The position numbers and the translations under genes are program-made. This document shows, one piece after another, positions 1-64,000 of a stretch of DNA of 64,000 nucleotides (the stretch's first letter is position 1; every line of letters starts with the position of its first letter). Source of the DNA: Sinomonas cyclohexanicum (GTDB taxonomy: Bacteria; Actinomycetota; Actinomycetes; Actinomycetales; Micrococcaceae); the NCBI RefSeq assembly GCF_020886775.1, contig NZ_AP024525.1, positions 4,216,001 through 4,280,000 of the forward strand. Direction: 5' to 3'. Below the pieces are notes generated by a model. That model worked only from the letters and a program-made list of their open reading frames with translations. It was not told the DNA's origin and ran no database searches.

Positions 1-1444
1 CGTAGCGGTTGAACTCGGTCTCGCCCCGCTCGAACTCGGGGTCGACGCCGCGACGCGCGCCCTCGTTGAACTGCGCCACGGTCTCGCGCAGCCCGGCCGG
101 GTCGATCCCGCACTTCGCGGCGAGCTCCTCGAGCGTCCGCCCGCGCTTGAGGTAGCCCGAGCGCAGGTACGGGAACAGCGGCACGGGCAACGGCTTGGCC
201 ATGCCCAGCGGGTACTTCCGCACGAACCGCGAGTCGGCGACCTGCCACGACTCGACCGCCTCGCCCTCGGGCGTGGCCGCAACGAGCGCAGAGACGTAGT
301 CGTAGTAGCCGTTGGCCTCGTTGACGAACCGTCGCCCGTCCCGGCGCACGCCGATGGAGCCGGGCTTCGCGCGGTCCATGATGTGCGGGAACGTGCCCAC
401 TGTCCCCTTCGCGTACGGGACGAGCGACACGGGGCACCACGCCGCCGGAGACTCGACGTCCGTGACGAACTTCGCCCCGACGGACTCGCCGAGCGTGATC
501 CCGTCGCCGCTCGTCTCCTTCGGCGCGAGGGTCCAGTGCTCGCGGCCGGTCGGCGTCTTGGGGAACAGCTCGCGCCGCCGCTCGACGTCGTTCGGGAACC
601 CCCCGGCCGCGAGCACGACGCCGCGCGCAGCGTTGATCTCGTACTCGCCCTGGGGGCCCCGCACCACAGCACCCGTGATCCGGCCGCCCTCGGAGAGCAG
701 CCGGACCGCGGGCGTCGAGACGCGCACGTCCGCACCCAGATCCTCGGCGCTCTGCAGGAGCCGCCCCACGAGCGCGGTGCCGTTCACGAGCTGCATGCCC
801 TTGCGGTGCACGGCCATGTCGAGCACGTGCCGGCCCACGCGCCACGCCGAGTACGCGATGCCCTGGAGGCTGCCCTGGGACGCCGAGAGGAACTTTGTCA
901 GGTCGGGCCCGGCCATGATGCCCATGCCGAGGAACGACGTCTCGTACAGCTGCCCCCGGAGGAGCTTCTGGACGCGCTTGGACAGGCGCCGGGCATTGAT
1001 GGGCGCGGGCCCGACGGACCGATGGCCCGTGCCCGCCTCGGGAGTCTTGCCGTAGATGTCCCTGATCTTCGCGCCGGGAGTGAACTGCAGGCTCGTCTTC
1101 TCCTCGAAGAAGCCGACCATGTGCGGGACGGCCTCGAGGAACGCGTCGATCCGTGCGGCGTCGTACCTCTCGCCGAGACGGTGGCGCAGGTAGGTGCGGA
1201 ACCGTTCAGGGTCCTCGTCGACGCCGTCGGCCTTGGCCAGCGGGTTGCCGGGGGTCCAGGCCCAACCGCCGGACCACGCGGTCGCGCCGCCGCACACCTC
1301 GGCCTTTTCGACCACCACGACGCGGAGCCCGTGGTACGCCGCCGTCACGGCCGCGGCGAGGCCGCCGGCGCCGGAGCCGATGACGAGGACATCGGTGTCG
1401 ACGGTGGGACGGGCGGGCGGGGCGGGCGGGACGGGGGCGGTCAT
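1..1444 (-). CDS. KstD-like FAD-dependent dehydrogenase (partial, C-terminus off the edge)
   Basis: This gene enters from the left edge, so only the first 481 codons are visible. After a Pro-rich leader comes an FAD-binding Rossmann fold (GSGAGGLAAA) and a CGGATAWSGG motif, both typical of the flavoprotein family that includes 3-oxosteroid 1-dehydrogenase and fumarate reductase subunits. Later come GGFPNDVERR and a conserved RRDGRRFVNEA segment. It probably dehydrogenates a ring or alkene substrate in the cytoplasm using FAD. The ATG at 1444 overlaps the stop of the upstream isomerase by an ATGA, so it is the last gene visible in the 7937-to-1 operon. The family is clear but the substrate is not: a steroid is only one option, and the neighbours (shikimate dehydrogenase-like, Gfo/Idh) point to a hydroxylated cyclohexane or cyclohexene acid. 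Confidence 0.9.
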   Translation of the reverse strand, partial: MTAPVPPAPPARPTVDTDVLVIGSGAGGLAAAVTAAYHGLRVVVVEKAEVCGGATAWSGGWAWTPGNPLAKADGVDEDPERFRTYLRHRLGERYDAARIDAFLEAVPHMVGFFEEKTSLQFTPGAKIRDIYGKTPEAGTGHRSVGPAPINARRLSKRVQKLLRGQLYETSFLGMGIMAGPDLTKFLSASQGSLQGIAYSAWRVGRHVLDMAVHRKGMQLVNGTALVGRLLQSAEDLGADVRVSTPAVRLLSEGGRITGAVVRGPQGEYEINAARGVVLAAGGFPNDVERRRELFPKTPTGREHWTLAPKETSGDGITLGESVGAKFVTDVESPAAWCPVSLVPYAKGTVGTFPHIMDRAKPGSIGVRRDGRRFVNEANGYYDYVSALVAATPEGEAVESWQVADSRFVRKYPLGMAKPLPVPLFPYLRSGYLKRGRTLEELAAKCGIDPAGLRETVAQFNEGARRGVDPEFERGETEFNRY

Positions 1445-2316
1445 GCGAGGGCTCCGTTCGAGGCAGCGGGCAGGATGGGGCTGAGGGTCTGGGCTTGGGT
1501 GAGGACGGCGTCGGCGGCCTGCCTGAGATGGCGGGCCCAGCCGAGCTCGCCGAGGCGCACGACGTCGGCGGGGGACGGCGCTTCGACGCTCACCGGGGTG
1601 CTGCTCGGCAGCGCGGCGACGATCTCGGCGAGGTCCAGGCCGCCCTCGCCGGGGGCGAGGCGGGCGGCGCGCGACTCATGGACGAGGCCTTCGCGGTCGG
1701 CGGGGCGCCCGGCGGGGGCGTCGCAGAGCTGGAGCATGGGGACGAGGTCCGCGATGCCGGCGAGCTCGGGCAGGCTCCCGCCGAAGCGGCGGAAGTGCAG
1801 GGTGTCCACCACGACCCAGGCGCCCGCGGCCCGCGCCGCCCGGGCCGCGGACCCGAGCGAGTTGATGTGCTGGTACGAGATGGGCTCGAGCGTGGGCGTG
1901 ATGCCGAAGGCCCGGCCGTCCTCGGTCATCTGGGCCAGGCTGTCGGCGAAGCGGGCTGGCTCGGGGTCGGCGCCGGCCACGGTCATGGTCCGCGCGCCGA
2001 GGGCCTGGCCGGCCTCGAACATGCGCAGCCACGCGTCGCGCTGGTCGCCTCCGTCCATCAGGAGGAACTCGATGTCCACGATCCGGACGCCGGTCGAGCG
2101 GACGTTCGCGAGCGTCTCAGCGAGCATCGGCGAGCCCGGCTGGAGGTCGTAGGGCCGCTCGGCCGAAGTCACGTGGCGGACCCGGGCGCCGATGAAGTCG
2201 AAGCCCGCCTCGGCCGCGATGAGCACAAGCTCCGGCGGCGCCGTCTCGAGCAGCGAGAGCTGGGCGAGGCCCACCTCGCGGCGCCGTCCGGGAGCTGGAA
2301 CGTGCGGGGCGGTCAT
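1441..2316 (-). CDS. Sugar phosphate isomerase/epimerase-type TIM barrel protein
   Basis: The product is a 291-residue protein of the xylose-isomerase-like TIM-barrel superfamily (AP endonuclease 2 fold). Candidate metal ligands include the Glu in IVDIEFLL, the Glu in PTLEPIS, the Asp and His in VVVDTLHFRR and the Glu in VSVEAPS. Family members include hydroxypyruvate isomerase, inosose epimerase/dehydratase and 3-dehydroshikimate dehydratase. A dehydration or isomerisation of a cyclic keto-polyol would suit the shikimate-dehydrogenase-like and Gfo/Idh neighbours. The start at 2316 overlaps the stop of the old yellow enzyme gene (ATGA), and its own stop overlaps the next start in the same way. 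The exact reaction is unknown. Confidence 0.85.
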   Translation of the reverse strand: MTAPHVPAPGRRREVGLAQLSLLETAPPELVLIAAEAGFDFIGARVRHVTSAERPYDLQPGSPMLAETLANVRSTGVRIVDIEFLLMDGGDQRDAWLRMFEAGQALGARTMTVAGADPEPARFADSLAQMTEDGRAFGITPTLEPISYQHINSLGSAARAARAAGAWVVVDTLHFRRFGGSLPELAGIADLVPMLQLCDAPAGRPADREGLVHESRAARLAPGEGGLDLAEIVAALPSSTPVSVEAPSPADVVRLGELGWARHLRQAADAVLTQAQTLSPILPAASNGALA

Positions 2317-4514
2317 GCGAGGGCTCCTTCGAGGGCGCGGGACTGGGCGGCGGGCGCGTCGGCCGAGGCGGTGGGGGCGATGCCCGCGGCAAGGACGTGG
2401 GCGAGGCGCTGCGCAGCGTCGTACCCGCTCTTGATCGCATTCGACGCCGTGGGCGGCAGCTGGTCCACGACCGTCCCAGCGAGCACCACCGGCACCCCGG
2501 CGCCGAGGCCGAGCGCGGCCTCGCGGCCCTCGCGGTCCACTGCGGCGCCGAGCGGGACCACGCCGCGCGAGACCAGGACCGGCCCGGGGGCCTCGAGCCA
2601 CCGCTCGCCGTCCGGCCCGACCACGCGGACGCGGCCGGCAGGCGTGCCGGGGGCCTCGGCCTCGACGATGCGAGAGTCGAGCACGATCCGCACGTCCGGA
2701 TTCGCCTCGAGCCGCGGGACGGCGAGGATCTTGGCGCGGCGGCCCGACTCGGGGGCGATCACCTGCTCCGGCCCGACAAGGAGGACCCTCGTGCCGCGCG
2801 TCGCGAGGGTGTCCGCCGCGGACATCGCGACGGAGTCCGCACCCCAGATCGTCACAGCCTCCGGGGCCGTCTCGGTGCCGGCGAGGAGGCCGGAGTGACC
2901 GGTGAGCCAGTCCCGGATGTCGAGCACGGCGTCGAGCACGCCGTCGTGCGCGGCGTTGTCAGCACCGTCCCCGGTGACCCGGAAGCCGTGACCCGGCCGG
3001 GCCCCGCCGGTGGCGACGACGATCCCGTCCGCCCCGAGCTCCCGCGCCAGCGCCGCGAGGTCCGCAGGATCGAAGCGGGCGCCGAGGCGCACGTCGACGC
3101 CAAGCCGTACCAGCTCGGCGCGGTTCCAGTCGAGGTACCGGTGGAAGTCCGGGGTGGGGCGCATGCGGGCGGCCAGCGCGAATTGGCCGCCGATCAGCTC
3201 CCCCGCGTCCAGCAGCGTCACGCGCGCGCCGGCCTCGGCGAGCTCGCGCGCCGCGGTCAGGCCGGACGGGCCGGCCCCGAGGACTGCGACGTGGGGCGCA
3301 GCGACGTGGCGCACGACGGCGCGTGCCCCCTCCGCTTCGACGCGCACAGCCTCGCCGCGCACCCTCGGTGTCGGCACGGGCACCCGCGAGCGCCCGACGG
3401 CCGGGTTGACCGTGCACGTGACCTGGCCGAGGCCGAGGTTGTCGATGCACACGTTGCACGCGATGCAGGGCCTGTAGCCGGCGTTGCCGGGAAGGCCGCG
3501 GCCGAGGACGGCCGGCACGAAGTCCGGGTCGGCGTGGACGGCGCGGCCGAGGGAAACGAAGTCGCACACGGCGTCGGCGAGGACGCGCTCGATCGCCTCG
3601 GGCGAGTTGAGGCGCCCGGCCATGCCGAGCGGGAGGCCGAACCGGCGGTACGCGCGGGCGTAGTCGGACAGGACGCCGGGCTTCCATTCGCCGGACTGCA
3701 CGATCCACTCGCCGGCCTCGTAGGAGCCGGCCGAGAGGTCGAGGAAGTCGAGCGCATCGAGGTCGAGGCGGGACACGACGTCGAGGGTCTGCTCGGCGTC
3801 CAGGCCCCCTTCCGATGGCGATACGCCCTCGACCATGGAGATCCGCATGCCCACGAGGGCCTCCGGTGCGGCGGCCCGGACGGCGCGGATCACGAGGTTC
3901 GGGAAGTGCTCCGGGGCGCCGAACTCGTCGGCACGGCCGTTGGTGCGCGCGGACATGAACTGGTGGATGAGGTAGCCGTGGCCGCCGTGGATGTTGATGA
4001 CATCGAAGCCGGCCTCGACCGCACGGCGCGCCGCGGCGGCATACGCGTCGATGAGCTCGTAGCACTCCTCGGTGGAGAGGGCGCAGGGCATCTCGCCGCC
4101 CGCGATCTCGCACGGCACGGCCGCCGGGGCGACGGGCGGGAGCCCGCTCACCGCGGACTGCGCCGTGCGGCCCCCGTGGTTGATCTCGACGGCGGCCAGG
4201 GCGCCCGCCGCGTGGACCGCGTCGGCGAGCTCGCGGAACCCGGGGATCACGGCATCGCTGTGCAGGCCGAGCTGGTGGGTGCGTCCCTTGCCGTCGGCGC
4301 GGACGTAGGTGGCCTCGGTCGTGACGATTGCGAGGCCGGCCTTCGCGCGCGTCACGAGGTAGTCCGCGTACTGGACGGTCATCCGGCCGTCCGTCGTGCC
4401 GTAGTTGCGCTCCATCGGGGAGCTCACGAGGCGGTTGCGGAGCGTGCGCTGCGGGCGGCCGTTGCGGCCGAGGGTCAGCGGGGTCGGGGCCAGGGGGCTG
4501 CTGGCGGGGTTCAT
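2313..4514 (-). CDS. Old yellow enzyme / 2,4-dienoyl-CoA reductase-like NADH:flavin oxidoreductase
   Basis: This 733-residue enzyme has the three-part layout of bacterial 2,4-dienoyl-CoA reductase. An FMN-binding TIM barrel (about 1-350) carries HGGHGYLIHQFMSARTN. A cysteine cluster CIACNVC...C at about 350 is expected to hold a 4Fe-4S centre. A C-terminal FAD/NAD Rossmann module contains LGAGPSGLTAARELAEAG. The cluster spacing is CxxCxxC-x10-C, slightly shorter than in the E. coli FadH type. Such enzymes pass electrons from NAD(P)H through FAD, Fe-S and FMN to an activated double bond, or run similar redox chemistry such as trimethylamine dehydrogenase. It is translationally coupled on both sides by ATGA overlaps. 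A role in reducing or aromatising a cyclic enone acid is inferred from context. Confidence 0.92.
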   Translation of the reverse strand: MNPASSPLAPTPLTLGRNGRPQRTLRNRLVSSPMERNYGTTDGRMTVQYADYLVTRAKAGLAIVTTEATYVRADGKGRTHQLGLHSDAVIPGFRELADAVHAAGALAAVEINHGGRTAQSAVSGLPPVAPAAVPCEIAGGEMPCALSTEECYELIDAYAAAARRAVEAGFDVINIHGGHGYLIHQFMSARTNGRADEFGAPEHFPNLVIRAVRAAAPEALVGMRISMVEGVSPSEGGLDAEQTLDVVSRLDLDALDFLDLSAGSYEAGEWIVQSGEWKPGVLSDYARAYRRFGLPLGMAGRLNSPEAIERVLADAVCDFVSLGRAVHADPDFVPAVLGRGLPGNAGYRPCIACNVCIDNLGLGQVTCTVNPAVGRSRVPVPTPRVRGEAVRVEAEGARAVVRHVAAPHVAVLGAGPSGLTAARELAEAGARVTLLDAGELIGGQFALAARMRPTPDFHRYLDWNRAELVRLGVDVRLGARFDPADLAALARELGADGIVVATGGARPGHGFRVTGDGADNAAHDGVLDAVLDIRDWLTGHSGLLAGTETAPEAVTIWGADSVAMSAADTLATRGTRVLLVGPEQVIAPESGRRAKILAVPRLEANPDVRIVLDSRIVEAEAPGTPAGRVRVVGPDGERWLEAPGPVLVSRGVVPLGAAVDREGREAALGLGAGVPVVLAGTVVDQLPPTASNAIKSGYDAAQRLAHVLAAGIAPTASADAPAAQSRALEGALA

Positions 4515-5599
4515 GCGAAGGCGTCCTCTCGGGAGAAGGTGACGGGGCGGCCGGTGCGGGAGGACTCGTACACGGCCAGGAGGATCCTGAGGGCCGCGGT
4601 GGCGTCCGGGCCGGTGACGGCGGGATCGCGGCCCGCGCCGTCATTCGCGCTGAGCGCCGCGACGAAGTCCAGGATCTGGGCCGTGTGGTGCGGGATGAGC
4701 TGGCCGTTGATCGCGGCGAGGTCCACGTTCGGGTCGACGCTGGCGGGGTGCACAGGCTCGGACTCGATGGTCCCGCCGCGGGCAAAGACCGTCACGCGGC
4801 CGTCGGTGCCCTCGGGGAACTCGCTGAGCTCGGCGGTCGCGCCCGTCGCCCCGGTGACTCGGATGCTGATGCCCAGGCTCGGGGTGGCGGCGGTGGAGGC
4901 GGAGACGGTGGCCATCGCGCCGGAGGCGAAGCGCAGCACGGCGGCCGAAGTGTCCTCGACCTCGATCGCGTGCCTGAACGTGCCGATGTGGCCGTGCACC
5001 TCGACGACCTCGCCCATGAGCCACTGCAGGAGGTCGATGTAGTGGATCGCCTGGGTCATGAGCACGCCGCCGCCGTCGGTGGCCCAGGTCCCTCGCCACG
5101 CTGCGGCACTGTAGTAGGAGGGATCGCGGTGCAGGAGCACGGACGCGTGGCCGAGGATCGGGCGGCCGAGCGTGCCGTCGTCGATCGCCGCCCGGAGCCG
5201 CTGCGCTGCGGGCCAGAAGCGGCGCTGGAAGAGGACCCCGAGACGCACGCCCGCGGCGTCGCACGCGGCGACCATGCGCTCGGCGGAGGGAAGGTCGATC
5301 GCGATCGGCTTCTCGCAGAGCACGTGGACGCCGGCCGCCGCGGCGGCGAGGACCACGGACTCGTGCGTGGGGTGCGGGGTGCAGACGGAGACGATGTCCA
5401 CGCCGGCGGCGAGGAGCTCCTCGACCGAGCCGAACGCCTCGGCGATCCCCCAGGTCTCGGCGGTCTGGCGGGCGCGGTCGGCATCGACGTCGCACACCGC
5501 CACGACGGCGGCCTCGGGAATCGCGGCGAACGCCTCGAGGTGGTTGCGGCTGATGGCGCCGCAGCCGACGATCCCGACACGGTACTGCTTGGTGGTCAT
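4511..5599 (-). CDS. Gfo/Idh/MocA family NAD(P)-dependent oxidoreductase
   Basis: This 362-residue protein opens with a Rossmann motif (VGIVGCGAISRNH) and has the family signature CEKPIAID with the conserved Lys at about residue 95. A C-terminal alpha/beta domain carries a possible His catalytic region around HYIDLLQWLMG. Members oxidise or reduce hydroxyl groups of sugars, inositols and other cyclic polyols. The ATG at 5599 lies just after GAAGGGAC, and longer upstream readings are low-quality Arg-rich sequence. Its stop overlaps the start of the dienoyl-CoA reductase-like gene by an ATGA. In this operon it probably handles a hydroxyl/keto step on a ring compound; the substrate cannot be read from sequence. 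Confidence 0.92.
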   Translation of the reverse strand: MTTKQYRVGIVGCGAISRNHLEAFAAIPEAAVVAVCDVDADRARQTAETWGIAEAFGSVEELLAAGVDIVSVCTPHPTHESVVLAAAAAGVHVLCEKPIAIDLPSAERMVAACDAAGVRLGVLFQRRFWPAAQRLRAAIDDGTLGRPILGHASVLLHRDPSYYSAAAWRGTWATDGGGVLMTQAIHYIDLLQWLMGEVVEVHGHIGTFRHAIEVEDTSAAVLRFASGAMATVSASTAATPSLGISIRVTGATGATAELSEFPEGTDGRVTVFARGGTIESEPVHPASVDPNVDLAAINGQLIPHHTAQILDFVAALSANDGAGRDPAVTGPDATAALRILLAVYESSRTGRPVTFSREDAFA

Positions 5600-5610
5600 C
5601 GGAGGTCCCT

Positions 5611-6564
5611 TCAGTCCGTCTCGGCCACGAGTTCGAGGAAGTGCGCCCGCATGCGGGCACGGTCGGCGGGGCGGTGCGTGAACAGCTCGAACGCATCCGC
5701 GGCCTGCGCCACGGTGAGCCAGCCGCCGTCCAGCACGCGGCACCCGGCGGCGAGTGCGGCCTTGACCAGCTGCGTGACGAGCGGGCGGTACACGACGTCC
5801 GCGACCCAGTGGCGGGCCGTGAGCACCGACGTGTCGAACGGGGTGCCCGGGTGGCCCACCATCCCGATCGGCGTCGCGTTGACCACGCCGTCCGCCTCGG
5901 CGATGCGGGCGGGGACGTCCTCGAGCACGACGGCGGTGACCCGCCCCACGCTGCCGCCCTGCACTCGCTGGGCTGCTCCCGCGTGCCGCCCGAGGCGCTC
6001 GGCGAGGGCCGCGGCGCGGGATGGTTCGGCGTCTGCCACGAGGAGCTCGCCGACGCCCGCGTCGAGGAGGGCGCGGGCCACGGCGGACCCGACGCCGCCC
6101 GCCCCGACGAGCACCACGGTGCCGAGCGCCGCCCCGGGGAGGCCCTCGGCGAGGGCAGCGCGGAACCCCGTGAGGTCCGTGTTGCGGCCGGTGAGGCGCG
6201 CTCCCGGCGCAGCCGGACCGTCACCGGCGCCGTCGTGCGCCTCGATGACCACGGTGTTGACCGCGCCCAGCTCCCCCGCGTCCTCGGACAGCGCGTCGAG
6301 GCCCTCGATCACCGACTGCTTGCACGGGTGCGTGACGTTCAGCCCCGTGTAGCCGAGGCGGGCGGCGTCACGGGCGAGCTGCCCGGCGTCGCCCGGGGTG
6401 AGGCCGAGTTCGTCGATGTCCAGCGTGCGGTACACGTAGCGGAGGCCCTGGGCCGCGGCCTCCCGCTCGTGCAGGAGCGGGGAGAGCGAGCCCGTGACGT
6501 TCGCGCCGATGAGGCCGATGAGGTGGAAGTTGGGGGCGGTTGGGGCGGCGTGGGCGGGGGTCAT
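5611..6564 (-). CDS. Shikimate/quinate dehydrogenase-like protein (first copy)
   Basis: This 317-residue member of the AroE family shows the substrate-binding motif GLNVTHPCKQ with the catalytic Lys, NTDLTGFRAAL with the partner Asp, and a nucleotide-binding GAGGVGSAVARALLDAG. The HPCKQ version is shared with the second copy in this window (43590-44483), which sits in a quinate-type cluster, so a catabolic quinate/shikimate role is more likely than the biosynthetic AroE role. The start overlaps the stop of the transporter gene by one base (TGATG), and the Gfo/Idh gene starts 11 bases after its stop. It probably oxidises the C3 hydroxyl of shikimate, quinate or a relative with NAD(P)+. Confidence 0.9.
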   Translation of the reverse strand: MTPAHAAPTAPNFHLIGLIGANVTGSLSPLLHEREAAAQGLRYVYRTLDIDELGLTPGDAGQLARDAARLGYTGLNVTHPCKQSVIEGLDALSEDAGELGAVNTVVIEAHDGAGDGPAAPGARLTGRNTDLTGFRAALAEGLPGAALGTVVLVGAGGVGSAVARALLDAGVGELLVADAEPSRAAALAERLGRHAGAAQRVQGGSVGRVTAVVLEDVPARIAEADGVVNATPIGMVGHPGTPFDTSVLTARHWVADVVYRPLVTQLVKAALAAGCRVLDGGWLTVAQAADAFELFTHRPADRARMRAHFLELVAETD

Positions 6565-7937
6565 CAGGCTGCGGTCTCCTTGGCGGTCTCCAGCGCGGTA
6601 CCAGCCACGGTGTGGGCGGCGCGGCGGGCGGGCTTCAGTCCGAGCTCGGCCTTCGGGGTGCGGAAGGTCTCGCGGGCCGTGAGGGCGGCGAGGGCTGCGA
6701 CCACGCAGAAGCCCACCGTCATCCACGCGACCGGGCCCCAGTTGGCGGGGTTGCCAGCCGTGAGTGCGGTGCCGATCGCGGGGGTGAAGCCCGCCACGAG
6801 GAGGCCGAGCATGAGGCTCACGGCCATGCCGGAGTAGCGGGTGCGGGCCGGGAACAGCTCGGGGAAGTAGGCCGGGTAGACGCCGTTGGGCATCGCGTAG
6901 GCCACGCCGGTGAGGGCGATCGCGGTGAGGAAGATGAGGGCCCAGTTGCCGGTGCCCAGGACCGTGAAGAACGCGAAGACCAGGGCGGCGCTGCCGAGCG
7001 TGCCGACGATGAACACCGGCTTCCGCCCGATCCTGTCGGAGAGCCGGGCCCACATCGGCTGCGTGAAGACGGTGACGAGGTTCGCCACGGCGATGACGAT
7101 CAGCATCATCGGCTTGTCGAGCTTGACCACCTCGGTGGCGTAGGCGAGGGCGAACACGGTGAAGACGGTGTTGACCATGGTCACGAGGGCGGCCAGCGTC
7201 ACGCGGACCACGTTGGGGAAGTCGTTGCGGAACAGCTCCACGAGCGGGATCGCGGCGGCCTTCGCGTCCTCCTTGATCTCGGTGAAGACCTCGGGCTCCT
7301 CGAGCTTGCGGCGCAGATAGAACGCCACGAGCGTCACCACGGCGCTGAGGAGGAAGGGCACGCGCCAGCCCCAGGACATGAGGGCCTGCTGCGGGAGCAT
7401 CGTCACGGGGATGAACACGACCGACGAGATGACGATGCCGAACTGGATGCCGCTCATCGTGAAGCTCGTGAAGAACGCGCGCTTGCCCTCCGGGGAGTGC
7501 TCGAGCGTCAGGGAGCTCGAGCCCGGGGACTCGCCGCCGGCGGAGATGCCCTGGACGAGCCGGAGCACGACGAGGGCGACCGGAGCGACCGGGCCCACTG
7601 CCGAGTAGGTCGGCAGGCAGCCGATCAGGAACGTCGAGGCGCCCATGAGGACCAAGGTCAGGACGAGGACGTTCTTGCGGCCGAGGCGGTCGCCGAAGTG
7701 GCCCCACATGACCGCGCCGAGGGGACGGGCGATGTAGGCGACGCCGAGGGTCGCGAAGCTCAGCAGCGAGCTCGCGGCACCGGCGTCCGGGAAGAACAGC
7801 TTGCCGAAGAACAGGGCCGCGGCGGAGCCGAAGATGAAGAAGTCGTAGTACTCGAGTGTGCTGCCCAGGAAGCCGGAGACGGCCGCGGTCTTCGCGGCGT
7901 GGGGCTTGCCGGAGACCGCAGATGTCGACGTTGACAT
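6564..7937 (-). CDS. MHS-family MFS transporter (shikimate/dicarboxylate type)
   Basis: This 457-residue integral membrane protein of the metabolite:H+ symporter branch of the MFS has about 12 hydrophobic segments. The N-terminus carries FLGSTLEYYDFFIFG and the loop 2-3 motif GHFGDRLGRK is present. Relatives include ShiA (shikimate), KgtP and ProP. I chose the ATG at 7937, which has an AAGGGAG ribosome-binding site 7 bases upstream, over the in-frame start 30 bases earlier. It heads the operon running down to base 1 and is followed directly by the shikimate-dehydrogenase-like gene, so its cargo is probably the compound that operon degrades. An inverted repeat 80-110 bases upstream is a candidate operator. 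Confidence 0.92.
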   Translation of the reverse strand: MSTSTSAVSGKPHAAKTAAVSGFLGSTLEYYDFFIFGSAAALFFGKLFFPDAGAASSLLSFATLGVAYIARPLGAVMWGHFGDRLGRKNVLVLTLVLMGASTFLIGCLPTYSAVGPVAPVALVVLRLVQGISAGGESPGSSSLTLEHSPEGKRAFFTSFTMSGIQFGIVISSVVFIPVTMLPQQALMSWGWRVPFLLSAVVTLVAFYLRRKLEEPEVFTEIKEDAKAAAIPLVELFRNDFPNVVRVTLAALVTMVNTVFTVFALAYATEVVKLDKPMMLIVIAVANLVTVFTQPMWARLSDRIGRKPVFIVGTLGSAALVFAFFTVLGTGNWALIFLTAIALTGVAYAMPNGVYPAYFPELFPARTRYSGMAVSLMLGLLVAGFTPAIGTALTAGNPANWGPVAWMTVGFCVVAALAALTARETFRTPKAELGLKPARRAAHTVAGTALETAKETAA

Positions 7938-8017
7938 GGGATGCTCCCTTCGGGTGATGCCAGTCACCGGGAGGTGATGGCTCCATCCAGCATGGGGGCG
8001 CTCATTGTGGCACGTCC

Positions 8018-8046
8018 AACACTTAGTTGATCTAGGACTATGTGTT
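8018..8046. promoter_or_regulatory. Inverted-repeat operator candidate upstream of the MHS transporter operon
   Basis: Two 10-bp arms, AACACTTAGT and ACTATGTGTT, are separated by 9 bp and match at 9 of 10 positions. They lie in a locally AT-rich gap 81-109 bases upstream of the transporter start and just after the enolase-superfamily gene. A second, shorter repeat (TGTGT-N7-ACACA, 8041-8057) overlaps the right arm. This is the only promoter region available to the 7937-to-1 operon, so a repressor or activator site is likely. No regulator gene lies next to it. Confidence 0.5.
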
Positions 8047-8078
8047 CAATCTACACAGTTGTCGCGTGGGCCCGGCCC

Positions 8079-9200
8079 TCACCCCCAGACGGCAACCGGT
8101 TCTCCGAGAACGTCCTCATTGACAACCAGGCCGAGGCCCGGCGTCGGGGGCGGCAGGACACCGCCGTCCACGCGGACGGCCTCGAACTTCGCCGTCTCGA
8201 GCGTAACCATGTCCTCGACGTTGAGGATGCAGCGCAGCAGGTGCGCCGGCACCGTCGAGCCGAGGTGTGTGATCGCGGCGAAGGCGATCGCGGATCCCAC
8301 CGTGTCCTGGACGCTCATCGTGAGGCCTGCTGCCCGCGCGATGTCGCGTTGGCGCCGCGACGGGGTGAGTCCACCGGCCTTCGAGACCTTCAGCCCGATG
8401 CCGTCGGCCGCGTCCTGGGCGATGGCGAGTGCGACGTCCGCATCGTTCTGGGCGAGTTCGTCCAACACGATCGGGTAGGCGCACCGCTGCCTGAGCGAGA
8501 GGGTCTCCCGCAGGGTCGAGCAAGGTGCCTCGAGCACGAAGTCCAAGCCGGACGGCAGCAGCGCCAGCATCCGCAGGGCGGTCTCGGGCACGAGCCCGCC
8601 GTTGGCGTCCACGAGGAAGTACTCGCCCGGGCGCTTGTCCGCGAGGCACGCCGCGATGCGCTCGGCGTCGAGAGCCGGGCCGCCTTCGCTGTCCAGTGCC
8701 CCGATCTTGACCGAATGACCGCGATACCCGCGGGCGCGGTGCTCGGCGACGCGGTGGCGCATGTCCTCGGGGTCGCCGGCGTAGATCGAGGAGATCATCG
8801 GCATGGGGACTCCGGTGGACCCGCCGAGGAGCTCACTGACGGGGAGTCCGACCGATTTTCCGAAGAGGTCCCAGCACGCGACGTCGAGCGTGGTCTTCGC
8901 GTGGTTGTGGCCCACGAGCGTGGCGTCCATCAGGTCGTACGTGCGGTCCACCTGGCGGGGGTCACGGCCCAACAGGGCGGGAGCCAGCTCGGCGATTCCT
9001 GCCCGGGCTCCGAGCGCGTGCGCGGCGACGTACGTGGAGCCGAACGGAGTGCTCTCGCCCCACCCATGGGTCCCGTCGTCGGCCGCGATCCTCACGATCG
9101 AGGCGTCGAAGGAGTCATAGGTCCGCCCACCGGAGAGCTGGTAGGTCCCGCCCGAGTACGGAAGGTCAACCTGGAACAGTTCGATGCTGGTGATCTTCAC
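8079..9200 (-). CDS. Enolase-superfamily enzyme (mandelate racemase/muconate lactonizing type)
   Basis: This 373-residue protein has the two-domain plan of the MLE/MR subgroup: a capping domain with TPFGSTYVAAHALG and GHNHAKTTLDVACWD, then a barrel with a Lys in GHSVKIG, metal ligands Asp in VDANGG, Glu in LEAPC and Asp in VLDEL, and the second catalytic Lys in GLKVSKAGG. The overall look resembles hydroxyproline-betaine epimerase and cis-3-hydroxyproline dehydratase relatives, from memory of those families. It would abstract an alpha proton from a carboxylate, giving racemisation, dehydration or cycloisomerisation. The GTG start at 9200 overlaps the upstream stop (GTGA) and follows a GAGG. 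It is the last gene of the 18663-to-8079 operon. Confidence 0.88.
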   Translation of the reverse strand: MKITSIELFQVDLPYSGGTYQLSGGRTYDSFDASIVRIAADDGTHGWGESTPFGSTYVAAHALGARAGIAELAPALLGRDPRQVDRTYDLMDATLVGHNHAKTTLDVACWDLFGKSVGLPVSELLGGSTGVPMPMISSIYAGDPEDMRHRVAEHRARGYRGHSVKIGALDSEGGPALDAERIAACLADKRPGEYFLVDANGGLVPETALRMLALLPSGLDFVLEAPCSTLRETLSLRQRCAYPIVLDELAQNDADVALAIAQDAADGIGLKVSKAGGLTPSRRQRDIARAAGLTMSVQDTVGSAIAFAAITHLGSTVPAHLLRCILNVEDMVTLETAKFEAVRVDGGVLPPPTPGLGLVVNEDVLGEPVAVWG

Positions 9201-10339
9201 CGTGCAGCCTCCATCGTATCGGCGGGGATGGCCCGGGCAGCGGGTGCGAGTGGCGGGGGCAGGAGGACGAGCTTGCCCGCGTGCTTCTTGGCGAGGAAGT
9301 CCTGCTGGGCCTGGGCGATGTCGGCCAGGGCGTACGTACCCGAGACGACCGGGTGGATCTCGTGGCGCTCGATGTAGCCGATGAGGTTCTCGAAGACCTC
9401 GTCGTCCTGGAAGGTGCAGCCCAGGACCCGGAGGTCGTTGAGGTAGATGGTGCGAAGGTCAATGTGGGCGTGCGGTCCGCCGATGGCGCCCGCGATCGTG
9501 TAGGCGCCCCCGGGGCGGAGCAGTTCGAGCAGCTGAGCGGCCTGCTCGCCGCCTACCATGTCGACAACGGTGTCGACGGAGCGGTGCCCAAGGGCGGCGA
9601 TCAGGTCGGTGCCCCGGTCGATGGCGCGGTCCGCGCCCTGGGCCACGACTTCCTCGGCCTTGGCCGGGGAGCAGACGGCGATGACGTGGGCGCCGCGGCG
9701 CTTGGCCAGCTGCACGGCGGCCAGGCCGACCCCGCCGGAGGCGCCGGTGACCAGGACGCGCTGGCCGGCGGACACGCCGGCGCGGTGCAGCATGTTCTCC
9801 GCCGTGGAGTAGGCGCAGGGGATGGCGGCGAGGTCGCCGTTGCTCCAGTCGCTCTCCACGGCATAGGTCTCGCGGGCGGGTGCCGTGGCGAACTGGGCGA
9901 ATCCGCCGTCGCATTCGCTGCCGAAGGTCCAGCACTCATAGGGGCGGTAGTCCACGGGCGTGCGCAGCATGTTCCGCACGAGGACCCGCTCCCCGATCCG
10001 GTCTGCGGAGACCCCGTCGCCGACGGCGACGATACGCCCGCAGACGTCGGCGCCCTGGATCCGGGGGAAGGCGAGGGCCACGCCGGACCAGCTGGCATCG
10101 TCCTCGGTGATCTCGGTGAACCCGGTCGCACCGCCGGCGCTGGTCCCCGTGGTCACGGCCTTGGAGTACCAGCCGATGCGGGTGTTGATGTCCGTGTTGT
10201 TCACCGCGGAGGCGCCCACCTCGATGAGCACCTCCCCCGGCATCGGGGCGGGGACCGGGACGTCGGTGCGGTACTCGAGCTTGTCCAGGCCGCCGTGGCC
10301 CGTCAGCACTGCAGCGGCCATGGTGTCAGGCAGCGTCAT
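9197..10339 (-). CDS. Zinc-less MDR alcohol dehydrogenase / quinone oxidoreductase
   Basis: This 380-residue member of the medium-chain dehydrogenase superfamily has an N-terminal GroES-like domain with ASAVNNTDINTRIGWY, the tag GADVCGRIVAVGDGV, and a Rossmann domain with VLVTGASGGVGLAAVQLAKRRGAHV. The structural zinc Cys cluster is not seen, so it groups with NADPH:quinone/enoyl reductases. It probably reduces an enone or an aldehyde in the pathway encoded by this operon. The start at 10339 follows AGGACCTGAC, and translation is coupled to the downstream enolase-superfamily gene by a GTGA. A second, truncated MDR gene lies immediately upstream (10386-11105). Confidence 0.9.
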   Translation of the reverse strand: MTLPDTMAAAVLTGHGGLDKLEYRTDVPVPAPMPGEVLIEVGASAVNNTDINTRIGWYSKAVTTGTSAGGATGFTEITEDDASWSGVALAFPRIQGADVCGRIVAVGDGVSADRIGERVLVRNMLRTPVDYRPYECWTFGSECDGGFAQFATAPARETYAVESDWSNGDLAAIPCAYSTAENMLHRAGVSAGQRVLVTGASGGVGLAAVQLAKRRGAHVIAVCSPAKAEEVVAQGADRAIDRGTDLIAALGHRSVDTVVDMVGGEQAAQLLELLRPGGAYTIAGAIGGPHAHIDLRTIYLNDLRVLGCTFQDDEVFENLIGYIERHEIHPVVSGTYALADIAQAQQDFLAKKHAGKLVLLPPPLAPAARAIPADTMEAAR

Positions 10340-10385
10340 GTCAGGTCCTTCTCTCTGTTGCGGACAAATGCGGTGGGGGTTGTCC

Positions 10386-11105
10386 TCACGGGACGAGGAG
10401 CAGCTTGCCGGTGACGGCACGGGACTGCAGGGCTGCCTGCGCGCGTCCGGACTCGGCGAGTGGGAAGGTCCCGGCGATGCGTACCTTCAGCGACCCGTCG
10501 ATGACGGCGTCGAAGATCTCTCGGGAGCCCCATGAGCGCTCGTTCTGGTCCTGGAGGTAGTCGTCGATGGTCGGGCGGGTCACGTAGAGGGACCCATGGT
10601 GGTTGAGCCGCTGCAGGTCGAAGTCCGGCACAGCGCCGGAGGAGGCGCCATACAGCACGAGCATCCCGCGACTGCGCAGGGCCCTGAGCGACTCGTCGAA
10701 CGTGTCGCGGCCAACGGAGTCATAGACGACGTCGGCCAGGCGGCCCCCCGTTGCCTCCCGGACCCGCTCGGCGAAGTCTCCATACCCGACGAGGGCGACG
10801 TCGGCGCCCAGCGAGCGCGCGGCGTCGGCCTTCTCCTCGGAACCGACCAGGGCGATGACGGTGGCGCCCTGCTTCCTGAGCAGCTGGACCAGGAGGCCGC
10901 CGACCCCGCCCGCGGCGGCGGTGACGACGGCGACGTCGCCCTCCTTCGCCTTCGCGGCGTCGACGAGGAACGCGTCGGCGTACGTGCGCTCGGCCTGCGT
11001 CGTGGTGACGCGGTCGCCGACCGCGAAGTCCCCCACTTGAGCGCCGACGCCGAAGAGAACGCCCATCCCCTCTGTGCCGGGGGATGGGAGGCCGCTTCGC
11101 CTCAT
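10386..11105 (-). CDS. N-terminally truncated quinone oxidoreductase (MDR family)
   Basis: From the ATG at 11105 this reads 239 residues, whereas complete family members have about 320-330. The product begins inside the conserved GroES-like domain, at a segment resembling the PGxEGxGxV motif (SPGTEGMGVLFGVG), followed by DFAVGDRV. The whole NADPH-binding domain follows intact (VTAAAGGVGGLLVQLLRKQGATV). About 60-90 N-terminal residues, including the substrate-side part of the domain, are missing. The start forms an ATGA overlap with the end of the fumarylacetoacetate-hydrolase-family gene, which suggests a deletion that fused the remnant behind that gene. It may be a decaying paralog of the neighbour at 9197-10339. 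Confidence 0.75.
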   Translation of the reverse strand: MRRSGLPSPGTEGMGVLFGVGAQVGDFAVGDRVTTTQAERTYADAFLVDAAKAKEGDVAVVTAAAGGVGGLLVQLLRKQGATVIALVGSEEKADAARSLGADVALVGYGDFAERVREATGGRLADVVYDSVGRDTFDESLRALRSRGMLVLYGASSGAVPDFDLQRLNHHGSLYVTRPTIDDYLQDQNERSWGSREIFDAVIDGSLKVRIAGTFPLAESGRAQAALQSRAVTGKLLLVP

Positions 11106-11956
11106 GCCCGGCCCTGCATCCGGTGGCGCATCTCCCCGATGCCTTCGACGAACGTGACGAGCTCGTCGCCCGGGGCCAGGAAGCGCTGCGGCGCGCGGCC
11201 TACTCCCACTCCGGGCGGGGTTCCCGTGAAGATGACGTCCCCCGGCAGGAGCTCGGTGACCGCGGACAGCCGGGCAATGATCTCCGGCACGGAGAACACC
11301 ATGTCGGACGTGTTCCCCTTCTGGACCAGTTCGCCGTTGATGGAGCAGCCCAGCTCGATCGCGTCCGGGTCCTCGAACTCGTCGGGCGTCACGAGGACAG
11401 GACCCATGGGCCCGAAGCTGGCGAACGACTTCGCGAGGCTGTATTGGGGCGCCGGCCCCGAGGCCTGCATCGTGCGCTCCGAGAGGTCCTGGCCCGCCGT
11501 GACTCCGGCGACGTGGTCCCACGCGCGTTCGGCCGGGATGTCGCGGCCGCCCGTGCCGATGACGACGACGAGCTCGACTTCCCAGTCCACCGTCCCCGGG
11601 GGCAGGGCGACCGCACCGGTGGGGCCGGCGAGCGAGGTGGCGAACTTCGTGAACACCGTGAGGTCCTCGGGGACCGCGAGGGAGGCCTCCGCCGCGTGGG
11701 CTGCGTAGTTGAGCCCGATCGCGAACACCTGCCGAGGCTCGGGGGCAGGATTGCCGAACTCCTCCGGGGCGATGTCGGCGAGGCTCCTTCCCTCCTTGCC
11801 CTCGAGGCCGGCCGCAACCCGCAGCAGCTCGTCCCAGCGTCCGTAGCAGTCCTGGATCCGGGGGCTGAATCGGCCCTCGGTCCCCTCGGAGATGTCGACG
11901 GCGTGGCCCTGCCCGGTCACGAGCACGAGCCGGCCGGAAATGGTGGCGAGTCGCAT
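11102..11956 (-). CDS. Fumarylacetoacetate hydrolase-family protein
   Basis: This 284-residue protein has the FAH-superfamily barrel with QVFAIGLNYAAHAAE, the metal-binding DWEVELVVVIG (Glu-x-Glu), a later Asp in TAGQDLSERTMQ and the tail GTPPGVGVG. Such enzymes cleave or isomerise acyl-pyruvates and 2-oxo-hydroxy dienoates with Mg2+ or Mn2+; HpaG/HpcE of the homoprotocatechuate route is a relative. It sits between a 2-oxopentenoate hydratase gene and a truncated oxidoreductase in the large catabolic operon. Together with the hydratase, the HpaI-like aldolase and the aldehyde dehydrogenase it recalls the lower homoprotocatechuate pathway. The start at 11956 lies 8 bases after the hydratase stop. 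Confidence 0.92.
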   Translation of the reverse strand: MRLATISGRLVLVTGQGHAVDISEGTEGRFSPRIQDCYGRWDELLRVAAGLEGKEGRSLADIAPEEFGNPAPEPRQVFAIGLNYAAHAAEASLAVPEDLTVFTKFATSLAGPTGAVALPPGTVDWEVELVVVIGTGGRDIPAERAWDHVAGVTAGQDLSERTMQASGPAPQYSLAKSFASFGPMGPVLVTPDEFEDPDAIELGCSINGELVQKGNTSDMVFSVPEIIARLSAVTELLPGDVIFTGTPPGVGVGRAPQRFLAPGDELVTFVEGIGEMRHRMQGRA

Positions 11957-11964
11957 ACGTCCCC

Positions 11965-12750
11965 TCAGGCCGAGACGTCGAACTCGATGGCGCCCCAGCC
12001 CTCGAACGCGCCGGACCAGCGCCCGGCCTCAGCCATCGGGACTGCCTGGAGGCAGCTGCCGGGGAGGATGACCTGCCCGGGTTCGAACGCGACGTCGTAC
12101 GCGGCGAGGCGGTTGGTGAGCCACGCGACGGCGGCGAGCGGGTTGCCGAGGATGTTGCGCGTGTTCCCCGAGATGACCTCGCGGTCGTTGAAGGTCAGGA
12201 CCCCGCGCGTGCTGCTGAGGTTCAGGTCGGTGACCCGGCGCGGGGTGCCGCCGAGGAGGACTGCGCCCGTGGACCCGTTGTCGGCGAGGGTGTCAGGGAG
12301 GCCGATCGCCCAGTCCTTGACGCGGGAGTCGATGATCTCGATGGCCGGGAGGGCGTAGTCGATGGCACCGATGACGTCGGCGATCGTGGTGTTCGGTCCG
12401 GCGAGGCGGCCCTTGAGCACGAAGGCCGGCTCGAGCTCGACGAACGGCTCGATGAACGCCGAGCGCTCGAGGGAGGTGCCCTCGTAGGCAAACGAGCTCG
12501 CGAGCAGGTGGCCGTAGTCGGGCTGGTCGAGGCCGAACGCGTCCTGCATGACCTTGGCGATGTTCCCCAGCTTGTAGCCGACCAGGCGGTCCCCCTCGGC
12601 GAGGGCGTGCTGGACGTTGATCTTCTGGACCTCGAAGGCTGCGTCCGGGTCCAGGCCCGGCCACGTCTCGGTTGGGGCGGGGACCGGCTGCCCTTGGAGG
12701 CGGGCGGTGCGGAGGGTGTCCGCGACGGTCTCGAGGGTGATGGTGGTCAT
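11965..12750 (-). CDS. 2-keto-4-pentenoate hydratase family protein (HpaH/MhpD type)
   Basis: This 261-residue protein matches the usual length of the hydratase/decarboxylase branch of the FAH fold. It shows GYKLGNIAKVMQDAFGLDQPDYGHL near residue 65-85, FVELEPAFVLKG with the metal-binding acidic residues, and IEIIDSRVKDW. Family members add water to 2-hydroxypenta-2,4-dienoate or 2-oxohept-enedioate, or decarboxylate 4-oxalocrotonate. The ATG at 12750 has GGAACC just upstream. In the operon it lies between the aldehyde dehydrogenase and the FAH-family gene, consistent with a hydratase, aldolase and aldehyde-oxidation sequence after ring opening. Confidence 0.92.
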   Translation of the reverse strand: MTTITLETVADTLRTARLQGQPVPAPTETWPGLDPDAAFEVQKINVQHALAEGDRLVGYKLGNIAKVMQDAFGLDQPDYGHLLASSFAYEGTSLERSAFIEPFVELEPAFVLKGRLAGPNTTIADVIGAIDYALPAIEIIDSRVKDWAIGLPDTLADNGSTGAVLLGGTPRRVTDLNLSSTRGVLTFNDREVISGNTRNILGNPLAAVAWLTNRLAAYDVAFEPGQVILPGSCLQAVPMAEAGRWSGAFEGWGAIEFDVSA

Positions 12751-12788
12751 GGTGGTTCCTTGTCTGGTGCTGTTGCTTGCCGGAGCCA

Positions 12789-14369
12789 TCAGGCGCGCAG
12801 GTCGGGGCGTCCGTCGATGAGCCGGTTGAGGTGCCAGAGGTTGGCGTCCTGCAGAGGCGCGGGGAGGAGGTCCTGGGGGACGTTCTGGTACGACACCGGC
12901 CGCAGGAAGCGGTGGATCGCGAGCGTCCCGACGGAAGTCGTCCGGGAGTCGGAGGTGGCGGGGAACGGCCCGCCATGGACCATGGCGTGGCCGACCTCGA
13001 CGCCGGTGGGCCACCCGTTGAGGATGATCCGACCGACCTTGCGCTCGAGCACGGGCAGCAGCTGGGCCGCGAGCGGGTGGTCCTGCTCGCGGGCGTGCAC
13101 GGTGGCGGTGAGCTGGCCCTCGATCCGTTCCGTGGCCGCGGCGAGGTCGTCGGCCCCCTTGTAGCGGACCACGAGGCTGGCCGCGCCGAAGATCTCCTCG
13201 TGGAGCACCGGGTTGTTCGCGAAGGCGTCGGTGTCCGTCCCGAACACGGCGGGCGCGGGGGCGTTCTCGGTGGAGCCGTCCTGGCCGCGGGCCACGAGCT
13301 CGACCTCGGCGACGTCGCCGAGGATGCGCACGCCCTGCTCCCAGGCCGCGGCGATGCCGGGGGTGAGCATGGTCTGCCCGGGCTGGGCGGAGACGGCGCG
13401 GGCCACGGCGGCGACGAAGGCATCGCCGCCCTCGCCCGCCGGGACGAAGAGGAGTCCGGGCGCAGTGCACAGCTGGCCCGAGCTGCCCGTCACGGAGGCG
13501 ACGTACTGGCGCGCGAGGGTCTCGGCGTCGTCGAGCGCTCCCGCGAGGATGTAGGTGGGGTTGATGGAGGACATCTCCGCGTAGACCGGGATGGGCTCGG
13601 GGCGGGCGGCCGCGGTCCGCATGATGGCCAGCCCGCCGGCGCGGGACCCGGTGAAGCCGACGGCCTTGATGGCGGGGTCGGCGACGAGGGCCTGTCCGAT
13701 GCCCGTGCCGGCACCGTAGACGAGCGAGAAGACGCCGGGATGGAGGTCCAGGCTCCTCACCGCGCGGGCGATCGCCTGGCCGACGAGCTCCGAGGTCCCG
13801 GGGTGCGCGTTGTGGGCCTTGACGACGACGGGGCAGCCCGCCGCGAGCGCCGAGGCCGTGTCCCCGCCGGCCACCGAGAAGGCGAGCGGGAAGTTGCTGG
13901 CCCCGAAGACGGCGACGGGACCGAGCGGGACCTGGCGGAGCCGGATGTCGGCCCGTGGCAAGGGAGTGCGGTCGGGCAGCGCGGGGTCGATCCTGACGCC
14001 GCGGAAGTCCCCTTGCCGCACGACCTCCGCGAAGAGGCGGAGCTGGCCGACGGTGCGGGCGCGCTCGCCGCTCAGCCTCGCGGCCGGCAGACCGGTCTCG
14101 GCGCTCGCGCGGTCGATCAGCTCATCGCCGATGGCCTCGATGTTCTCCGCGATGGCCTCGAGGAAGCGCGCGTGCCTCTCGGGCTCGAGGGCACGGAAGG
14201 AGTCGAAGGCCTCGGAGGCGGCCTCCGTGGCCGCCTTGAGCTGCCCTTCGCCGAGCATACTGTAGGCGGGCTCGAGGGCGTGGTTGGTGGCGGGGCTGAT
14301 CCCGGAGGCCGTGCCGTTGGTTCCGGCGACGGTCTCCCCGGCGATCAGCGAGTGTCCGGTGAGGGTCAT
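12789..14369 (-). CDS. Alpha-ketoglutaric semialdehyde dehydrogenase-type aldehyde dehydrogenase
   Basis: This 526-residue aldehyde dehydrogenase resembles the 2,5-dioxovalerate dehydrogenase branch: GASNFPLAFSVAGGDTASAL, VVVKAHNAHPGTSELVGQ and AEMSSINPTYIL are characteristic. The general-base Glu is at about residue 265 and the catalytic Cys at about 301 (GQLCTAPGLLF). The enzyme oxidises 2-oxoglutarate semialdehyde (or a close omega-aldehyde acid such as succinic semialdehyde) to the acid with NAD(P)+. In this operon it is well placed to feed the product of the hydratase/aldolase steps into the TCA cycle. The start at 14369 follows GGAGACACCC. Confidence 0.92.
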   Translation of the reverse strand: MTLTGHSLIAGETVAGTNGTASGISPATNHALEPAYSMLGEGQLKAATEAASEAFDSFRALEPERHARFLEAIAENIEAIGDELIDRASAETGLPAARLSGERARTVGQLRLFAEVVRQGDFRGVRIDPALPDRTPLPRADIRLRQVPLGPVAVFGASNFPLAFSVAGGDTASALAAGCPVVVKAHNAHPGTSELVGQAIARAVRSLDLHPGVFSLVYGAGTGIGQALVADPAIKAVGFTGSRAGGLAIMRTAAARPEPIPVYAEMSSINPTYILAGALDDAETLARQYVASVTGSSGQLCTAPGLLFVPAGEGGDAFVAAVARAVSAQPGQTMLTPGIAAAWEQGVRILGDVAEVELVARGQDGSTENAPAPAVFGTDTDAFANNPVLHEEIFGAASLVVRYKGADDLAAATERIEGQLTATVHAREQDHPLAAQLLPVLERKVGRIILNGWPTGVEVGHAMVHGGPFPATSDSRTTSVGTLAIHRFLRPVSYQNVPQDLLPAPLQDANLWHLNRLIDGRPDLRA

Positions 14370-14420
14370 GGGTGTCTCCTCGCGCGGGTGCGCGGTTCAG
14401 AAGGATCGGGTGGTGGGACG

Positions 14421-14837
14421 TCAGCTGCCGTGGCCGAGGTGCCAGATGCCGAGGGCCGAGAGCATCTCCCGGGGGTCCCACACGACCCATTCCTCGGCGA
14501 TCTTGTCGCCTTCGAACGTCAGGAAGGAGGCTCCGGTGACGGTCACGGTGCGGCCGGTGGCCGGGACGTCCATGAAGGATCCAGTGTGCGTGCCGCTGCT
14601 GCGCCAGTGGATCGCGGCCGTCTCACCGTCCTCGATGATCTGGAGGATCTCGGTGGTGATGTCCGGGAACGCCTCGTGCGTGGCCTCGATGGTCTGCTTC
14701 AGGGCCATGTAGTCCTCGGTGCCGGACTTGGAGCGGCGGGCGTACCCGGGCGTGAGCAGCTGCTCGAAGGGGGCCAGGTCGCCGTCTCCCCAGGCCTTGT
14801 TCCACGCGGTGAGGACCGCCTCGCGTCTCGTGCTCAT
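14421..14837 (-). CDS. SnoaL-like (NTF2-fold) polyketide cyclase/ester cyclase-type protein
   Basis: This 138-residue protein has the NTF2-like pattern: an N-terminal helix (EAVLTAWNKAWGDGDLAPFEQLL), then AFPDITTEILQIIEDGETAAIHWRSSGTHTG and a C-terminal strand (LTFEGDKIAEEWVVWDPREML). The family includes SnoaL aldol cyclases, limonene epoxide hydrolase and many small hydrolases or isomerases. Its ATG overlaps the stop of the flavin reductase gene (ATGA), so it is co-translated with the monooxygenase system. It may hydrate or cyclise an unstable oxygenated intermediate; the actual reaction is unknown. Confidence 0.85.
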   Translation of the reverse strand: MSTRREAVLTAWNKAWGDGDLAPFEQLLTPGYARRSKSGTEDYMALKQTIEATHEAFPDITTEILQIIEDGETAAIHWRSSGTHTGSFMDVPATGRTVTVTGASFLTFEGDKIAEEWVVWDPREMLSALGIWHLGHGS

Positions 14838-15382
14838 GATGCGCTCCTGGCTTCTGCGGGGGCGGGGATGTCGATGGGGAGGTACTGGCCGAACTTGCCG
14901 CCGCGGAAGAGCAGTGCGTCGCCCGTTCCCTGCTCCATGGAGGTGACGGCCCCGACGACCATGTAGTGGTCGCCGACCACGACTTCAGCGGTGACGGCGC
15001 AGTCGATCCACGCGGTGGCGCCGTCCAGATGGGGTGTGCCGAGGGGGCCCGTGGTGCAGGGCAGGTCGTCGAACTTCCGCGGGCCCTTGCGGGAGAGCGA
15101 GCGGCAGACGGCGATCTGCTCGTCGGCGAGGATGTTCGCGGTGAAGTTCTGGAGCTTGCGCAGCTTGGGCCAGGTCGAGGAGGACCTGTCGACACAGAAC
15201 ATGACCAGCGGGGGCTCGAGCGAGAGCGACTGGAAGGTGCCCACGATCAGACCGAGCTTCTCGTCGTCGTCGTTGACGCCGGTGATGGCCGTGACGCCCG
15301 TGGGCAGCAGCCCGAGGATCTGGCGGTAGTACGCGGGCGTGATCTGCGCGGTCGCGGCCTCTGGGGCGGTTGCGATGTCCAT
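14834..15382 (-). CDS. Flavin reductase, NADH:FMN type (second of a tandem pair)
   Basis: This 182-residue flavin reductase-like FMN-binding protein shows the hallmark LLPTGVTAITG near the N-terminus, LGLIVGTFQSLSLEPPLVMF and GDHYMVVGAV near the end. These enzymes make free reduced FMN for a partner monooxygenase of the LLM or similar family. It starts one base after the stop of a paralogous reductase (15384-15911) and is coupled to the SnoaL-like gene by an ATGA. The two reductases share the fold and motifs but are clearly diverged, so they are not a recent duplication. The ATG at 15382 is the first Met before the conserved domain. Confidence 0.93.
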   Translation of the reverse strand: MDIATAPEAATAQITPAYYRQILGLLPTGVTAITGVNDDDEKLGLIVGTFQSLSLEPPLVMFCVDRSSSTWPKLRKLQNFTANILADEQIAVCRSLSRKGPRKFDDLPCTTGPLGTPHLDGATAWIDCAVTAEVVVGDHYMVVGAVTSMEQGTGDALLFRGGKFGQYLPIDIPAPAEARSAS

Positions 15383-15383
15383 G

Positions 15384-15911
15384 TCAGTTCTCCTTGAAGC
15401 TTCCGAAGCGGCCGCCGTGGAAGATGAGGGGGGCGCCGCTGCCGGGGGCCATCTCCAGGACGTTGGCGATAACAATGAGGTGGTCGCCGCCGGGCAGCTC
15501 GTGCCCGAGGGCGCAGTCGAACCAGGCCAGCGCGCCGTCGATGCGCGGGGCGCCCCACTGTGAGGCCGACCAGTCGACGGCGCTGAGCTTGTCCTCGCCC
15601 TTGGCGGACAGGGCCTTGCAGACGGGCTGCTGGCCGTCGGCCAGGAGGCTGACGCTGAACCGGCCGGAAGCAGCGATCTTGGGCCAGGACGTGGAACTGT
15701 GCATGACGCTGAACGTCACCAGTGCCGGGTCCATGGACAGGGAGGCGAACGTCCCGACGATCATCCCGTGCTGGGCCCCGGTGACCGGGTCGGTGGAGCA
15801 GATCGCCGCGACGCCGGTGGGGAGGTGGCGCATGACGGCGCGGTAGGTGTCCGAATCGATGGGACGGGCGACGCCGGCGTCGATGGGTCGGGCAATGGCG
15901 GGGGCGCTCAT
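15384..15911 (-). CDS. Flavin reductase, NADH:FMN type (first of a tandem pair)
   Basis: This 175-residue protein carries HLPTGVAAICSTD, HGMIVGTFASLSMDPALVTF, SWPKIAASGRFSVSLLADGQ and GGDHLIVIANVLEM, all typical of the flavin reductase domain that serves two-component monooxygenases. The ATG at 15911 overlaps the amine oxidase stop (ATGA), and the next reductase begins one base after its own stop. Two reductases in tandem within one operon that has only one obvious FMNH2-dependent monooxygenase is unusual. One may instead act as a coupled flavin-domain enzyme or serve an off-operon oxygenase. Confidence 0.93.
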   Translation of the reverse strand: MSAPAIARPIDAGVARPIDSDTYRAVMRHLPTGVAAICSTDPVTGAQHGMIVGTFASLSMDPALVTFSVMHSSTSWPKIAASGRFSVSLLADGQQPVCKALSAKGEDKLSAVDWSASQWGAPRIDGALAWFDCALGHELPGGDHLIVIANVLEMAPGSGAPLIFHGGRFGSFKEN

Positions 15912-17224
15912 GGCTGGTCCTCCTTCAGTTCTGCGTGGATGGCGCGGCTGGCGCTGAGGCCTGACTCGACGGCGCCGTCGAAGAAGCCGGCCCAGATGTT
16001 GGCGATGTCGCCGCTGGCAAAGTGCAGGCTGCCTTCGCTGGCCTGCTGGGCTGCGTGGTACTTGGTGAGCTGCCCGGGGCGCTGGATCTGCCAGGTCTCC
16101 TCCGCGTACGGGTCCGCGCCCCACGGGTGGCCGGTGGCCTCGAGGACCTCGAGGTCGTCGCGCCAGACCCGGACGGCTTCCTGGACTTGGGCGATGTCGT
16201 TGACGTCGATGCGGTTGGCGTCGGCCCCGAAGCCGACCAGGACGGCGTCGTCCTCGCCGACGAATTCGGTGCGGATCACGGACAGCGGCTTGTCCTGGGC
16301 GGAATAGGCGAAGAACGGCTTGATCGGGCCCCCTCCTCGACGGCCGACCCTGAGCCAGGCCTTCACGCCCTGGGACGCGGTGCGCTCCCGGCTGGGGGCG
16401 AGCTTGCCCTCGGACGGCGCGGGCTGGACGTCGAGCCTGTGCAGGATGTTCTGGGGCAGGGTGATGACGACCTTCCTGGCCGAGATCTCCTGGCCATCGC
16501 CGTAGGACACCGTGGCGCCCTGAGCGTCGTGACGGATCGCGGTGACGGGGGCTCCGAGGCGGATGTCGGCGTCCGTGTCTGCGGCGATGGCCTTCGGAAG
16601 GGTGTCATTGCCGTCCTTGATCCGGTAGATCGCCGAGGCCTCGTGCATGAGGTGCCAATGGCCTGAGGCGGCGGCGGTCCAGCGCAGGGCGTTGACGTAG
16701 GCGCAGTGGTGAAGGGGGGCGTTGAAGTGGCCCACCCAGGCGGCCTCGTTGGCGTTGCGCTCGTCCTCGGAGAGGTCCAGCTTGTCCAGCATCTCCTGGA
16801 GGTTGTACTGGTCCGCCTCGGCGAGGTTCTCGACCGTCAAGGGGGCGTCGGGGCGGGGCAGCCACTTCATCGTGTCCTCGAGGAGCCGGGTCATGCCCGG
16901 GTCGATGAGGGCCATGAAGTCGTCCAGATCGCCGCGGCGGACCTCATTGCCGGCGAGCCAGTAGGTCTCCTCCGACCGGGGCCCGCGGGAAACCTCGAGG
17001 CCGTAGCGGGTGACCTCGGCCCAGACGTGGGGCTGGGTCCAGTGGAGCCAGTTGCCGCCGAGCTCAAGGTGCTGGCCGAGGCGCGACTCGGTGTAGATGC
17101 GGCCGCCGAGGCGGTCGCGGGCTTCGAGGACTACGACCTTGTGGCCGCGGTTCCCGAGCTCGCGGGCGGTGATGAGGCCGGCGAGGCCGGCGCCGATGAC
17201 GACGACGTCAGTCTGTTCGGTCAT
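15908..17224 (-). CDS. Flavin-containing amine oxidase (6-hydroxynicotine oxidase-like)
   Basis: This 438-residue flavin monoamine oxidase has the FAD-binding VVVIGAGLAGLITARELGNRGHKVVVLEARDRLGGRIYT at the N-terminus, ELGGNWLHW as the second FAD contact and a C-terminal HFASGDIANIWAGFFDGAVESG. Its size and the KLDL helix region recall 6-hydroxy-L-nicotine oxidase and related secondary-amine oxidases of Arthrobacter, from memory of those proteins. It would oxidise a C-N bond of an amine with O2, giving an imine that hydrolyses to a ketone or aldehyde. Its position directly after the LLM monooxygenase suggests an N-containing, possibly cyclic, substrate for the operon. The start at 17224 lies 41 bases after the monooxygenase stop. 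Confidence 0.92.
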   Translation of the reverse strand: MTEQTDVVVIGAGLAGLITARELGNRGHKVVVLEARDRLGGRIYTESRLGQHLELGGNWLHWTQPHVWAEVTRYGLEVSRGPRSEETYWLAGNEVRRGDLDDFMALIDPGMTRLLEDTMKWLPRPDAPLTVENLAEADQYNLQEMLDKLDLSEDERNANEAAWVGHFNAPLHHCAYVNALRWTAAASGHWHLMHEASAIYRIKDGNDTLPKAIAADTDADIRLGAPVTAIRHDAQGATVSYGDGQEISARKVVITLPQNILHRLDVQPAPSEGKLAPSRERTASQGVKAWLRVGRRGGGPIKPFFAYSAQDKPLSVIRTEFVGEDDAVLVGFGADANRIDVNDIAQVQEAVRVWRDDLEVLEATGHPWGADPYAEETWQIQRPGQLTKYHAAQQASEGSLHFASGDIANIWAGFFDGAVESGLSASRAIHAELKEDQP

Positions 17225-17265
17225 GTGGATCTCCTTCGATTCCTGGACTGTCGGCGGCGCGGCGG

Positions 17266-18663
17266 TCAGCGTGCCGCGGCTGCGAGGTGCCTCGCGCGGT
17301 GTGCGGTGGCCGGGTGGGAGTCGAGCGTGCGCTTCTGACCGAAGAGCTTCTCGCGCAGGGTCACCGGCTCCTGCCCCTCCGCGCGGGCCGGCGAAACGAG
17401 TCCCTGCGCGCGGAGCACAGGCAGGGCGAGCTCGATGAACTCCTCCCAGCTGCCGGGCTTGGTGGTGTAGGAAAGGTTGACGCCGTCGATGTCGGCCTCG
17501 TCGCGCCAGCGGCGCAGCTCGGCGGCAACGGTCTCTGGCGAACCGACGATCGAGGCGCCCGTGCCGCCGACCGCGAGGAATTCGGCGATCTGGCGCGGGG
17601 TCCAGTCACGGTCCGGGTCGGCTTTGGAGAACATGTCCACCATGGACTGGCTCGCCTTGGTGCCTACCGAGCGCAGCGGAGTGTCCAGCTCGTACTGCGA
17701 CATGTCGACGCCGGTCCAGCCGCTGAATCGGGCAAGAATCCCCTCGACGGGCGCGTTCCCCACGGCCTTGCGGTACTTCGCCTGGGCCTCCTCGTCGGTG
17801 GGAGCGACCACGACGGTGAGCAGGATGACGATCTTGACGTCGCCCGGGTCGCGCCCGGCGTCGGCGACGGACTGGCGCACCTTGGCGGCCGTCCGCTTCG
17901 CGCCCTCGAGGTTGGTGCTCTGGATGAAGACCGCCTCGGCGTGCTTGCCTCCGAACGCCAGGCCCCGGGAGGAGGAACCGGCCTGGAACAGCACCGGCGT
18001 GCGCTGCGGGGAGGGCTCGCACAGGTGGAAGCCCGGTACGGTGAAGTGCGTGCCGGCGTGGTTGATCTGGTGCACCTTGGCGGGGTCGATGTAGGTGGCC
18101 GATGCGGCGTCGCGGACCACCGCGTCCTCCTCGAAGGACCCCTCCCACAGCTTGTAGACGACGTCCATGTACTCGTCGGCCATGTCGTAGCGCTCCTCGG
18201 GGGTGAGCTGCTGCTCCCGGCCCAGGTTGCGCGCCGCGGCCTCGGAGTAGGACGTGACGATGTTCCAGCCGATACGGCCGTTGGTGAGGTGGTCCAGGCT
18301 GCTGTACTTGCGGGCCAGGAGATAGGGCGGCTCGTAGGTTGCCGAGCACGTCACGCCGAAGGTGAGGTGCTCCGTCACCGCGGCCATGCCGCTGATCAGC
18401 ACCGTCGGATCGTTGATGGGGAACTGCGCAGCGTCGCGCAGGGCCGCGTCCCCGTTGCCGCGGTACACGTCGTGATAGCCGACGTTGTCCGCGAAGAAGA
18501 TCCCGTCGAAGCTCGCGTCTTCGAGCATCCGGGCAACGCCCGTCCAGTACTTCAGGTCGGTGTAGCGGTGGCCCTGATCGCCCTCGGCGCGCCAGGACCC
18601 GGATGTCAGGTGGGACGGGGCGAAGACGTCGAACGCGAAAAGGCTGAGGGGCTGGTTCTTCAT
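17266..18663 (-). CDS. FMNH2-dependent LLM-class monooxygenase (NtaA/SnaA/DszA family)
   Basis: This 465-residue luciferase-like monooxygenase belongs to the subgroup of nitrilotriacetate, EDTA, pristinamycin and dibenzothiophene-sulfone monooxygenases. Typical segments are the N-terminal FAFDVFAPSHLTSGSWR, FDGIFFADNVG, YLLARKYSSLDHLTNGRIGWNIVTSYSEAAARNLG and VLFQAGSSSRGLAFGGKHAEAVF. These enzymes take FMNH2 from a separate reductase and cleave C-N, C-S or ring bonds with O2. It is the first gene of the 18663-to-8079 operon and lies directly behind a strong promoter and a three-part operator. With two reductases and an amine oxidase following, an N-heterocycle or tertiary amine substrate is the best guess. 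Confidence 0.93.
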   Translation of the reverse strand: MKNQPLSLFAFDVFAPSHLTSGSWRAEGDQGHRYTDLKYWTGVARMLEDASFDGIFFADNVGYHDVYRGNGDAALRDAAQFPINDPTVLISGMAAVTEHLTFGVTCSATYEPPYLLARKYSSLDHLTNGRIGWNIVTSYSEAAARNLGREQQLTPEERYDMADEYMDVVYKLWEGSFEEDAVVRDAASATYIDPAKVHQINHAGTHFTVPGFHLCEPSPQRTPVLFQAGSSSRGLAFGGKHAEAVFIQSTNLEGAKRTAAKVRQSVADAGRDPGDVKIVILLTVVVAPTDEEAQAKYRKAVGNAPVEGILARFSGWTGVDMSQYELDTPLRSVGTKASQSMVDMFSKADPDRDWTPRQIAEFLAVGGTGASIVGSPETVAAELRRWRDEADIDGVNLSYTTKPGSWEEFIELALPVLRAQGLVSPARAEGQEPVTLREKLFGQKRTLDSHPATAHRARHLAAAAR

Positions 18664-18732
18664 GGCAGCGGTTCTTCCTTGGACTCGTGCCGGACAGTGC
18701 GACAGATCGTGCGATGAGGCTACGGGAGAGAC

Positions 18733-18785
18733 GTTCACGATTTGAACGTTGTGTTCAATTTAGATGTTGCTCAGATCACTGTCAA
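18733..18785 (-). promoter_or_regulatory. Promoter and three-half-site operator of the LLM monooxygenase operon (O1)
   Basis: Reading the minus strand there is a consensus -35 TTGACA (18785-18780), 17 bp, then a -10 TAAATT (18762-18757). Directly overlapping and following the -10 are three half-sites, TGAAC, GTTCA and TGAAC on the minus strand (18757-18753, 18747-18743, 18737-18733), each exactly 10 bp from the next. The inner pair extends to a 7-bp palindrome, ACGTTCA-N5-TGAACGT. Three half-sites one helical turn apart is the operator layout known for the IclR-family regulators PcaU and PobR of Acinetobacter. The position over the start point suggests repression. Confidence 0.75.
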
Positions 18786-18805
18786 GGGGGAATCCACCCT
18801 TGACA
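18780..18805. repeat. 9-bp inverted repeat carrying both divergent -35 boxes
   Basis: TGTCAAGGG (18780-18788) and CCCTTGACA (18797-18805) are perfect inverted arms around 8 bp. The outer six bases of each arm are the -35 element of one of the two divergent promoters (monooxygenase operon to the left, permease gene to the right). The symmetry may just reflect two back-to-back consensus -35 boxes, or it may be an additional shared protein-binding site. Confidence 0.6.
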
Positions 18806-18855
18806 CCGTCTGTGGCGCATGCCATATTTTTGACCACCACGTTCGAGGAATGAAC
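18800..18855 (+). promoter_or_regulatory. Promoter and three-half-site operator of the MFS permease gene (O2)
   Basis: A -35 TTGACA (18800-18805) is followed after 17 bp by CATATT (18823-18828). Immediately downstream are TGACC (18831), GTTCG (18841) and TGAAC (18851), again at exact 10-bp spacing and in the same order and orientation relative to transcription as in O1. Two of the three half-sites have a single mismatch to TGAAC/GTTCA. The site would sit over or just after the start point, as at the divergent promoter. Confidence 0.65.
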
Positions 18856-18943
18856 GCCCCGCAGTCCTCGTGAGCACCCCTCCCCTTCAGCCGAGTCACT
18901 TCGACCGGCACTCCAACCACGTTCGAGAAGCACGAGAACAAGG

Positions 18944-20299
18944 ATGTCCATCGTGAAGTCACCCACACTGTCTGCCCACCGGAGCGCGCTCGAGGCGCCG
19001 GCGGCACCGGATCCGCGCAAGCAGCGGTTCATCATCAAGCTCAGCGGCGTCATCGCCGGCGGCATGTTCATCGACGGGTTCATCCTCGGCGGCATTGGGC
19101 TCGTCATGCCCGCCATGACCGAGGGCCTCGGCCTGGACGCGCTCTGGCAGGGCCTCATCGGCGCCTCTGCCCTCATCGGCATCTTCTTCGGCGGGCCGCT
19201 CGGCGGCTATCTCGCGGACAAGATCGGCCGGAAGCCAATGTTCATCGTGGACCTGTCGATCTTCCTCGTCGGCTCCGCCGGGCAGTTCTTCGTCACCGAT
19301 GCGTGGCAGCTCTTCGCCATCCGCCTCCTGATGGGCATGGCAATCGGCGCCGACTACGCGATCGGCTGGCCGCTCATGGTCGAGTTCTCCCCGGCCCGGC
19401 TGCGCGGCAAGCTCATGGCGTTCCAGGAGGTCGCCTGGTACGTCGGCTACCTGCTCTCCTACGCGATCGGCTACTACATGTCCACGGGCATCCACGCTGA
19501 CTGGCGCATCATCCTCGGCATGAGCACGGTCCCCTCGCTCATCGTCTTCCTGCTCCGCCTCGGCACACCGGAGTCTCCGCGATGGCTCATCAGCAAGGGA
19601 CGCCGCGAAGAAGGCCTCGCGGTCGCCCAGGAGTACATGGAGGAAGCCGAGATCCGAGATCTCGCGAACGAGAAGCCCGTGACGCCAAGCTTCCGGAAGC
19701 TGTTCTCGCGTCAGTACATCAAGTCGACCACCTTCGTCTCCATGTACTGGGTCTGCAACGTCACGCCGTACTTCGCCATCGCCACCTTTGCGCCCATCGT
19801 GCTCGAGAGCCTCGGTGTCGAGGACGGCCTCGCGGGCGCCCTGCTACTCAACGGCGTCGTGGCAGGCGGCGCCGTGGCCGCGATGTTCCTCATCGAACGC
19901 GTCGGCCGCCGCAAGCTCGCCATCCCGCCGATGTGGATCAGCGCGGCGGCCCTCGTGGCCATCGGCCTCCTGGCCCATGTGTCCCCGATCATCATCCTCG
20001 TCAGCTTCATGACGTTCTCCTTCGCGAACGCCATCTCCACCGCGCTGACCGGTGTGTTCCCCGGAGAGGTCTTCCCCACGGAGATCCGCGGGGCCGGCGT
20101 CGGCTTCGCGACCGCCTTCTCCCGCATCGGTGCGGCGGCTGGAACCTTCGTCCTGCCGATGTCGGTGACCGCCCTCGGGGTCGGCGCGACCATGCTGATC
20201 GCCGCCGGCATCTGCGCCCTCGGCGCCATCATCTCCCAGTTCCTCGCACCCGAGACGACGGGTCTGAGCCTGAGCGACACCTCGGCCCCCATGGACTGA
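18944..20299 (+). CDS. MFS permease, sugar/aromatic-acid porter type
   Basis: This 451-residue transporter has about 12 membrane segments, GGYLADKIGRKPMF between helices 2 and 3, PESPRWLISKGRREEGL after helix 6 and an ERVGRRKL repeat of the motif in the second half. It resembles the sugar porter/YceI-type family rather than the MHS group. It is divergent from the catabolic operon and has its own copy of the operator, so it probably imports that operon's substrate. The ATG at 18944 has AAGG directly before it, which is tight; a GTG nine bases downstream (18953) would be better spaced and is an alternative start. A strong terminator hairpin follows at 20312. Confidence 0.92.
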   Translation: MSIVKSPTLSAHRSALEAPAAPDPRKQRFIIKLSGVIAGGMFIDGFILGGIGLVMPAMTEGLGLDALWQGLIGASALIGIFFGGPLGGYLADKIGRKPMFIVDLSIFLVGSAGQFFVTDAWQLFAIRLLMGMAIGADYAIGWPLMVEFSPARLRGKLMAFQEVAWYVGYLLSYAIGYYMSTGIHADWRIILGMSTVPSLIVFLLRLGTPESPRWLISKGRREEGLAVAQEYMEEAEIRDLANEKPVTPSFRKLFSRQYIKSTTFVSMYWVCNVTPYFAIATFAPIVLESLGVEDGLAGALLLNGVVAGGAVAAMFLIERVGRRKLAIPPMWISAAALVAIGLLAHVSPIIILVSFMTFSFANAISTALTGVFPGEVFPTEIRGAGVGFATAFSRIGAAAGTFVLPMSVTALGVGATMLIAAGICALGAIISQFLAPETTGLSLSDTSAPMD

Positions 20300-20311
20300 C
20301 CAGATGACGAT

Positions 20312-20349
20312 GAGGGGCGCCCTCCCGCACTGCGTCGGGAGGGCGCCCC
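20312..20349 (+). terminator. Rho-independent terminator after the MFS permease
   Basis: A near-perfect stem formed by AGGGGCGCCCTCCCG and CGGGAGGGCGCCCCT, with an 8-base loop, begins 13 bases after the permease stop. There is no T-run, as usual in high-GC actinobacteria. It separates the permease transcript from the aldolase gene at least partly. Confidence 0.8.
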
Positions 20350-20405
20350 TCGCCCGCGCCACCACCAGCGCACCGCAATCCGCAAAGGACGAAGGAAGGA
20401 AGAAC

Positions 20406-21224
20406 ATGAAGATCCACGGGGAAAGCGCCGTGCACAGCCCCCTGCCGGCGCCGCGCCTGACGCTGGGCGACGGCAGGGCCCACCTCGGCGCCTGGAGCAG
20501 CTTCCGCGACCCCGCGGCGGTGGACGTCCTCGCCGCCGAGGGATTCGACTGGATCTGCATCGACGGCCAGCACGGCGGAGCGGAGCTCTCCGAGTTCAAG
20601 GACCTCATCGACGCCGCGCACGCGTTCTCGGTACCGTCCATCGTGCGGGTATCCGGCCATGACCTCGGGGCCGCGGGCCGCGTGCTCGACGCCGGGGCCG
20701 GTGGACTCGTCTTCCCGACGGTCGAGGACCCGACCACCGCGGGGGCCCTCGTGGCCGCCTGCCGGTTCGCGCCCAGGGGGAAGCGCAGCTACGGCCCGAC
20801 CCGTCGCAGCCCGCGCTACCCGAAGCCCATGCCCGGCGACCCGCGGGAGGACGCGCTGTGCATCCTGATGATCGAGACGGCAGAAGGGCTGGCGAACCTC
20901 GACGGGATCCTCGCAACAGGGCCCGACGGGATCTTCGTGGGCCCATACGACCTGTCCCTGAGCCTCGGGGTATCGCTCGAGGAACTGACCACGGGCGGGC
21001 ACGCCGCCGTCCTGGCCGACATCGCGCGGCGGTGCACCGACGCCGGAGTCATCCCCGGCATCTACACGGGCGAGCCCGAGCTCTCCCGGAAAATGCTCGC
21101 CCTCGGATTCCGCTTCATGCCGGTGGCCTCCGACGGCGGCCTCCTCGCCCTCGCCGCACGGAGCGCGGTGTCGGCGTCGGCGAACCTGCCGGACCTGTCG
21201 GCGCCGAGCCTCGCGAACGTCTGA
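20406..21224 (+). CDS. HpcH/HpaI-family aldolase/citrate lyase
   Basis: This 272-residue class II pyruvate aldolase-like protein has the substrate-pocket IDGQHGGAELSEF, the metal-ligand Glu in LMIETAEGLANLDGI and the Asp in GPYDLSLSLG, as in HpaI/HpcH (2,4-dihydroxyhept-2-ene-1,7-dioate aldolase). It would split a 4-hydroxy-2-oxo acid into pyruvate and an aldehyde. The ATG at 20406 follows a strong GGAAGGAAG. It lies between the permease and the IclR gene and would provide the aldol cleavage missing from the divergent operon, after its hydratase and before its aldehyde dehydrogenase. Confidence 0.92.
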   Translation: MKIHGESAVHSPLPAPRLTLGDGRAHLGAWSSFRDPAAVDVLAAEGFDWICIDGQHGGAELSEFKDLIDAAHAFSVPSIVRVSGHDLGAAGRVLDAGAGGLVFPTVEDPTTAGALVAACRFAPRGKRSYGPTRRSPRYPKPMPGDPREDALCILMIETAEGLANLDGILATGPDGIFVGPYDLSLSLGVSLEELTTGGHAAVLADIARRCTDAGVIPGIYTGEPELSRKMLALGFRFMPVASDGGLLALAARSAVSASANLPDLSAPSLANV

Positions 21225-21226
21225 GC

Positions 21227-21267
21227 GCACGACGGCGGCCCTCGCCACCGGGGGCCGCCGTCGGTGC
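21227..21267 (+). terminator. Terminator hairpin after the aldolase gene
   Basis: The stem GCACGACGGCGGCCC pairs with GGGCCGCCGTCGGTGC (one bulged G) three bases after the aldolase stop. Its core GCACGACGGCGG recurs in at least three other terminator-like hairpins in this window. Confidence 0.7.
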
Positions 21268-21288
21268 CGCCAGCCTCAGCTCCGAAGG

Positions 21289-21313
21289 TGAACGCGCCGT
21301 TCGACAACTGAGG
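21289..21313 (+). promoter_or_regulatory. Three-half-site operator upstream of iclR (O4)
   Basis: TGAAC (21289), GTTCG (21299) and TGAGG (21309) are spaced exactly 10 bp apart, in the same order as O1 and O2. The first matches fully, the second has one mismatch and the third two. It lies 75-99 bases upstream of the preferred start of the IclR gene, which fits autoregulation. It is the weakest of the four copies. Confidence 0.5.
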
Positions 21314-21387
21314 AAAGGCCCTAGGATGGATCGGAAGTGACAAGGGGGGCAAGGGAGCCCCCGCAATCATCCGAACCGGGAGCGGAC

Positions 21388-22203
21388 ATGGCGCGGCGAA
21401 CCGAAGCAGCCGAGACACGGCCTGACAGCGAGGGGTCAGGCGCTGAAGAGACCCTCGACCTGACCAACAAGTCGGTGGTCAAGGCCACGGCGATCCTCCG
21501 CGAGCTCGGCCGCCATCGGCAGGGCATCACTGCGACAGAGGTCGCCCAGGCGGCGGGCATGACCCGCCCCACTGCCTTCCGCCTCCTCCTGACGCTGGAG
21601 CAGACGGGCTTCGTGGACAGGGTGGACAACCGCTACATGCTCGGATGGCAGATGGCCCGGCTCGGCAAGCTCGCGGACCCGTACACCGGCGTGGTCGCCC
21701 GCATCCAGCCCGTCCTTGACGAGTACGCCGCAAAGATCAAGGAGACGATGAGCTTCGCCATGATGCGGAGCGAGACGTCGTACGACGTGATTGCCGAGGC
21801 CTCCGGCTCGCGCTACCTGAACGTGTCCCACCTGTACGTCGGCGTCACGTACCCGGCGCACGCGAGCGCCACGGGGAAGGTCCTCCTGGCCGAGCTGAGC
21901 GATGACAAGATTGCGGAGGCGCTCCCCGCCAAGCTCGAACGCTTCACCAAGTCCACGATTACGAGCCGCGATGCGCTGATCCGGGAGGTGCACCGCGTCC
22001 GGGACCAGGGCTACGCGATCCTCGACGACGAGCTCGAGGAGGGGCTCTTCGCCATGGCCCGGGCGGTCCGGGATGCCGGCGGCGCCTTGGTCGGCATCGT
22101 CGTCGTCCAGGGTCCCACGCCGCGCTTCAAGACGGATCGGCTGCCCGAGACGGTGGACCTGCTCTTCCAGGCCTCCGACGAGCTCGGGAAGGCGCTCGCC
22201 TAG
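21388..22203 (+). CDS. IclR-family transcriptional regulator (local catabolic regulator)
   Basis: This 271-residue protein has an N-terminal winged helix-turn-helix (GITATEVAQAAGMTRPTAFRLLLTLEQTGF) and the IclR effector domain with HLYVGVTYPAHASATGKVLLAEL and GYAILDDELEEGLFAMARAVRD. The ATG at 21388 follows GGGAGCGG; an in-frame GTG at 21337 is also possible. It lies in the middle of a locus with four copies of a PcaU-like three-half-site operator, including one upstream of itself, and is the natural candidate to bind them. The effector is probably the imported substrate or an early intermediate. Its stop overlaps the stop of the convergent small gene by 4 bases. Confidence 0.93.
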   Translation: MARRTEAAETRPDSEGSGAEETLDLTNKSVVKATAILRELGRHRQGITATEVAQAAGMTRPTAFRLLLTLEQTGFVDRVDNRYMLGWQMARLGKLADPYTGVVARIQPVLDEYAAKIKETMSFAMMRSETSYDVIAEASGSRYLNVSHLYVGVTYPAHASATGKVLLAELSDDKIAEALPAKLERFTKSTITSRDALIREVHRVRDQGYAILDDELEEGLFAMARAVRDAGGALVGIVVVQGPTPRFKTDRLPETVDLLFQASDELGKALA

Positions 22204-22448
22204 GACGCCAGCGGCAGCGCGAGCGCCACGAGGCTCCCGCGCGACGGGTACTTCCACCGCACGAACTGCACGGGAACCCCTGCGTGCTCTGCAACGAGTG
22301 CATGGGTGACGGCGTCGGCGCCGAGCGTTCCCTTCACCTCCGCGACACACGCCGCCAGGACCGCGGACCTCCGCTCGTCCCTCGCGCGGAGGATCTCCTC
22401 GACGGGCCTGCCGGCCTTGCGCCTGGTCTTCTGACGCCAATACGTCAT
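22200..22448 (-). CDS. Small helix-turn-helix protein (82 aa), unknown function
   Basis: This protein is rich in Arg/Lys at its N-terminus, and residues about 45-75 (AVTHALVAEHAGVPVQFVRWKYPSRGSLV) look like the helix-turn-helix of TetR-type repressors, where a YxxFPSKxxLL motif is usual. The ligand-binding domain of TetR proteins is absent. The ATG at 22448 has AGAGGTGA at good distance. It follows the 57-residue gene by 34 bases on the same strand, and both are under operator O3. I do not recognise a named family. It may be a small DNA-binding modulator of the catabolic locus or a truncated TetR gene. Confidence 0.65.
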   Translation of the reverse strand: MTYWRQKTRRKAGRPVEEILRARDERRSAVLAACVAEVKGTLGADAVTHALVAEHAGVPVQFVRWKYPSRGSLVALALPLAS

Positions 22449-22482
22449 GTGCTCACCTCTGGCAGGTCCGGATCAGTCGGCC

Positions 22483-22656
22483 TCAGGCCGCGTCGGCTTC
22501 CTCGATGTACAAGCCCATCCACGGGCTGGAAGTCAGGGCACCCCAACGGTCACCGGGGACCTCGCGGGCGTCTGCGTCAGCGGTCCCGCGGCGCGGGGCC
22601 GCGAAGAAGCCGAACGTGCCGAAGGCGCTGGTCAGGATGCGGTGCATGGTGCTCAT
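22483..22656 (-). CDS. Small protein (57 aa) of unknown function under operator O3
   Basis: The coding stretch begins with an ATG at 22656, preceded by GAGGA at 6 bases, and ends at 22483. The N-terminal third is hydrophobic/aromatic (ILTSAFGTFGFFAAP), followed by an Asp/Ala/Arg-rich middle and a Trp-containing C-terminus (RWGALTSSPWMGLYIEEADAA). One short membrane-interacting segment is possible but it is not a classical signal peptide. No family is recognised. It is the first gene behind a promoter with the same three-half-site operator as the catabolic operon, so it is probably co-induced with it. Confidence 0.6.
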   Translation of the reverse strand: MSTMHRILTSAFGTFGFFAAPRRGTADADAREVPGDRWGALTSSPWMGLYIEEADAA

Positions 22657-22714
22657 GGGAGTCCTCGTCTCTCGGGCCCGGTGAGCCGCCGTTGGCTCCC
22701 CGTCGTGGCATATT

Positions 22715-22776
22715 TGAACGTGACGTTCACTTAATGAACATGCTTCTATTGTGTCTCGTCTCACTCCAGGGTGCAA
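22715..22776 (-). promoter_or_regulatory. Promoter and three-half-site operator of the small-gene pair (O3)
   Basis: On the minus strand a -35 TTGCAC (22776-22771), 17 bp and a -10 CACAAT (22753-22748) precede three perfect half-sites. On the plus strand these read TGAAC (22715), GTTCA (22725) and TGAAC (22735), at exact 10-bp spacing. The left pair extends to the palindrome TGAACGT-G-ACGTTCA. All three half-sites match the O1 motif exactly, although their order relative to transcription is reversed. This links the two small genes to the IclR-controlled locus. Confidence 0.72.
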
Positions 22777-22848
22777 GAGGCTCAGTCCAGAAGACAGGGA
22801 AGGATGACGCGTTGGGGTCCTTGGCGCCTGCGCTGCCGAATGCAGAAC

Positions 22849-22908
22849 GCCCCCGGTTGTGGAGAGTGCCCCCTTCATCCGAAGGGGGCACTCTCCACAA
22901 CCGGGGGC
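22849..22908. terminator. Perfect 28-bp inverted repeat, terminator downstream of lgt
   Basis: Two identical-complement 28-base arms (22849-22876 and 22881-22908) flank a 4-base loop ATCC. The stem includes CCCCCGG, TGTGGAGAG and TGCCCCCTTC. It lies 38 bases after the lgt stop on the minus strand and would fold into an extremely stable hairpin in either strand. Its perfection and length exceed an ordinary terminator, so it could also be a copy of a dispersed palindromic repeat. Confidence 0.75.
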
Positions 22909-22946
22909 AGACTCAGGCGAGGGCGCGTAACCGGCACCGGGACCGT

Positions 22947-23879
22947 TCAGTCCTCGGAGGGCTTCTCCTGGTCGGTTGGCTCCCCTTCGGCGCCGGCCCC
23001 CGGGCCGGCGGGCACCGCGGCCGAGGCGGGGTAGGCCGTCGACCGCTTGCGCCGAAAGGTGAGCAGGAATGCGATGGCGCCCGCAAGGAACAGCAGCCCA
23101 GAGACCCACGTGTTCACGCGCAGGCCGAGGATGAGGTTCGCGTAGTCGGAGCGCATGAGCTCGAATGCGAATCTGCCCGCCGTGTAGGCGGCGACGTACA
23201 GCGCGAACACGCTCCCCGCGCCGAGGCGGAAGCGCCGGTCGAGCCACAGGATCACGGCGGCGGTCACGAGGCACCACACGGATTCGTAGAGGAACGTGGG
23301 CTGGAAGTAGCCGATCACCACGGGGTTGCCGGCCAGGTCCGTCACGGCCTGGCCGGTGGCGGAGTCCATCTGGTGGATCTGCAGGCCCCACGGCAGGTCC
23401 GTCGGGTCGCCGTAGAGCTCATTGTTGAACCAGTTGCCCCACCGGCCGATCCCCTGCGCGATGAGCACCCCCGGGGCGACCGTATCCGCGAACGCGATGA
23501 ACGAGACCTTGGCGCGCCGGCACCCAATCCACGCGCCGAGCGCGCCGAGGGCGACGGCGCCCCAGATCCCGAGGCCGCCGTCCCAGATCGCGAACGCGTT
23601 CCACGGGTTCCTCCCGGGAAGGAAGTACAGCTCCGGATCGGTGATGACGTGGTAGATGCGGCCGCCGACAATCCCGAAAGGGACCGCCCACAGGCTAATG
23701 TCAGTGACCTGGCCCGGCAGGCCGCCGCGCTCCTTCCAGCGCCGCGAGGCGATCCACACTGCGACCACGATTCCGGCGATGATGCACAGGGCGTAGAAGT
23801 GGATGGTGAAGGGCCCGATCGGGAACCCGCTCACCGTCGGGGACGGGATGTACGAGGGCGCAGACAGCGTGGGACTCAC
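22947..23879 (-). CDS. lgt: Prolipoprotein diacylglyceryl transferase
   Basis: This 310-residue membrane protein has about seven hydrophobic segments and the Lgt signature GRWGNWFNNELYGDPTDLPWGL (about residues 140-160), plus the conserved VGGRIYHVITD. It transfers diacylglycerol from phosphatidylglycerol to the lipobox Cys of prolipoproteins, the first step of lipoprotein maturation, in the cytoplasmic membrane. The C-terminal tail after the last helix is Pro/Ala/Glu-rich and variable. I chose the GTG at 23879, which places the N-terminus just before the first helix; the upstream extension is Arg-rich and poor. No operon partner is evident. Confidence 0.95.
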   Translation of the reverse strand: MSPTLSAPSYIPSPTVSGFPIGPFTIHFYALCIIAGIVVAVWIASRRWKERGGLPGQVTDISLWAVPFGIVGGRIYHVITDPELYFLPGRNPWNAFAIWDGGLGIWGAVALGALGAWIGCRRAKVSFIAFADTVAPGVLIAQGIGRWGNWFNNELYGDPTDLPWGLQIHQMDSATGQAVTDLAGNPVVIGYFQPTFLYESVWCLVTAAVILWLDRRFRLGAGSVFALYVAAYTAGRFAFELMRSDYANLILGLRVNTWVSGLLFLAGAIAFLLTFRRKRSTAYPASAAVPAGPGAGAEGEPTDQEKPSED

Positions 23880-23940
23880 TTCCGGATCGTACCAACTGCC
23901 GGTGCGCTCACGCTGGGTGGCACGCACCCACGGCCGAGCC

Positions 23941-24846
23941 TCACGCCGGCGTCGGCAGCACCTCCGTGGCGACCTCGAGGACATACGGCAGCACGCGCGA
24001 CGGGTTCGCCGGCGACCACGCGAGCCCGTGGCGAAGGGAGGGCGGCTCCCCGGCGGCCGGCACTGCCAGCGGCACGTACACGGCCCCGTGGGGCAGGATG
24101 TCGCTCATCCCCTCGCTCACGAGGCTCACGCCCATGCCCGCGGCCACGAACGTGAGGATCATGAACGGGTCGCCGATGGTCTGCACCACGCGCGGCCGGA
24201 ACCCCGCCGCGACGCACGCCGCGGTCGCGGTCCGCTCGAGGTCGGAGCCGCCGCCGGAGGGCATCATGATGAAGTCCTCGTCGCGCAGTTCCGCGAGCTC
24301 GAGCGTGGCGCGGTGCGCGAGCGGGTGGTCCACGGGCACGACGGCGCCGAGCGCCTCGCGCGCGATCAGTCGGGACTCGAGCGGGGACGGGTCGAGCGGC
24401 AGCCCCACGAAGGCCAAGTCGAGCGTCCCCTGCATGAGGTGCGTGACGGCGTCGCCCGTCACCACCCGACCCTGGAGCGAGAGGACAACGTCCGGGTACC
24501 GCCGGCGCAGCGCCCGGGTGAGGCGCGGGAGTGTTCGGTGGTTGATCGCGCCCGTGAAGCTGATGGTGAGGTGCCCGTAGACCGTGCCGACCGACGCGTG
24601 CGCGGCCTGCCGGGCCACCTCGAGCTCCTCGAGCGCCCGGTACGCGTGCGGCAGCAGCGAGCGCCCGGCGGCGGTGAGCGAGACACTGCGCGTGCTGCGG
24701 TCGAACAGCGGCACGCCGATGTCCTTCTCGAGCTTCCGGATCGTCTGGCTCAGGGGCGACTGCGCGACGTGCAGCCGCGACGCCGCCCGCCCGAAGTGCA
24801 GTTCCTCCGCGACGGCCACGAACGCCTCGAGCCACCTGATCTCCAC
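23941..24846 (-). CDS. LysR-family transcriptional regulator
   Basis: This 301-residue protein begins with the classical LysR helix-turn-helix (VEIRWLEAFVAVAEELHFGRAASRLHVAQSPLSQTIRKLE) and continues with a LysR substrate-binding domain (GTLDLAFVGLPLD, DPFMILTFVAAGMGVSLVSEG). GTG at 24846 is the likely start, four codons inside a longer TTG reading. It is divergent from the MFS gene at 24897, with only 50 bases between starts, the standard LysR arrangement. It probably controls that transporter. Confidence 0.93.
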   Translation of the reverse strand: MEIRWLEAFVAVAEELHFGRAASRLHVAQSPLSQTIRKLEKDIGVPLFDRSTRSVSLTAAGRSLLPHAYRALEELEVARQAAHASVGTVYGHLTISFTGAINHRTLPRLTRALRRRYPDVVLSLQGRVVTGDAVTHLMQGTLDLAFVGLPLDPSPLESRLIAREALGAVVPVDHPLAHRATLELAELRDEDFIMMPSGGGSDLERTATAACVAAGFRPRVVQTIGDPFMILTFVAAGMGVSLVSEGMSDILPHGAVYVPLAVPAAGEPPSLRHGLAWSPANPSRVLPYVLEVATEVLPTPA

Positions 24847-24896
24847 GGCCCCATTCAAGCACCCGGCCGGGATCGGGCGCCGGATAGGGTGGAGCG

Positions 24897-26072
24897 GTGA
24901 CAGCGACGAAGGACTCCGAGAAAGCAGCCGGCACCGGGGCGATCCCCGACCCGGTCCTGAGGTCGATCGGCTTCCTCTCGTTCTTCGACCGGTTCGCCAC
25001 GCCCCCGATGCTCGTGGTCCTCGCCAGCCGCACGGGCATGACGCTCGCCGAGGCGGTGGGCCTCGTCGCGTCGTATGCCCTCTTCTATGCCCTCGGCCAG
25101 CCGCTGTGGGGGTTCATCAGCGACCGGTTCGGCAGAGTGACGGTGCTCCGGACGGCCCTCGCGGGGCTGGCCGTGGCCGCGGTCGCAAGCACCCTGTTCA
25201 GCGCCCATGCACCCCTGCTCGTGGCGCGCTCCGCGGCAGGACTCATGGCCGGCTGCCTGTACCCGACCCTCCTGACGATCATCGGCGACACCCGCACCGG
25301 GATCGAGCGCGCCCGCGGCCTCTCGGACCTCCAGATCTACTCGGCGCTCGGCACCACGGGTGCGACGCTCGCGGCAGGCGCCCTCGCGGCGTTCACGGAC
25401 TGGCGGGTGGTGTTCGGGCTCCCGGCGCTCGGCTGCCTCGCCTTGCTGTTCTTCCTCCGCCGGGCGCACGACGGCGCCACGCACCGCCGCGGTCACGTGG
25501 ACTTCCGCGCGGCGTTCTCGGGCGCAGCCCTGGGGGTCTACGGCGTGGCGGTCCTCGAGGGCGCGGTGCTCATGGGCATCCTGACCTACTTTGTCCCGGC
25601 CCTGCAGCACGCGGACGTGCCGATCGCCCTCGCGGGACTGCTCGCCGCCGCCTACGGGGTCGGAGTGATCGTGGGGGCGAGGTTCATGCGCGGCCTCGTG
25701 AAGCGGTTCACGCGGACCCAGCTCATGGGGATCGGCGGGGTGATCCTGCTGGTGGGGTACGCGGCGTCGTCCGTCGCGCAGATTCCGGTGACGGTCACGG
25801 CCACGGCTCTGCTCGTGGGCGCCTCGAACGCTGTGCTGCACTCGTCCGTTCAGGGATGGGCCACGGAGGTCGCGCCGAAGGCCCGGGCCACGACCGTCGC
25901 CCTGTTCGCGTGCGCGCTGTTCCTGGGCAGCTCCGTGGGGACGTTCCTCACGGCCGGGTTTGCGGATGCGGGGCGGTATGGTGCGATCTTCCTCCTGGGA
26001 CTCGGCGCCACTGGGGTGCTCATCGCGGTGGTGACGCTGGGGCACTCGGCGTGGGAGCGGCGTCGGGCATAA
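24897..26072 (+). CDS. MFS transporter
   Basis: This 391-residue 12-helix MFS protein has a DRFGRVTVLRTALAGL loop motif and a second-half NAVLHSSVQGWATEVAPKARATTVAL segment typical of drug/sugar-efflux-like permeases. The GTG start at 24897 follows GGTGGAGCG. The LysR gene is divergent and very close, so regulation by that protein in response to the transported or exported compound is likely. The substrate is not evident. The gene is followed by a 147-bp repeat element rather than another gene. Confidence 0.9.
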   Translation: MTATKDSEKAAGTGAIPDPVLRSIGFLSFFDRFATPPMLVVLASRTGMTLAEAVGLVASYALFYALGQPLWGFISDRFGRVTVLRTALAGLAVAAVASTLFSAHAPLLVARSAAGLMAGCLYPTLLTIIGDTRTGIERARGLSDLQIYSALGTTGATLAAGALAAFTDWRVVFGLPALGCLALLFFLRRAHDGATHRRGHVDFRAAFSGAALGVYGVAVLEGAVLMGILTYFVPALQHADVPIALAGLLAAAYGVGVIVGARFMRGLVKRFTRTQLMGIGGVILLVGYAASSVAQIPVTVTATALLVGASNAVLHSSVQGWATEVAPKARATTVALFACALFLGSSVGTFLTAGFADAGRYGAIFLLGLGATGVLIAVVTLGHSAWERRRA

Positions 26073-26076
26073 GACC

Positions 26077-26223
26077 GCGTTCAGGTTTCACCAGCCGCGT
26101 GTGCGGCCTTCACCAGGACCACGGCGCCCACGACGGCGCGCCCCCGGGCTTCCCCGGCGTTTCGCGCGGGCTCCGCGCCTTTGCTGGTGAAACCTGTACG
26201 GATCTGTGGTGAAACCTGAACGC
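26077..26223. repeat. Intergenic palindromic element with GGTTTCACCA ends (copy A)
   Basis: The 17-bp GCGTTCAGGTTTCACCA (26077-26093) is perfectly inverted at 26207-26223. A nested copy of the core, CAGGTTTCACCAG, is inverted at 26184-26196. The interior is GC-rich. A related element occurs at 47255-47391. The nested inverted ends and lack of coding capacity suggest a small non-autonomous mobile repeat or a regulatory RNA hairpin family; no target duplication was identified. Confidence 0.65.
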
Positions 26224-26263
26224 GAATTGACCTCGTCGCGGCTGCCGCGGAAACCTTGGCGTC

Positions 26264-27352
26264 ATGTGCGCAGCCAAGCTCTTCACCCCTGTTGACCTCC
26301 GGGCCATCCACGTCCGGAACCGGCTGTGGGTCTCCCCCATGTGCCAGTACTCCGTGGAAGGGTGGGACGGGGTGCCCACCGGGTGGCACCTCGCCCATCT
26401 CGGATCGTTCGCCCGCGGCGGCGCGGGCCTCGTCATGACCGAGGCGACTGCCGTGAACCCCGCGGGCCGCATCACCAACTGGGACACGGGGATCTGGAAC
26501 GAGGCGCAGGCGGAGGCGTGGCGCGAGATCGTCGCGTTCATCCACGCCCAGGGCGCCACCGCAGCGATGCAGCTCGCGCACGCCGGGCGGAAGGCCTCGA
26601 CGTACCGGGAGTGGAGCGGCCACGGCACCCAGTCGCCCGAGGACGGCGGCTGGGAGACGGTGGCGCCCTCCGCCGTCGCGTTCGACGGCTACGCCGCGCC
26701 CCGGGCGCTCACCGTCGAGGAGATCCAGGGCGTCGTGGCGGACTTCGCCGCGGCCGCCCGCCGGGCCCTCGGAGCCGGCTTCGATGCGCTCGAGATCCAC
26801 GGCGCCCACGGGTACCTCATCCACCAGTTCCTCTCCCCGCTCTCCAACCTGCGCACCGACGAGTACGGCGGCAGCCTCGAGAACCGGGCGCGCCTGCTCC
26901 TGGAGATCGTGCGGGCCGTGCGTGCGGACGCGGGCGACGGCGTGCCGCTCCTCGTGCGCCTCTCCGCCACGGACTGGGTGGACGGCGGCTGGAACCTCGA
27001 GGACACCATCACGGTGGCGGGGTGGGCAGCGTCCGCGGGCGCGGACTGGTTCGACCTGTCCTCGGGCGGCCTCGTCGCCCGGGCGAGCATCCCCGTCAAG
27101 CCCCTATACCAGGTCGCGTTCGCGACGGCCGTCCGCGACAGGACCGGGATGCCGGTGAACGCCGTGGGCCTCATCACCACACCGCAGGAGGCGGCCCAGA
27201 TCGTGGACGAGGGCGCGGCGGACGCCGTCATGGTGGCCCGCGAGTTCCTCCGCGACCCGCACTTCCCGCTCCGCGCCGCCCACGAGCTCGGCGTGGAGCT
27301 CGACTACTGGCCCCCGCAGTACACGCGCGCCAAGTGGCGCACCGGAGCCTGA
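26264..27352 (+). CDS. Old yellow enzyme, YqjM/xenobiotic reductase type
   Basis: This 362-residue single-domain FMN enzyme carries the YqjM-type markers WVSPMCQYS (the Cys modulating the flavin), MQLAHAGRKAS and the substrate-binding HGAHGYLIHQFLSPLSNLRTDEYGGSLENR. Members reduce alpha,beta-unsaturated carbonyls with NADPH. Unlike the large enzyme at 2313-4514 it lacks the Fe-S and FAD modules. The ATG at 26264 is the first of the domain. It precedes a YciI, alcohol dehydrogenase and KstD-like flavoprotein series, and the set as a whole would oxidise and reduce a cyclic substrate. The IclR at 31985-32785 may control it. Confidence 0.94.
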   Translation: MCAAKLFTPVDLRAIHVRNRLWVSPMCQYSVEGWDGVPTGWHLAHLGSFARGGAGLVMTEATAVNPAGRITNWDTGIWNEAQAEAWREIVAFIHAQGATAAMQLAHAGRKASTYREWSGHGTQSPEDGGWETVAPSAVAFDGYAAPRALTVEEIQGVVADFAAAARRALGAGFDALEIHGAHGYLIHQFLSPLSNLRTDEYGGSLENRARLLLEIVRAVRADAGDGVPLLVRLSATDWVDGGWNLEDTITVAGWAASAGADWFDLSSGGLVARASIPVKPLYQVAFATAVRDRTGMPVNAVGLITTPQEAAQIVDEGAADAVMVAREFLRDPHFPLRAAHELGVELDYWPPQYTRAKWRTGA

Positions 27353-27447
27353 CCCGCATCCCACTGAATGGGACAACCTCCCCGCGGGTGCCGCGGGTCA
27401 CAGCACACTGGGCTGAACGACCCCGACCCTCACGCAAGGAGGCTCCC

Positions 27448-27777
27448 ATGGCGCTTTTCGCCGTCACCTACGAGTACACCGGCACCACCGGGCACGACGC
27501 GCTCCGGGACACGCACCGCCCCGAGCACGTCGCGTTCCTCTCAGGACAGCACGAGGCCGGGCGCCTCGTCGTCTCCGGCCCCACCGGCAACGGCGCAGGC
27601 GCGCTCCTGGTCTTCACCGGCGGATCCGCGGACGACGTCGCGCGCCTCCTCGACGCCGACCCGTTCCGTCGCGAGGGCCTCATCGCCACCCGCACGGTCG
27701 TGCCGTGGAAGCCCTTCTTCGGCGCCGAGCGGCTGGCGGTCCAGAGTGTGCCCCAGCCGGCCGGGGCCGCGCGATGA
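27448..27777 (+). CDS. YciI family protein
   Basis: This 109-residue alpha/beta barrel protein of the YCII/DGPF group shows HRPEHVAFLSGQHEAGRLVVSGPT, with the conserved His and Ser/Gly region, and DPFRREGLIATRTVVPW near the C-terminus. Family members are small enzymes or accessory proteins, for example chloromuconolactone-type dehalogenase/isomerase folds. A perfect AAGGAGG lies 6 bases before the ATG at 27448. Its stop overlaps the alcohol dehydrogenase start (ATGA), so the two are coupled. The role is unknown. Confidence 0.9.
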   Translation: MALFAVTYEYTGTTGHDALRDTHRPEHVAFLSGQHEAGRLVVSGPTGNGAGALLVFTGGSADDVARLLDADPFRREGLIATRTVVPWKPFFGAERLAVQSVPQPAGAAR

Positions 27778-28877
27778 GAGTGGCCCGCACCGTGTCCAAA
27801 GAGACCATCCGCTACGAGGAGGCCCCGGAACCGCGCCCGAGCCGGGGACACGCCGTCGTGCGCGTGCGCAGCGTGACGCTGTGCGGCACGGACGTGCACA
27901 TCTGGGAGGACGACTACGCCACACCGCTGCCCATGGTCCAGGGCCACGAGTTCTCCGCGACGATCACTGCTTTGCACCCCGACGATGAGGGCGGGGCGTT
28001 CGCGGTAGGGGACCATGTCGCGGTCTCCCCCTACGCCGCGTGCGGGGCCTGCTACGCGTGCTCGTCGATCGGGCGCCCGAACGCGTGCGCCCACATGAGC
28101 GTCTACGGCTGCTACGACGAGGACGGCGCGCTGGCCGAGTTCATGCTCGTGCCGCTCGACCGCACGCACCGCCTGCCCGATGGGCTGCCGCTGGACCTCG
28201 CGCCGCTGTGGGAGCCGGTCTCGATCTCGCTGCAGGCCGTACGCCGAGGGCGGGCCGCCGCCGGCGAGCGGGTGCTCGTGAGCGGGGCGGGGCCGATCGG
28301 GCTCTTCGCGCTGCTCGCGCTGCGGGAGGTGCGGTGCAGCGTCGCGGTCCTCGACACCGATGCCGGGCGGCTCGCGATCGCCGCGGAGCTCGGCGCGGAG
28401 ACGGCCCTCGAGGTCCGGCCTGGATTCCCCGACGAGGCCCAGCGCGGCGAGATAGACGCGTGGACGGACGGCAAGGGGCCCTCCCTTGTGATCGACGCGA
28501 CCGGCGCGCCGGCGTCGCTCCGCACGGCAGTCGACCTCGTCGCGCCAGCCGGACGGGTCGTGGCGGTGGGAATCAGCGACCGAGAGCTCACCCTCTCGAT
28601 GCGAGCGCTGCCCGTCAAGGAGATCGACCTTCTCGGCTCCCGGAACTCGCTGCACATGGCCGACGCACTCGACCTCCTCGACCGCAACCAGGACGCGTGC
28701 CGGGCTCTGATCACGCACCGCTTCGGCTTCGACGAGCTCGACGCCGCGTTCCGACTCCTCCGCGACCGCTCCACGCCAGAGGGCGAGAGGGCCCGTGTCG
28801 GCAAAGTCGCGATCGACATCCCCGCCCTGTCCAGCGACGACGCCGTCGCCGAATGTGCCCAAGGAGCAACCGCATGA
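27774..28877 (+). CDS. Zinc-dependent alcohol dehydrogenase (MDR, sorbitol/threonine DH type)
   Basis: This 367-residue enzyme has the catalytic zinc motif VTLCGTDVHIW, GHEFSATI with the second ligand region, a structural Cys cluster (CGACYACSSIGRPNAC) and the Rossmann GAGPIGLFALLAL. It oxidises a secondary alcohol or polyol with NAD(P)+. Starts and stops overlap both neighbours by ATGA (27774 and 28874), giving tight coupling of YciI, alcohol dehydrogenase and the KstD-like flavoprotein. The C-terminal 15 residues form an acidic tail of no known role. Confidence 0.93.
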   Translation: MRVARTVSKETIRYEEAPEPRPSRGHAVVRVRSVTLCGTDVHIWEDDYATPLPMVQGHEFSATITALHPDDEGGAFAVGDHVAVSPYAACGACYACSSIGRPNACAHMSVYGCYDEDGALAEFMLVPLDRTHRLPDGLPLDLAPLWEPVSISLQAVRRGRAAAGERVLVSGAGPIGLFALLALREVRCSVAVLDTDAGRLAIAAELGAETALEVRPGFPDEAQRGEIDAWTDGKGPSLVIDATGAPASLRTAVDLVAPAGRVVAVGISDRELTLSMRALPVKEIDLLGSRNSLHMADALDLLDRNQDACRALITHRFGFDELDAAFRLLRDRSTPEGERARVGKVAIDIPALSSDDAVAECAQGATA

Positions 28878-30565
28878 GCTTCCTCACCCCTGTCGATGCC
28901 CTCGACGAGCACTATGACCTCGCCGTCATGGGCTCCGGCGCCGCCGGGCTCGTCGCGGCGTGCCGGGCAGCCGCGACGGGGCTCCGCGTCGTCGTGCTCG
29001 AGAAGGCCACGCGCCTCGGCGGGACGAGCGCGGCGGGCGGGGGCGTCATCTGGGCGCCGGACAACCCGCTCGCCGCGCCCGGCCTCGACTCCCCCGACGC
29101 CGCGGCGGCCTACCTGCGCGCGGCGACGGGCGGCGCGATGACCGAGGAGGAGATCGACTGGTACCTGCGGACGTCGCGGGCGGCCGTGGACTTCCTCGAC
29201 CGCGAGACCCATGTGCGGCTCACCCCGCTCAGCCGGCCGGACTACCACATGGAGTGGCCCGGCGCCGTAGCCGGCGGCCGCAGCCTCGACAACGACCCGT
29301 TCGACCCCGCCCACTTCCCCGGCGTACCCGGCCTCGCCGAATCGCTGCGCCCGCCCACGTACCTGCCGCTCATCTCGATGAACGAGCGGGACCACCTCCA
29401 CGGGGCCGCCCCGGATCCCGAGCTGCTGGCCAGGCGTGCGGCCTCAGGGGTGCGCACGATGGGCGGCGCGCTCGTCGGCGCCCTGGTCGCGACGGCCGTC
29501 GAGCGCGGGGTGGACCTCGCGGTCTCCGCGCCTGTGACGGGGCTCGAGCCCCTCGACGTGCCAGTGGAAGGCGGGGACGCGCACGACGGCGCCCGCTGGC
29601 TCGTGCGCGTCGGCGGGGGTTCGCCGTCGCGCGCCACCGCCGGTGCGGTGCTCATCGCGTCGGGCGGGTTCGAGCGCAACGCGGGGCTCGCCGCGTCGCT
29701 CCTGAGGTTCCCCACCACCCCCATCGGCGCGCCGTCCAACACCGGCGACGGGCTCCTGCTCGGCCTGCGTGCGGGCGCGATGCTGGCCCAGACGGGCGCG
29801 ATCTGGGGTGTGCCCGTGATCGCGCCCGAGGACCGGGAGTATGAGGGCGCGCCGACCGGGCGGATGGGCAACGTGGAGATGACGCTGCCCGGGTCGATCA
29901 CGGTCAACGCGGCAGGCAAGCGGTTCGTGAACGAGGCGATGAACTACCACGACCTCTCACGCGTGTTCGCCAATGTCGATCCCGCGACGTCCCGGCCCGC
30001 GAACGATCCGGCCTGGCTCGTGTTCGATGCCACCTACCACAGCAGGTATCCGGTGGCCGGGAACCCCGCCGGGACCGTGGCGCCCTGGATGCACCGGGCC
30101 GAGAGCCTCGCGGATCTGGCCGAGGCGATCGGTATCGACGCCGGCGCCCTCGCCGCGACCGTGCGGAAGTTCAACGCGGACGCGCGGGCCGGGGTCGATT
30201 CCGAGTTCGGCCGAGGGTCCACCGAGCAGGACCGGCACCTCGGGGACCCGGCCGTGGGCCCGAACCCGTGCCTGGCCCCGCTCGAGATCGGCCCGTTCTT
30301 CGCGGTGCGCATCCGCCCCGGCGCGCTCGGCACCGCCGGCGGCCTCGCGGCGGACCTCGACGGCCGGGTCCTGACCCCCTCCGGCGAGCCGATCCCCGGC
30401 CTGTACGCCGCGGGGAACTGCTCGGCGACCGTGTTCAAGGACGCCTACCCGGGCGGCGGGGCCACGCTCGGCTCCGCGGTGACGAGGGCGTTCGCCGCCG
30501 CCGAGCACATCGTGTCCGAGCACGCGGCGGAGCGGACGGCCCCGGGGGCCGCGGTCCCGGCGTGA
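28874..30565 (+). CDS. KstD-like FAD-dependent dehydrogenase
   Basis: This 563-residue flavoprotein has an N-terminal LAVMGSGAAGLVAACRAAATGLRVVVLEKA and the LGGTSAAGGGVIWAPDNPL motif that also begins the protein at the left edge. Later come ASGGFERN, AAGKRFVNEAMNYHD and the C-terminal GLYAAGNCSATVFKDAYPGGGATLGSAVTRAF. It belongs to the 3-oxosteroid dehydrogenase/FAD-binding dehydrogenase group; members introduce double bonds next to a ketone. With the Zn-alcohol dehydrogenase upstream it could oxidise a cyclic alcohol and then desaturate the ketone. The real substrate is unknown. Confidence 0.93.
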   Translation: MSFLTPVDALDEHYDLAVMGSGAAGLVAACRAAATGLRVVVLEKATRLGGTSAAGGGVIWAPDNPLAAPGLDSPDAAAAYLRAATGGAMTEEEIDWYLRTSRAAVDFLDRETHVRLTPLSRPDYHMEWPGAVAGGRSLDNDPFDPAHFPGVPGLAESLRPPTYLPLISMNERDHLHGAAPDPELLARRAASGVRTMGGALVGALVATAVERGVDLAVSAPVTGLEPLDVPVEGGDAHDGARWLVRVGGGSPSRATAGAVLIASGGFERNAGLAASLLRFPTTPIGAPSNTGDGLLLGLRAGAMLAQTGAIWGVPVIAPEDREYEGAPTGRMGNVEMTLPGSITVNAAGKRFVNEAMNYHDLSRVFANVDPATSRPANDPAWLVFDATYHSRYPVAGNPAGTVAPWMHRAESLADLAEAIGIDAGALAATVRKFNADARAGVDSEFGRGSTEQDRHLGDPAVGPNPCLAPLEIGPFFAVRIRPGALGTAGGLAADLDGRVLTPSGEPIPGLYAAGNCSATVFKDAYPGGGATLGSAVTRAFAAAEHIVSEHAAERTAPGAAVPA

Positions 30566-30612
30566 GCCAGACGGGTTTGGGCCGGGCGAGGCTTCTCGTC
30601 CATGATGCTGGC

Positions 30613-31978
30613 ATGCAGACCGCACAGCTCGACGCCGTCGTCGAGGCCCTGAACGCCGCCCTGCAAGGTCGAGACCGACCCGGCACACCTGGCGCCGTAC
30701 ACCACGGACCGCTCGGGCCACCGATCCGCCGGCGTGCCGCTCGCGGCCGTCTATCCGGGAAGCGTCGAGGACGTGCAGGCGGTCTGCCGGATCGCGTCCG
30801 GGGCGGGGGTCGCGCTCGTGACCCGCGGTGCCGGGACCGGCCTCGCGGGCGGGGCGATCGGCGGGCCCGGCGAGATCGTCCTGTCCCTCCGCGACATGGA
30901 CCGCATCCTCGAGGTCTCGGCCGAGAACCGCCTCGCGGTGGTCCAGCCCGGCATCCTCAACGGGGCGCTCAACGGGCGCCTCTCGGAGCACGGCCTCTGG
31001 TGGGCGCCTGACCCGGCGAGCAAGGACATCTCCACCGTGGGCGGGAACATCGCCATGAACGCCGGGGGCCTGCTGTGCGCGAAGTACGGGGTGACCCGCG
31101 AGGCGGTGCTCGCGCTGAAGGTCGTCCTCGCGGACGGCACGCTCCTGGAGGTGGGCCACCGCACGGTCAAGGGCGTCACGGGCTACGACCTGTGCGCCCT
31201 CATGATCGGCTCGGAGGGCACGCTCGGTGTCATCGTCGAGTGCACGCTCAAGCTCCAGCCGCTCGTCGCCGGGGAGATCGCCACGATCGGCGCGTACTTC
31301 GGCACGCTCGGGGACGCGCTCTCCGCCATCGCCGAGGTGACCCGCGCCGGCCACGTCCCGGCGATCATGGAGCTCATGGACCGCCCCACCCTCGACTGCG
31401 TGGCCCGGTTCACCGGCCACGCCGCCCGTGGCGACGCGTACGTCCTCGTCCAGTGCGACGGCCCCGCCGCGGCAGCCACGGCCGCAGAGGTCGCGGAGCT
31501 CCTCCGCGTCTCCGGGGCCGCGGTCCAGCTCACGACCGACCCGGAGGAGTCCCGGCGCCTCGTCGACGTGCGGCGGGGCGCGTTCCCCGCGCTCGAGGCG
31601 ATGGGCACCCTGCTGGTCGAGGACATCGCGGTCCCCCGGGACAGGATGGGAGCCGCCTTCGCCGCCGTGCGCCGCATCGAGGAGAAGTACGGCGTCATGA
31701 TCCCCACCTCGTGCCACGCCGGGGACGGGAACCTCCACCCCACCTTCGTCTTCACCGGCGAGGACGTCCCACAGGAGATCTGGGAGGCCGCCGGGGAGAT
31801 CTTCGCCACGGCCCTCGAGCTCGGCGGGACGCTCACGGGCGAGCACGGGATCGGCCTGCTCAAGCGCAGATGGCTCGGCGACGAGCTGGGCGAGGCCCAG
31901 TACGCGCTCCAGCGCCAGATCAAGGCGGTCTTCGACCCGGGGAACATCCTCAATCCCGGGAAGGTATTCGCCGAGTAG
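30613..31978 (+). pseudogene. FAD-binding oxidase, GlcD/D-lactate dehydrogenase family, with an N-terminal frameshift
   Basis: From the in-frame GTG at 30734 a well-conserved 414-residue GlcD-type protein is read: PCMH FAD-binding motifs RGAGTGLAGGAIGG and TVGGNIAMNAGGLLCAKYGVTREAVL, then the C-terminal oxidase domain with PTSCHAGDGNLHPTF and LTGEHGIGLLKRRWLG. The expected first 40 residues are split between frames. An ATG at 30613 reads MQTAQLDAVVEALNAAL, and near 30662 the frame must shift by +1 to reach KVETDPAHLAPYTTDRSGH. One inserted base (or two lost) explains it. It could be a genuine mutation or a sequencing error. If functional it would oxidise a 2-hydroxy acid. The last ATG of the domain cannot restore the missing part. 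Confidence 0.75.
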
Positions 31979-31984
31979 CCCTGG

Positions 31985-32785
31985 CTACGGCCGCATCCAC
32001 GACCGATCGCCGTAGGGCCGCCGCTCGGCGCCCATCGCACGCGAGAGCCCGCGGCCGGCGGCTACCAGAACCGGCAGGAGGAGCTCCGGCCTGTCCTCGG
32101 CCAGGGGCAGGACCACCGAGATCGCCCCGACCACGGCGTTGCCCGCCCCGAACACCGGCACCGCGTAGCCGACGTTCCCCTCGACGAGCACCCCCGCCAG
32201 CCGGGCGTACCCGGTGCGCCGCACGTCGGCGAGGGCCGCGCGGAGGTGCGGGGCGTCGTCGTGCGTCCCCTCGCCCGGGTGCCCCTCGCGCACGACGGCG
32301 AGCACCCGCTCGCGCACTGCAGGCGCCTCGTGCGCAAGGATGGCCAGGCCGGGCGACGTCGCAGTGAGACCCAGGCGCGCGGCCACCTCGCCGAGGTTCT
32401 CCACGACGTTCCCGTGCTGGTCGAGGCGCTCGACGTACAGGACCGTGCCGCTGTCCACATCCGCGACGGCGAGGGAGACGTGCTGCCGGACGGCCGCGTG
32501 GATCCCCTCGAGGAACGGCAGGCCGCGACGGCGGAACTCCTCGAGCGGGTTGGAGCGGGCGGCCAGCTCCCACATGCGCGCCCCGACCGAGAAGCGGCCG
32601 TCCTCGGCGCGGGCGAGGAGGCCCTCGGCGGCGAGGTCGGTGGCGAGGCGGTGCGCGGTCGACGTCGACAGGCCGGCCGCGCGGGCGAGCTCGGCCGGGG
32701 TGAGGGCCGGCCGCTCGCGGGTGAACGCGTCGAGGAGCCGGACCACGCGGCGGATCACGGACTCGCCGGAGGGGCTGTTGGCCAT
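31985..32785 (-). CDS. IclR-family transcriptional regulator
   Basis: This 266-residue protein has an N-terminal winged helix (LTPAELARAAGLSTSTAHRLATDLAAEGL) and an IclR ligand domain with VLYVERLDQHG, LGLTATSPGLAILAHEAP and GYARLAGVLVEGNVGYAVPVFG. It ends 6 bases from the convergent FAD-oxidase gene and probably controls the 26264-31978 oxidoreductase cluster. No GTTCA/TGAAC three-half-site operator of the type found at 18.7 kb is present near it, so it should recognise a different sequence. Confidence 0.92.
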   Translation of the reverse strand: MANSPSGESVIRRVVRLLDAFTRERPALTPAELARAAGLSTSTAHRLATDLAAEGLLARAEDGRFSVGARMWELAARSNPLEEFRRRGLPFLEGIHAAVRQHVSLAVADVDSGTVLYVERLDQHGNVVENLGEVAARLGLTATSPGLAILAHEAPAVRERVLAVVREGHPGEGTHDDAPHLRAALADVRRTGYARLAGVLVEGNVGYAVPVFGAGNAVVGAISVVLPLAEDRPELLLPVLVAAGRGLSRAMGAERRPYGDRSWMRP

Positions 32786-32977
32786 CCCCCGAGCCTATGC
32801 TCTGTGCGGGTTCGCCCTCCGGACCGACGGAATCATCCGAACGTGGCATGCAGCGCACCCCGAGCAAACTCCCACTCCGTCCACGGGTCAGGGAAAGCCG
32901 CGTGACAGGTTCGTGAAGGACAGTGGAGTGGACGGTTCGGTGAAGTCCGCCGGGCCGCTCATCGACAGGAGAACCAC

Positions 32978-33637
32978 ATGAAGGTCACCAAGCGCATCGG
33001 CTATACCGCCGCGACGGTGGTCGCGGCGGCCGCCCTCATCGGCGGCGGAGCCGCAGTAGCCAGCGCGGCCTCGACGCCGAGCCCCTCGGCCACGTCATCG
33101 AGCGGCTCGGGCACGCATGCCCGCGGCCAGCACACCGCGGCGTCGGCCGACGAGACCGCCAAGGTCACCGCGGCCATCAAGTCCAAGGACGCCAACGCGA
33201 ACGTTACGAAGGTCGAGAAGGACGCGGATGGCTCGTTCGACGCGATGGCCACGTCCAACGGCTCGACCGTCCGCTACGAGGTCAGCGCCGACTACAAGAC
33301 GGTCACGCAGGCCGCCGCCCATCGCATGGGCGGCCACGGGATGGGTGGGCAGCGCACGCCGCTCACGAGCGACGAGCTCTCGAAGGTCACCGCGGCCATC
33401 AAGGCCAAGGACGCCAACGCCACGGTCAAGGACTCGTGGAAGGACTCGGACGGCTCGTTCGACGTCGTCGCCACGTCCGGCAGCACCACCACGAAGTACG
33501 AGGTCAGCGCCGACTACAAGACGGTCACCGCGGACGCGAACTTCGGCCACGGCGGTCAGGGCGGCCACCGGATGCACGACGGCGCGGGCTCAGGTTCCGC
33601 TTCCGGCAGCGCCTCGGGCGGCACAACCCAGGGCTGA
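32978..33637 (+). CDS. Secreted protein with two PepSY-like repeats
   Basis: A 219-residue product has a signal peptide (KRIGYTAATVVAAAALIGGG, cleavage after AVASA at about residue 30). After a Ser/Thr/Gly linker two copies of a roughly 55-residue unit follow, at about 57-111 and 131-185. Each copy reads KVTAAIK.KDANA..., then D.DGSFD...ATS, then YEVSADYKTVT. The unit resembles PepSY-type or small secreted surface domains. The tail is His/Gly/Ser-rich (GHGGQGGHRMHDG), possibly metal-binding. RBS AGGAG precedes the ATG. No partner gene is evident and the function is unknown. Confidence 0.88.
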   Translation: MKVTKRIGYTAATVVAAAALIGGGAAVASAASTPSPSATSSSGSGTHARGQHTAASADETAKVTAAIKSKDANANVTKVEKDADGSFDAMATSNGSTVRYEVSADYKTVTQAAAHRMGGHGMGGQRTPLTSDELSKVTAAIKAKDANATVKDSWKDSDGSFDVVATSGSTTTKYEVSADYKTVTADANFGHGGQGGHRMHDGAGSGSASGSASGGTTQG

Positions 33638-33684
33638 GCGCCCGCGGGGCCACTCGCCGGGCGAGAATCGGCCAAGCACCTGAG

Positions 33685-33727
33685 AGATCTGGCCACTCGA
33701 CGACTGAATCGTCGAGTGGCCAGATCT
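33685..33727. terminator. Bidirectional terminator between convergent genes
   Basis: A perfect 19-bp inverted repeat (33685-33703 and 33709-33727) with a 5-base loop CTGAA lies between the secreted repeat protein (ends 33637) and the convergent aldo/keto reductase (ends 33743). Its stem contains AGATCTGGCCACTCGACGA. It can fold in transcripts from either side. Confidence 0.85.
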
Positions 33728-33742
33728 TCGCCGTTGAGTGGC

Positions 33743-34774
33743 CTACCGGCCGCCCTCGATCTTGCGGCTGCGCTGCGCGATCGCCTTGGTGCCGTACGGG
33801 TAGGCCTCGAGGTCCGGCTCGCTGACCCGGGTCAGCTCCGCGACCTCCTCAGCCGTGAGTGCGAGGTCCGCGGCCTTGAGGTTGTCGGCGAGCTGCTCGC
33901 GGGTCCGCGCACCGAGGATCACCGAGGTGACCGCAGGCCGGTCCAGGAGCCACCTCAGGGCGACCTGCGCCGGCGAGGCGCCGTGACCCTGTGCCACCGA
34001 CCCGACGGCGTCGATGATGTCCCAGGTCTTGGCGCGGGCGTTGCGCGGCTCCCAGGCCTCCATGCCGCGCTGCGGGTCTTCGCCGAGGCGCGTGTGGCCT
34101 GTGGGCGCGACGTCCCGCTGGTACTTCCCGCTGAGCCAGCCCCCGGCCAGCGGGCCCCACGGGAGGAGCCCCATCCCGGCGTCGAGCGCGGCGGGCACCA
34201 CCTCGGACTCGATGCCGCGCACCAGCAGGTTGTACTGCGGCTGCAGCGTCACGGGCGCGGCCCAGCCGTGCGCCTTGACCTCGTAGACGGCCTTGGTGAG
34301 CTGCCAGCCGAGGAAGTTGGAGAAGCCGTAGTAGCCGATCTTCCCGGCAGACACGGCGTCGTCGAGGAAGCGGAGCGTCTCCTCGATCGGGGTGTGCGGG
34401 TCCCAGGCGTGCATCTGGTACAGGTCGATGTGGTCCGTCCCGAGGCGGCGCAGCGACGCGTCGAGGGCTGTACGCAGGTGGCGGCGGGAGGTGCCGAGGT
34501 CGTTGGGCCCGTCCCCCATCGGGAAGCGGCCCTTGGTCGCCACGACCATCGCCTCGCGCCGGCCCGATCCGCCCGCAAGCCACCGCCCCACGATCTCCTC
34601 GGACGTACCGTGGCTGTACACGTCCGCCGTGTCGATGAACGTGCCCCCGGCTTCGGCGTAGTCGTCGAGGATCGCATGCGAGGTTGCCTCATCCGCCTCG
34701 GCCCCGAATGTCATGGTTCCGAGCGCGAACGCCGAGACGACGGCGCCACTGCGCCCGAGCGTGCGGTACTGCAT
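33743..34774 (-). CDS. Aldo/keto reductase
   Basis: This 343-residue protein has the catalytic tetrad: Asp and Tyr in FIDTADVYSHG, Lys in VVATKGRF and His in LYQMHAWDPHTP. Further family motifs are GKIGYYGFSNFLGWQ and RPAVTSVILGARTREQLADNLKA. It reduces aldehydes or ketones with NADPH in the cytoplasm. It resembles the YajO/potassium-channel beta-subunit group. The ATG at 34774 follows AAGGAGCACTC. It appears to be transcribed alone. Confidence 0.94.
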   Translation of the reverse strand: MQYRTLGRSGAVVSAFALGTMTFGAEADEATSHAILDDYAEAGGTFIDTADVYSHGTSEEIVGRWLAGGSGRREAMVVATKGRFPMGDGPNDLGTSRRHLRTALDASLRRLGTDHIDLYQMHAWDPHTPIEETLRFLDDAVSAGKIGYYGFSNFLGWQLTKAVYEVKAHGWAAPVTLQPQYNLLVRGIESEVVPAALDAGMGLLPWGPLAGGWLSGKYQRDVAPTGHTRLGEDPQRGMEAWEPRNARAKTWDIIDAVGSVAQGHGASPAQVALRWLLDRPAVTSVILGARTREQLADNLKAADLALTAEEVAELTRVSEPDLEAYPYGTKAIAQRSRKIEGGR

Positions 34775-34886
34775 GAGTGCTCCTTGGGTCGGTACCGGTG
34801 GGAATCCGGTTTCCAGCCTAGGGAACGAGCGCCCCGGTGGGAAGGGGGCCCTGGGACGCTCGTCCCAGGAGGGGGCCCGGGCGGAG

Positions 34887-36347
34887 TCAGACGAACATGC
34901 CGACGGCGAGGACGAGGACCAGGCCCACGACCGAGATCAGCGTCTCCATCAGTGACCAGGTCTTGATGGTCTGGACGATGTCCATGCGGAAGTACTCCTT
35001 GACGAGCCAGAACCCGGCGTCGTTCACGTGGGAGAAGAAGACCGAGCCGGTGCCGATCGCGAGCACGAGCAGGGATGTCTCAGCAGTCGGCAGGCTCGCC
35101 GCCAGCGGTGCGAGGACGCCGGCGGCGGTGACCGTGGCCACGGTGGCAGAGCCGGTGGCGAGGCGGATCAGCACGGCGACCAGCCAGCCCAGGAAGAGCA
35201 CGGAGATGCCGGAGCTGGCGGCAAAGTTGGTGATCACCGTGCCGATGCCCGTGTCGATCAGCGTCTGCTTGAAGCCACCGCCCGCGCCGACGATGAGCAG
35301 GATGCCTGCAATGGGCGGCAGCGACTGCTCGAGGGATGAGGCGATGGCCCGACGGTCCATGCCGGAGCCCCGGCCGAAGGTCACCACGGCGACCAGCACG
35401 GCCAGCAGCAGCGCGATCAGCGGGTTTCCGAGGAAGTCGAGCACGACGCGCACCGGGCTGTTGGCGCTGGACACGATGTCGGCGATCGCCTTGGCCATCA
35501 TCAGCACGACCGGCAGCAGGACGGTCGCCAGCGTGACGGAGAACCGAGGCTGGCGTGCGCGCGCGCCGGCGGACGCGGCGTTCTTCCCGGCCCCGGCAGC
35601 GGGGGCAGTCGGCGTGGCGTGGCCGCCGCCGTGCCCCGCGGCCAGGAGCTGCTTCTCCCGTTCAGTGATGACCAGCTGCGGCGCAGCGACGTTGACCCAT
35701 CGGCCGGCGACCTTGGCGAACAGCGGACCGGAGATCACGACCACGGGAATGGCAATGAGGACTCCGATGATCAGGGTGATGCCCAAGTCGGCCTTCAGGG
35801 CGCCGATCGCGACCAGCGGTCCCGGATGGGGCGGAACAAGACCGTGCATGGCTGACAGGCCGGCCAGTGCGGGGATGCCGACCCGGACCAGGGAGAGGCC
35901 CGAGCGCACCGAGACGAGCATGATCACCGGCATCAGCAGAACCAGGCCGATCTCGAAGAACATGGGCAGGCCGATCAGGGCACCGACCAGTCCCATGGCC
36001 CATGGCAGCATCCGTGTCCCGGCCTTGCCCACGAGCGTGTCAACGATCTGGTCGGCTGCGCCGGAGTCTGCAAGGAGACGGCCGAACATCGCGCCCAGGG
36101 CGATGAGCACGCCGACGCTGGCGACGGTCGAGCCAACCCCGTTCGAGAAGCTGGTCACGACGTCGGCCATAGGCATGTTCGCCATCGCACCGACAGCCAG
36201 GGAGCCGATGGTGAGGCTAAGGAACGGATTGAGCTTGAGCCAGGTGATGAGCACCACGATCAGGGCGATGCCGACGACGGCCGCGGCGACAAGCTGCAGG
36301 GTCCCTGCGTGGGGCGTGAGGGCGGTACTGACCGCGAACAGGTTCAT
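34887..36347 (-). CDS. gntP: Gluconate:H+ symporter
   Basis: This 486-residue permease of the GntP family has about 12-14 membrane segments, MHGLVPPHPGPLVAIGALKADLG (the family's Pro-rich motif), FEIGLVLLMPVIM and a C-terminal FSHVNDAGFWLVKEYF. It imports gluconate or a related hexonate. A hydrophilic loop of about 45 residues (GHGGGHATPTAPAAGAGKN) in the middle is longer and more Ala/Gly-rich than usual. Its ATG overlaps the stop of the gluconokinase gene (ATGA), giving the order gntK-gntP. Confidence 0.94.
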   Translation of the reverse strand: MNLFAVSTALTPHAGTLQLVAAAVVGIALIVVLITWLKLNPFLSLTIGSLAVGAMANMPMADVVTSFSNGVGSTVASVGVLIALGAMFGRLLADSGAADQIVDTLVGKAGTRMLPWAMGLVGALIGLPMFFEIGLVLLMPVIMLVSVRSGLSLVRVGIPALAGLSAMHGLVPPHPGPLVAIGALKADLGITLIIGVLIAIPVVVISGPLFAKVAGRWVNVAAPQLVITEREKQLLAAGHGGGHATPTAPAAGAGKNAASAGARARQPRFSVTLATVLLPVVLMMAKAIADIVSSANSPVRVVLDFLGNPLIALLLAVLVAVVTFGRGSGMDRRAIASSLEQSLPPIAGILLIVGAGGGFKQTLIDTGIGTVITNFAASSGISVLFLGWLVAVLIRLATGSATVATVTAAGVLAPLAASLPTAETSLLVLAIGTGSVFFSHVNDAGFWLVKEYFRMDIVQTIKTWSLMETLISVVGLVLVLAVGMFV

Positions 36348-36886
36348 GAGTGTGCTCCTTGGAAAGCGGTCTGTGAGGCGGCGCGGCGGGCGAAGTCCGT
36401 GGCATGGCTGACGATGGTGTCGATGGGGTGGTCGAATCGGACAGTTGTGCCGTCCTCATCCGGGCCGAGCGGCTCGAGGATGGCGTATTGGCTCTCCACC
36501 AGGGAAGGCGGCATGTAGTGGTCGGTCCGGGCCTCCACGCGTGCCCGGACCACCTCGGCGGGCCCGTCCAGGTGGAGGAACCGGACCGGACCGGCGTGCA
36601 GGCGCAGGCTGTCCCGATAGGACCGGCGAAGGGCAGAGCAGGATACCACTGCCCCCTCCGTCTGGCGGGCCAGCCAGCGTCCGACGGCTGCGAGCCAGGG
36701 CGCGCGGTCGGCGTCGTCGAGCGCCACGCCGGCACGCATCTTGGCCACGTTCTCCGCCGGATGAAGATCGTCGGCGTCGCACCAGGGGACGCCCAATTCC
36801 TCGGCCAAGGCCTGGCCGACGGTGGTCTTGCCGGCTCCCGCGACGCCCATCACGACCCAGAGGCCGGGTTCTCGGTGATGTCTCAT
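36344..36886 (-). CDS. gntK: Gluconokinase
   Basis: This 180-residue kinase has the P-loop GVAGAGKTTVGQALA, then CDADDLHPAENVAKMRAGVALDDADRAPWL, the substrate-binding signature of gluconokinases, and CSALRRSYRDSLR. It phosphorylates gluconate to 6-phosphogluconate with ATP, feeding the pentose phosphate pathway. The start at 36886 follows GAACGGACTGAC; the upstream Met is in poorer sequence. It is followed by the gluconate permease in an ATGA overlap and is divergent from a GntR regulator. Confidence 0.94.
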   Translation of the reverse strand: MRHHREPGLWVVMGVAGAGKTTVGQALAEELGVPWCDADDLHPAENVAKMRAGVALDDADRAPWLAAVGRWLARQTEGAVVSCSALRRSYRDSLRLHAGPVRFLHLDGPAEVVRARVEARTDHYMPPSLVESQYAILEPLGPDEDGTTVRFDHPIDTIVSHATDFARRAASQTAFQGAHS

Positions 36887-36976
36887 GTCAGTCCGTTCCT
36901 TCTCTGCAACGCACCTCACTGGTGGCTGTGACGAGCATCGCAAAAATAATCATACTAATCAAGCTAGTTGTCTTCA

Positions 36977-36992
36977 AAGATCAGATGATCTT
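36977..36992. promoter_or_regulatory. Palindromic operator candidate between gntK and gntR
   Basis: AAGATCA-GA-TGATCTT is a perfect palindrome with 7-bp arms in an unusually AT-rich gap (36940-37020) between divergent genes. Its position between the gluconokinase operon and the GntR-type gene makes it a likely binding site for that regulator. Confidence 0.55.
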
Positions 36993-37059
36993 CCCAGATC
37001 GGGCATGCGATTTCCTACATCGGAGAGCATTAGTCAGACGAACAAGGGAAGATGGCGTC

Positions 37060-37782
37060 ATGACCGAGACAGAGCGCGGCCTGCACCTGCACGTGCTGGA
37101 GAGCATGGGGCCGGACCTTCTTTGGGGCGGCCTGCGCACGGTCTCCCAACTCCGGCTGGAGACCATTGAGGAACGGTACGGGGTTTCCCGATCGGTGGCA
37201 CGCGAAGTGGTGCGTGTGCTTGAGTCCATGGGGCTCGTGACGAGCCGGCCGCGCGTCGGCATTACCCTGCGGCCGCGCGACGAGTGGCACTTCCTCGACC
37301 CGCGCCTGATCCGGTGGAGGCTCGCGGGTCCCGAACGCGCCGAGCAGTTGAGGTCGATCACCGACCTGCGGCGCGGAATGGAGCCGATCGCAGCGGAGCT
37401 GGCAGCCACACACGCCAGCCCCGAACAGTGCGGCGCGCTCACAGGCGCGGTGATCGGGATGTCCGTCACCGGGCGCGAAGGAGACCTCCCCGCCTACCTC
37501 GCCCACGACATCGAATTCCACCGCACGCTCCTGGAGGCGTCCGGGAACGAGCTGTTCGCCAGCCTCGCGGACGTCGTCGCCGAGGTCCTCATCGGACGCA
37601 CCCAGCACCACCTGATGCCGGAGCATCCCGAGCCCGCGGCGATCCGCCTCCATGGGGACGTGGCCGAGGCGATCTCCTCGCGCGACCCGGCCCGAGCGCG
37701 CCAGTCGATGGGCGACATCGTCAGCGAAGCCGCGCACGCCGTTGAGGCGGTGCTCGACCACAGCCCTGCCGGACCCGCGTGA
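37060..37782 (+). CDS. gntR: GntR-family (FadR/FCD) regulator of the gluconate genes
   Basis: This 240-residue protein has an N-terminal winged helix (LRLETIEERYGVSRSVAREVVRVLESMGLVTSRPRVGITL) and an FCD effector domain with the metal/ligand His-containing pattern AHDIEFHRTLLEASGN and RLHGDVAEAI. The ATG at 37060 follows AAGGGAAG. It is divergent from gntK-gntP and probably represses them, with gluconate or 6-phosphogluconate as inducer. The gene symbol is by context. Confidence 0.9.
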   Translation: MTETERGLHLHVLESMGPDLLWGGLRTVSQLRLETIEERYGVSRSVAREVVRVLESMGLVTSRPRVGITLRPRDEWHFLDPRLIRWRLAGPERAEQLRSITDLRRGMEPIAAELAATHASPEQCGALTGAVIGMSVTGREGDLPAYLAHDIEFHRTLLEASGNELFASLADVVAEVLIGRTQHHLMPEHPEPAAIRLHGDVAEAISSRDPARARQSMGDIVSEAAHAVEAVLDHSPAGPA

Positions 37783-37792
37783 GGGCAGCCGC

Positions 37793-38398
37793 TCAGCCGG
37801 CGTCGTGCGCGGATCCAGCCTCGCACAGCAGCGCCACGGTCCCCCGGAGGTCCTCGGCAGTGGCACGCCCCGGCCCACCGCGGGAGTATCCCGTGTCCGC
37901 GTGCAGCATGAGCGCCGCGAAGACGAGCGCCACCGCGAGGCGGGCCTGGTCCGGCGTGGTGCGCTGCTCGGCGAGCCCGATCACGCCGTTGCGCGCACCG
38001 GAGGACCACTGGTGCATGGCCGCGAGCAGGTCCGGCTCGTAGCCCATGAGCTTCTTGATCCGCGGGATGTCGCCCTCGGGGCCGCTCACGATCCCGGCGA
38101 CCAGGTCGCAGAGGTCCTCCACGAGCGTGCCGCGGCCCTCGAGGAAGTGCTCCTTGAGCTCCTCGGTGAGGGGGTGGTCCGGGATCCCGAGCGTCGCCGC
38201 GGCCTTCGAGGGGAAGTAGTTGAAGAAGGTCCTCTCCGAGATGCTCGCGCCCGCGCAGATGTCCGCCACGGTCACCTGCGCGAGGCCGCGCTCGAGCGCG
38301 AGGGCCAGCGCGGCGTCGTGGATCGCACGGCGCGTGCGCTGCTTCTTGCGCTCGCGGAGCGAGGAGCCGCCCTCGTCGAGGACCTCCACCCCGGTCAC
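37793..38398 (-). CDS. TetR-family transcriptional regulator
   Basis: This 201-residue protein has the TetR helix-turn-helix (LRERKKQRTRRAIHDAALALALERGLAQVTVADICAGASISERTFFNYFPSKAAAT) and an all-helical C-terminal domain. The GTG at 38398 overlaps the stop of the DHA2 transporter gene (GTGA), so it is the second gene of an operon and translationally coupled. It probably represses its own operon at the TGCAGG-containing palindrome upstream of the transporter (40552-40583). Confidence 0.92.
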   Translation of the reverse strand: MTGVEVLDEGGSSLRERKKQRTRRAIHDAALALALERGLAQVTVADICAGASISERTFFNYFPSKAAATLGIPDHPLTEELKEHFLEGRGTLVEDLCDLVAGIVSGPEGDIPRIKKLMGYEPDLLAAMHQWSSGARNGVIGLAEQRTTPDQARLAVALVFAALMLHADTGYSRGGPGRATAEDLRGTVALLCEAGSAHDAG

Positions 38399-40503
38399 CC
38401 CTTCTGGACTCGGATCACGCCGGTGTCGGGTCCGGTCGGCGAGCCGGCCTCGGCGGCGGCCAGCGCGGCGTCGGACCCGAGGTCGTCCGCCGTGCCGGCG
38501 GCGTCGGCCTGCTCCTGCAGCGCCGAGCGGGCGCGCAGCGGCGGGACCTTGAAGAACCAGGACAGGATGAACGCGAGCACGATCACGCCGAATCCGACCC
38601 AGTAGATGCTGACCGCGGAGTGATTGAACCCCACCATGAACGGCTTGGTGAGCCGGGGGTCGGCACCCTTGAGGAACGAGGTGTCGGACGTGCTCGAGGA
38701 GCCCGAAGTGCCTGAAGGGCCCTCCTTGAGCTTGTCGATCATGGTCGGCACGAGCTTGTCCACGATCGCGCCGCGCTGGGACGCGTCGGCGTAGTCCACC
38801 TCGAGGCGGCCGTTGACCACGGAGGCGCCCGCCTTCTGCGACGCGGTCTGAAGCGCGGCCTGCTCGGCGGCGGGCTTGGCTGCCGCGACCTGGGCGTCGA
38901 TGACGCCCTGCGCGGCCGACGCCGGGATCGCGCCGGCGGCGACCTGCTTCTGGACGGCGTCGGTCACCTGCTGGGTGACGGCCTGGTCCGCGCCCTGCTT
39001 GGCAGCGGCCGTGCCCTGGTCGAGGCCGGCCTGCACCTGCTCCTTGACCGGGGTGACGATCGGGTTCCAGAGCTGGTTCATGACGCCCTGGTTGGACGGG
39101 CTGGTCGCGACGGACGGCGTGAGCGCGGCGTCGATCGCGCTCGTGAGGTTGTCCTTGTCCTGCATCGCGGTGGAAATGTTCGTGGGCATTGTCGCGAAGA
39201 GGACAGACAGCAGCACAGCGGTGCCCATCGTGCCGCCGATCTGGCGGAAGAACGTCGCGGAGCTCGTGGCGACGCCCATGTCCTTGGGCGCCACGGAGTT
39301 CTGCGAGGCGAGGACGAGCGACTGCATGAGCTGGCCTAGGCCGAGGCCGATGAGGAACATGGCGCCCATGAGGTAGATGAGGGGCTTGTCGATGGTCATG
39401 CCGGTGAGGACGACGTAGCCGGCCGCCATGAACGCCGAGCCGAGGATCGGGAAGATGCGGTACTTGCCGGTGCGGGAGACGATCTGGCCGGAGGTGATCG
39501 AGGCGATCATGAGGCCGCCGATCATGGGCAGCGTCGCGAAGCCGGACTCGGTCGGGGTCAGGCCTGTGACGATCTGCAGGTACAGCGGCAGGGTCAGCAT
39601 CGCGCCGAACATGGCGAAGCCCACGAGGAAGCCGAGCACGGTGGCCATCGAGAACGTGCGGGAGTGGAACAGCCGCAGCGGGATGATCGCGTCCGGGCCC
39701 ATGGCCCGCTCGATGAGGATGAACGCGATGAGGCCCACGCCGCCGACTGCGAAGCACGTGATCGACGCGGCCGATCCCCAGCCCCACTCGCGGCCCTGTT
39801 CGGCCACGAGGAGGAGCGGCACGAGGGTGACGATCACAGCGGTGGCGCCCCACCAGTCGATGCGCGGTGCGGCGTGCTTGTGGAACCGGGGCAGGTGGAG
39901 GAAGGAGAGCACCATGAGCAGCGCGATGATGCCGATGGGCACGTTGATGAGGAACACCCAGCGCCAGCCGGCCACCCAGAGGATCTCGTTCGCGTCGGAG
40001 AACACACCGCCGATCAGGGGGCCCACCACGGAGGAGACGCCGAAGACGGCGAGGAAGAAGCCCTGGTACTTGGCGCGCTCGCGCGGGGCGAGGATGTCGC
40101 CCATGATCGCCAGCGGCAGCGACATGAGCGCACCCGCACCGATGCCCTGGAACGCGCGGAAGCCGGCGAGCATGATCATCGAGGTCGAGAACGAGGACAG
40201 GAAGGACCCGAGGATGAAGACGCCGAGGCCGAAGATGTACAGCGGGCGCCGGCCGAAGATGTCGGAGAGCTTGCCGTAGATCGGCGTCGCGATCGTCGAG
40301 GTGATGAGGTACGCGGTGGTGACCCAGGCCTGCTGGTCGAGGCCGTGGAGGTCGTCGCCGATCGTGCGGATCGCGGTGCCGACCACGGTCTGGTCGAGAG
40401 AGGAAAGGAACATGCCCGACATGAGGGCGTAGATGACCAGCATGATCTGACGCTGGGTCATCACTTCGTTCGACGGCGCAGGACTGGCCGCTGCTTGAGA
40501 CAT
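38395..40503 (-). CDS. DHA2 (EmrB/QacA) MFS drug exporter with a large extra loop
   Basis: This 702-residue exporter starts with SGMFLSSLDQTVVGTAIRTIGDDL (DHA2 motif), GKLSDIFGRRPLYIFGLGVF and WRWVFLINVPIGIIALLM. Fourteen membrane helices can be placed. Between the last two helices (about residues 440-630) lies a long, mostly hydrophilic, Ala/Gln/Lys-rich helical region including KEQVQAGLDQGTAAAKQGAD, followed by a Ser-rich linker. That is much longer than in EmrB-type proteins (about 510 residues). It probably exports a toxic organic compound by proton antiport. It is coupled to the TetR gene and has a repeat operator upstream. Confidence 0.92.
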   Translation of the reverse strand: MSQAAASPAPSNEVMTQRQIMLVIYALMSGMFLSSLDQTVVGTAIRTIGDDLHGLDQQAWVTTAYLITSTIATPIYGKLSDIFGRRPLYIFGLGVFILGSFLSSFSTSMIMLAGFRAFQGIGAGALMSLPLAIMGDILAPRERAKYQGFFLAVFGVSSVVGPLIGGVFSDANEILWVAGWRWVFLINVPIGIIALLMVLSFLHLPRFHKHAAPRIDWWGATAVIVTLVPLLLVAEQGREWGWGSAASITCFAVGGVGLIAFILIERAMGPDAIIPLRLFHSRTFSMATVLGFLVGFAMFGAMLTLPLYLQIVTGLTPTESGFATLPMIGGLMIASITSGQIVSRTGKYRIFPILGSAFMAAGYVVLTGMTIDKPLIYLMGAMFLIGLGLGQLMQSLVLASQNSVAPKDMGVATSSATFFRQIGGTMGTAVLLSVLFATMPTNISTAMQDKDNLTSAIDAALTPSVATSPSNQGVMNQLWNPIVTPVKEQVQAGLDQGTAAAKQGADQAVTQQVTDAVQKQVAAGAIPASAAQGVIDAQVAAAKPAAEQAALQTASQKAGASVVNGRLEVDYADASQRGAIVDKLVPTMIDKLKEGPSGTSGSSSTSDTSFLKGADPRLTKPFMVGFNHSAVSIYWVGFGVIVLAFILSWFFKVPPLRARSALQEQADAAGTADDLGSDAALAAAEAGSPTGPDTGVIRVQKG

Positions 40504-40551
40504 GAGGGGGACCGATTCTCTCGGAGGGTGATGTTGTTCGCCGGGGCAACT

Positions 40552-40583
40552 TTGCAGGCCCTGCAAGTTTACACACCCTGCAA
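40552..40583. promoter_or_regulatory. TetR operator candidate upstream of the DHA2 exporter
   Basis: TTGCAGG-C-CCTGCAA is a perfect 15-bp palindrome (40552-40566), and a further half-site CCTGCAA follows at 40577-40583. The sites lie 50-80 bases upstream of the transporter start in a slightly AT-richer stretch, where the TetR protein encoded in the same operon would be expected to bind. Confidence 0.6.
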
Positions 40584-40616
40584 GATTTCGGCCCCTCCCC
40601 GAACCTGTGAGTTCGA

Positions 40617-40862
40617 CTACTCCGCGTCGATCCGCGCGAGCAGGTCCGCGAGCGCGTCGCGGACCTCGTCGTGGTCGTACTGGCCGGCCCGGCCCTCCCC
40701 AAAGATGACGGCACAGCGGTGGACCTTCTCCAGGTCGCTGAAGGGGAACTTGTCGGTGGACGGCGCGTGCTCGCCCAGACCGGGCTCTGCGCGGTCGTCG
40801 CCCTCGGGGAATACGCTTGCTGATGCATCACCATCGCTCAGGGGAGACCGGATGAACCTCAA
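40617..40862 (-). CDS. Small hypothetical protein (81 aa)
   Basis: The reading frame begins at a TTG (40862) that overlaps the divergent DUF202 gene by 11 bases and ends at 40617. The C-terminal half (KFPFSDLEKVHRCAVIFGEGRAGQYDHDEVRDALADLLARIDAE) looks like a genuine folded acidic helical domain, while the first 35 residues are Asp/Glu/Ala-rich and weakly structured. No other start codon is available in frame, so the N-terminus is uncertain. Not recognised as a known family. Confidence 0.5.
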   Translation of the reverse strand: MRFIRSPLSDGDASASVFPEGDDRAEPGLGEHAPSTDKFPFSDLEKVHRCAVIFGEGRAGQYDHDEVRDALADLLARIDAE

Positions 40863-41214
40863 GGAACCACCATGGCGTCGGGAAGGCGAGATGCCGGACT
40901 ACCGGTTCTCGATGGCCAACGAGCGCACCTTTCTGGCCTGGATCCGTACGTCTATGGCCATCCTCGCCGGATCGATCGCGATCGACCAGCTCACGCCTGA
41001 CATCGCCCCGGCGCCCGTCCGCATCGCCCTGTGCCTGGCGCTTGCTGCGATCGGTGCCCTGCTCGCACTTGAGGCCTACCGGCGCTGGTCGCTCCAGGAA
41101 CGGGCCATGCGGAACAAGCGGGAACTCCCTCACGCGTGGCTCCTGGTGGCGATGACGGGCGTGGTGGCCCTCGCGGCACTGGTGTTCGCTGCCCTGATCC
41201 TCTTCTCGCGGTGA
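40852..41214 (+). CDS. YidH/DUF202 family membrane protein
   Basis: This 120-residue protein has the DUF202 motif FSMANERTFLAWIRTSMAILAGSIAI followed by two more hydrophobic helices, three transmembrane segments in all. It starts at ATG 40852 and overlaps a second DUF202 gene by GTGA at its end. The pair is typical of actinobacteria. DUF202 proteins are small inner-membrane proteins of uncertain role; a transport or stress function is only suggested. Confidence 0.9.
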   Translation: MNLKEPPWRREGEMPDYRFSMANERTFLAWIRTSMAILAGSIAIDQLTPDIAPAPVRIALCLALAAIGALLALEAYRRWSLQERAMRNKRELPHAWLLVAMTGVVALAALVFAALILFSR

Positions 41215-41573
41215 CACCCACCGAGCAGGGCCGCGGCCCCGTACGGGACCCGGGGCTCCAGCCCGAGCGGACCTCGCTCGCCTGGGGGCGAACGCTCCTC
41301 GCGCTGCTCGTCTCCGACCTGCTCATCTGGCGCTCGTGGATCCGCTCCCTCGCCCGCCACGCCGACAGGATCGAGGGCAACGCGCTCAGCCTCGGCATCG
41401 CCTCCGGCGTCGCCGCAGCGGCCACCGCCGTGATCGCCGCATGCGTCCTTTACCGCAGCCGCGCCCTCGGCCGCGGGAACGCGGCCCCGCCCGCGATCCT
41501 GCTGCGAACGGCGACCCTTGCCCTCATGGCCCTCGCAGCAGCCGCGATCGTCTCCATCCTGCTCGCGAAGTAG
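41211..41573 (+). CDS. DUF202 family membrane protein
   Basis: A 120-residue protein has GLQPERTSLAWGRTLLALLVSDLLIW, the shorter DUF202 motif form, then two helices (ALSLGIASGVAAAATAVIAACVLY and TATLALMALAAAAIVSILLAK). The GTG at 41211 lies on the stop of the upstream DUF202 gene (GTGA). The two proteins probably form a heteromeric membrane complex. It is followed by a short 7-bp stem (GACCCGG/CCGGGTC) before the convergent qsuB-type gene. Confidence 0.88.
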   Translation: MTPTEQGRGPVRDPGLQPERTSLAWGRTLLALLVSDLLIWRSWIRSLARHADRIEGNALSLGIASGVAAAATAVIAACVLYRSRALGRGNAAPPAILLRTATLALMALAAAAIVSILLAK

Positions 41574-41604
41574 ACCCGGCGACGGCGGCGCCACCGGGTC
41601 CGGA

Positions 41605-43590
41605 TCAGCCCCTCCCGACGGCGCGCTGCCCTCGATGCTGCACCGCGTGCCGGATCGGCGCGTTGGGGGCGCCGAAGCCGTCGTACCCGCCGATCCGCTG
41701 GAGCACCTCGAAGAACACGCTGCCCACAGTCGCGGTGTAGAAGTGCAGGAACTCACCCTCGGCGTCGCGGTCGTAGAGCAGGTCCAGCTCCCGCAGCGTC
41801 GCGAGGAACGAGGGGTCGAGGCCGAACCGCGCGTCGAGGTCCTCGTAGTAGTTCGCGGGAATCGGCAGGAACGGCAGGCCGCGGCGCCGCGCCGCGCGGG
41901 CGTGGTCCACGAGGTCAGCCACCTCGATCGCGATGTGCTCCTGGAAGGTGTCCGTGCGCGAACCCCTGACAGAGTCCGACTGGATCCACGGCGCGAGGTT
42001 CAGCGCGAGCCTGACGGCCCGCCCCTGGCCTTCCCCGCTGCGCGGGCGCGTCTGCATGACCTGCGAGCGCACGAGCCCCGCCGGACTCGAGACATCCTGC
42101 GACGCCTCGGGCGTGAGCGCGAGCACCGACGAGTAGAACAGCACCGCCTCGTCGAAGTGCTGCCACGGCTGGGCCAGGTTGATGTGGTCGATCCGAGCGC
42201 CGCCCCGCGCCGCCGGAGAGGCGACGGACGACGGCGAGTGGTCGCCGTCGTCCGCTGCCGCGCCAGGCGCGTCAGCCGAGCCGAACTCCTCGACCCATGC
42301 GAGGTCCTCGCACAGGAAGACCTCCGTACCGTCAGGCGCGTTGACGGCCTGGAGAACCTCCTCGTTGGCCTGGGAGGGCCGCGGAACTGGGACGGCCTTG
42401 AGCTGGACGGCACGGGCGGCCGCGGTGACGGCGTTCTCCACGTCGAACCCGAGCGCGGAGATGGCCGGCTCGAGGCCCCGGGCCTGCTGGCGGTTGAGCA
42501 CGATCCGGGCGTCGCCGAGGGTCCACAGCGAGACGGGCTTGGTGCGGTGCTCGCCGCGGGGGGCGAAGCCGAGCTGGGACAGGAGCCGCTCGAGCTCGGC
42601 GGTGCGAGGCGCGCCGTCGGCCGAGATGACCTCGGCGAAGTTGATTCCGGTGGGCGGGGCGACCTGAGGGAGCGTCGTGAGCGGCATGGCGTAGGCGCGG
42701 GACGCGCGGGCGAGCTCGGCCGGCGAGGGGACCGCGCCGTCGTGCCCTGCGGCCTCGGCGGCGAGGTGGCGTGCCGTGCGCTCCTCGAGCCAGATGAGCG
42801 AGCGCATCGCGTCCACGGCGGTGCGCTCCACGTCGGCCTGGCGGAACGTGTCGTTGAAGACCTCGAGGGACACCGGCCCGCTGTAGCCCGTGCGTGCTAC
42901 ATGGCCGAGGAACGCGGGCAGGTCGAACTGGCCCTCGCCCGGGAACACGCGGTAGTGGCGGCTCCAGGACAGGACGTCCATGGAGAGCTTGGGGGCGTCC
43001 GCGACCTGGACGAAGAAGACCTTCTCGCCCGGGATCGACTCGATGCCGGAGGGGTCCGAGCCGCCGGTGCCGAGGCGCGAGAGGATGTGGAACGTGTCGA
43101 GGCACGTGCCGAGGTTGGGGTGGTCCGCGTCTGCGACGATCTTCCACGCGTGCTCGTAGTCGTTGACGTACGTGCCCCAGGCGAGCGCCTCGTACGCGAC
43201 GCGGACTCCATGCCGCGCGGCGAGCTCGGCGAGGCCGTGGAGCTGCTCGGCGCGGAGGGCGTCGTCGTCGATGCTCGCGGTGCCCACGTTCGAGCACACC
43301 AGGATCGTGTCGATGCCGAGCCGGCCCATGAGCCGGAACTTCGCCTCGGCGCGGCGGAGGTTGGCGCGGTACAGCTCGTCGGGCACCGAGTCGAGGTCGC
43401 GGAACGGCTGGTAGAGGTCGAGGCCCAGACCGAGGTCCGCGGCGAGGCGCCGCACGGCCTCGGGGCTCAGGGACGAGGTGACGAGATCGGCCTCGAAGAT
43501 CTCGACGCCGCCGAATCCCGCCTTCGCGGCGGCGCGCATCTTCTCCTCGAGCGTGCCGGAGAGGCAGACGGTCGCGATCCCGGTCCGCAT
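41605..43590 (-). CDS. qsuB: 3-dehydroshikimate dehydratase, QsuB type (TIM barrel plus HPPD-like domain)
   Basis: This 661-residue two-domain protein has an N-terminal sugar-isomerase-like barrel (about 1-290) with probable metal ligands in RVAYEALAWG, GTCLDTFHIL, FFVQVAD and VSLEVFND. A C-terminal domain resembles hydroxyphenylpyruvate dioxygenase/VOC (IDHINLAQPWQHFDEAVLFY, DTFQEHIAIEVADL, GSVFFEVLQRIGGYDGFGAPN). This fusion is characteristic of QsuB, which dehydrates 3-dehydroshikimate to protocatechuate in quinate/shikimate catabolism. The ATG at 43590 overlaps the dehydrogenase stop by one base (TGATG). The symbol is by architecture and neighbours. Confidence 0.93.
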   Translation of the reverse strand: MRTGIATVCLSGTLEEKMRAAAKAGFGGVEIFEADLVTSSLSPEAVRRLAADLGLGLDLYQPFRDLDSVPDELYRANLRRAEAKFRLMGRLGIDTILVCSNVGTASIDDDALRAEQLHGLAELAARHGVRVAYEALAWGTYVNDYEHAWKIVADADHPNLGTCLDTFHILSRLGTGGSDPSGIESIPGEKVFFVQVADAPKLSMDVLSWSRHYRVFPGEGQFDLPAFLGHVARTGYSGPVSLEVFNDTFRQADVERTAVDAMRSLIWLEERTARHLAAEAAGHDGAVPSPAELARASRAYAMPLTTLPQVAPPTGINFAEVISADGAPRTAELERLLSQLGFAPRGEHRTKPVSLWTLGDARIVLNRQQARGLEPAISALGFDVENAVTAAARAVQLKAVPVPRPSQANEEVLQAVNAPDGTEVFLCEDLAWVEEFGSADAPGAAADDGDHSPSSVASPAARGGARIDHINLAQPWQHFDEAVLFYSSVLALTPEASQDVSSPAGLVRSQVMQTRPRSGEGQGRAVRLALNLAPWIQSDSVRGSRTDTFQEHIAIEVADLVDHARAARRRGLPFLPIPANYYEDLDARFGLDPSFLATLRELDLLYDRDAEGEFLHFYTATVGSVFFEVLQRIGGYDGFGAPNAPIRHAVQHRGQRAVGRG

Positions 43591-44483
43591 CAGGCTGCCC
43601 CCGCGAGGACGTTCTCGCGCTCGATGAGCTCCAGGAAGTGCGCGCGCATCCGCTCCGCATCCGGCTCGAGGCCGGTGAAGATGCGGAACGCGTCCACGGC
43701 CTGGCCCACGGCCATGCGTCCGCCGTCCAGCACGCGGCAGCCCGCGGCGCGGGCGTCGCGGACCAGCTGCGTCTCGATCGGCCGGTAGACGATGTCCGCG
43801 ACCCAGTGCCGCGGCGTCAGGAGGGACGTGTCGAACGGGGTGCCCGGATGCGCGGCCATCCCCACCGGAGTGCAGTGCACGACGCCGTCCGCAGCCTCGA
43901 GCAGCGAGGCGAGCTCCGCCGTCGTGCGCGCCTCGACGGACGCGCCGGGGAAGAGCGCGGCGAGCTCGGCGGCGCGGCTGCGGGCGCGCGCCGGGTCGAC
44001 GTCGACGATCGCGAGGTGCTCGACGCCGGCGGTGAGCAGCGCGTACGCGACGGCGGAGCCGGCCCCGCCCGCGCCGAGCTGGACGACGCGGCCCAGCGCG
44101 GCATCCGGGAGGCCGGTGCGGAAGGCGGTGAGGAATCCGGACCAGTCCGTGTTGTGCCCCACCGTGCGCCCGTCGGCCCCGATGACCACGGTGTTGACGG
44201 CGCCGAGCCGTGCCGCATCGGGATCCACCTCGTCGAGGTGCTCGATCACGAGCTGCTTGCACGGGTGGGTGATGTTCAGGCCGTTGTAGCCGAGGTTCCT
44301 CGCGGCGCGGACGAGGTCGCCGACGGACTCGGGGGCGAGGCCGAGGGCGGCGATGTCGATCGGCCGGTACAGGTAGAGCAGGCCGTGGGCGGCGCCCTCG
44401 CGCTCGTGCATCGGCGGCGTCAGGGAGGGCAGGACGCCGTCGCCGATCAGGCCGCTCAGGTACGACTCGGTTGTCAGGCTCAT
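43590..44483 (-). CDS. Shikimate/quinate dehydrogenase (second copy)
   Basis: This 297-residue AroE-fold enzyme has GLNITHPCKQ with the catalytic Lys, NTDWSGFLTAFRTGL with the Asp, and the dinucleotide motif GAGGAGSAVAYALLTAG. It oxidises shikimate and/or quinate to the 3-dehydro acids. The next gene, a QsuB-type dehydratase, follows with a one-base overlap, and a divergent LacI regulator and MHS transporter complete a quinate/shikimate utilisation locus. It is similar in motif pattern to the copy at 5611-6564 but clearly diverged. Confidence 0.92.
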   Translation of the reverse strand: MSLTTESYLSGLIGDGVLPSLTPPMHEREGAAHGLLYLYRPIDIAALGLAPESVGDLVRAARNLGYNGLNITHPCKQLVIEHLDEVDPDAARLGAVNTVVIGADGRTVGHNTDWSGFLTAFRTGLPDAALGRVVQLGAGGAGSAVAYALLTAGVEHLAIVDVDPARARSRAAELAALFPGASVEARTTAELASLLEAADGVVHCTPVGMAAHPGTPFDTSLLTPRHWVADIVYRPIETQLVRDARAAGCRVLDGGRMAVGQAVDAFRIFTGLEPDAERMRAHFLELIERENVLAGAA

Positions 44484-44536
44484 GGGGGCTCCTTGCCTCG
44501 GGTCAGTGACCGCCGCGGTGTGACCCAGCGAACAAT

Positions 44537-44569
44537 CGTTGCAGAAACAGCTTGACGCGTTGCAGAAAC
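44537..44569. promoter_or_regulatory. Direct-repeat operator candidate of the quinate/shikimate locus
   Basis: CGTTGCAGAAAC occurs twice, at 44537-44548 and 44558-44569, with 21 bp between starts, which is two helical turns. It lies in the gap between the divergent dehydrogenase (start 44483) and the LacI-family gene (start 44640). Both promoters must be here, so binding of the LacI-type regulator or a partner is likely. LacI proteins usually prefer palindromes, so the direct-repeat layout is notable. Confidence 0.55.
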
Positions 44570-44639
44570 GGTGTCAATGTTGAGTGGTCGCTGTGATGGC
44601 GAACACAAGAAGAACCGAACGGGAAACGAGGAGGTCTCC

Positions 44640-45614
44640 ATGGCCACGATCGCCGAGATCGCCGCAGCTGCGGGCGTCTCCAAGTCCACCGTCTCGCGCT
44701 CCTTCACGCGCCCCGACTCGGTCAACACCGAGACCCGGGAGCGGATCCTCGAGGTTGCAGCACAGCTGGGCTACACCGCGGCCCCCGCGAAGGCGGAGCT
44801 CACGGGAACCATCGCGCTGTACATCCCGGACATCTCCAATCCCTACTACCCGCCGCTCGTGCAGGCCATCCAGTCCGCGTGCCGCCGGCAGTCGCTCTCG
44901 CTGATCATGGTCGACGGCGAGGACGACCCTGAGGCGGACGCCGAGGAGCTCGAGCGGATCATCGGGCGCGTGGACGGCGCAATCGTCTTCGCCCCGAGGC
45001 TCGACGCCGAACGCATCCGGGCGCTCGACGCCGTCGCCCCCGTCGTGCTCATCAACCACGTCGTCGAGGGCCTGCCTTCGGTGGTCCTCTCGGCCCCCGA
45101 GGGGGCCCGGCAGGCCGTGGAGCACCTCGCGGCGCTCGGGCACCGGGCCATCGCCTACCTGGCCAGCTTCGAGGACAACTACTCCTCCCGCGTCCGCCTC
45201 GCCGCAGCGGAGGAGGCCGCGGACCACCTCGGCGTCACCCTGCGCGTGCTCACGCACTCCGAGCCCACCTACACCGCCGGTGTGCGCGGCGCGGACCTCG
45301 TCCTCGCCGAGCCCGTCACCGCGGTGATCGCCCACAACGACCTCATGGCGTTCGGGTGCATCAACCGCTTCGCGGACCGCGGCGTCCGGGCCGGGAAGGA
45401 CGTCAGCGTCATCGGGTTCGATGACATCTGGCTTGCCTCCGCGTCCCGCCCGACCCTCACCACGGTGACCACGCCGTACGACCGGGGCGGCGCCGTCGCC
45501 CTCCGCATGCTCACCGAGCGGATCGGCGATCCCGACCGCCCGGCGAGCACCGTCCACCTGTCCGGCGACCTCGTGGTCCGCGACAGCACCGGGCCCGCGC
45601 CCGCGCTCTCCTGA
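44640..45614 (+). CDS. LacI-family transcriptional regulator of quinate/shikimate genes
   Basis: This 324-residue protein has the LacI helix-turn-helix (TIAEIAAAAGVSKSTVSRSFTRPDSVNTETRERILEVAAQLGY) and a periplasmic-binding-protein-like effector domain ending in VSVIGFDDIWLASASRPTLTTVTTPYDRGG. The ATG at 44640 follows GAGGAGG. Divergent from the dehydrogenase and QsuB genes and followed by an MHS transporter, it probably senses quinate, shikimate or a dehydro derivative. Confidence 0.94.
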   Translation: MATIAEIAAAAGVSKSTVSRSFTRPDSVNTETRERILEVAAQLGYTAAPAKAELTGTIALYIPDISNPYYPPLVQAIQSACRRQSLSLIMVDGEDDPEADAEELERIIGRVDGAIVFAPRLDAERIRALDAVAPVVLINHVVEGLPSVVLSAPEGARQAVEHLAALGHRAIAYLASFEDNYSSRVRLAAAEEAADHLGVTLRVLTHSEPTYTAGVRGADLVLAEPVTAVIAHNDLMAFGCINRFADRGVRAGKDVSVIGFDDIWLASASRPTLTTVTTPYDRGGAVALRMLTERIGDPDRPASTVHLSGDLVVRDSTGPAPALS

Positions 45615-45696
45615 GCCGGCGCTCCTTCCCTGGGCGCCCCGCCCGCTTTCCGTATCTGTATCCGCATTCCCCAGTTTTGCCACGAAAGGCGAACCC

Positions 45697-47061
45697 ATGA
45701 GCAGCATCCCCGACACGCCCACCGGCATGGCCATCCCCGACCTCGCCTCGCCCGAGGACCAGGCCCGGCGCGTCCGGCGGGCCAAGAAGGCCGCCGTCGC
45801 CGCCTTCTTGGGCGGCGCCCTCGAGTACTACGACTTCTTCGTGTACGCGACGGCCGCCTCGCTCGTGTTCTCGCACATCTTCTTCCCCTCGGGGAACCCG
45901 ACGATCGCGCTCATCTCCTCGTTCGCCACGTTCGGCGTGGCGTACGTGGCGCGCCCGTTCGGCGCGATCTTCTTCGGGCACCTCGGCGACCGGATCGGAC
46001 GGAAGAACACGCTCGTCATGACGCTCGTGCTCATGGGCGCCTCGACCTTCCTCATCGGCGTGCTGCCGGACTTCCACACCGCCGGGTACCTCGCGCCGGT
46101 GCTGCTCGTGGCGCTGCGCCTCCTCCAGGGCCTCTCCGCCGGCGCGGAGACCGCCGGCGCGTCCGCGCTGACCATGGAGGAGTCCCCCATCGGCCGCCGC
46201 GCCTTCTTCCCGTCGTGGACCATGAGCGGCATCTCGGCCGGCATCGTGCTCGCCTCCCTCGTGTTCCTGCCCGTCGCGGCCATGAGCGAGGCGGACCGCC
46301 TCGCGTGGGGCTGGCGCATCCCGTTCTGGTGCTCGATCGTGGTGCTCATCGTCGCGTTCCTCGTGCGCCGCACGCTCGAGGAGCCCGAGGTCTTCGAGGA
46401 GAAGGCAGAGCACAAGGACCTCGTCAAGCTTCCGTTCCTCGACATGCTCAAGACGCACCCGGCGCAGTTCATCCAGGTCGCGCTCATGTCCTTCGAGACC
46501 GTCACGAACACGTTCATGCAGTCCTTCGGCCTCGCGTACGCCGTGTCCGTGGGCATCCCGGCCTCGACCATGCTGTGGGTGAGCATCCTCGGCAACGTCA
46601 TCGCGATTGCGACCCAGCCGCTCTCGGCCATGCTGTCGGACCGGTTCGGGCGCAAGCCGATCTTCATCGCCGGCATCATCGGCTCCGCGGTGCTCATCTT
46701 CGTGTACTTCTCGGCGATCTCCACGGCGAACATCCCGCTCGTGTTCGTGGTCTCCACGCTCATCACCGCCGGCACGTACGCGATGTCCAACGCGATCTAC
46801 CCTGCGTGGTTCGCCGAGCTGTTCAACGTCCGCGTCCGCTACTCGGGCATGGCCGTGGGCCTGCAGATCGGCATCCTGTGCGCCGGCTTCACCCCGCTGC
46901 TCGGCACGGCCCTCGTGGGCGGCATCCCGGCCAACTGGGGCCCCGCGGCCTGGATCGTGGCCGGCTCGACGATCCTCGCCCTCGTGGGCGCCGTCTGGGC
47001 CCGCGAGACGTACAAGACGCCGATCCACGAGCTCGGCAACAAGGTCCACGGGTCCAAGTAG
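45697..47061 (+). CDS. MHS-family transporter, probable shikimate/quinate permease
   Basis: This 454-residue MFS protein shares FLGGALEYYDFFVYATA and GHLGDRIGRKNTLVMTLVLMGASTFLIGVLP with the transporter at 6564-7937; both belong to the metabolite:H+ symporter group. Twelve membrane segments are visible. It follows the LacI gene by 82 bases and closes the quinate/shikimate locus, so shikimate, quinate or protocatechuate-type acids are likely cargoes. A hairpin related to the window's common terminators follows at 47097-47144. Confidence 0.92.
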   Translation: MSSIPDTPTGMAIPDLASPEDQARRVRRAKKAAVAAFLGGALEYYDFFVYATAASLVFSHIFFPSGNPTIALISSFATFGVAYVARPFGAIFFGHLGDRIGRKNTLVMTLVLMGASTFLIGVLPDFHTAGYLAPVLLVALRLLQGLSAGAETAGASALTMEESPIGRRAFFPSWTMSGISAGIVLASLVFLPVAAMSEADRLAWGWRIPFWCSIVVLIVAFLVRRTLEEPEVFEEKAEHKDLVKLPFLDMLKTHPAQFIQVALMSFETVTNTFMQSFGLAYAVSVGIPASTMLWVSILGNVIAIATQPLSAMLSDRFGRKPIFIAGIIGSAVLIFVYFSAISTANIPLVFVVSTLITAGTYAMSNAIYPAWFAELFNVRVRYSGMAVGLQIGILCAGFTPLLGTALVGGIPANWGPAAWIVAGSTILALVGAVWARETYKTPIHELGNKVHGSK

Positions 47062-47096
47062 GCCCTCACCGCCGCAGCGCGCACCACGTGCTGGCG

Positions 47097-47144
47097 CACG
47101 ACGCCGTGTGCCCACCCTACGCGGGGCGGGCACCCGGCGTCGTG
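47097..47144 (+). terminator. Terminator hairpin after the MHS transporter
   Basis: Arms of 17 bases (47097-47113 and 47128-47144), complementary at 16 positions, contain CACGACGCCGTGTGCCC and its complement. It begins 36 bases after the transporter stop and has a 14-base loop. Its GCACGACG core resembles other terminators of the window. Confidence 0.65.
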
Positions 47145-47160
47145 GTCCTCCCCCACCCAG

Positions 47161-47217
47161 GTGAGAGGTCACTTCCCCTGTGAGAGGTCACTTCCCCTGT
47201 GAAGGGTCACTTCCTGT
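47161..47217. repeat. Three tandem copies of a 19-bp unit
   Basis: GTGAGAGGTCACTTCCCCT occurs at 47161 and 47180, followed by a third diverged copy (GTGAAGGGTCACTTCC) at 47199. There is no spacing between units, and each contains the small palindrome AGGTCACTT/GTGA. It is not a CRISPR. It marks the start of the 724-bp gene-free stretch 47062-47785, which otherwise holds a palindromic element and what look like gene remnants. Confidence 0.75.
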
Positions 47218-47254
47218 TCGGATCGAACATTGCGCTGCGCCGCTCCGCGGCGTC

Positions 47255-47391
47255 CAGGTTTCACCACAACGGCGTGCAGGTTTCACCGGACGCGCACTCC
47301 ACGCAGGGGCGACACGCCGAGAACGCCGCGGGACACCCATCGCGGGCGGCTCCGCGTGGTGAAACCGGAACACCCCGCTGGTGAAACGTGC
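47255..47391. repeat. Intergenic palindromic element with GGTTTCACCA ends (copy B)
   Basis: CAGGTTTCACCA (47255) and CAGGTTTCACCGG (47277) are mirrored by TGGTGAAACCGG (47357) and GCTGGTGAAACGTG (47378). The layout of doubled inverted ends and a GC-rich interior of about 130-150 bp matches the element at 26077-26223. No open reading frame of quality lies inside. Confidence 0.6.
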
Positions 47392-47529
47392 ACGCACCTG
47401 CAGTCCTCCCCACCTCTTCTGCTCTCCTCGCCATCACTAGCGGCCAGAGAGCAGCACCATCACCGCAAACCCACAACCCGAAGAAACCGTTGAAGGGCAA
47501 AGCTGGGGAAGATCGCAGAGCTTCCCCAC

Positions 47530-47692
47530 CAACCCGTACAGGGGGACCATGGCGAGCCGTGGACCGCGCGGTCCCCGATGACCGCATAGTCCTCGACGCG
47601 GCTCACCGCGTGGCCGCCTGGATGTCGAGGACCACCTTCACGTCATGGTCCTGCCGTTGGAAGGCCTCGGCGAACCAGCCCGATCCGGGGCC
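47530..47692 (-). pseudogene. Probable remnants of an alcohol dehydrogenase / GH15 gene pair
   Basis: On the minus strand a short run reads WFAEAFQRQDHDVKVVLDIQ and stops (TGA), resembling the C-terminus of a Zn-alcohol dehydrogenase. The stop overlaps a GTG (GTGA) opening VSRVEDYAVIGDRAV, which resembles the N-terminus of family-15 glycoside hydrolases (usual form EDYALIGD). Both matches end abruptly after about 20 and 15 codons. The intact pair is common in related genomes, from memory, so this looks like the junction left after deletion of most of both genes. The match is short and tentative. Confidence 0.35.
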
Positions 47693-47785
47693 TGCGAAAC
47701 TCGGGCCGCCTGTGGCGCACGTCACGCACGACACGGGAGACGGCTGCGCCGCCCGCCGTCCTCAGCCTGCCTACGGTGTAGCGCC

Positions 47786-48457
47786 ATGACTCGCTTCAGA
47801 CGCCTCCTCATCGCCCTCCTCTCACTCGCCGTCGCGGCAGCCCTCTCCGTGCTGCTCGAATCGTGGGCCACCGGATCGCCCTCGGCGGCCACCCCGCCGT
47901 CGTCCGGGCCAGCAACTCCGTCCGTGTCCGGCCCGATCGTCGCCGCGGGCCACGGCTGGACCGATGCCGACGGGATCGAGGGACCCATGCCTGCGCCCGG
48001 CACCTGCCACATGCGCTCGACCGGCACCCACGAGCCGCTGCCGGACCCGTCCTGCACCCCCGGCGCGATCGACTCCGCCGTGACCCAGGCCAACCTGCCG
48101 CAGACCGTGTGCCGCAGCGGTGGGTACACGACGAGCGTCCGCCCTCCCTCGGGCATGACCAACAGGGCCAAGCTCAAGATCATGGCCGCGTACGGCATCC
48201 CCGCCGACAAGGCGGCGGACTACGAGCTGGACCACCTCATCCCGCTCGCCGACGGCGGCGCCTCCGACATCCGCAACCTCTGGCCGGAACCGAACACCTT
48301 CGCCTCGGACAAGCACACGACCTCGGCGTTCGTGCACAACGACAAGGACCAGGTCGAGCAGGACGCGTTCTCCGCGCTGTGCGCAGGCCGCGCCACGCTC
48401 TCCGCGGTCCAGTCCACGATGTCCACCGACTGGACCGCGGCGCACTTAGGGAACTAG
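47786..48457 (+). CDS. Secreted or membrane-anchored HNH-nuclease-like protein
   Basis: This 223-residue protein has an N-terminal hydrophobic segment (residues 6-24) followed by a Pro/Ser/Thr-rich linker. The C-terminal half carries an HNH/endonuclease-VII-like pattern: YELDHLIPLADGGASDIRNLWPEP (about 146-169), then a later NDKDQ. The Asp-His pair and the Asn-Leu-Trp-Pro segment are typical of HNH folds found in exported proteins. Four Cys residues could form disulfides outside the cell. It may be a secreted nuclease or a structural relative without activity. The start at 47786 has only a weak ribosome-binding site. Confidence 0.8.
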   Translation: MTRFRRLLIALLSLAVAAALSVLLESWATGSPSAATPPSSGPATPSVSGPIVAAGHGWTDADGIEGPMPAPGTCHMRSTGTHEPLPDPSCTPGAIDSAVTQANLPQTVCRSGGYTTSVRPPSGMTNRAKLKIMAAYGIPADKAADYELDHLIPLADGGASDIRNLWPEPNTFASDKHTTSAFVHNDKDQVEQDAFSALCAGRATLSAVQSTMSTDWTAAHLGN

Positions 48458-48942
48458 GCGCCCCGGCGGATCCCCGCGAGCCAGGCCGCGTTGACCTCGC
48501 GGGCCTCTGCCTCGAGGACCCCGCCCTCAACCTCGATCCCGGCCGCACGCAGCGTGTCGGCGCCACCGCGAGCCACGGGGTTCGGATCGGAGAGCGCATA
48601 GACAACGCGGCGGACGCCCGCCTTGATGAGCGCCTTGGCGCACGGCCCAGTGCGACCGGTGTGGTTGCACGGCTCGAGGGTCACGACCGCAGTCGTGCCC
48701 CGTGCGGCCTCGCCGGCGTGCCACAGCGCGTCCGCTTCCGCGTGCGCCGTGCCGGCGCCGCGGTGGAAGCCCTCGGCGACCAACGCGCCGTCGTCCGCGA
48801 GAAGGACGCAGCCGACCCGCGGATTGGGGCCCAGCGGCACGCCCGGAGTCGCAGCGAGCCTCAGAGCGCGCCGCATCGCCTCGGCTTCGCTCAGGCGCAC
48901 GACGCCGGGCGCCTCCTGCGCGGCGGACAGAACCTCGGTCAT
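48454..48942 (-). CDS. ribD: Riboflavin-specific deaminase domain protein (RibD N-terminal domain only)
   Basis: The 162-residue product matches only the deaminase half of RibD: GPNPRVGCVLLADDG, the zinc motif AHAEADAL and LEPCNHTGRTGPC. The reductase domain present in ordinary RibD (total about 350 residues) is missing, with the stop shortly after EAREVNAAWLAGIRRG. It would deaminate the pyrimidine formed from GTP by GTP cyclohydrolase II. Its start overlaps the ribA stop by ATGA, so both are coupled. The reduction step must come from another gene or the pair serves a different pathway. Confidence 0.9.
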   Translation of the reverse strand: MTEVLSAAQEAPGVVRLSEAEAMRRALRLAATPGVPLGPNPRVGCVLLADDGALVAEGFHRGAGTAHAEADALWHAGEAARGTTAVVTLEPCNHTGRTGPCAKALIKAGVRRVVYALSDPNPVARGGADTLRAAGIEVEGGVLEAEAREVNAAWLAGIRRGA

Positions 48943-49598
48943 GCGGTCACCGCCAGGGCCAACGCGGTGTCGAGGTCGATGCTGTGGGACGTGTGGTCCC
49001 GCTTGGCGGCGAGGTAGCGGACGTTCGCGGGCGACGCGTGGACGCCTGTCATGACCCGCTCGGTGACCTCGATGCCGAGGGCCTCGAGCTGGTGCGCCTT
49101 GTCCGGGTTGTTGGAGAGGAGCCGGATCCTCGAGGCGCCGAGGGTGCGCAGCATCTGGGCGGCCGGCGTGTAGTCGCGCTCGTCCTCGCCATGGCCGAGG
49201 GCGCGGTTGGCGGCGTAGGTGTCGAGGCCCTGGTCCTGGAGCGCGTACGCGTCGAGCTTCGCGTACAGGCCGATCCCCCGGCCCTCCTGGCGCAGGTAGA
49301 GCAGGAACCCGCCGGCCTCGGTGATGCGCTCGGCCGCCTCGCGCAGCTGGGGCCCGCAGTCGCAGCGCTCGGAGCCGAAGACGTCCCCGGTGAGGCACTC
49401 GCTGTGCGGGCGCACGAGCGGCGCGTCGCCGCCGTCGTGCGAGCGGGCCAGCGCGGCCTCCCAGTCCCCGAGCCCGAGCAGCAGGTGCTCCCTGCCGTCG
49501 GCGAGGCCCCGGAAGGTGGTGACGGCTGCGGTGGTCGCGTACCCGTCGGGGAAGCGCAGCGGCACGCGGACGCGCGTGCGGACGGTTGCGGTGGTCAT
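48939..49598 (-). CDS. ribA: GTP cyclohydrolase II (stand-alone)
   Basis: This 219-residue enzyme has the zinc-binding HSECLTGDVFGSERCDCGPQL, RQEGRGIGLYAKLDAYALQDQGLDTYAANRALGH with catalytic residues, and LLSNNPDKAHQLEALGIEV. It converts GTP to diaminohydroxyphosphoribosylaminopyrimidine, formate and pyrophosphate. The usual actinobacterial RibBA fusion partner is absent and no ribE/ribH genes are near, so this is a separate copy paired only with a deaminase. The start at 49598 follows TTGGAGATG. Confidence 0.93.
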   Translation of the reverse strand: MTTATVRTRVRVPLRFPDGYATTAAVTTFRGLADGREHLLLGLGDWEAALARSHDGGDAPLVRPHSECLTGDVFGSERCDCGPQLREAAERITEAGGFLLYLRQEGRGIGLYAKLDAYALQDQGLDTYAANRALGHGEDERDYTPAAQMLRTLGASRIRLLSNNPDKAHQLEALGIEVTERVMTGVHASPANVRYLAAKRDHTSHSIDLDTALALAVTA

Positions 49599-49608
49599 GG
49601 CATCTCCA

Positions 49609-49661
49609 ATGCTTGAATCTTCAATCAAGGCTACGGGAGCTTTTATTGAAGCGTCAAGCAT
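49609..49661 (-). promoter_or_regulatory. AT-rich promoter with inverted repeats upstream of ribA
   Basis: The gap contains TTGAA-TC-TTCAA (49613-49624), and the arms ATGCTTGA (49609) and TCAAGCAT (49654) are inverted at a distance. On the minus strand a TTGACG lies inside the distal arm at a plausible -35 position. It may be a repressor site, but no regulator gene is adjacent. Confidence 0.4.
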
Positions 49662-49695
49662 CAGAGATACCATGCGCCGTGACGCGTGGTCGGCC

Positions 49696-50121
49696 CTACG
49701 GGATGTCCAGGATCTCGCTCCGGATCAGGAACCGCTTCCCCTCGGGCGCCTCGAGGGAGAACCCGCTCCCCCGCCCCACCACGACATCCACGGTCAGATG
49801 GGTGTGGGACCAGTACGAGAACTGTTCGCGGGACATCCAGAATCCGAGGTCCCCGCGCCCCGGGAGGCCGAAGACGCCGAGCTGCACGTCGGCGTCGCCC
49901 GTGATGAACTCGCCGTCGGGGTAGCACATCGGCGCGGACCCGTCGCAGCAGCCGCCTGACTGGTGGAACATGAGCGGCCCATGCCGGTCCCAGAGCTTCT
50001 CCAGGAGGGCGAGAGCCGGTCCGGTCAGCGCGACCCGGGAGAAGTCCTCCCCCGGGCGCACCGGCCGGGCCTGAAGTACCGCGCCAGCAGCGGGCTCAGT
50101 GGCAACAGGCTCAATGTCCAT
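49696..50121 (-). CDS. DUF779 family protein
   Basis: This 141-residue DUF779 protein has LMFHQSGGCCDGSAPMCYPDGEF with three Cys, and FWMSREQFSYWSHTHLTVDVVVGRGSGFSLE. DUF779 genes commonly stand next to acetaldehyde dehydrogenase genes; here the gene follows an alcohol dehydrogenase and an aldehyde dehydrogenase in the same direction. It starts at ATG 50121, two bases from the alcohol dehydrogenase stop. The Cys cluster could bind metal. The function is unknown but probably accessory to ethanol/acetaldehyde oxidation. Confidence 0.9.
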   Translation of the reverse strand: MDIEPVATEPAAGAVLQARPVRPGEDFSRVALTGPALALLEKLWDRHGPLMFHQSGGCCDGSAPMCYPDGEFITGDADVQLGVFGLPGRGDLGFWMSREQFSYWSHTHLTVDVVVGRGSGFSLEAPEGKRFLIRSEILDIP

Positions 50122-50123
50122 GA

Positions 50124-51146
50124 TCAGTACTTGATGACCACGCGGCCGTCGATCTTGGCGTGGTGCATCTCGTCGAAGACCTGGTTGATCTCCTCGAGGT
50201 CCCGCGTGTGGAACGTGGGGTGGATGAGGCCGCGCGCGTAGAAGTCGAGCGCCTCCTCGAGGTCCTGACGCGTGCCGACGATCGAGCCGCGGATCGTGAG
50301 GCCCTTGAGCACGATGTCGAAGATCGGGGCCGGGAAGTCGCCCGGGGGCAGGCCGTTGAAGACGATGGTCCCGCCACGGCGGGTCATGCTGATGGCCTGC
50401 CCGAACGCGGCCGGGTGCACGGCCGTGACGAGGACGCCGTGCGCGCCGCCGGTGGCCTTCTGGATGGCCTCGGCCGGATCCTCGGCGAACGCGTTGACGG
50501 TCACCTCGGCGCCGTGCTTCTGCGCGAGTGCGAGCTTCTCGTCCGCGACGTCCACGGCCGCGACACGCATGCCCATCGCGACGGCGTACTGCACCGCGAT
50601 GTGGCCGAGCCCTCCGATACCGGAGATGACGACCCACTCGCCCGGGCGGACCTCGGTCTGCTTGAGGCCCTTGTAGACGGTGACGCCCGCGCACAGGACC
50701 GGCGCGACCTCGTACGGGTCCGAGCCCTCGGGGATCCGGGCGGCGAACTTCGTGTCGACGAGCATGTACTCGCCGAACGAGCCGTCCACGCCGTAGCCGC
50801 CGTTCTGCTGCGACTCGCACAGCGTCTCCCAGCCGGTGCGGCAGTACTCGCACGTGCCGCACGCGCTCCACAGCCATGCGTTGCCGATGAGGTCACCCAC
50901 GGCGACGTCGGTGACGCCCTCGCCGAGGGAGACGACGGTGCCGACGCCCTCGTGGCCCGGGACGAGCGGGAGCTTGGGCTTGACGGGCCAGTCGCCCTGG
51001 GCCGCGTGGAGGTCGGTGTGGCAGACGCCGCTCGAGATGAGCTTCACGAGCGCCTGGCCGGGGCCGGGGGTGGGGATCTCGAGCTGGTCGATGGTGAGCT
51101 CGTCGCCGAACGTGTGGACGACGGCGGCGGTGAAGGTGGTGCTCAT
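50124..51146 (-). CDS. adhP: Zinc-dependent alcohol dehydrogenase (AdhP type)
   Basis: This 340-residue enzyme matches the AdhP length. It has the catalytic zinc ligands SSGVCHTDLHAAQGDWP and GHEGVG, the structural CGTCEYCRTGWETLC and the cofactor motif GIGGLGHIAVQYA. It oxidises ethanol or other primary alcohols with NAD+. I chose the ATG at 51146, which has AAGGGAG at 7 bases. It stands between an aldehyde dehydrogenase gene upstream and DUF779 downstream, so the operon probably converts ethanol to acetate. A hairpin at 51211-51245 lies before it. Confidence 0.94.
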   Translation of the reverse strand: MSTTFTAAVVHTFGDELTIDQLEIPTPGPGQALVKLISSGVCHTDLHAAQGDWPVKPKLPLVPGHEGVGTVVSLGEGVTDVAVGDLIGNAWLWSACGTCEYCRTGWETLCESQQNGGYGVDGSFGEYMLVDTKFAARIPEGSDPYEVAPVLCAGVTVYKGLKQTEVRPGEWVVISGIGGLGHIAVQYAVAMGMRVAAVDVADEKLALAQKHGAEVTVNAFAEDPAEAIQKATGGAHGVLVTAVHPAAFGQAISMTRRGGTIVFNGLPPGDFPAPIFDIVLKGLTIRGSIVGTRQDLEEALDFYARGLIHPTFHTRDLEEINQVFDEMHHAKIDGRVVIKY

Positions 51147-51210
51147 GGTCATGCTCCCTTGCATGTCAGCGGTGGTGGGGTGAAGCAGGTGGGCAAGCGC
51201 GGGAGGGCAA

Positions 51211-51245
51211 GCGCACGACGGCGGCGAGTCACCGCCGTCGTGCGC
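51211..51245 (-). terminator. Hairpin between the aldehyde and alcohol dehydrogenase genes
   Basis: GCGCACGACGGCGG and CCGCCGTCGTGCGC form a perfect 14-bp stem with a 7-base loop (CGAGTCA), 19 bases after the aldehyde dehydrogenase stop. It is either a partial terminator that lowers expression of the following alcohol dehydrogenase or marks separate transcripts. The same stem core recurs at 21227, 56844 and 60552. Confidence 0.7.
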
Positions 51246-51263
51246 TGCTCCTCGTGCAGTGGT

Positions 51264-52787
51264 TTAGAAGAAGCCGAGCTTGGACTCGGCGTAGGAGACC
51301 AGGAGGTTCTTGGTCTGCTGGTAGTGCTCGAGCATCATGAGGTGGGTCTCACGACCGATGCCGGAGGACTTGTAGCCGCCGAACGCGGCGTGCGCGGGGT
51401 ACGCGTGGTAGTTGTTCACCCAGACGCGGCCGGCCTGGATGTCGCGGCCGGCACGGTAGGCGGTGTTCCCGTCGCGGGACCAGACGCCGGCGCCGAGGCC
51501 GTAGAGGGTGTCGTTGGCGATCTCGAGGGCCTCCTCGTAGTCGGAGAACTTCGTGACCGAGACGACCGGGCCGAAGATCTCCTCCTGGAAGACGCGCATC
51601 CTGTTGTTGCCCTCGAACACGGTCGGCTCGACGTAGTAGCCGCCGGAGAGCTCCCCGCCGAGGTCAGCGCGCTTGCCGCCGGTGAGGACCTTGGCACCCT
51701 CGGCCTTGCCGATCTCGATGTAGCTCAGGATCTTCTCGAGCTGGTCGTTGGAGGCCTGCGCGCCGATCATCGTCTCGGTGTCGAGCGGGTTGCCCTGCTT
51801 GATCTTCTTGGTCCGCTCGACGACGTCGCCGAGGAACTTCTCGTAGATCCCCTCCTGGATGAGGGCGCGGGACGGGCAGGTGCAGACCTCGCCCTGGTTG
51901 AGCGCGAAGAGGGTGAAGCCCTCCTGGGCCTTGTCGTAGAACGAGTCGTCCTTCGCGGCGATGTCGTCGAAGAAGATGTTCGGGCTCTTGCCGCCGAGCT
52001 CGAGGGTGACCGGGATGAGGTTCTGGGACGCGTACTGCATGATGAGCCGGCCCGTGGTGGTCTCGCCGGTGAAGGCGATCTTGCGGATGCGCGGGCTCGA
52101 GGCCAGCGGCTTGCCGGCCTCGACGCCGAACCCGTTGACGACGTTGAGGACGCCGGCGGGGAGGAGGTCGCCGATCAGCTCGGCCAGGACGAGGATGCTC
52201 GCCGGGGTCTGCTCGGCTGGCTTGAGCACGACGGCGTTGCCGGCCGCCAGGGCGGGGGCGAGCTTCCACGTGGCCATGAGCAGCGGGAAGTTCCAGGGGA
52301 TGATCTGGCCGACCACACCGAGCGGCTCGTGGAAGTGGTACGCGGTGGTGTTGTCGTCGATCTGGGAGAGCGATCCCTCCTGGGCGCGGATGGCGCCGGC
52401 GTAGTAGCGGAAGTGGTCGACGGCGAGGGGCAGGTCCGCGGCGAGGGTCTCGCGGACGGGCTTGCCGTTGTCCCACGTCTCGGCCACCGCGAGCATCTCG
52501 AGGTTCTCCTCGATGCGGTCCGCGATGCGGTGCAGGATGAGGGCGCGCTCGGCGACGGAGGTCTTGCCCCAGCCGGGGGCGGCCTTGTGCGCGGCGTCGA
52601 GGGCCAGGTCGATGTCCGCGGCCTGCGAGCGGGCGACCTCGCAGAACACCTTGCCCGTGACCGGGGTGACGTTCTCGAAGTACTCCCCGCCCACCGGGGC
52701 GACCCACTCGCCGCCGATGTAGTTCTCGTAGCGGTCCTTGAACGTGACCTTGGATCCCTCAGTACCCGGGAACGCGTAGACGGTCAT
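51264..52787 (-). CDS. Aldehyde dehydrogenase (acetaldehyde type)
   Basis: This 507-residue NAD-dependent dehydrogenase has [21 protein letters not shown], the base [14 protein letters not shown] and the nucleophile in [13 protein letters not shown]. Extra segments place it with the AldB/ExaC acetaldehyde dehydrogenases that travel with DUF779 genes. It would oxidise acetaldehyde to acetate. The ATG at 52787 follows AAAGGAG. A 10-bp inverted repeat lies about 125-150 bases upstream. Confidence 0.94.
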
Positions 52788-52911
52788 GGCGAAACTCCTT
52801 TGTCTCTGTGGCGCTTGGCCTGCGGCCGGTGGTGCCAGCCTTTGCCGGCTCCGTCGTGGTGGAACCGGCTGTTGAAGCGAGCGTAGGAGCGTGGGGGTTG
52901 CGTACGGGTTG

Positions 52912-52939
52912 CAACGATGTGGCGCGAGTCACAGCGTTG
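52912..52939. promoter_or_regulatory. Inverted repeat upstream of the aldehyde dehydrogenase operon
   Basis: CAACGATGTG (52912-52921) and CACAGCGTTG (52930-52939) are inverted with 9 of 10 matches around 8 bp. The site lies 125-152 bases upstream of the aldehyde dehydrogenase start, a distance that suits an activator. No regulator gene is adjacent. Confidence 0.5.
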
Positions 52940-53075
52940 GATTGTCAGGCTGTGCCCAGTTAACGCGCAGTCTGCTTTAAGTTCGCCGGGCTAGGTAAGG
53001 CTGGCTCCCGGCCCGGACACCCGTCCCGGTCGCGACGCCGATCCAGGCGCCGAACCATGCACCTTGGAGGGAACC

Positions 53076-53431
53076 ATGAAGCGCACAATTGCTGCGCTCG
53101 CTTCGGCCTGCGCGGTCGGGGCGATCATCGCCACATCGGTCGGTGCCGGCACGGCCGGGCCGGCCTCGGCCGCCCCGGCGGCCAACGACGGCCGCATCAA
53201 GAACGTCATCTACCTGTTGGGCGACGGCATGGGCCGCACCCACGTCACCGCCGGACGCGAGCGGTTCTACGGTGCCGATGGCCGCATGGTCATGGAGACC
53301 CTGCCGTCGCACGGCTTTGTGAGCACCTACGCGGCCGAGAAGAACTCGGCGCAGCCGGGGCAGCCGGGCTTCGCCCCGAACTACGTGACCGACTCCGCCT
53401 CGGCCGCGACCGCGTGGGCCTCGGGCGTTAA
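53076..53431 (+). pseudogene. phoA: Alkaline phosphatase, 5' part (interrupted by an IS1380-family element)
   Basis: The first 118 codons of an alkaline phosphatase are present: a signal peptide (KRTIAALASACAVGAIIA, cleavage near residue 33), the metal-binding NVIYLLGDGMG and the nucleophile region TDSASAATAWASG (Ser at about 107). The reading frame then enters the insertion and stops at 53471. A GGAGGG precedes the ATG at 53076. Removing the element and one TTAA copy joins codon 119 exactly to the segment starting at 55105, giving 499 residues. As it stands, the enzyme cannot be made. Confidence 0.92.
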
Positions 53432-55100
53432 CCCGGATCGTTCACGGGGCGGCGGCCTGATCGGCGCGTAGAAACACCGAAGTGCCCTCTGACCGGGGGA
53501 AACTTGGACTTGTCTAAGGTCCCAGGTTGCCCAGCAGAAAGCACTCGGTAGGTGAAGCGTACTCTGTGGTCGTCGGGTCTGTCCGTGTCCGCTGACGGTG
53601 TCGGCGTGGTGGCCCACTCGGGTGGCGTCGCGTTGCGTCTGATGGCGGACCGGTCCGGGCTCACGGCTGGACTGTCCAAGGCGTTGGCACGCCGTTCCTT
53701 CTCCCCGATCCACGACCGCGGCCGGGTGCTGGCCGACGTGGCGGTGATGATCGCCGGTGGCGGGGAGGCGATCGCGGACATCGATGTCCTCAGGCATCAG
53801 GCTGACGTGCTCGGCCCGGTCGCGTCGCCCCCGACCGTCTGGAGGGCGCTGGACGAGGTCACCCCGTCGCGGCTGAAGCGGATCCAGGCCGCCCGGGCAC
53901 GCGCGCGCCGGCACGTGTGGGCCCAGTTCCCCGCCGGCGTGCCGGCCAGCCGGGCCGCGGGCGCCGACCTCGGCAAGGACGTGGTGGTCCTGGACGTGGA
54001 TGCCACGATCGTGGTGGCCCATTCCGAGAAGGAGCAGGCCTCCCCGACATTCAAGAAGACCTTCGGCTTCCACCCGATCGGGGTCTGGTGCGACAACACC
54101 TCCGAGTTCCTCGCGGGCATGCTGCGCACCGGCAAGGCCGGATCGAACACCGCAGCCGATCACATCGCGGTCCTCTCCGATGCGATCAGCCAGGTCCCCG
54201 CCGCCTATCGCAGGCGCCTGCTGATCCGCTCCGACGGCGCCGGGGCCTCCCACCGCCTGCTGGACTGGCTCACCGAGCAGGGCAGGGTCCGCGGGCGCAG
54301 CCTGGAGTACAGCGTGGGGTTCGCGGTCACCGAGCCTATCCGCCACGCCATCGCCAACGTCCCCGAACAGATCTGGACCCCGGCGCTGGACGCCGACGGC
54401 GGGGTGCGCGAAGGCGGCGACGTCGCCGAGCTCACCGGGCTGCTCGACCTGGCCGCGTGGCCGGAGGGGATGCGGATCATCGTCCGACGCGAACGCCCCC
54501 ACCCGGGCGCGCAGCTGTCGCTGTTCGAAGAGGCCGACGGCTGGCGCTACCAGGCCTTCGCGACCAACACCACGAGCGGACAGCTGGCGTTCCTGGAGGC
54601 CCGCCACCGGGCCCACGCCCGGGTCGAGGACCGCATCCGCCACGCCAAGGACACCGGCCTGGGCCGGTTCCCGTCCCGCGAGTTCGCCATCAACCAGACG
54701 TGGCTGGCGCTGGCCGGCATCGCGGCGGACCTCGTGGCCTGGACCAGGCTCGTGGGAATGGTCGGAGACGCCAAGGTGCTCGCCGCCTGCGAGCCCAAGG
54801 CACTGCGCTATCGATTCCTGCACGTCCCGGCCCGCCTCACCCACGGCGCCCGCCGTCGACGGCTGCGGATCCCGGAGACCTGGCCTTGGGCAGCAGCGAT
54901 CGTCGCGGTCTTCGCCAACATCGCCGCCATCCCACAACCAGCCTGAACGAACCTGTCCGCCCACGACCCGAGGAACCCGGAGAACCGCCAACCGGCAGCG
55001 CCAGCCGGCGCTCCCATGCACCCAACGGACGACGTCCAAGCACTCAGCCCCGATCAAGACATATAGCCCCGCACCCGACCCGACTCGTGAAAGACCGAGG
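53432..55100 (+). mobile_element. IS1380-family insertion sequence in the alkaline phosphatase gene
   Basis: The element is 1,669 bp long, with a transposase gene on the plus strand. It is flanked by TTAA on both sides (53428-53431 and 55101-55104), a 4-bp target duplication. Its ends are imperfect inverted repeats: the left end begins CCCGGATCGTTCACGGGGC and the complement of the right end CCTCGGTCTTTCACGAGTC, about 15 of 21 bases matching. The boundaries are firm because the phosphatase frame is restored exactly when the element and one TTAA are removed. Confidence 0.92.
53552..54946 (+). CDS. IS1380-family transposase
   Basis: This 464-residue transposase begins with a GTG and reads SGLSVSADGVGVVAHSGGVALRLMADRSGL, typical for actinobacterial IS1380 elements. 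The likely DDE residues include Asp in VVVLDVDATIV and Asp in LLIRSDGAGASH, with GFHPIGVWCDNTSEFLAGMLRTGKAG between them. The gene is intact, so the element is probably active. The length fits the family (about 460). Confidence 0.93.
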   Translation: MKRTLWSSGLSVSADGVGVVAHSGGVALRLMADRSGLTAGLSKALARRSFSPIHDRGRVLADVAVMIAGGGEAIADIDVLRHQADVLGPVASPPTVWRALDEVTPSRLKRIQAARARARRHVWAQFPAGVPASRAAGADLGKDVVVLDVDATIVVAHSEKEQASPTFKKTFGFHPIGVWCDNTSEFLAGMLRTGKAGSNTAADHIAVLSDAISQVPAAYRRRLLIRSDGAGASHRLLDWLTEQGRVRGRSLEYSVGFAVTEPIRHAIANVPEQIWTPALDADGGVREGGDVAELTGLLDLAAWPEGMRIIVRRERPHPGAQLSLFEEADGWRYQAFATNTTSGQLAFLEARHRAHARVEDRIRHAKDTGLGRFPSREFAINQTWLALAGIAADLVAWTRLVGMVGDAKVLAACEPKALRYRFLHVPARLTHGARRRRLRIPETWPWAAAIVAVFANIAAIPQPA

Positions 55101-55104
55101 TTAA

Positions 55105-56248
55105 GACGTACAACGCCGCGCTCGGCGTGGACGCCAAGGGCCAGATGGTCCCCACCGTCATGGAGATGGCCAAGCAGGCCGGATACCGCACGGGCAACGT
55201 CAGCACGGCCGAGATCACGGACGCCACCCCGGCGGGCCAGATGAGCCATGCCCTCGCGCGCGGCTGCCAGGGCCCCGTGTACTCGGCCAAGTCCTGCCAG
55301 GACACGGCGGTCACCGGCGGCAAGGAGCTGGCCACCGATGACGTCCGCGTCACCCCGATCGCCAAGCAGATCGCCCGCAACGGCACGGCCGATGTGATCC
55401 TCGGCGGCGGCCTGAGCCGCTTCGACACCGCGGACGAGAAGGCGCTACGGGACCAGGGCTACGACGTCCTCGGTTCCCCGAAGGACCAGACGGTCGCGAC
55501 GAAGACTGATCTCGCCAACACGCAGGGCGAGAAGGTCTTCGGCCTGTTCAACAAGGGCAACCTCACGGTCGAGAAGTCGAAGCAGGACAACCCGGGCTCG
55601 GCCGAGGCCAAGGAGCCGACGCTCGCCGAGATGACCACGAAGTCCATCGAGCTGCTCGGCAACGGCGGCACGAAGGGCAACGGCTTCTACCTCCAGGTTG
55701 AGGGCGCGCTCATCGACAAGCGCTCGCACGCCAACGACGCGGCCCAGACGCTCGAGGAGATCAAGGCGTTCGACGACGCGGTCGCCGTCGCCCTCGACTT
55801 CGCGAAGAAGGATGGGCACACGCTCGTCATCGTCACGGCGGACCACGAGTGCGCGGGCTTCAACATCATCGAGAAGGGCTCCTTCACGAACGCCGAGGCC
55901 GCCAACCCGCCCGTGAACGTGGACGGCGGCAACACCGCCAACAACTCCACGCCCTCCCGCGCGAGCGGCAACACGAAGGACGCGACCCGCTCGACCGGCG
56001 TCGTCAACGGCGCCGGCGCGAACGATCCGCACAACTTCGCCCCGGCGACCTTCCGCAGCGCGGACGACCCGGCCGACGTCAAGGACGGCTCGCCCCAGGC
56101 AAGCCTGTGGCTGACGTACCTCTCCGGCAACCACACCGGCGCGGACGTCCCCGTCTACTCGTACGGCGCGGGCTCCGAGAAGCTGCAGGGCACCGTGGAC
56201 AACACCGACCTGTTCGGTGTCGTCGCGGACGCCCTCAAGCTCCGCTGA
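55105..56248 (+). pseudogene. phoA: Alkaline phosphatase, 3' part (after the IS insertion)
   Basis: The frame continues from the interrupted codon with TYNAALGVDAKGQMVPTVMEMAKQ and runs 381 residues to the stop. It includes DVILGGGLSRFD, EGALIDKRSHANDA (metal ligands), VIVTADHECAGF (the Asp-His pair) and a C-terminal SGNHTGADVPVYSYG with the last metal His. All ligands expected of an alkaline phosphatase are present, so the gene was functional before the insertion. The first in-frame ATG lies downstream of 55127 and no promoter or ribosome-binding site is evident there. Confidence 0.92.
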
Positions 56249-56333
56249 CGCCGCCCCTAGGATCTCCGATCCGCTGATCGTCCGGCGGGGTCGGCTCCAG
56301 CCGCCCCCGCCGGCCCTCCACCCAGGACCCCCC

Positions 56334-56843
56334 ATGAAGCCCCTTCTCCTTCCCGCACTCGTGGCCGCCGTGCTGGTCGCCGGCTGCTCGGCCCCTGCCC
56401 CCGCCCGGGACGACCCCGCCCCCAGGCCGGTCTCCGTCCAGACCACGCTCCCCGGCCTCACGGCCCCCACGGGCGAACCGGACCTGCCCTCCCTCGCACA
56501 GATGCACCCCCACCCGGGTCAGGCCGTCCGTGCCACCGGCCCCTTCGACAACCGCTTCGAGGTGGACGCCCTCGCCTTCGACGGCCGCAACGTCGCGGGC
56601 GCCGTCCGGATCACCTCGGATGTGAGCGACCTGCTTGAGCTCGTGGTCGTCGCGGGCTTCTACGACGCCGACGGCCAGCTCCTCAGCACTGCCCGGTTCG
56701 AGCACCACGCCGACGGCGACGCCGGGCACCAGCACTCCGGCCCACCGAGCGAGACGGAGGAGTTCAGCATCCCCGTCCCGGCCGAGTTCGCCGGGAAGGC
56801 CGTGTCCGCCGCGGTCGGCGTGCCCGTTCTCGTCAACGAGTAA
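56334..56843 (+). CDS. Putative lipoprotein (169 aa)
   Basis: A 17-residue signal peptide ends in the lipobox LVAGC (Cys18), after which the protein is exported and lipidated; lgt is present in this window. The mature part has a Pro-rich N-terminus and a beta-rich domain with RFEVDALAFDGRNVAGAVRITSDVSDLLELVVVAGFYDADGQLLSTARFEHHADGDAGHQHSG. That resembles FxLYD-type domains of extracellular proteins, but the match is weak. It follows the alkaline phosphatase by 86 bases. The function is unknown. Confidence 0.85.
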   Translation: MKPLLLPALVAAVLVAGCSAPAPARDDPAPRPVSVQTTLPGLTAPTGEPDLPSLAQMHPHPGQAVRATGPFDNRFEVDALAFDGRNVAGAVRITSDVSDLLELVVVAGFYDADGQLLSTARFEHHADGDAGHQHSGPPSETEEFSIPVPAEFAGKAVSAAVGVPVLVNE

Positions 56844-56915
56844 GCGCACGACGCCGAGAAGCGCGCGACGCCGACGGCTCGCCTCGAGCACGGGCCGCAG
56901 CCCGCCGTCGTGCGC
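56844..56915 (+). terminator. Terminator-like inverted repeat after the lipoprotein gene
   Basis: GCGCACGACG (56844-56853) and CGTCGTGCGC (56906-56915) pair as a 10-bp stem with a long, itself structured interior. It begins directly at the lipoprotein stop and precedes a convergent gene. The core again is GCGCACGACG. Confidence 0.5.
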
Positions 56916-56972
56916 GGGTCCCACCATAGGAGCGTGCACGCTTCACCGGCGGGAGTGGCCGCTCTGCGCCCG

Positions 56973-57944
56973 TCAGCGCAGCTGTAGGACAAGGCACCCG
57001 TCCCCCGGCTCCCACACGGCCCGGGTACCCAGCGCGGCGCAGAGCCGTTCCATCGTCGCGGCGATGGGCCGGGCAGCACGGCCGGCGAGGACGGCGCGGC
57101 GATCCCTGATGAGCGTGGGCCAGAGCCGGAGGCTCCGGGGCGAGGCCCCGTCGAGGTCGACCATGAAGATGAAGGACTGGTCGTTGCGCTCGGCGGGGTC
57201 GATGGCGTAGTCGTCGATGAAATCGCCTGCGCTGTAGATGATCGGCCTCCCCCGGTGGACCTCGACGCCCCGGAAGATGTGCGGCGAGTGTCCGAAGACG
57301 ACGTCCGCGCCGTCGTCCACCAACGCGTGGGCCAGCTCCCGATGCTCGCCCGGCACGTCCCTTCCCCAGTTGCCGCCCCAGTGCGCCGAGACGATGAGGA
57401 CGTCCACGGCGCCGCGCGTGTCCCGGACGAGCTGCCGGAGGCGCCGCGTGAGGGGGTCCCCCGGGAGCACCGGCGCGTAGGCGACCCCGGGCGACACCCC
57501 GGCCGCCGCCCAGTCCGGGCTGTTGTCGGTGAAGGCGACGAGGCCGACGTCGAGCCCGCCCGCGCGCACGAACGTCGGCGCCCACGCGGCCTCCTCGTCC
57601 GCGCCGGCCCCGGCGTGGCGGATCCCGGCGCCGTCGAGCAGGGCGATCGCCTCGAGCATCGCGTCGGGGCCGTAGTCGAGCGTGTGGTTGTTCGCGAGGG
57701 ACACGGCATCGATGCGCGCCGCTGTGAGGCACGCGACGTTCTTCGGCGCGGAGCGGAAGTGGAAGACCTTCCCCGGCCACGGCGAGCCCCCCGCGGCAAG
57801 GACGCATTCGAGGTTGGCGAGACGGAGGTCGGCCTGGGAGAGCACAGGGAGCGTGTCTCCCCAGACGGAGGCGGGCGCCGTGGTGCGCAGCCGCTCGTCG
57901 ACCAGACGGCCGAGCATGACGTCGCCAATCAGGGCGATCAGCAC
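56973..57944 (-). CDS. CapA-family metallophosphoesterase (poly-gamma-glutamate synthesis type)
   Basis: This 323-residue protein of the CapA/PgsA calcineurin-like group has IGDVMLGRLVDERL, NLECVLA, SLANNHTLDYG, VLIVSAHWGGNWGRDVP and VFGHSPHIFRGVEV. These motifs contribute metal ligands (Asp, Asn, His). It has no membrane anchor, unlike capsule-associated CapA, so a cytoplasmic phosphoesterase role is possible. The GTG at 57944 is 13 bases after the stop of the upstream gene and they are probably co-transcribed. Confidence 0.88.
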   Translation of the reverse strand: MLIALIGDVMLGRLVDERLRTTAPASVWGDTLPVLSQADLRLANLECVLAAGGSPWPGKVFHFRSAPKNVACLTAARIDAVSLANNHTLDYGPDAMLEAIALLDGAGIRHAGAGADEEAAWAPTFVRAGGLDVGLVAFTDNSPDWAAAGVSPGVAYAPVLPGDPLTRRLRQLVRDTRGAVDVLIVSAHWGGNWGRDVPGEHRELAHALVDDGADVVFGHSPHIFRGVEVHRGRPIIYSAGDFIDDYAIDPAERNDQSFIFMVDLDGASPRSLRLWPTLIRDRRAVLAGRAARPIAATMERLCAALGTRAVWEPGDGCLVLQLR

Positions 57945-57957
57945 CTCGCGGCCCCGT

Positions 57958-58668
57958 TCAGCTGCCCGCCGCTGCCCTGCCGTTGGCCGCGAGGAGCTCG
58001 ATGCGGGCGCCCAGGGCGTCGATCCCGGGACCGAACTGGACCTCGAGGCCCGCGATCCGCACATAGCCCTCGAAGGCCAGCAGGAGCAGGGCCGCGACGT
58101 GCGCGTCCATCGCGGACGCGTGGTCCCGGGGAAGCAGCCGGAGCAGCCACGCGTGGCGGTCCGCGGATTCCTCGATGTACGCCGCCGCGCTGGCGGTGCC
58201 CGGATGGGATTCGCGCTCCGCGCGGGTGAAGAGGCGGAGCAGCTCGGATCCGCCGTCCGGCTCGAGGGCGCGGCCGAGGTGCTCGTGCTGAAGGGCCCCG
58301 AGGAGCTCGAGCTCGTCCTGGTTCAGGCCGCGTCCGGCGTCCAAGTGCACGCCGACGAGGATCTCGACCGCCTCGGGGCGTTCGCGCCGGGCCGCCCACA
58401 GGAGACGGGCCGCGTGCTCCACGAACGTGCATACGAGCGGCGCCGCCTCGGCGCCGAAGCCGAGCCGGTCCAGCCCGAGCAGGGCCTGCGCCGTCCGCTT
58501 GGTCCGCATGAGCCAGCCCCACGCGACGGCGACGGCGCGGGCATCGTCGACGTCCTCCTGCGAGCCGTTCTCGATCCGGTGCCCCAGAGCAGGAAGGGGG
58601 TGGTCGATCAGTGCGACCAGATCATCCAGGGCGTGGTTCCAGGTGTCAGCAGGCTCGTTCTCCGCCAT
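57958..58668 (-). CDS. Hypothetical helical protein (236 aa)
   Basis: The protein is mostly Ala/Leu/Glu-rich and predicted all-helical, with segments such as DDLVALIDHPLPALGHRIE, VCTFVEHAARLLWAARRE and SAMDAHVAALLLLAFEGYVRI. It could belong to the DUF5677-like group, but that is a guess. The ATG at 58668 opens the two-gene unit with the CapA-like phosphoesterase; both lie on the minus strand, 13 bases apart. No function can be stated. Confidence 0.8.
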   Translation of the reverse strand: MAENEPADTWNHALDDLVALIDHPLPALGHRIENGSQEDVDDARAVAVAWGWLMRTKRTAQALLGLDRLGFGAEAAPLVCTFVEHAARLLWAARRERPEAVEILVGVHLDAGRGLNQDELELLGALQHEHLGRALEPDGGSELLRLFTRAERESHPGTASAAAYIEESADRHAWLLRLLPRDHASAMDAHVAALLLLAFEGYVRIAGLEVQFGPGIDALGARIELLAANGRAAAGS

Positions 58669-58780
58669 GCCACCAGTGTGCGCTCCGCAGCTCGCGGGCG
58701 GGGAGGCCCATAGCCTCTGGCGCGGAGCAATCGGTGGCGCCTCCCTTGTGGGCACACCCTCTCGGCGTGAGACTGGGGGC

Positions 58781-59284
58781 ATGTCGATCCTGCCGCAGAT
58801 CAGCCTCCGCACCCCACTCCCCTTCGACATCCTCGGCGCCCAGGTGGTGGTGGCCGGGCTCGGCTCCGCCTTCGAGGGCGTCTACGGCTCGGTGGTGGTC
58901 CGCGACGGCGCCGGGCACATCGTCGCCGAGTCGAACCTCATGGGCGGCGGCAACGGGTTCTCGCTGTTCCACAGCGCCTTCGGCCTCGGGACGCCCACCA
59001 CTCCAGAGGGCACCGTGACGGTCGAGGGTACCAACCCGAGCGGCCTGCCGGAAAACGCGGCGTCGGTCACCGTTCCCGTGACGTTCGGCCGGACGCTCAT
59101 GGGCGGGACCTACTCGGGGTTCACGCTGCACACCGTGGTCCCGGGCGACACCCTCTCCGGGATCGCGCAGCAGTTCTACGGGGACCCCAACGAGTACGGG
59201 AGGATCTTCACCGCGAACCGGGACATCCTGTTCGACCCGAACGTGATCTACCCCGGCGAGGCGCTGCGCATACCGTTCGCATGA
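58781..59284 (+). CDS. Gmad2 and LysM domain protein
   Basis: A 167-residue protein has an N-terminal immunoglobulin-like Gmad2 domain (TPLPFDILGAQVVVAGLGSAFEGVYGSVVVRDGAGHIVAES) and a C-terminal LysM domain (HTVVPGDTLSGIAQQFYGDPNEYGRIFTANRDILFDPNVIYPGEALRIPF). LysM binds N-acetylglucosamine polymers, usually peptidoglycan. No signal peptide is seen, so either it stays in the cytoplasm or it is exported by another route. It is followed by the DUF1214/DUF1254 pair. Confidence 0.9.
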   Translation: MSILPQISLRTPLPFDILGAQVVVAGLGSAFEGVYGSVVVRDGAGHIVAESNLMGGGNGFSLFHSAFGLGTPTTPEGTVTVEGTNPSGLPENAASVTVPVTFGRTLMGGTYSGFTLHTVVPGDTLSGIAQQFYGDPNEYGRIFTANRDILFDPNVIYPGEALRIPFA

Positions 59285-59291
59285 CGACGCC

Positions 59292-59966
59292 GTGAACCGG
59301 ATCTGGACCTACTTCACGGCGCTCATCGGCCTGATCTGCGTCGGCTTCATCGTTAACCTGATCGCGGTCCCGCACCAGCGGAGCATCAGCAGCGACATCA
59401 TCCAGGGCATCCTCATCGGCTACGGCTCGGCGTTCGTCACGGCGCAGGTCGTCGCGAGGGTCCGGGCCACTCGCGTCAACGGCTGGACCACCATGCTCGG
59501 CCTCGGCGAGCCTCGCAACGGCTTCCTGCTCCGGGCAGCCAACGCACAGCTGTTCCCCGGACCGGTGAACAGCTCGGAGGAGGCCGTGTACTGGTGGACC
59601 GCGGTGGACGGCGCGGGCCGCACGCTCAGCGGGCAGCGCAACTACGTGGTGCACTTCCCGCCGGGCGGCCTCCCGCCGAACAACGCCTTCTGGTCGCTGA
59701 CCATGGGCGACTCCCGGAACCGCTTCGTCCCCAACCCCCTCAACCGGTACAGCGTCGGCGACCGGTCCGGGCTCGTGCCGAACGCCGACGGTTCCGTGGA
59801 CGTCCACCTCCGCAACGCCGCGCCGGAGGGGCTCGAGTCCAACTGGCTGCCCGCGCCGACGGGCAGGTTCATCCTGTGGCTGCGGGTGTACGAGCCGGGC
59901 AAGGCCATCCTGGACGGCACCTACCGGGTGCCGCCCGTCACCGCGGCGGAGGTGCTCCCCCGGTGA
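59292..59966 (+). CDS. DUF1214 domain protein
   Basis: This 224-residue protein has an N-terminal hydrophobic region with two helices (TYFTALIGLICVGFIVNLIA and IIQGILIGYGSAFVTAQVVA). A DUF1214-like soluble part follows, with EEAVYWWTAVDGAGRTLSGQRNYVVHFPPGGLPPNNAFWSLTMGD and a C-terminal NWLPAPTGRFILWLRVYEP. In many bacteria this domain is the C-terminal half of a single DUF1254-DUF1214 protein. Here it is encoded separately and first. The GTG at 59292 is 7 bases after the LysM gene, and its stop overlaps the next GTG (GTGA). Confidence 0.85.
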   Translation: MNRIWTYFTALIGLICVGFIVNLIAVPHQRSISSDIIQGILIGYGSAFVTAQVVARVRATRVNGWTTMLGLGEPRNGFLLRAANAQLFPGPVNSSEEAVYWWTAVDGAGRTLSGQRNYVVHFPPGGLPPNNAFWSLTMGDSRNRFVPNPLNRYSVGDRSGLVPNADGSVDVHLRNAAPEGLESNWLPAPTGRFILWLRVYEPGKAILDGTYRVPPVTAAEVLPR

Positions 59967-60535
59967 GGCTCGAGCACCTGGCGGTCTTCTTCCCCATCGC
60001 GATCGCGGTCTGGTTCCTGTCCCTGCACTTCTGGCCGCGGCTGCTGCTGTCAGTGTTCAAGAGGGCCATCCTGGTCAAGGGGTTCGGAAGCGGCCCGATC
60101 CCCCTCAACACGCTGTACACGCAGACCGAGGCCTCCTTCGCCGACCCGCTCCATGGCCCCGCAGCCGCCTCTCGCGTCGCCTCGACGGGGGTGAACCGGG
60201 ACACCCTCCTGACGGTGGGCTGGCTTGACCTCGCGCAAGGACCTCAGGTGCTGCACGTGCCGGACATGGCGGGCCGCTACTACAGCGTCCAGTTCACCAA
60301 CCCCTCGACCAACACGAACTTCGCCTACGTCGGCAAACGCACCACGGGCACCGGCGCGGGCGACTACCTCGTGACCGGGCCGGGCTGGGCGGGTCGGGTG
60401 CCGGAGGGCATGGCGCGGATCAGCGCGCCGGTCGCGGGCGCACTCGTGATCGGGCGCGTGCTCGTCTACGACGACGACGACATCCCCGCCGCCCACGCGT
60501 TGTCGGAGCAGCTGCGGCTCTCGCCCCTGCGGTGA
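59963..60535 (+). CDS. DUF1254 domain protein
   Basis: This 190-residue protein has an N-terminal hydrophobic helix (HLAVFFPIAIAVWFLSLHFW) followed by NRDTLLTVGWLDLAQGPQVLHVPDMAGRYYSVQFTNPSTNTNFAYVGKRTTG, the DUF1254 hallmark. GTG 59963 overlaps the DUF1214 stop, so the two are co-translated. The split and reversed order of domains, relative to the common fusion, suggests they form a complex at the membrane. The function is unknown. Confidence 0.87.
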   Translation: MRLEHLAVFFPIAIAVWFLSLHFWPRLLLSVFKRAILVKGFGSGPIPLNTLYTQTEASFADPLHGPAAASRVASTGVNRDTLLTVGWLDLAQGPQVLHVPDMAGRYYSVQFTNPSTNTNFAYVGKRTTGTGAGDYLVTGPGWAGRVPEGMARISAPVAGALVIGRVLVYDDDDIPAAHALSEQLRLSPLR

Positions 60536-60551
60536 CCCGCAAGGGCGGTGA

Positions 60552-60585
60552 CGCACGACGGCGGGTGGGCGCCCGCCGTCGTGCG
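60552..60585. terminator. Terminator between convergent DUF1254 and FG-GAP genes
   Basis: CGCACGACGGCGGG and CCCGCCGTCGTGCG form a perfect 14-bp stem with a 6-base loop (TGGGCG), 17 bases after the DUF1254 stop and 40 bases from the end of the convergent gene. It serves both directions and carries the repeated core also found at 21227, 51211 and 56844. Confidence 0.8.
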
Positions 60586-60624
60586 CCCACCGCACCGCCG
60601 GGGAAGCGAGCAGCGCCCTGGGAG

Positions 60625-62439
60625 CTAGAAGACTGCGGTGAACCCGCCCCAGCCCCAGCCGACCGTGGACTGGCCGCTCCAGTAGTCCCCCACCAAGCTG
60701 CGACCCTTGACGGTGGCGTTGCCCCAGTACATCGAGAGGGTCCCCCCTCCGTCGATCGCGAAGACGTCCGCGTCGCCGTCGCCGGTGAAGTCGCCCGCCG
60801 TGCCGATCCGGGCGAAGTTCCATCCGGTGCCGATCCGGGGCGGGTCGAGGTTGATCATGAATCCCCCCGCGCCGTTCCCCCGGAAGAGCCGCAGGCTGCC
60901 TTGGGGGTCGCGGGCCACGATGTCGGTGCGGAGGTCGCCATCCATGTCCGCGGCGATGAGCTGGTCCAGGCCGTCCCAGCCCCAGCCGACTGTCGTGGGA
61001 GCGAGCCAGCCGCCGCGCCCGTCGCCCGGGTAGGCCACGATCGTGTTCTGGGGCGTGAGCGCGAGGACGTCGTTGAAGCCATCGCCGGTGAAGTCGCCAG
61101 CGCCCACGATCTCCTTCATCCCCTGCCAGCCGGAGCCGATCTGCCGGCCGCCCTTCCAGCCGCCCGCACCGTCGCCCTGGTACAGGAAGAGGCGGCCGGA
61201 CCCGTCGCGCGCCAGCACGTCGGCTGCGCCGTCGCCGTCGAAGTCGCCGGGGGCCACCAGCTTGTCGAAGCCCGCCCAGCCCCAGCCCACCGCGCGGGCC
61301 GGAAGCCATCCGCCGCGCCCGTCGCCCGGGTAGAGCATGAGCGTGCCGTCCGCCGTCCGCGCGAACACGTCGGCCCTGCCGTCCGCGTCGAAACCGCTCG
61401 TGTGGGCGGCGGCCCGGGCCCGGACCCCGGGCGTCGTCACGGTCTTGCTGGAGATCCCGCCGTCGTAGGAGAGGGTGAAGTCGACGCTGAGCACGTGGGC
61501 CACGTCGTCGGCCGTCACGGCATACTGGGGCTTGTCCCCGCCCGGGATGGCTGCGCCGTCGCGCTTCCACACGTATGCGTAGGAGGGGCTGCCGCCCGCG
61601 GGAATGGCCGATGGCGGGACCGGAGAACCGAACTCGGGGCGGAGGATGCCCCCGACGGCCGGGTTGCCGGCCATGACGATCCGCGGGACCTCCACCGTCC
61701 GGGCCGCCGGGCCGTAGGCGGCCGAGGTGAACGTGCCGGGGCGGAAGCCCGGTGCCGTGGCCGAGACCGTCACGCTGATCATCGTCCCGACCTCGGACAG
61801 ACCCAGGCCGTAGTCCGGGGCCGTCGCGCCCGGGATCGGCTGGCCGTTGCTGTTCCACTGGTAGGCGACGGTGGTGCCCGTGGGCCATGGGGCGGGATTC
61901 GCGATGGAGAGCCGCAGGCCCGGGACGCGCTCCTCCTTGATCACGGGCTCATACGGGGCGAAGTCGTACGGGGTCGGGTTCGGGTTGTCGACCTGGAGGT
62001 CGCCGGAGCTCAGCGGTGCGCTGCCCGCGGGCTCGGCACCACGGTGCACCATGCGCGACAGGCCGCCGCCTGCCACGTAGACGTCGGTGAGCTGGTGCGT
62101 GCCGGCCGTGGAGAACGTTGACGCCGTGATCGGCGCGACGGAGGCCGTGGTGGTGCCCGGACCGCTCCATTCGGCGCGCACCGTCTCCCGCGTGTAGACG
62201 TCCTGGTAGTAGAAGACGGCGAAGCTGACAGGCTGCGAGGCGGCGAAGGTCACCACGGAAGGCTGGCCCGGCACGACGGCCTCCGCCGGCGGCTGGATGA
62301 GGGTCAGGAAGGGCGGCTCGGGATCCGCGGCGTGGGCCGGCGGGGCGAGCAGCGCGGCGCCGACCAGCGCGGAAAGCACGACGGCGGCGAGGCGCCGCAC
62401 GCGCGTGGGCGCGCCTGGGCGCGCGATGACAGACAACAT
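60625..62439 (-). CDS. Secreted FG-GAP/VCBS repeat protein
   Basis: This 604-residue exported protein has a signal peptide (RLAAVVLSALVGAALLAPPAHA). An N-terminal Ig-like region follows, then two 'A1'-type domains (TTVAYQWNSNGQPIPGAT, YAYVWKRDGAAIPGGD), and a C-terminal half of at least five calcium-binding-like repeats (DADGRADVFARTADG, DFDGDGAADVLARDGSG, DFTGDGFNDVLALTPQN, DMDGDLRTDIVARDPQG, DFTGDGDADVFAIDGGG). The repeats form a beta-propeller, as in integrin-like and cell-surface proteins. It probably acts outside the cell as a binding or structural protein. Confidence 0.9.
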   Translation of the reverse strand: MLSVIARPGAPTRVRRLAAVVLSALVGAALLAPPAHAADPEPPFLTLIQPPAEAVVPGQPSVVTFAASQPVSFAVFYYQDVYTRETVRAEWSGPGTTTASVAPITASTFSTAGTHQLTDVYVAGGGLSRMVHRGAEPAGSAPLSSGDLQVDNPNPTPYDFAPYEPVIKEERVPGLRLSIANPAPWPTGTTVAYQWNSNGQPIPGATAPDYGLGLSEVGTMISVTVSATAPGFRPGTFTSAAYGPAARTVEVPRIVMAGNPAVGGILRPEFGSPVPPSAIPAGGSPSYAYVWKRDGAAIPGGDKPQYAVTADDVAHVLSVDFTLSYDGGISSKTVTTPGVRARAAAHTSGFDADGRADVFARTADGTLMLYPGDGRGGWLPARAVGWGWAGFDKLVAPGDFDGDGAADVLARDGSGRLFLYQGDGAGGWKGGRQIGSGWQGMKEIVGAGDFTGDGFNDVLALTPQNTIVAYPGDGRGGWLAPTTVGWGWDGLDQLIAADMDGDLRTDIVARDPQGSLRLFRGNGAGGFMINLDPPRIGTGWNFARIGTAGDFTGDGDADVFAIDGGGTLSMYWGNATVKGRSLVGDYWSGQSTVGWGWGGFTAVF

Positions 62440-62555
62440 TGGTCCCCTAAGACTGAGCGGCCGGGCTGTGCGGGCCAGGCCGGAAAGGATGCGACACCGA
62501 CGACTCTAGCGATCCGGTCCGACACTCTTGCGCGAAGGGCTGGGCCGACAGCGGG

Positions 62556-64000
62556 CTAGGCACCGCCCCGCCGGGCCCCCTCCCGCAGCGCCTCCGCCAG
62601 CACCTGCACGAGGTGCCGCCCCTCGAGGCCGGCGAGGTCGCGGATCTGGGTGCGGCACGAGAACCCGTCCGCGAGGATCGTGCGGTCCGGGGACAGCCCC
62701 ACCTTCGCGAGGATCCCGCCTTGGGCGATCCTCTCGGACACCTCGTAGTGCCCCGCCTCCATGCCGAAGTTCCCGGCAAGGCCACAGCACCCGGCGGAGA
62801 CGTCGACGTCACACCCGGCCCCCTCAAGCAGCGCGAGGTCGGCGTCGAACCCCATGACCGCGTGCTGGTGGCAGTGGGGCTGGGCAAGCACCTTCAGGCC
62901 GACGCGCGGCGGCCGCCAGCCGATCCCCGTCAGGAGCTCCGCGACGGTCTTGACCGAGCCCGCGAGCTCGGCGGCGCGGGGATCGTCGGGCAGGAGCTCG
63001 GCGAGGTCCGAGCGGAGCGTCGCCGTGCAGCTCGGCTCGAGTCCCACCACCGTGCGGCCTGCGCGCACGTGCGGGACCAGGACGTCGAGGGTCCGGCGCA
63101 GGCGGGCGCGGGCGGCGTCGAGCTGGCCGGTGGAGATGTACGTGAGCCCGCAGCATGCGCCGGGCCCGGCCACCTCCACCGCGCACCCTGCGGCCTCGAG
63201 CACCGCGATGGCGTCGCGCGGGATGTCCGGGTCCAGCGCGTCGGAAAACGTGTCGACCCACAGCACCACCCCGGGCGCGCCCTCGGCCGCCGACCTCGAG
63301 CGCCGCCCAGAGGCACGACGCCGCGCGGCCGCCTCCCAGCGGAACGGCGCCCTCGGGAGGCGGGGCAGCGAGCGGCGAGGGTCCGCGCCCATGGCCGCGA
63401 GCGCCGTCGTGCGCAGGAACCCGACGCGGGCGGCGACGTTGAGGATCGGCGCGAACGGCGCGGCGAGCCGCAGCCACTGCGGGAGGCGGCCGAGCGTGTA
63501 GTGGCTGCGCGGGCGGAGACGGCCGCGATACGCGCGGTAGAGGGTCTCCGACTTGTACGCGGCCATGTCGACGCCGGCGGGGCAGTCGGTGGCGCAGGCC
63601 TTGCAGCTCAGGCACAGGTCGAGGGCCGCGTGGACCTCCGGCGAGCGCCAGCCGAGCTGGACGAGGCCGCCGTTGAGCATCTCCTGGAGGGCCCGCGCGC
63701 GGCCGCGGGTCGAGTCCTTCTCGTCCCGCGTCGCGACGAACGAGGGGCACATGAATCCTCCGGACCCGCGCAGGTCCGCGCGGCACTTCCCGACGCCCAC
63801 GCACCGGTGGAGTGCCTGCGTGACGCTCCCGCCATCCTCGGCGAACGCAAAGCCAGCGCCGGCGTGGAGTTCGGCGGCAGCGGGCCTGCGGAGGTCCTCG
63901 TCGACCTTCGCGGGGCGCACCACGATCCCCGGGTTGAGCGTGTCCCGGGGGTCGAGGAGGGCCTTGAACTCGGCCATCACCGCGAGCGCCTGCGCGCTGT
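62556..64000 (-). CDS. Fused FAD-binding and Fe-S oxidoreductase (GlcD-GlcF type), partial
   Basis: The gene runs off the right edge; about 480 C-terminal codons are visible. They hold the end of a GlcD-type FAD oxidase (MAEFKALLDPRDTLNPGIVV) fused to a GlcF/HdrD-like iron-sulfur part. One 4Fe-4S motif is LDLCLSCKACATDCPAGVD and an earlier cluster region is HRCVGVGKCR. The two CCG-type domains are around GACCGLTYISTG and SAGCCGLAGNFGMEAGHYEVS. Such fusions oxidise D-lactate or glycolate and pass electrons to the quinone pool. The N-terminal FAD domain lies outside the window. Confidence 0.92.
   Translation of the reverse strand, partial: SAQALAVMAEFKALLDPRDTLNPGIVVRPAKVDEDLRRPAAAELHAGAGFAFAEDGGSVTQALHRCVGVGKCRADLRGSGGFMCPSFVATRDEKDSTRGRARALQEMLNGGLVQLGWRSPEVHAALDLCLSCKACATDCPAGVDMAAYKSETLYRAYRGRLRPRSHYTLGRLPQWLRLAAPFAPILNVAARVGFLRTTALAAMGADPRRSLPRLPRAPFRWEAAARRRASGRRSRSAAEGAPGVVLWVDTFSDALDPDIPRDAIAVLEAAGCAVEVAGPGACCGLTYISTGQLDAARARLRRTLDVLVPHVRAGRTVVGLEPSCTATLRSDLAELLPDDPRAAELAGSVKTVAELLTGIGWRPPRVGLKVLAQPHCHQHAVMGFDADLALLEGAGCDVDVSAGCCGLAGNFGMEAGHYEVSERIAQGGILAKVGLSPDRTILADGFSCRTQIRDLAGLEGRHLVQVLAEALREGARRGGA

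Follow-up and report, generated by a model that had tools for sequence, protein, structure and literature searches.

The question raised by this locus is whether one IclR-family protein controls the genes around it through four similar elements, each made of three TGAAC-type half-sites. The window is the whole stretch analysed, 64 000 nt of the chromosome of the soil actinobacterium Sinomonas cyclohexanicum. The initial annotation had placed the four elements by eye, two of them perfect, one with two mismatches and one with three, and all four positions and mismatch counts are confirmed. We read the elements as predicted operators of the IclR protein encoded at 21388-22203, a likely repressor of a monooxygenase operon, a permease gene and a pair of small genes, and from the sequence we give this reading a probability of about 0.88. 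The predicted operators, and the promoters reported by a promoter scan, are as follows.

18733-18757, minus strand: operator of the catabolic operon (monooxygenase gene first); perfect TGAAC-N5-GTTCA-N5-TGAAC, at about -7 to +18 by the usual numbering
18757-18785, minus strand: promoter of the catabolic operon, TTGACA-N17-TAAATT; its -10 and the operator share one base
18800-18828, plus strand: promoter of the permease gene, TTGACA-N17-CATATT; ends 2 nt before the operator
18831-18855, plus strand: operator of the permease gene; two mismatches (TGACC, GTTCG)
21289-21313, plus strand: weak operator before iclR; three mismatches (GTTCG, TGAGG), the third half-site degenerate, the other two good
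22715-22739, plus strand: operator of the small-gene pair; perfect, reading GTTCA-TGAAC-GTTCA towards the genes

In all four elements the half-sites, three in number, alternate in direction and are spaced 10 bp apart; the element of the small-gene pair lies opposite to the other copies relative to transcription. The larger genes concerned are these.

21388-22203, plus strand: IclR-family regulator, presumed to bind the operators (PF09339, PF01614)
17266-18663, minus strand: luciferase-like FMN monooxygenase of the NtaA/DmoA family, encoded first in the operon (TIGR03860, 505.5 bits, cutoff 279.7)
15908-17224, minus strand: flavin amine oxidase (PF01593)
15384-15911, minus strand: flavin reductase 1 (PF01613)
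14834-15382, minus strand: flavin reductase 2 (PF01613)
14421-14837, minus strand: SnoaL-like protein (PF07366)
12789-14369, minus strand: aldehyde dehydrogenase (PF00171)
11965-12750, minus strand: hydratase of HpaH/MhpD type, below equivalog cutoffs (TIGR02312, 184.9 bits, cutoff 351.5)
11102-11956, minus strand: fumarylacetoacetate-hydrolase-family protein (PF01557)
18944-20299, plus strand: MFS permease (PF00083/PF07690)
20406-21224, plus strand: HpcH/HpaI-type aldolase (PF03328)

The nearest solved chain to the monooxygenase is 6ak1, a dimethyl-sulfide monooxygenase, and the solved relatives of the flavin amine oxidase are amine oxidases and 6-hydroxynicotine oxidases. The aldehyde dehydrogenase has HpaE (TIGR02299) as its best NCBIfam model at 114.8 bits, far below the cutoff of 638.35; the hydratase, scanned without its first codon, has no Pfam match at E 0.001. 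Solved relatives, family models and literature gave no substrate assignment for this monooxygenase/amine oxidase/aldolase cluster.

Six matches with at most three mismatches were found in the window, two of them overlapping second registers, against 0.39 expected (100 dinucleotide shuffles, largest count 3). According to the initial annotation, many random genomic matches of equal quality would count against the regulon; the outcome differs among the copies. The whole 4.41-Mb genome holds only two perfect matches, both of them the window copies, whereas the permease operator is one of five matches with two mismatches, so that four lie elsewhere, and 61 matches have three mismatches, three within the cluster and 58 outside it. 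Since such matches occur at 60 other genomic places, the iclR copy taken alone is at chance level genome-wide.

Related genomes yielded 78 sites with at most two mismatches, in 21 loci of 19 genomes, versus 0.85 by Markov simulation. In the same 21 loci each of the 59 other permutations of the half-sites gives at most 5 sites, and each of the 35 other spacer pairs at most 9. A table of 69 non-overlapping sites (locus L106 and the 30 short loci L027-L056 left out) is partly selected, because eight of its genomes were fetched for their exact matches, two of which (G378 and G356) were found by homology too. The sites give the full consensus tTGAACRYNRYGTTCAwwwwwTGAACR, and columns outside the search pattern carry signal: a purine at position 6 (66/69), a pyrimidine at position 10 (66/69) and a purine at position 26 (61/69), suggesting that all three half-sites are read alike. 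Matches in two registers, such as those at 9171 and 9181 of L099, prompted us to consider a four-half-site operator as the general form; this was rejected because a fourth half-site with at most one mismatch lies upstream at only four of the 69 sites and downstream at one.

Free of that selection is the count from the ten monooxygenase-bearing loci found by IclR homology alone, nine of which have a site no more than 150 bp upstream of the monooxygenase gene. When the divergent monooxygenase/permease region is aligned over 12 rows, the two operators and the two -35/-10 pairs are among the best conserved parts. The half-sites are kept at orthologous promoters, a comparison that the initial annotation had proposed. 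The departures of the permease operator (TGATC or TGACC, and GTTCG) recur in many relatives, and the operator of the small-gene pair is conserved as well. These operators define a predicted regulon in several genera of one actinobacterial family. Individual loci vary: at one (L095 of G105) the only version present has a 6-nt first spacer, and another (L094 of G006, 54% ortholog) lacks a monooxygenase ortholog in the stretch read and has two one-mismatch sites between the permease and aldehyde dehydrogenase genes. L096 carries two sites of two mismatches each between monooxygenase and iclR, outside the promoter alignment, and in L026 and L101, which have IclR orthologs, the stretch read contains no site. 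Four weaker IclR matches (L017-L020, 39-44% identical) were read only with 1.5-kb flanks, where L019 has a one-mismatch site and the other three have none.

Before iclR the picture is thinner. The weak operator stands upstream of CCTAGGATGG, which holds the likely -10, and a comparable in-line site precedes six of 20 orthologous iclR genes. Three others have theirs in common with the divergent monooxygenase gene, one has a three-mismatch site in the other direction, and ten have no site with up to three mismatches within 300 bp upstream. The weak copy thus recurs in only part of the relatives, and with its degraded third half-site it would probably let iclR control itself mildly, both here and in some related genomes.

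That the regulator belongs to the IclR family is clear from its scores (PF09339, 55.3 bits, cutoff 22; PF01614, 102.9 bits, cutoff 24), and the 19 proteins of the window that were scanned include no other IclR protein. Exact sites of the window class number 29 in 395 genomes of the family, 27 of them within genomes having a close IclR ortholog. Among 149 genomes, an exact site of this class was found in five of the eight with an ortholog (E<=1e-80) and in two of the 141 without (Fisher 2e-6, with the site class defined after the matches were seen). The initial annotation held that the IclR protein controls the pathway via all four copies; conservation and co-occurrence with the ortholog support this for the three strong sites, while the iclR copy remains weak.

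A second operator class, TGAACC/GGTTCA, has the same architecture and adjoins a different IclR paralogue, and in two genomes an exact site has an IclR-like gene of a third kind next to it; the design thus seems to be shared by several IclR proteins. Base 6 of the half-site is G or A in the window class versus C in the other. In a comparison of the helix region that used 16 of the 20 fetched GGTTCA-class loci, residues 60, 61 and 64 near the recognition helix are R, P and F in the window class and K, A and L in the other. We dropped the idea that a single residue sets the operator code and treat these residues as candidates only, because the two IclR classes differ without overlap at 28 of the 67 positions aligned.

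Such paralogues bear on whether another regulator, for instance a second IclR protein, binds the window sites, which would then merely lie near the iclR gene. The second class, the third kind of gene and locus L022, where a second IclR gene (32% identical) adjoins the operators, all lend this some colour. Yet the ortholog is present in 13 of the 15 genomes with window-class sites and, at E<=1e-80, in none of the 20 with only the other class, and the window itself offers no other IclR protein among those scanned; we regard a different binder as very improbable. Chance, or low-complexity repeats, could account for the fourth copy taken by itself, but for the three best copies it is already refuted by conservation in orthologous loci and by the permutation and spacing controls; the shuffles speak against it as well, and as an explanation of the whole set it deserves next to no weight.

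The sign of the control can be judged from the promoters. The scan covered 18600-23100 and reported two sigma-70-like promoters, those of the catabolic operon and the permease gene, and none for the small genes, whose likely -10 (CACAAT, 8 nt before the operator) was recognised by its conservation in relatives. The earlier statement that a -10 directly precedes the three best copies therefore holds for the catabolic operon and the permease and is loose for the small genes. The catabolic promoter is conserved in its 12-row alignment with a spacer of 17-18, and the permease promoter is conserved too. With an operator at the near-consensus -10 or 2 nt behind it, and over the start site, a bound protein should block RNA polymerase, and from this position the IclR protein is most likely a repressor. 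PcaU and PobR act as activators. An activator of that kind, helping RNA polymerase with the inducer, would fit the finding that the best NCBIfam model for our protein is the PcaR/PcaU/PobR subfamily (TIGR02431), and PcaU and PobR also have three-box sites (PMC8222616, as far as available to us). Against this, the score of 155.5 bits falls below the cutoff of 284.75, the operators cover the start site at both divergent promoters, and these promoters, which agree with the sigma-70 consensus in 10 of 12 positions, would hardly need help; activation is unlikely, if somewhat less so than a different binder.

As a repressor, the IclR protein would recognise three TGAACR half-sites, each turned against its neighbour and set 10 bp from it, which therefore all face about one side of the helix. 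Bound there, it would block RNA polymerase at the catabolic operon and the permease gene until released by a substrate or intermediate of the pathway, and the third strong site would control the small-gene pair; binding, repression and inducer are what we infer from sequence, conservation and co-occurrence. Helical phasing between the two divergent operators was considered as well and dropped, because their spacings (98 bp here, 109 bp in two of the relatives and 119-123 bp in the others) spread over several bases of phase.

The parallel drawn initially with PcaU and PobR, which are proteins of Acinetobacter, holds for architecture, and the regulator scores below the cutoff of their subfamily. 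The available text of PMC8222616 describes for these proteins an inverted box pair with an outer direct repeat, the third box being required for binding by PcaU; the window operators share this arrangement, but the PcaU/PobR motifs listed there have a GTTCG/GTCCG-type core. The overlap of the window sites with -10/+1, suggesting repression, is a further difference. The same source (Suvorova and Gelfand 2021) describes three-box IclR motifs for 32 orthologous groups and predicts them for 199 regulators; one box pair of the window operator fits its group 2 (TGRAACA...TGTTYCA) and the other its group 1 (GKTYC...GRAMC), and in its main text, as available, neither Arthrobacter nor TGAAC was found. 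A further likeness is to GylR of Streptomyces clavuligerus, an actinobacterial IclR-family repressor that binds right after the -10 of the gylR promoter, although at an 18-bp palindromic core site and in control of glycerol use (PMC9732521, in the part available). Three-box IclR operators as such are thus already described (PMC8222616); new here are the set of genes, the second operator class and the small-gene pair, and the open-access literature searched contains no account of this regulon. A pattern seen by eye becomes a defined, predicted regulon for which the regulator, the consensus and the target promoters can be named; its operator offers a ready inducer assay, and the two operator classes, each next to its own IclR paralogue, provide a natural comparison for telling three-box sites apart.

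The small-gene pair, an unstudied part of such an IclR circuit, sits behind the operator in six of seven loci read.

22483-22656, minus strand: 57-aa protein with a C-terminal PWxGL motif (P45, W46, G48 and L49 invariant in a 5-row alignment)
22200-22448, minus strand: 82-aa stand-alone TetR-like helix-turn-helix protein, no ligand domain (7-row alignment)

The 57-aa protein matches nothing in Pfam or NCBIfam at E 0.1. For the 82-aa protein, TetR_N is the only Pfam hit, below the cutoff, and it is also the best Pfam hit in all three homologues tested (12.7, 17.0 and 13.6 bits versus a cutoff of 24); three of three longer relatives tested (E 3e-6 to 2e-5) are TetR_N proteins. Its structure model (pLDDT 81.4) puts TetR-type regulators on top of a PDB fold search (E 0.018, TM 0.63 over 56 columns); the ranks read were TetR-type regulators at probability 1.00, none at E<=0.001. 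The likeness to the TetR N-terminal DNA-binding domain is one of predicted fold. Unlike the TetR family, the chain ends after the helix-turn-helix, in the window and in close relatives (79-105 aa, n=5), without the C-terminal ligand-binding/dimerisation domain, so we call it TetR-like, short of a true TetR regulator. The open-access literature searched had nothing on TetR-type proteins that stand alone.

Tentatively, and with real doubt, the pair could be a new regulatory module in which a sensorless TetR-like helix-turn-helix is co-expressed with a 57-aa PWxGL peptide once the IclR switch releases both. In this reading the peptide could tune the pathway by binding either the stand-alone protein or the IclR protein, or be a signal, and base 6 with residues 60, 61 and 64 could be part of a specificity code parting parallel three-box IclR circuits within one bacterial family. 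A test for a structured 5′ leader in the mRNA of the small genes gave no support (z 0.07), although a GAGCC...GGCTC-like stem is shared in similar form with three relatives.

A scan of the window for TGAAC-N5-GTTCA-N5-TGAAC returned the four operators proposed in the initial annotation, with exactly the coordinates and mismatch counts claimed for them.

18733-18757, minus strand: operator of the monooxygenase operon, 0 mismatches to TGAAC-N5-GTTCA-N5-TGAAC
18831-18855, plus strand: operator of the permease gene, 2 mismatches
21289-21313, plus strand: operator before iclR, 3 mismatches
22715-22739, plus strand: operator of the small-gene pair, 0 mismatches

With up to three mismatches allowed, the window has six matches (two of them overlapping second registers), against a mean of 0.39 and a maximum of 3 in 100 dinucleotide shuffles. 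The only perfect matches in the 4,413,566-base genome are the two window copies; five matches have two mismatches and 61 have three. The three better copies therefore stand out genome-wide, and the iclR copy, by itself, would not.

Positions 21388-22203 encode an IclR-family regulator (PF09339, PF01614). Among NCBIfam models it comes closest to the PcaR/PcaU/PobR subfamily, but its 155.5 bits fall short of the 284.75 cutoff, so we do not give it the PcaU or PobR name. First in the minus-strand operon is an NtaA/DmoA-type FMN monooxygenase (505.5 bits, cutoff 279.7; nearest solved relative, a dimethyl-sulfide monooxygenase); the genes behind it encode a flavin amine oxidase, two flavin reductases, a SnoaL-like protein, an aldehyde dehydrogenase, an HpaH-type hydratase and a fumarylacetoacetate-hydrolase-family protein. 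Solved relatives of the flavin amine oxidase are amine oxidases, 6-hydroxynicotine oxidases among them. The plus strand encodes an MFS permease and an HpaI-type aldolase.

A sigma-70-like promoter scan of 18600-23100 reports two promoters, the two divergent ones. The minus-strand promoter, TTGACA-N17-TAAATT, ends at 18757, the first base of its operator, and the plus-strand promoter, TTGACA-N17-CATATT, ends at 18828, two bases ahead of its operator. The small-gene pair is likely served by TTGCAC-N17-CACAAT, which is absent from the scan output for this region; similar boxes occupy the same place upstream of the pair in aligned relatives. Here the operator begins 8 nt behind the likely promoter, with its half-sites in reverse order; in a relative (locus L107) it lies directly behind the -10, in the opposite order to the window's. 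The iclR operator is upstream of CCTAGGATGG, which is near-identical in all six relatives aligned and likely contains the iclR -10. Upstream of the small-gene promoter is a perfect 28-bp inverted repeat with a 4-nt loop (22849-22908), not called a terminator by the promoter/terminator scan; an 18-base piece of its arm has no other occurrence in the genome with up to two mismatches.

To the observed sites, promoters, conservation and co-occurrence with IclR we add a mechanism. The IclR protein would bind the operators and repress, since once bound it would lie across both the -10 and the start. A precedent is GylR, an actinobacterial IclR repressor, which binds its promoter immediately behind the -10 (PMC9732521). 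The three-box architecture is already known: published work describes such sites for PcaU, PobR and HmgR and predicts them in 32 of 181 IclR ortholog groups (PMC8222616). We found no report of this regulon, its operator or the small-gene pair in the open-access literature searched, and the supplementary tables of PMC8222616 may include this ortholog group.

Relatives were located first by IclR protein homology alone (L-numbers are their loci, G-numbers their genomes). Ten such loci, the window excluded, have a monooxygenase ortholog, and nine of them have an operator with up to two mismatches in the 150 bp upstream of that gene: six are perfect (L021, L022, L023, L092, L093 and L097), L102 (as L024) has one mismatch, and L103 (as L025) and L096 have two. 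At the tenth, L095, the half-sites are the same and the first spacer is 6 nt long. Two further loci found this way lack a monooxygenase ortholog in the stretch examined: L026, with no operator there, and L094, with two 1-mismatch operators between permease and aldehyde dehydrogenase genes. We aligned the divergent region of the window and 11 relatives, leaving out L092, L095, L096 and L104 and including L098, L099, L100 and L105, chosen because their genomes contained exact sites. The best conserved parts include both operators and both promoters; eleven of the 12 rows retain TTGACA and TAAATT, separated by 17 or 18 bases, and L105 departs in both. At L100 (7622) the permease-side operator is retained, yet a different MFS transporter follows, 29% identical to another window MFS. 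Exact operators at L023 (9351) and L108 (5227) lie near a small membrane-like protein, similar by eye in the two genomes and perhaps a further target.

Our site table covers 21 loci in 19 genomes (386,863 bases) and holds 78 matches with up to two mismatches (69 once overlaps are removed), against 0.85 expected from Markov simulation; it is partly selected, eight genomes having been taken for their exact matches, two of which were also found by homology. The 59 other half-site permutations give at most 5 matches each (median over all 60, 0), and 35 other spacer pairs (3 to 8) at most 9 each. Columns that the search left free are informative as well: a purine at 6 (66/69), a pyrimidine at 10 (66/69) and a purine at 26 (61/69), the last of which suggests that the third half-site would be read in the same way as the other two.

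Across 395 genomes of the family the exact operator has 52 matches in 35 genomes, versus 12 for the reversed pattern. These matches were divided post hoc into a TGAACC-N3-GGTTCA class (23) and the window's class (29, in 15 genomes). Close orthologs of the window IclR (E<=1e-90) occur in 13 of the 15 genomes, accounting for 27 matches; in the other two, G110 and G140, another IclR-like gene, which shares 26-29% identity with window-class IclR proteins, lies no more than ~200 bp from the site. The ortholog is absent at E<=1e-80 from all 20 genomes that have only the GGTTCA class; 19 of them have no IclR match at 1e-40, and the remaining one, G021, holds a paralogue of 44% identity (E 3.9e-65). 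All 20 GGTTCA-class loci examined (of 23 matches) have a different IclR paralogue, 22-27% identical. Residues 60, 61 and 64 are R, P and F in 18/18 window-class versus K, A and L in 16/16 GGTTCA-class proteins, but, in all, 28 of 67 aligned positions distinguish the two sets. Fisher tests give p 2e-6 for an exact site of the window's class in 5/8 versus 2/141 genomes with and without the ortholog, and p 7e-8 for the ortholog in 13/15 versus 0/20 genomes of the two classes; these values are guides only, because the genomes, being related, are not independent samples and the classes were set after the matches had been seen.

Among loci L027-L056, 20 of 30 have TGAACC-N3-GGTTCA-N5-TGAAC beside the different paralogue; the neighbour gene, by eye, is CoA-transferase-like in L033 and permease-like in L051. 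Exact sites at L113 (1759) and L114 (1798) lie directly behind a TATATT box, with a third kind of IclR-like gene within ~200 bp. An overlapping pair of 1-mismatch sites (L019, 3213-3247) is ~1 kb from a second, 41% identical IclR gene in G099; this further paralogue may use the three-box design too.

Upstream of 20 orthologous iclR genes (within 300 bp, up to three mismatches), six have an in-line site (L021, L022, L023, L099, L100, L102), with third half-site TGAAA in three and TGACA, TGAAG and TGGGC in the remaining three. Three share the operator of a divergent monooxygenase gene (L092, L096, L104), in L105 a 3-mismatch site points the opposite way, and ten genes have none. On these counts, self-control of iclR through such a site is plausible in the window but not general.

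Both small proteins, of 82 and 57 aa, are conserved. Homologues of the former (E<=1e-17) occur in 5 of 390 genomes (G000, G038, G346, G365, G370) and in L021 and L022, making seven loci; six (window, L021, L022, L099, L100, L107) have an operator with at most one mismatch upstream. One of these is G038 (L107), in which about 13 kb separate the 82-aa gene from iclR. The seventh, G346 (L106, 45% homologue), has no operator and no close IclR ortholog in its genome (best 31%). For the 82-aa protein the prediction is a TetR-type helix-turn-helix lacking a ligand domain: its model (pLDDT 81.4) has TetR-type regulators as top fold matches (probability 1.00, E 0.018; none at or below 0.001), and its best Pfam match, TetR_N, is below cutoff. 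The three longer relatives tested are all TetR_N proteins above cutoff. Its profile matches 4 of 297 genomes of the order at 1e-8, the window's included, the other three within longer frames (259-339 aa). Homologues of the 57-aa protein were recognised in L021, L022 and L099, with a diverged one by eye in L107, and none in L100 or L106; the protein and its homologues have a C-terminal PWxGL motif in which P, W, G and L are invariant.
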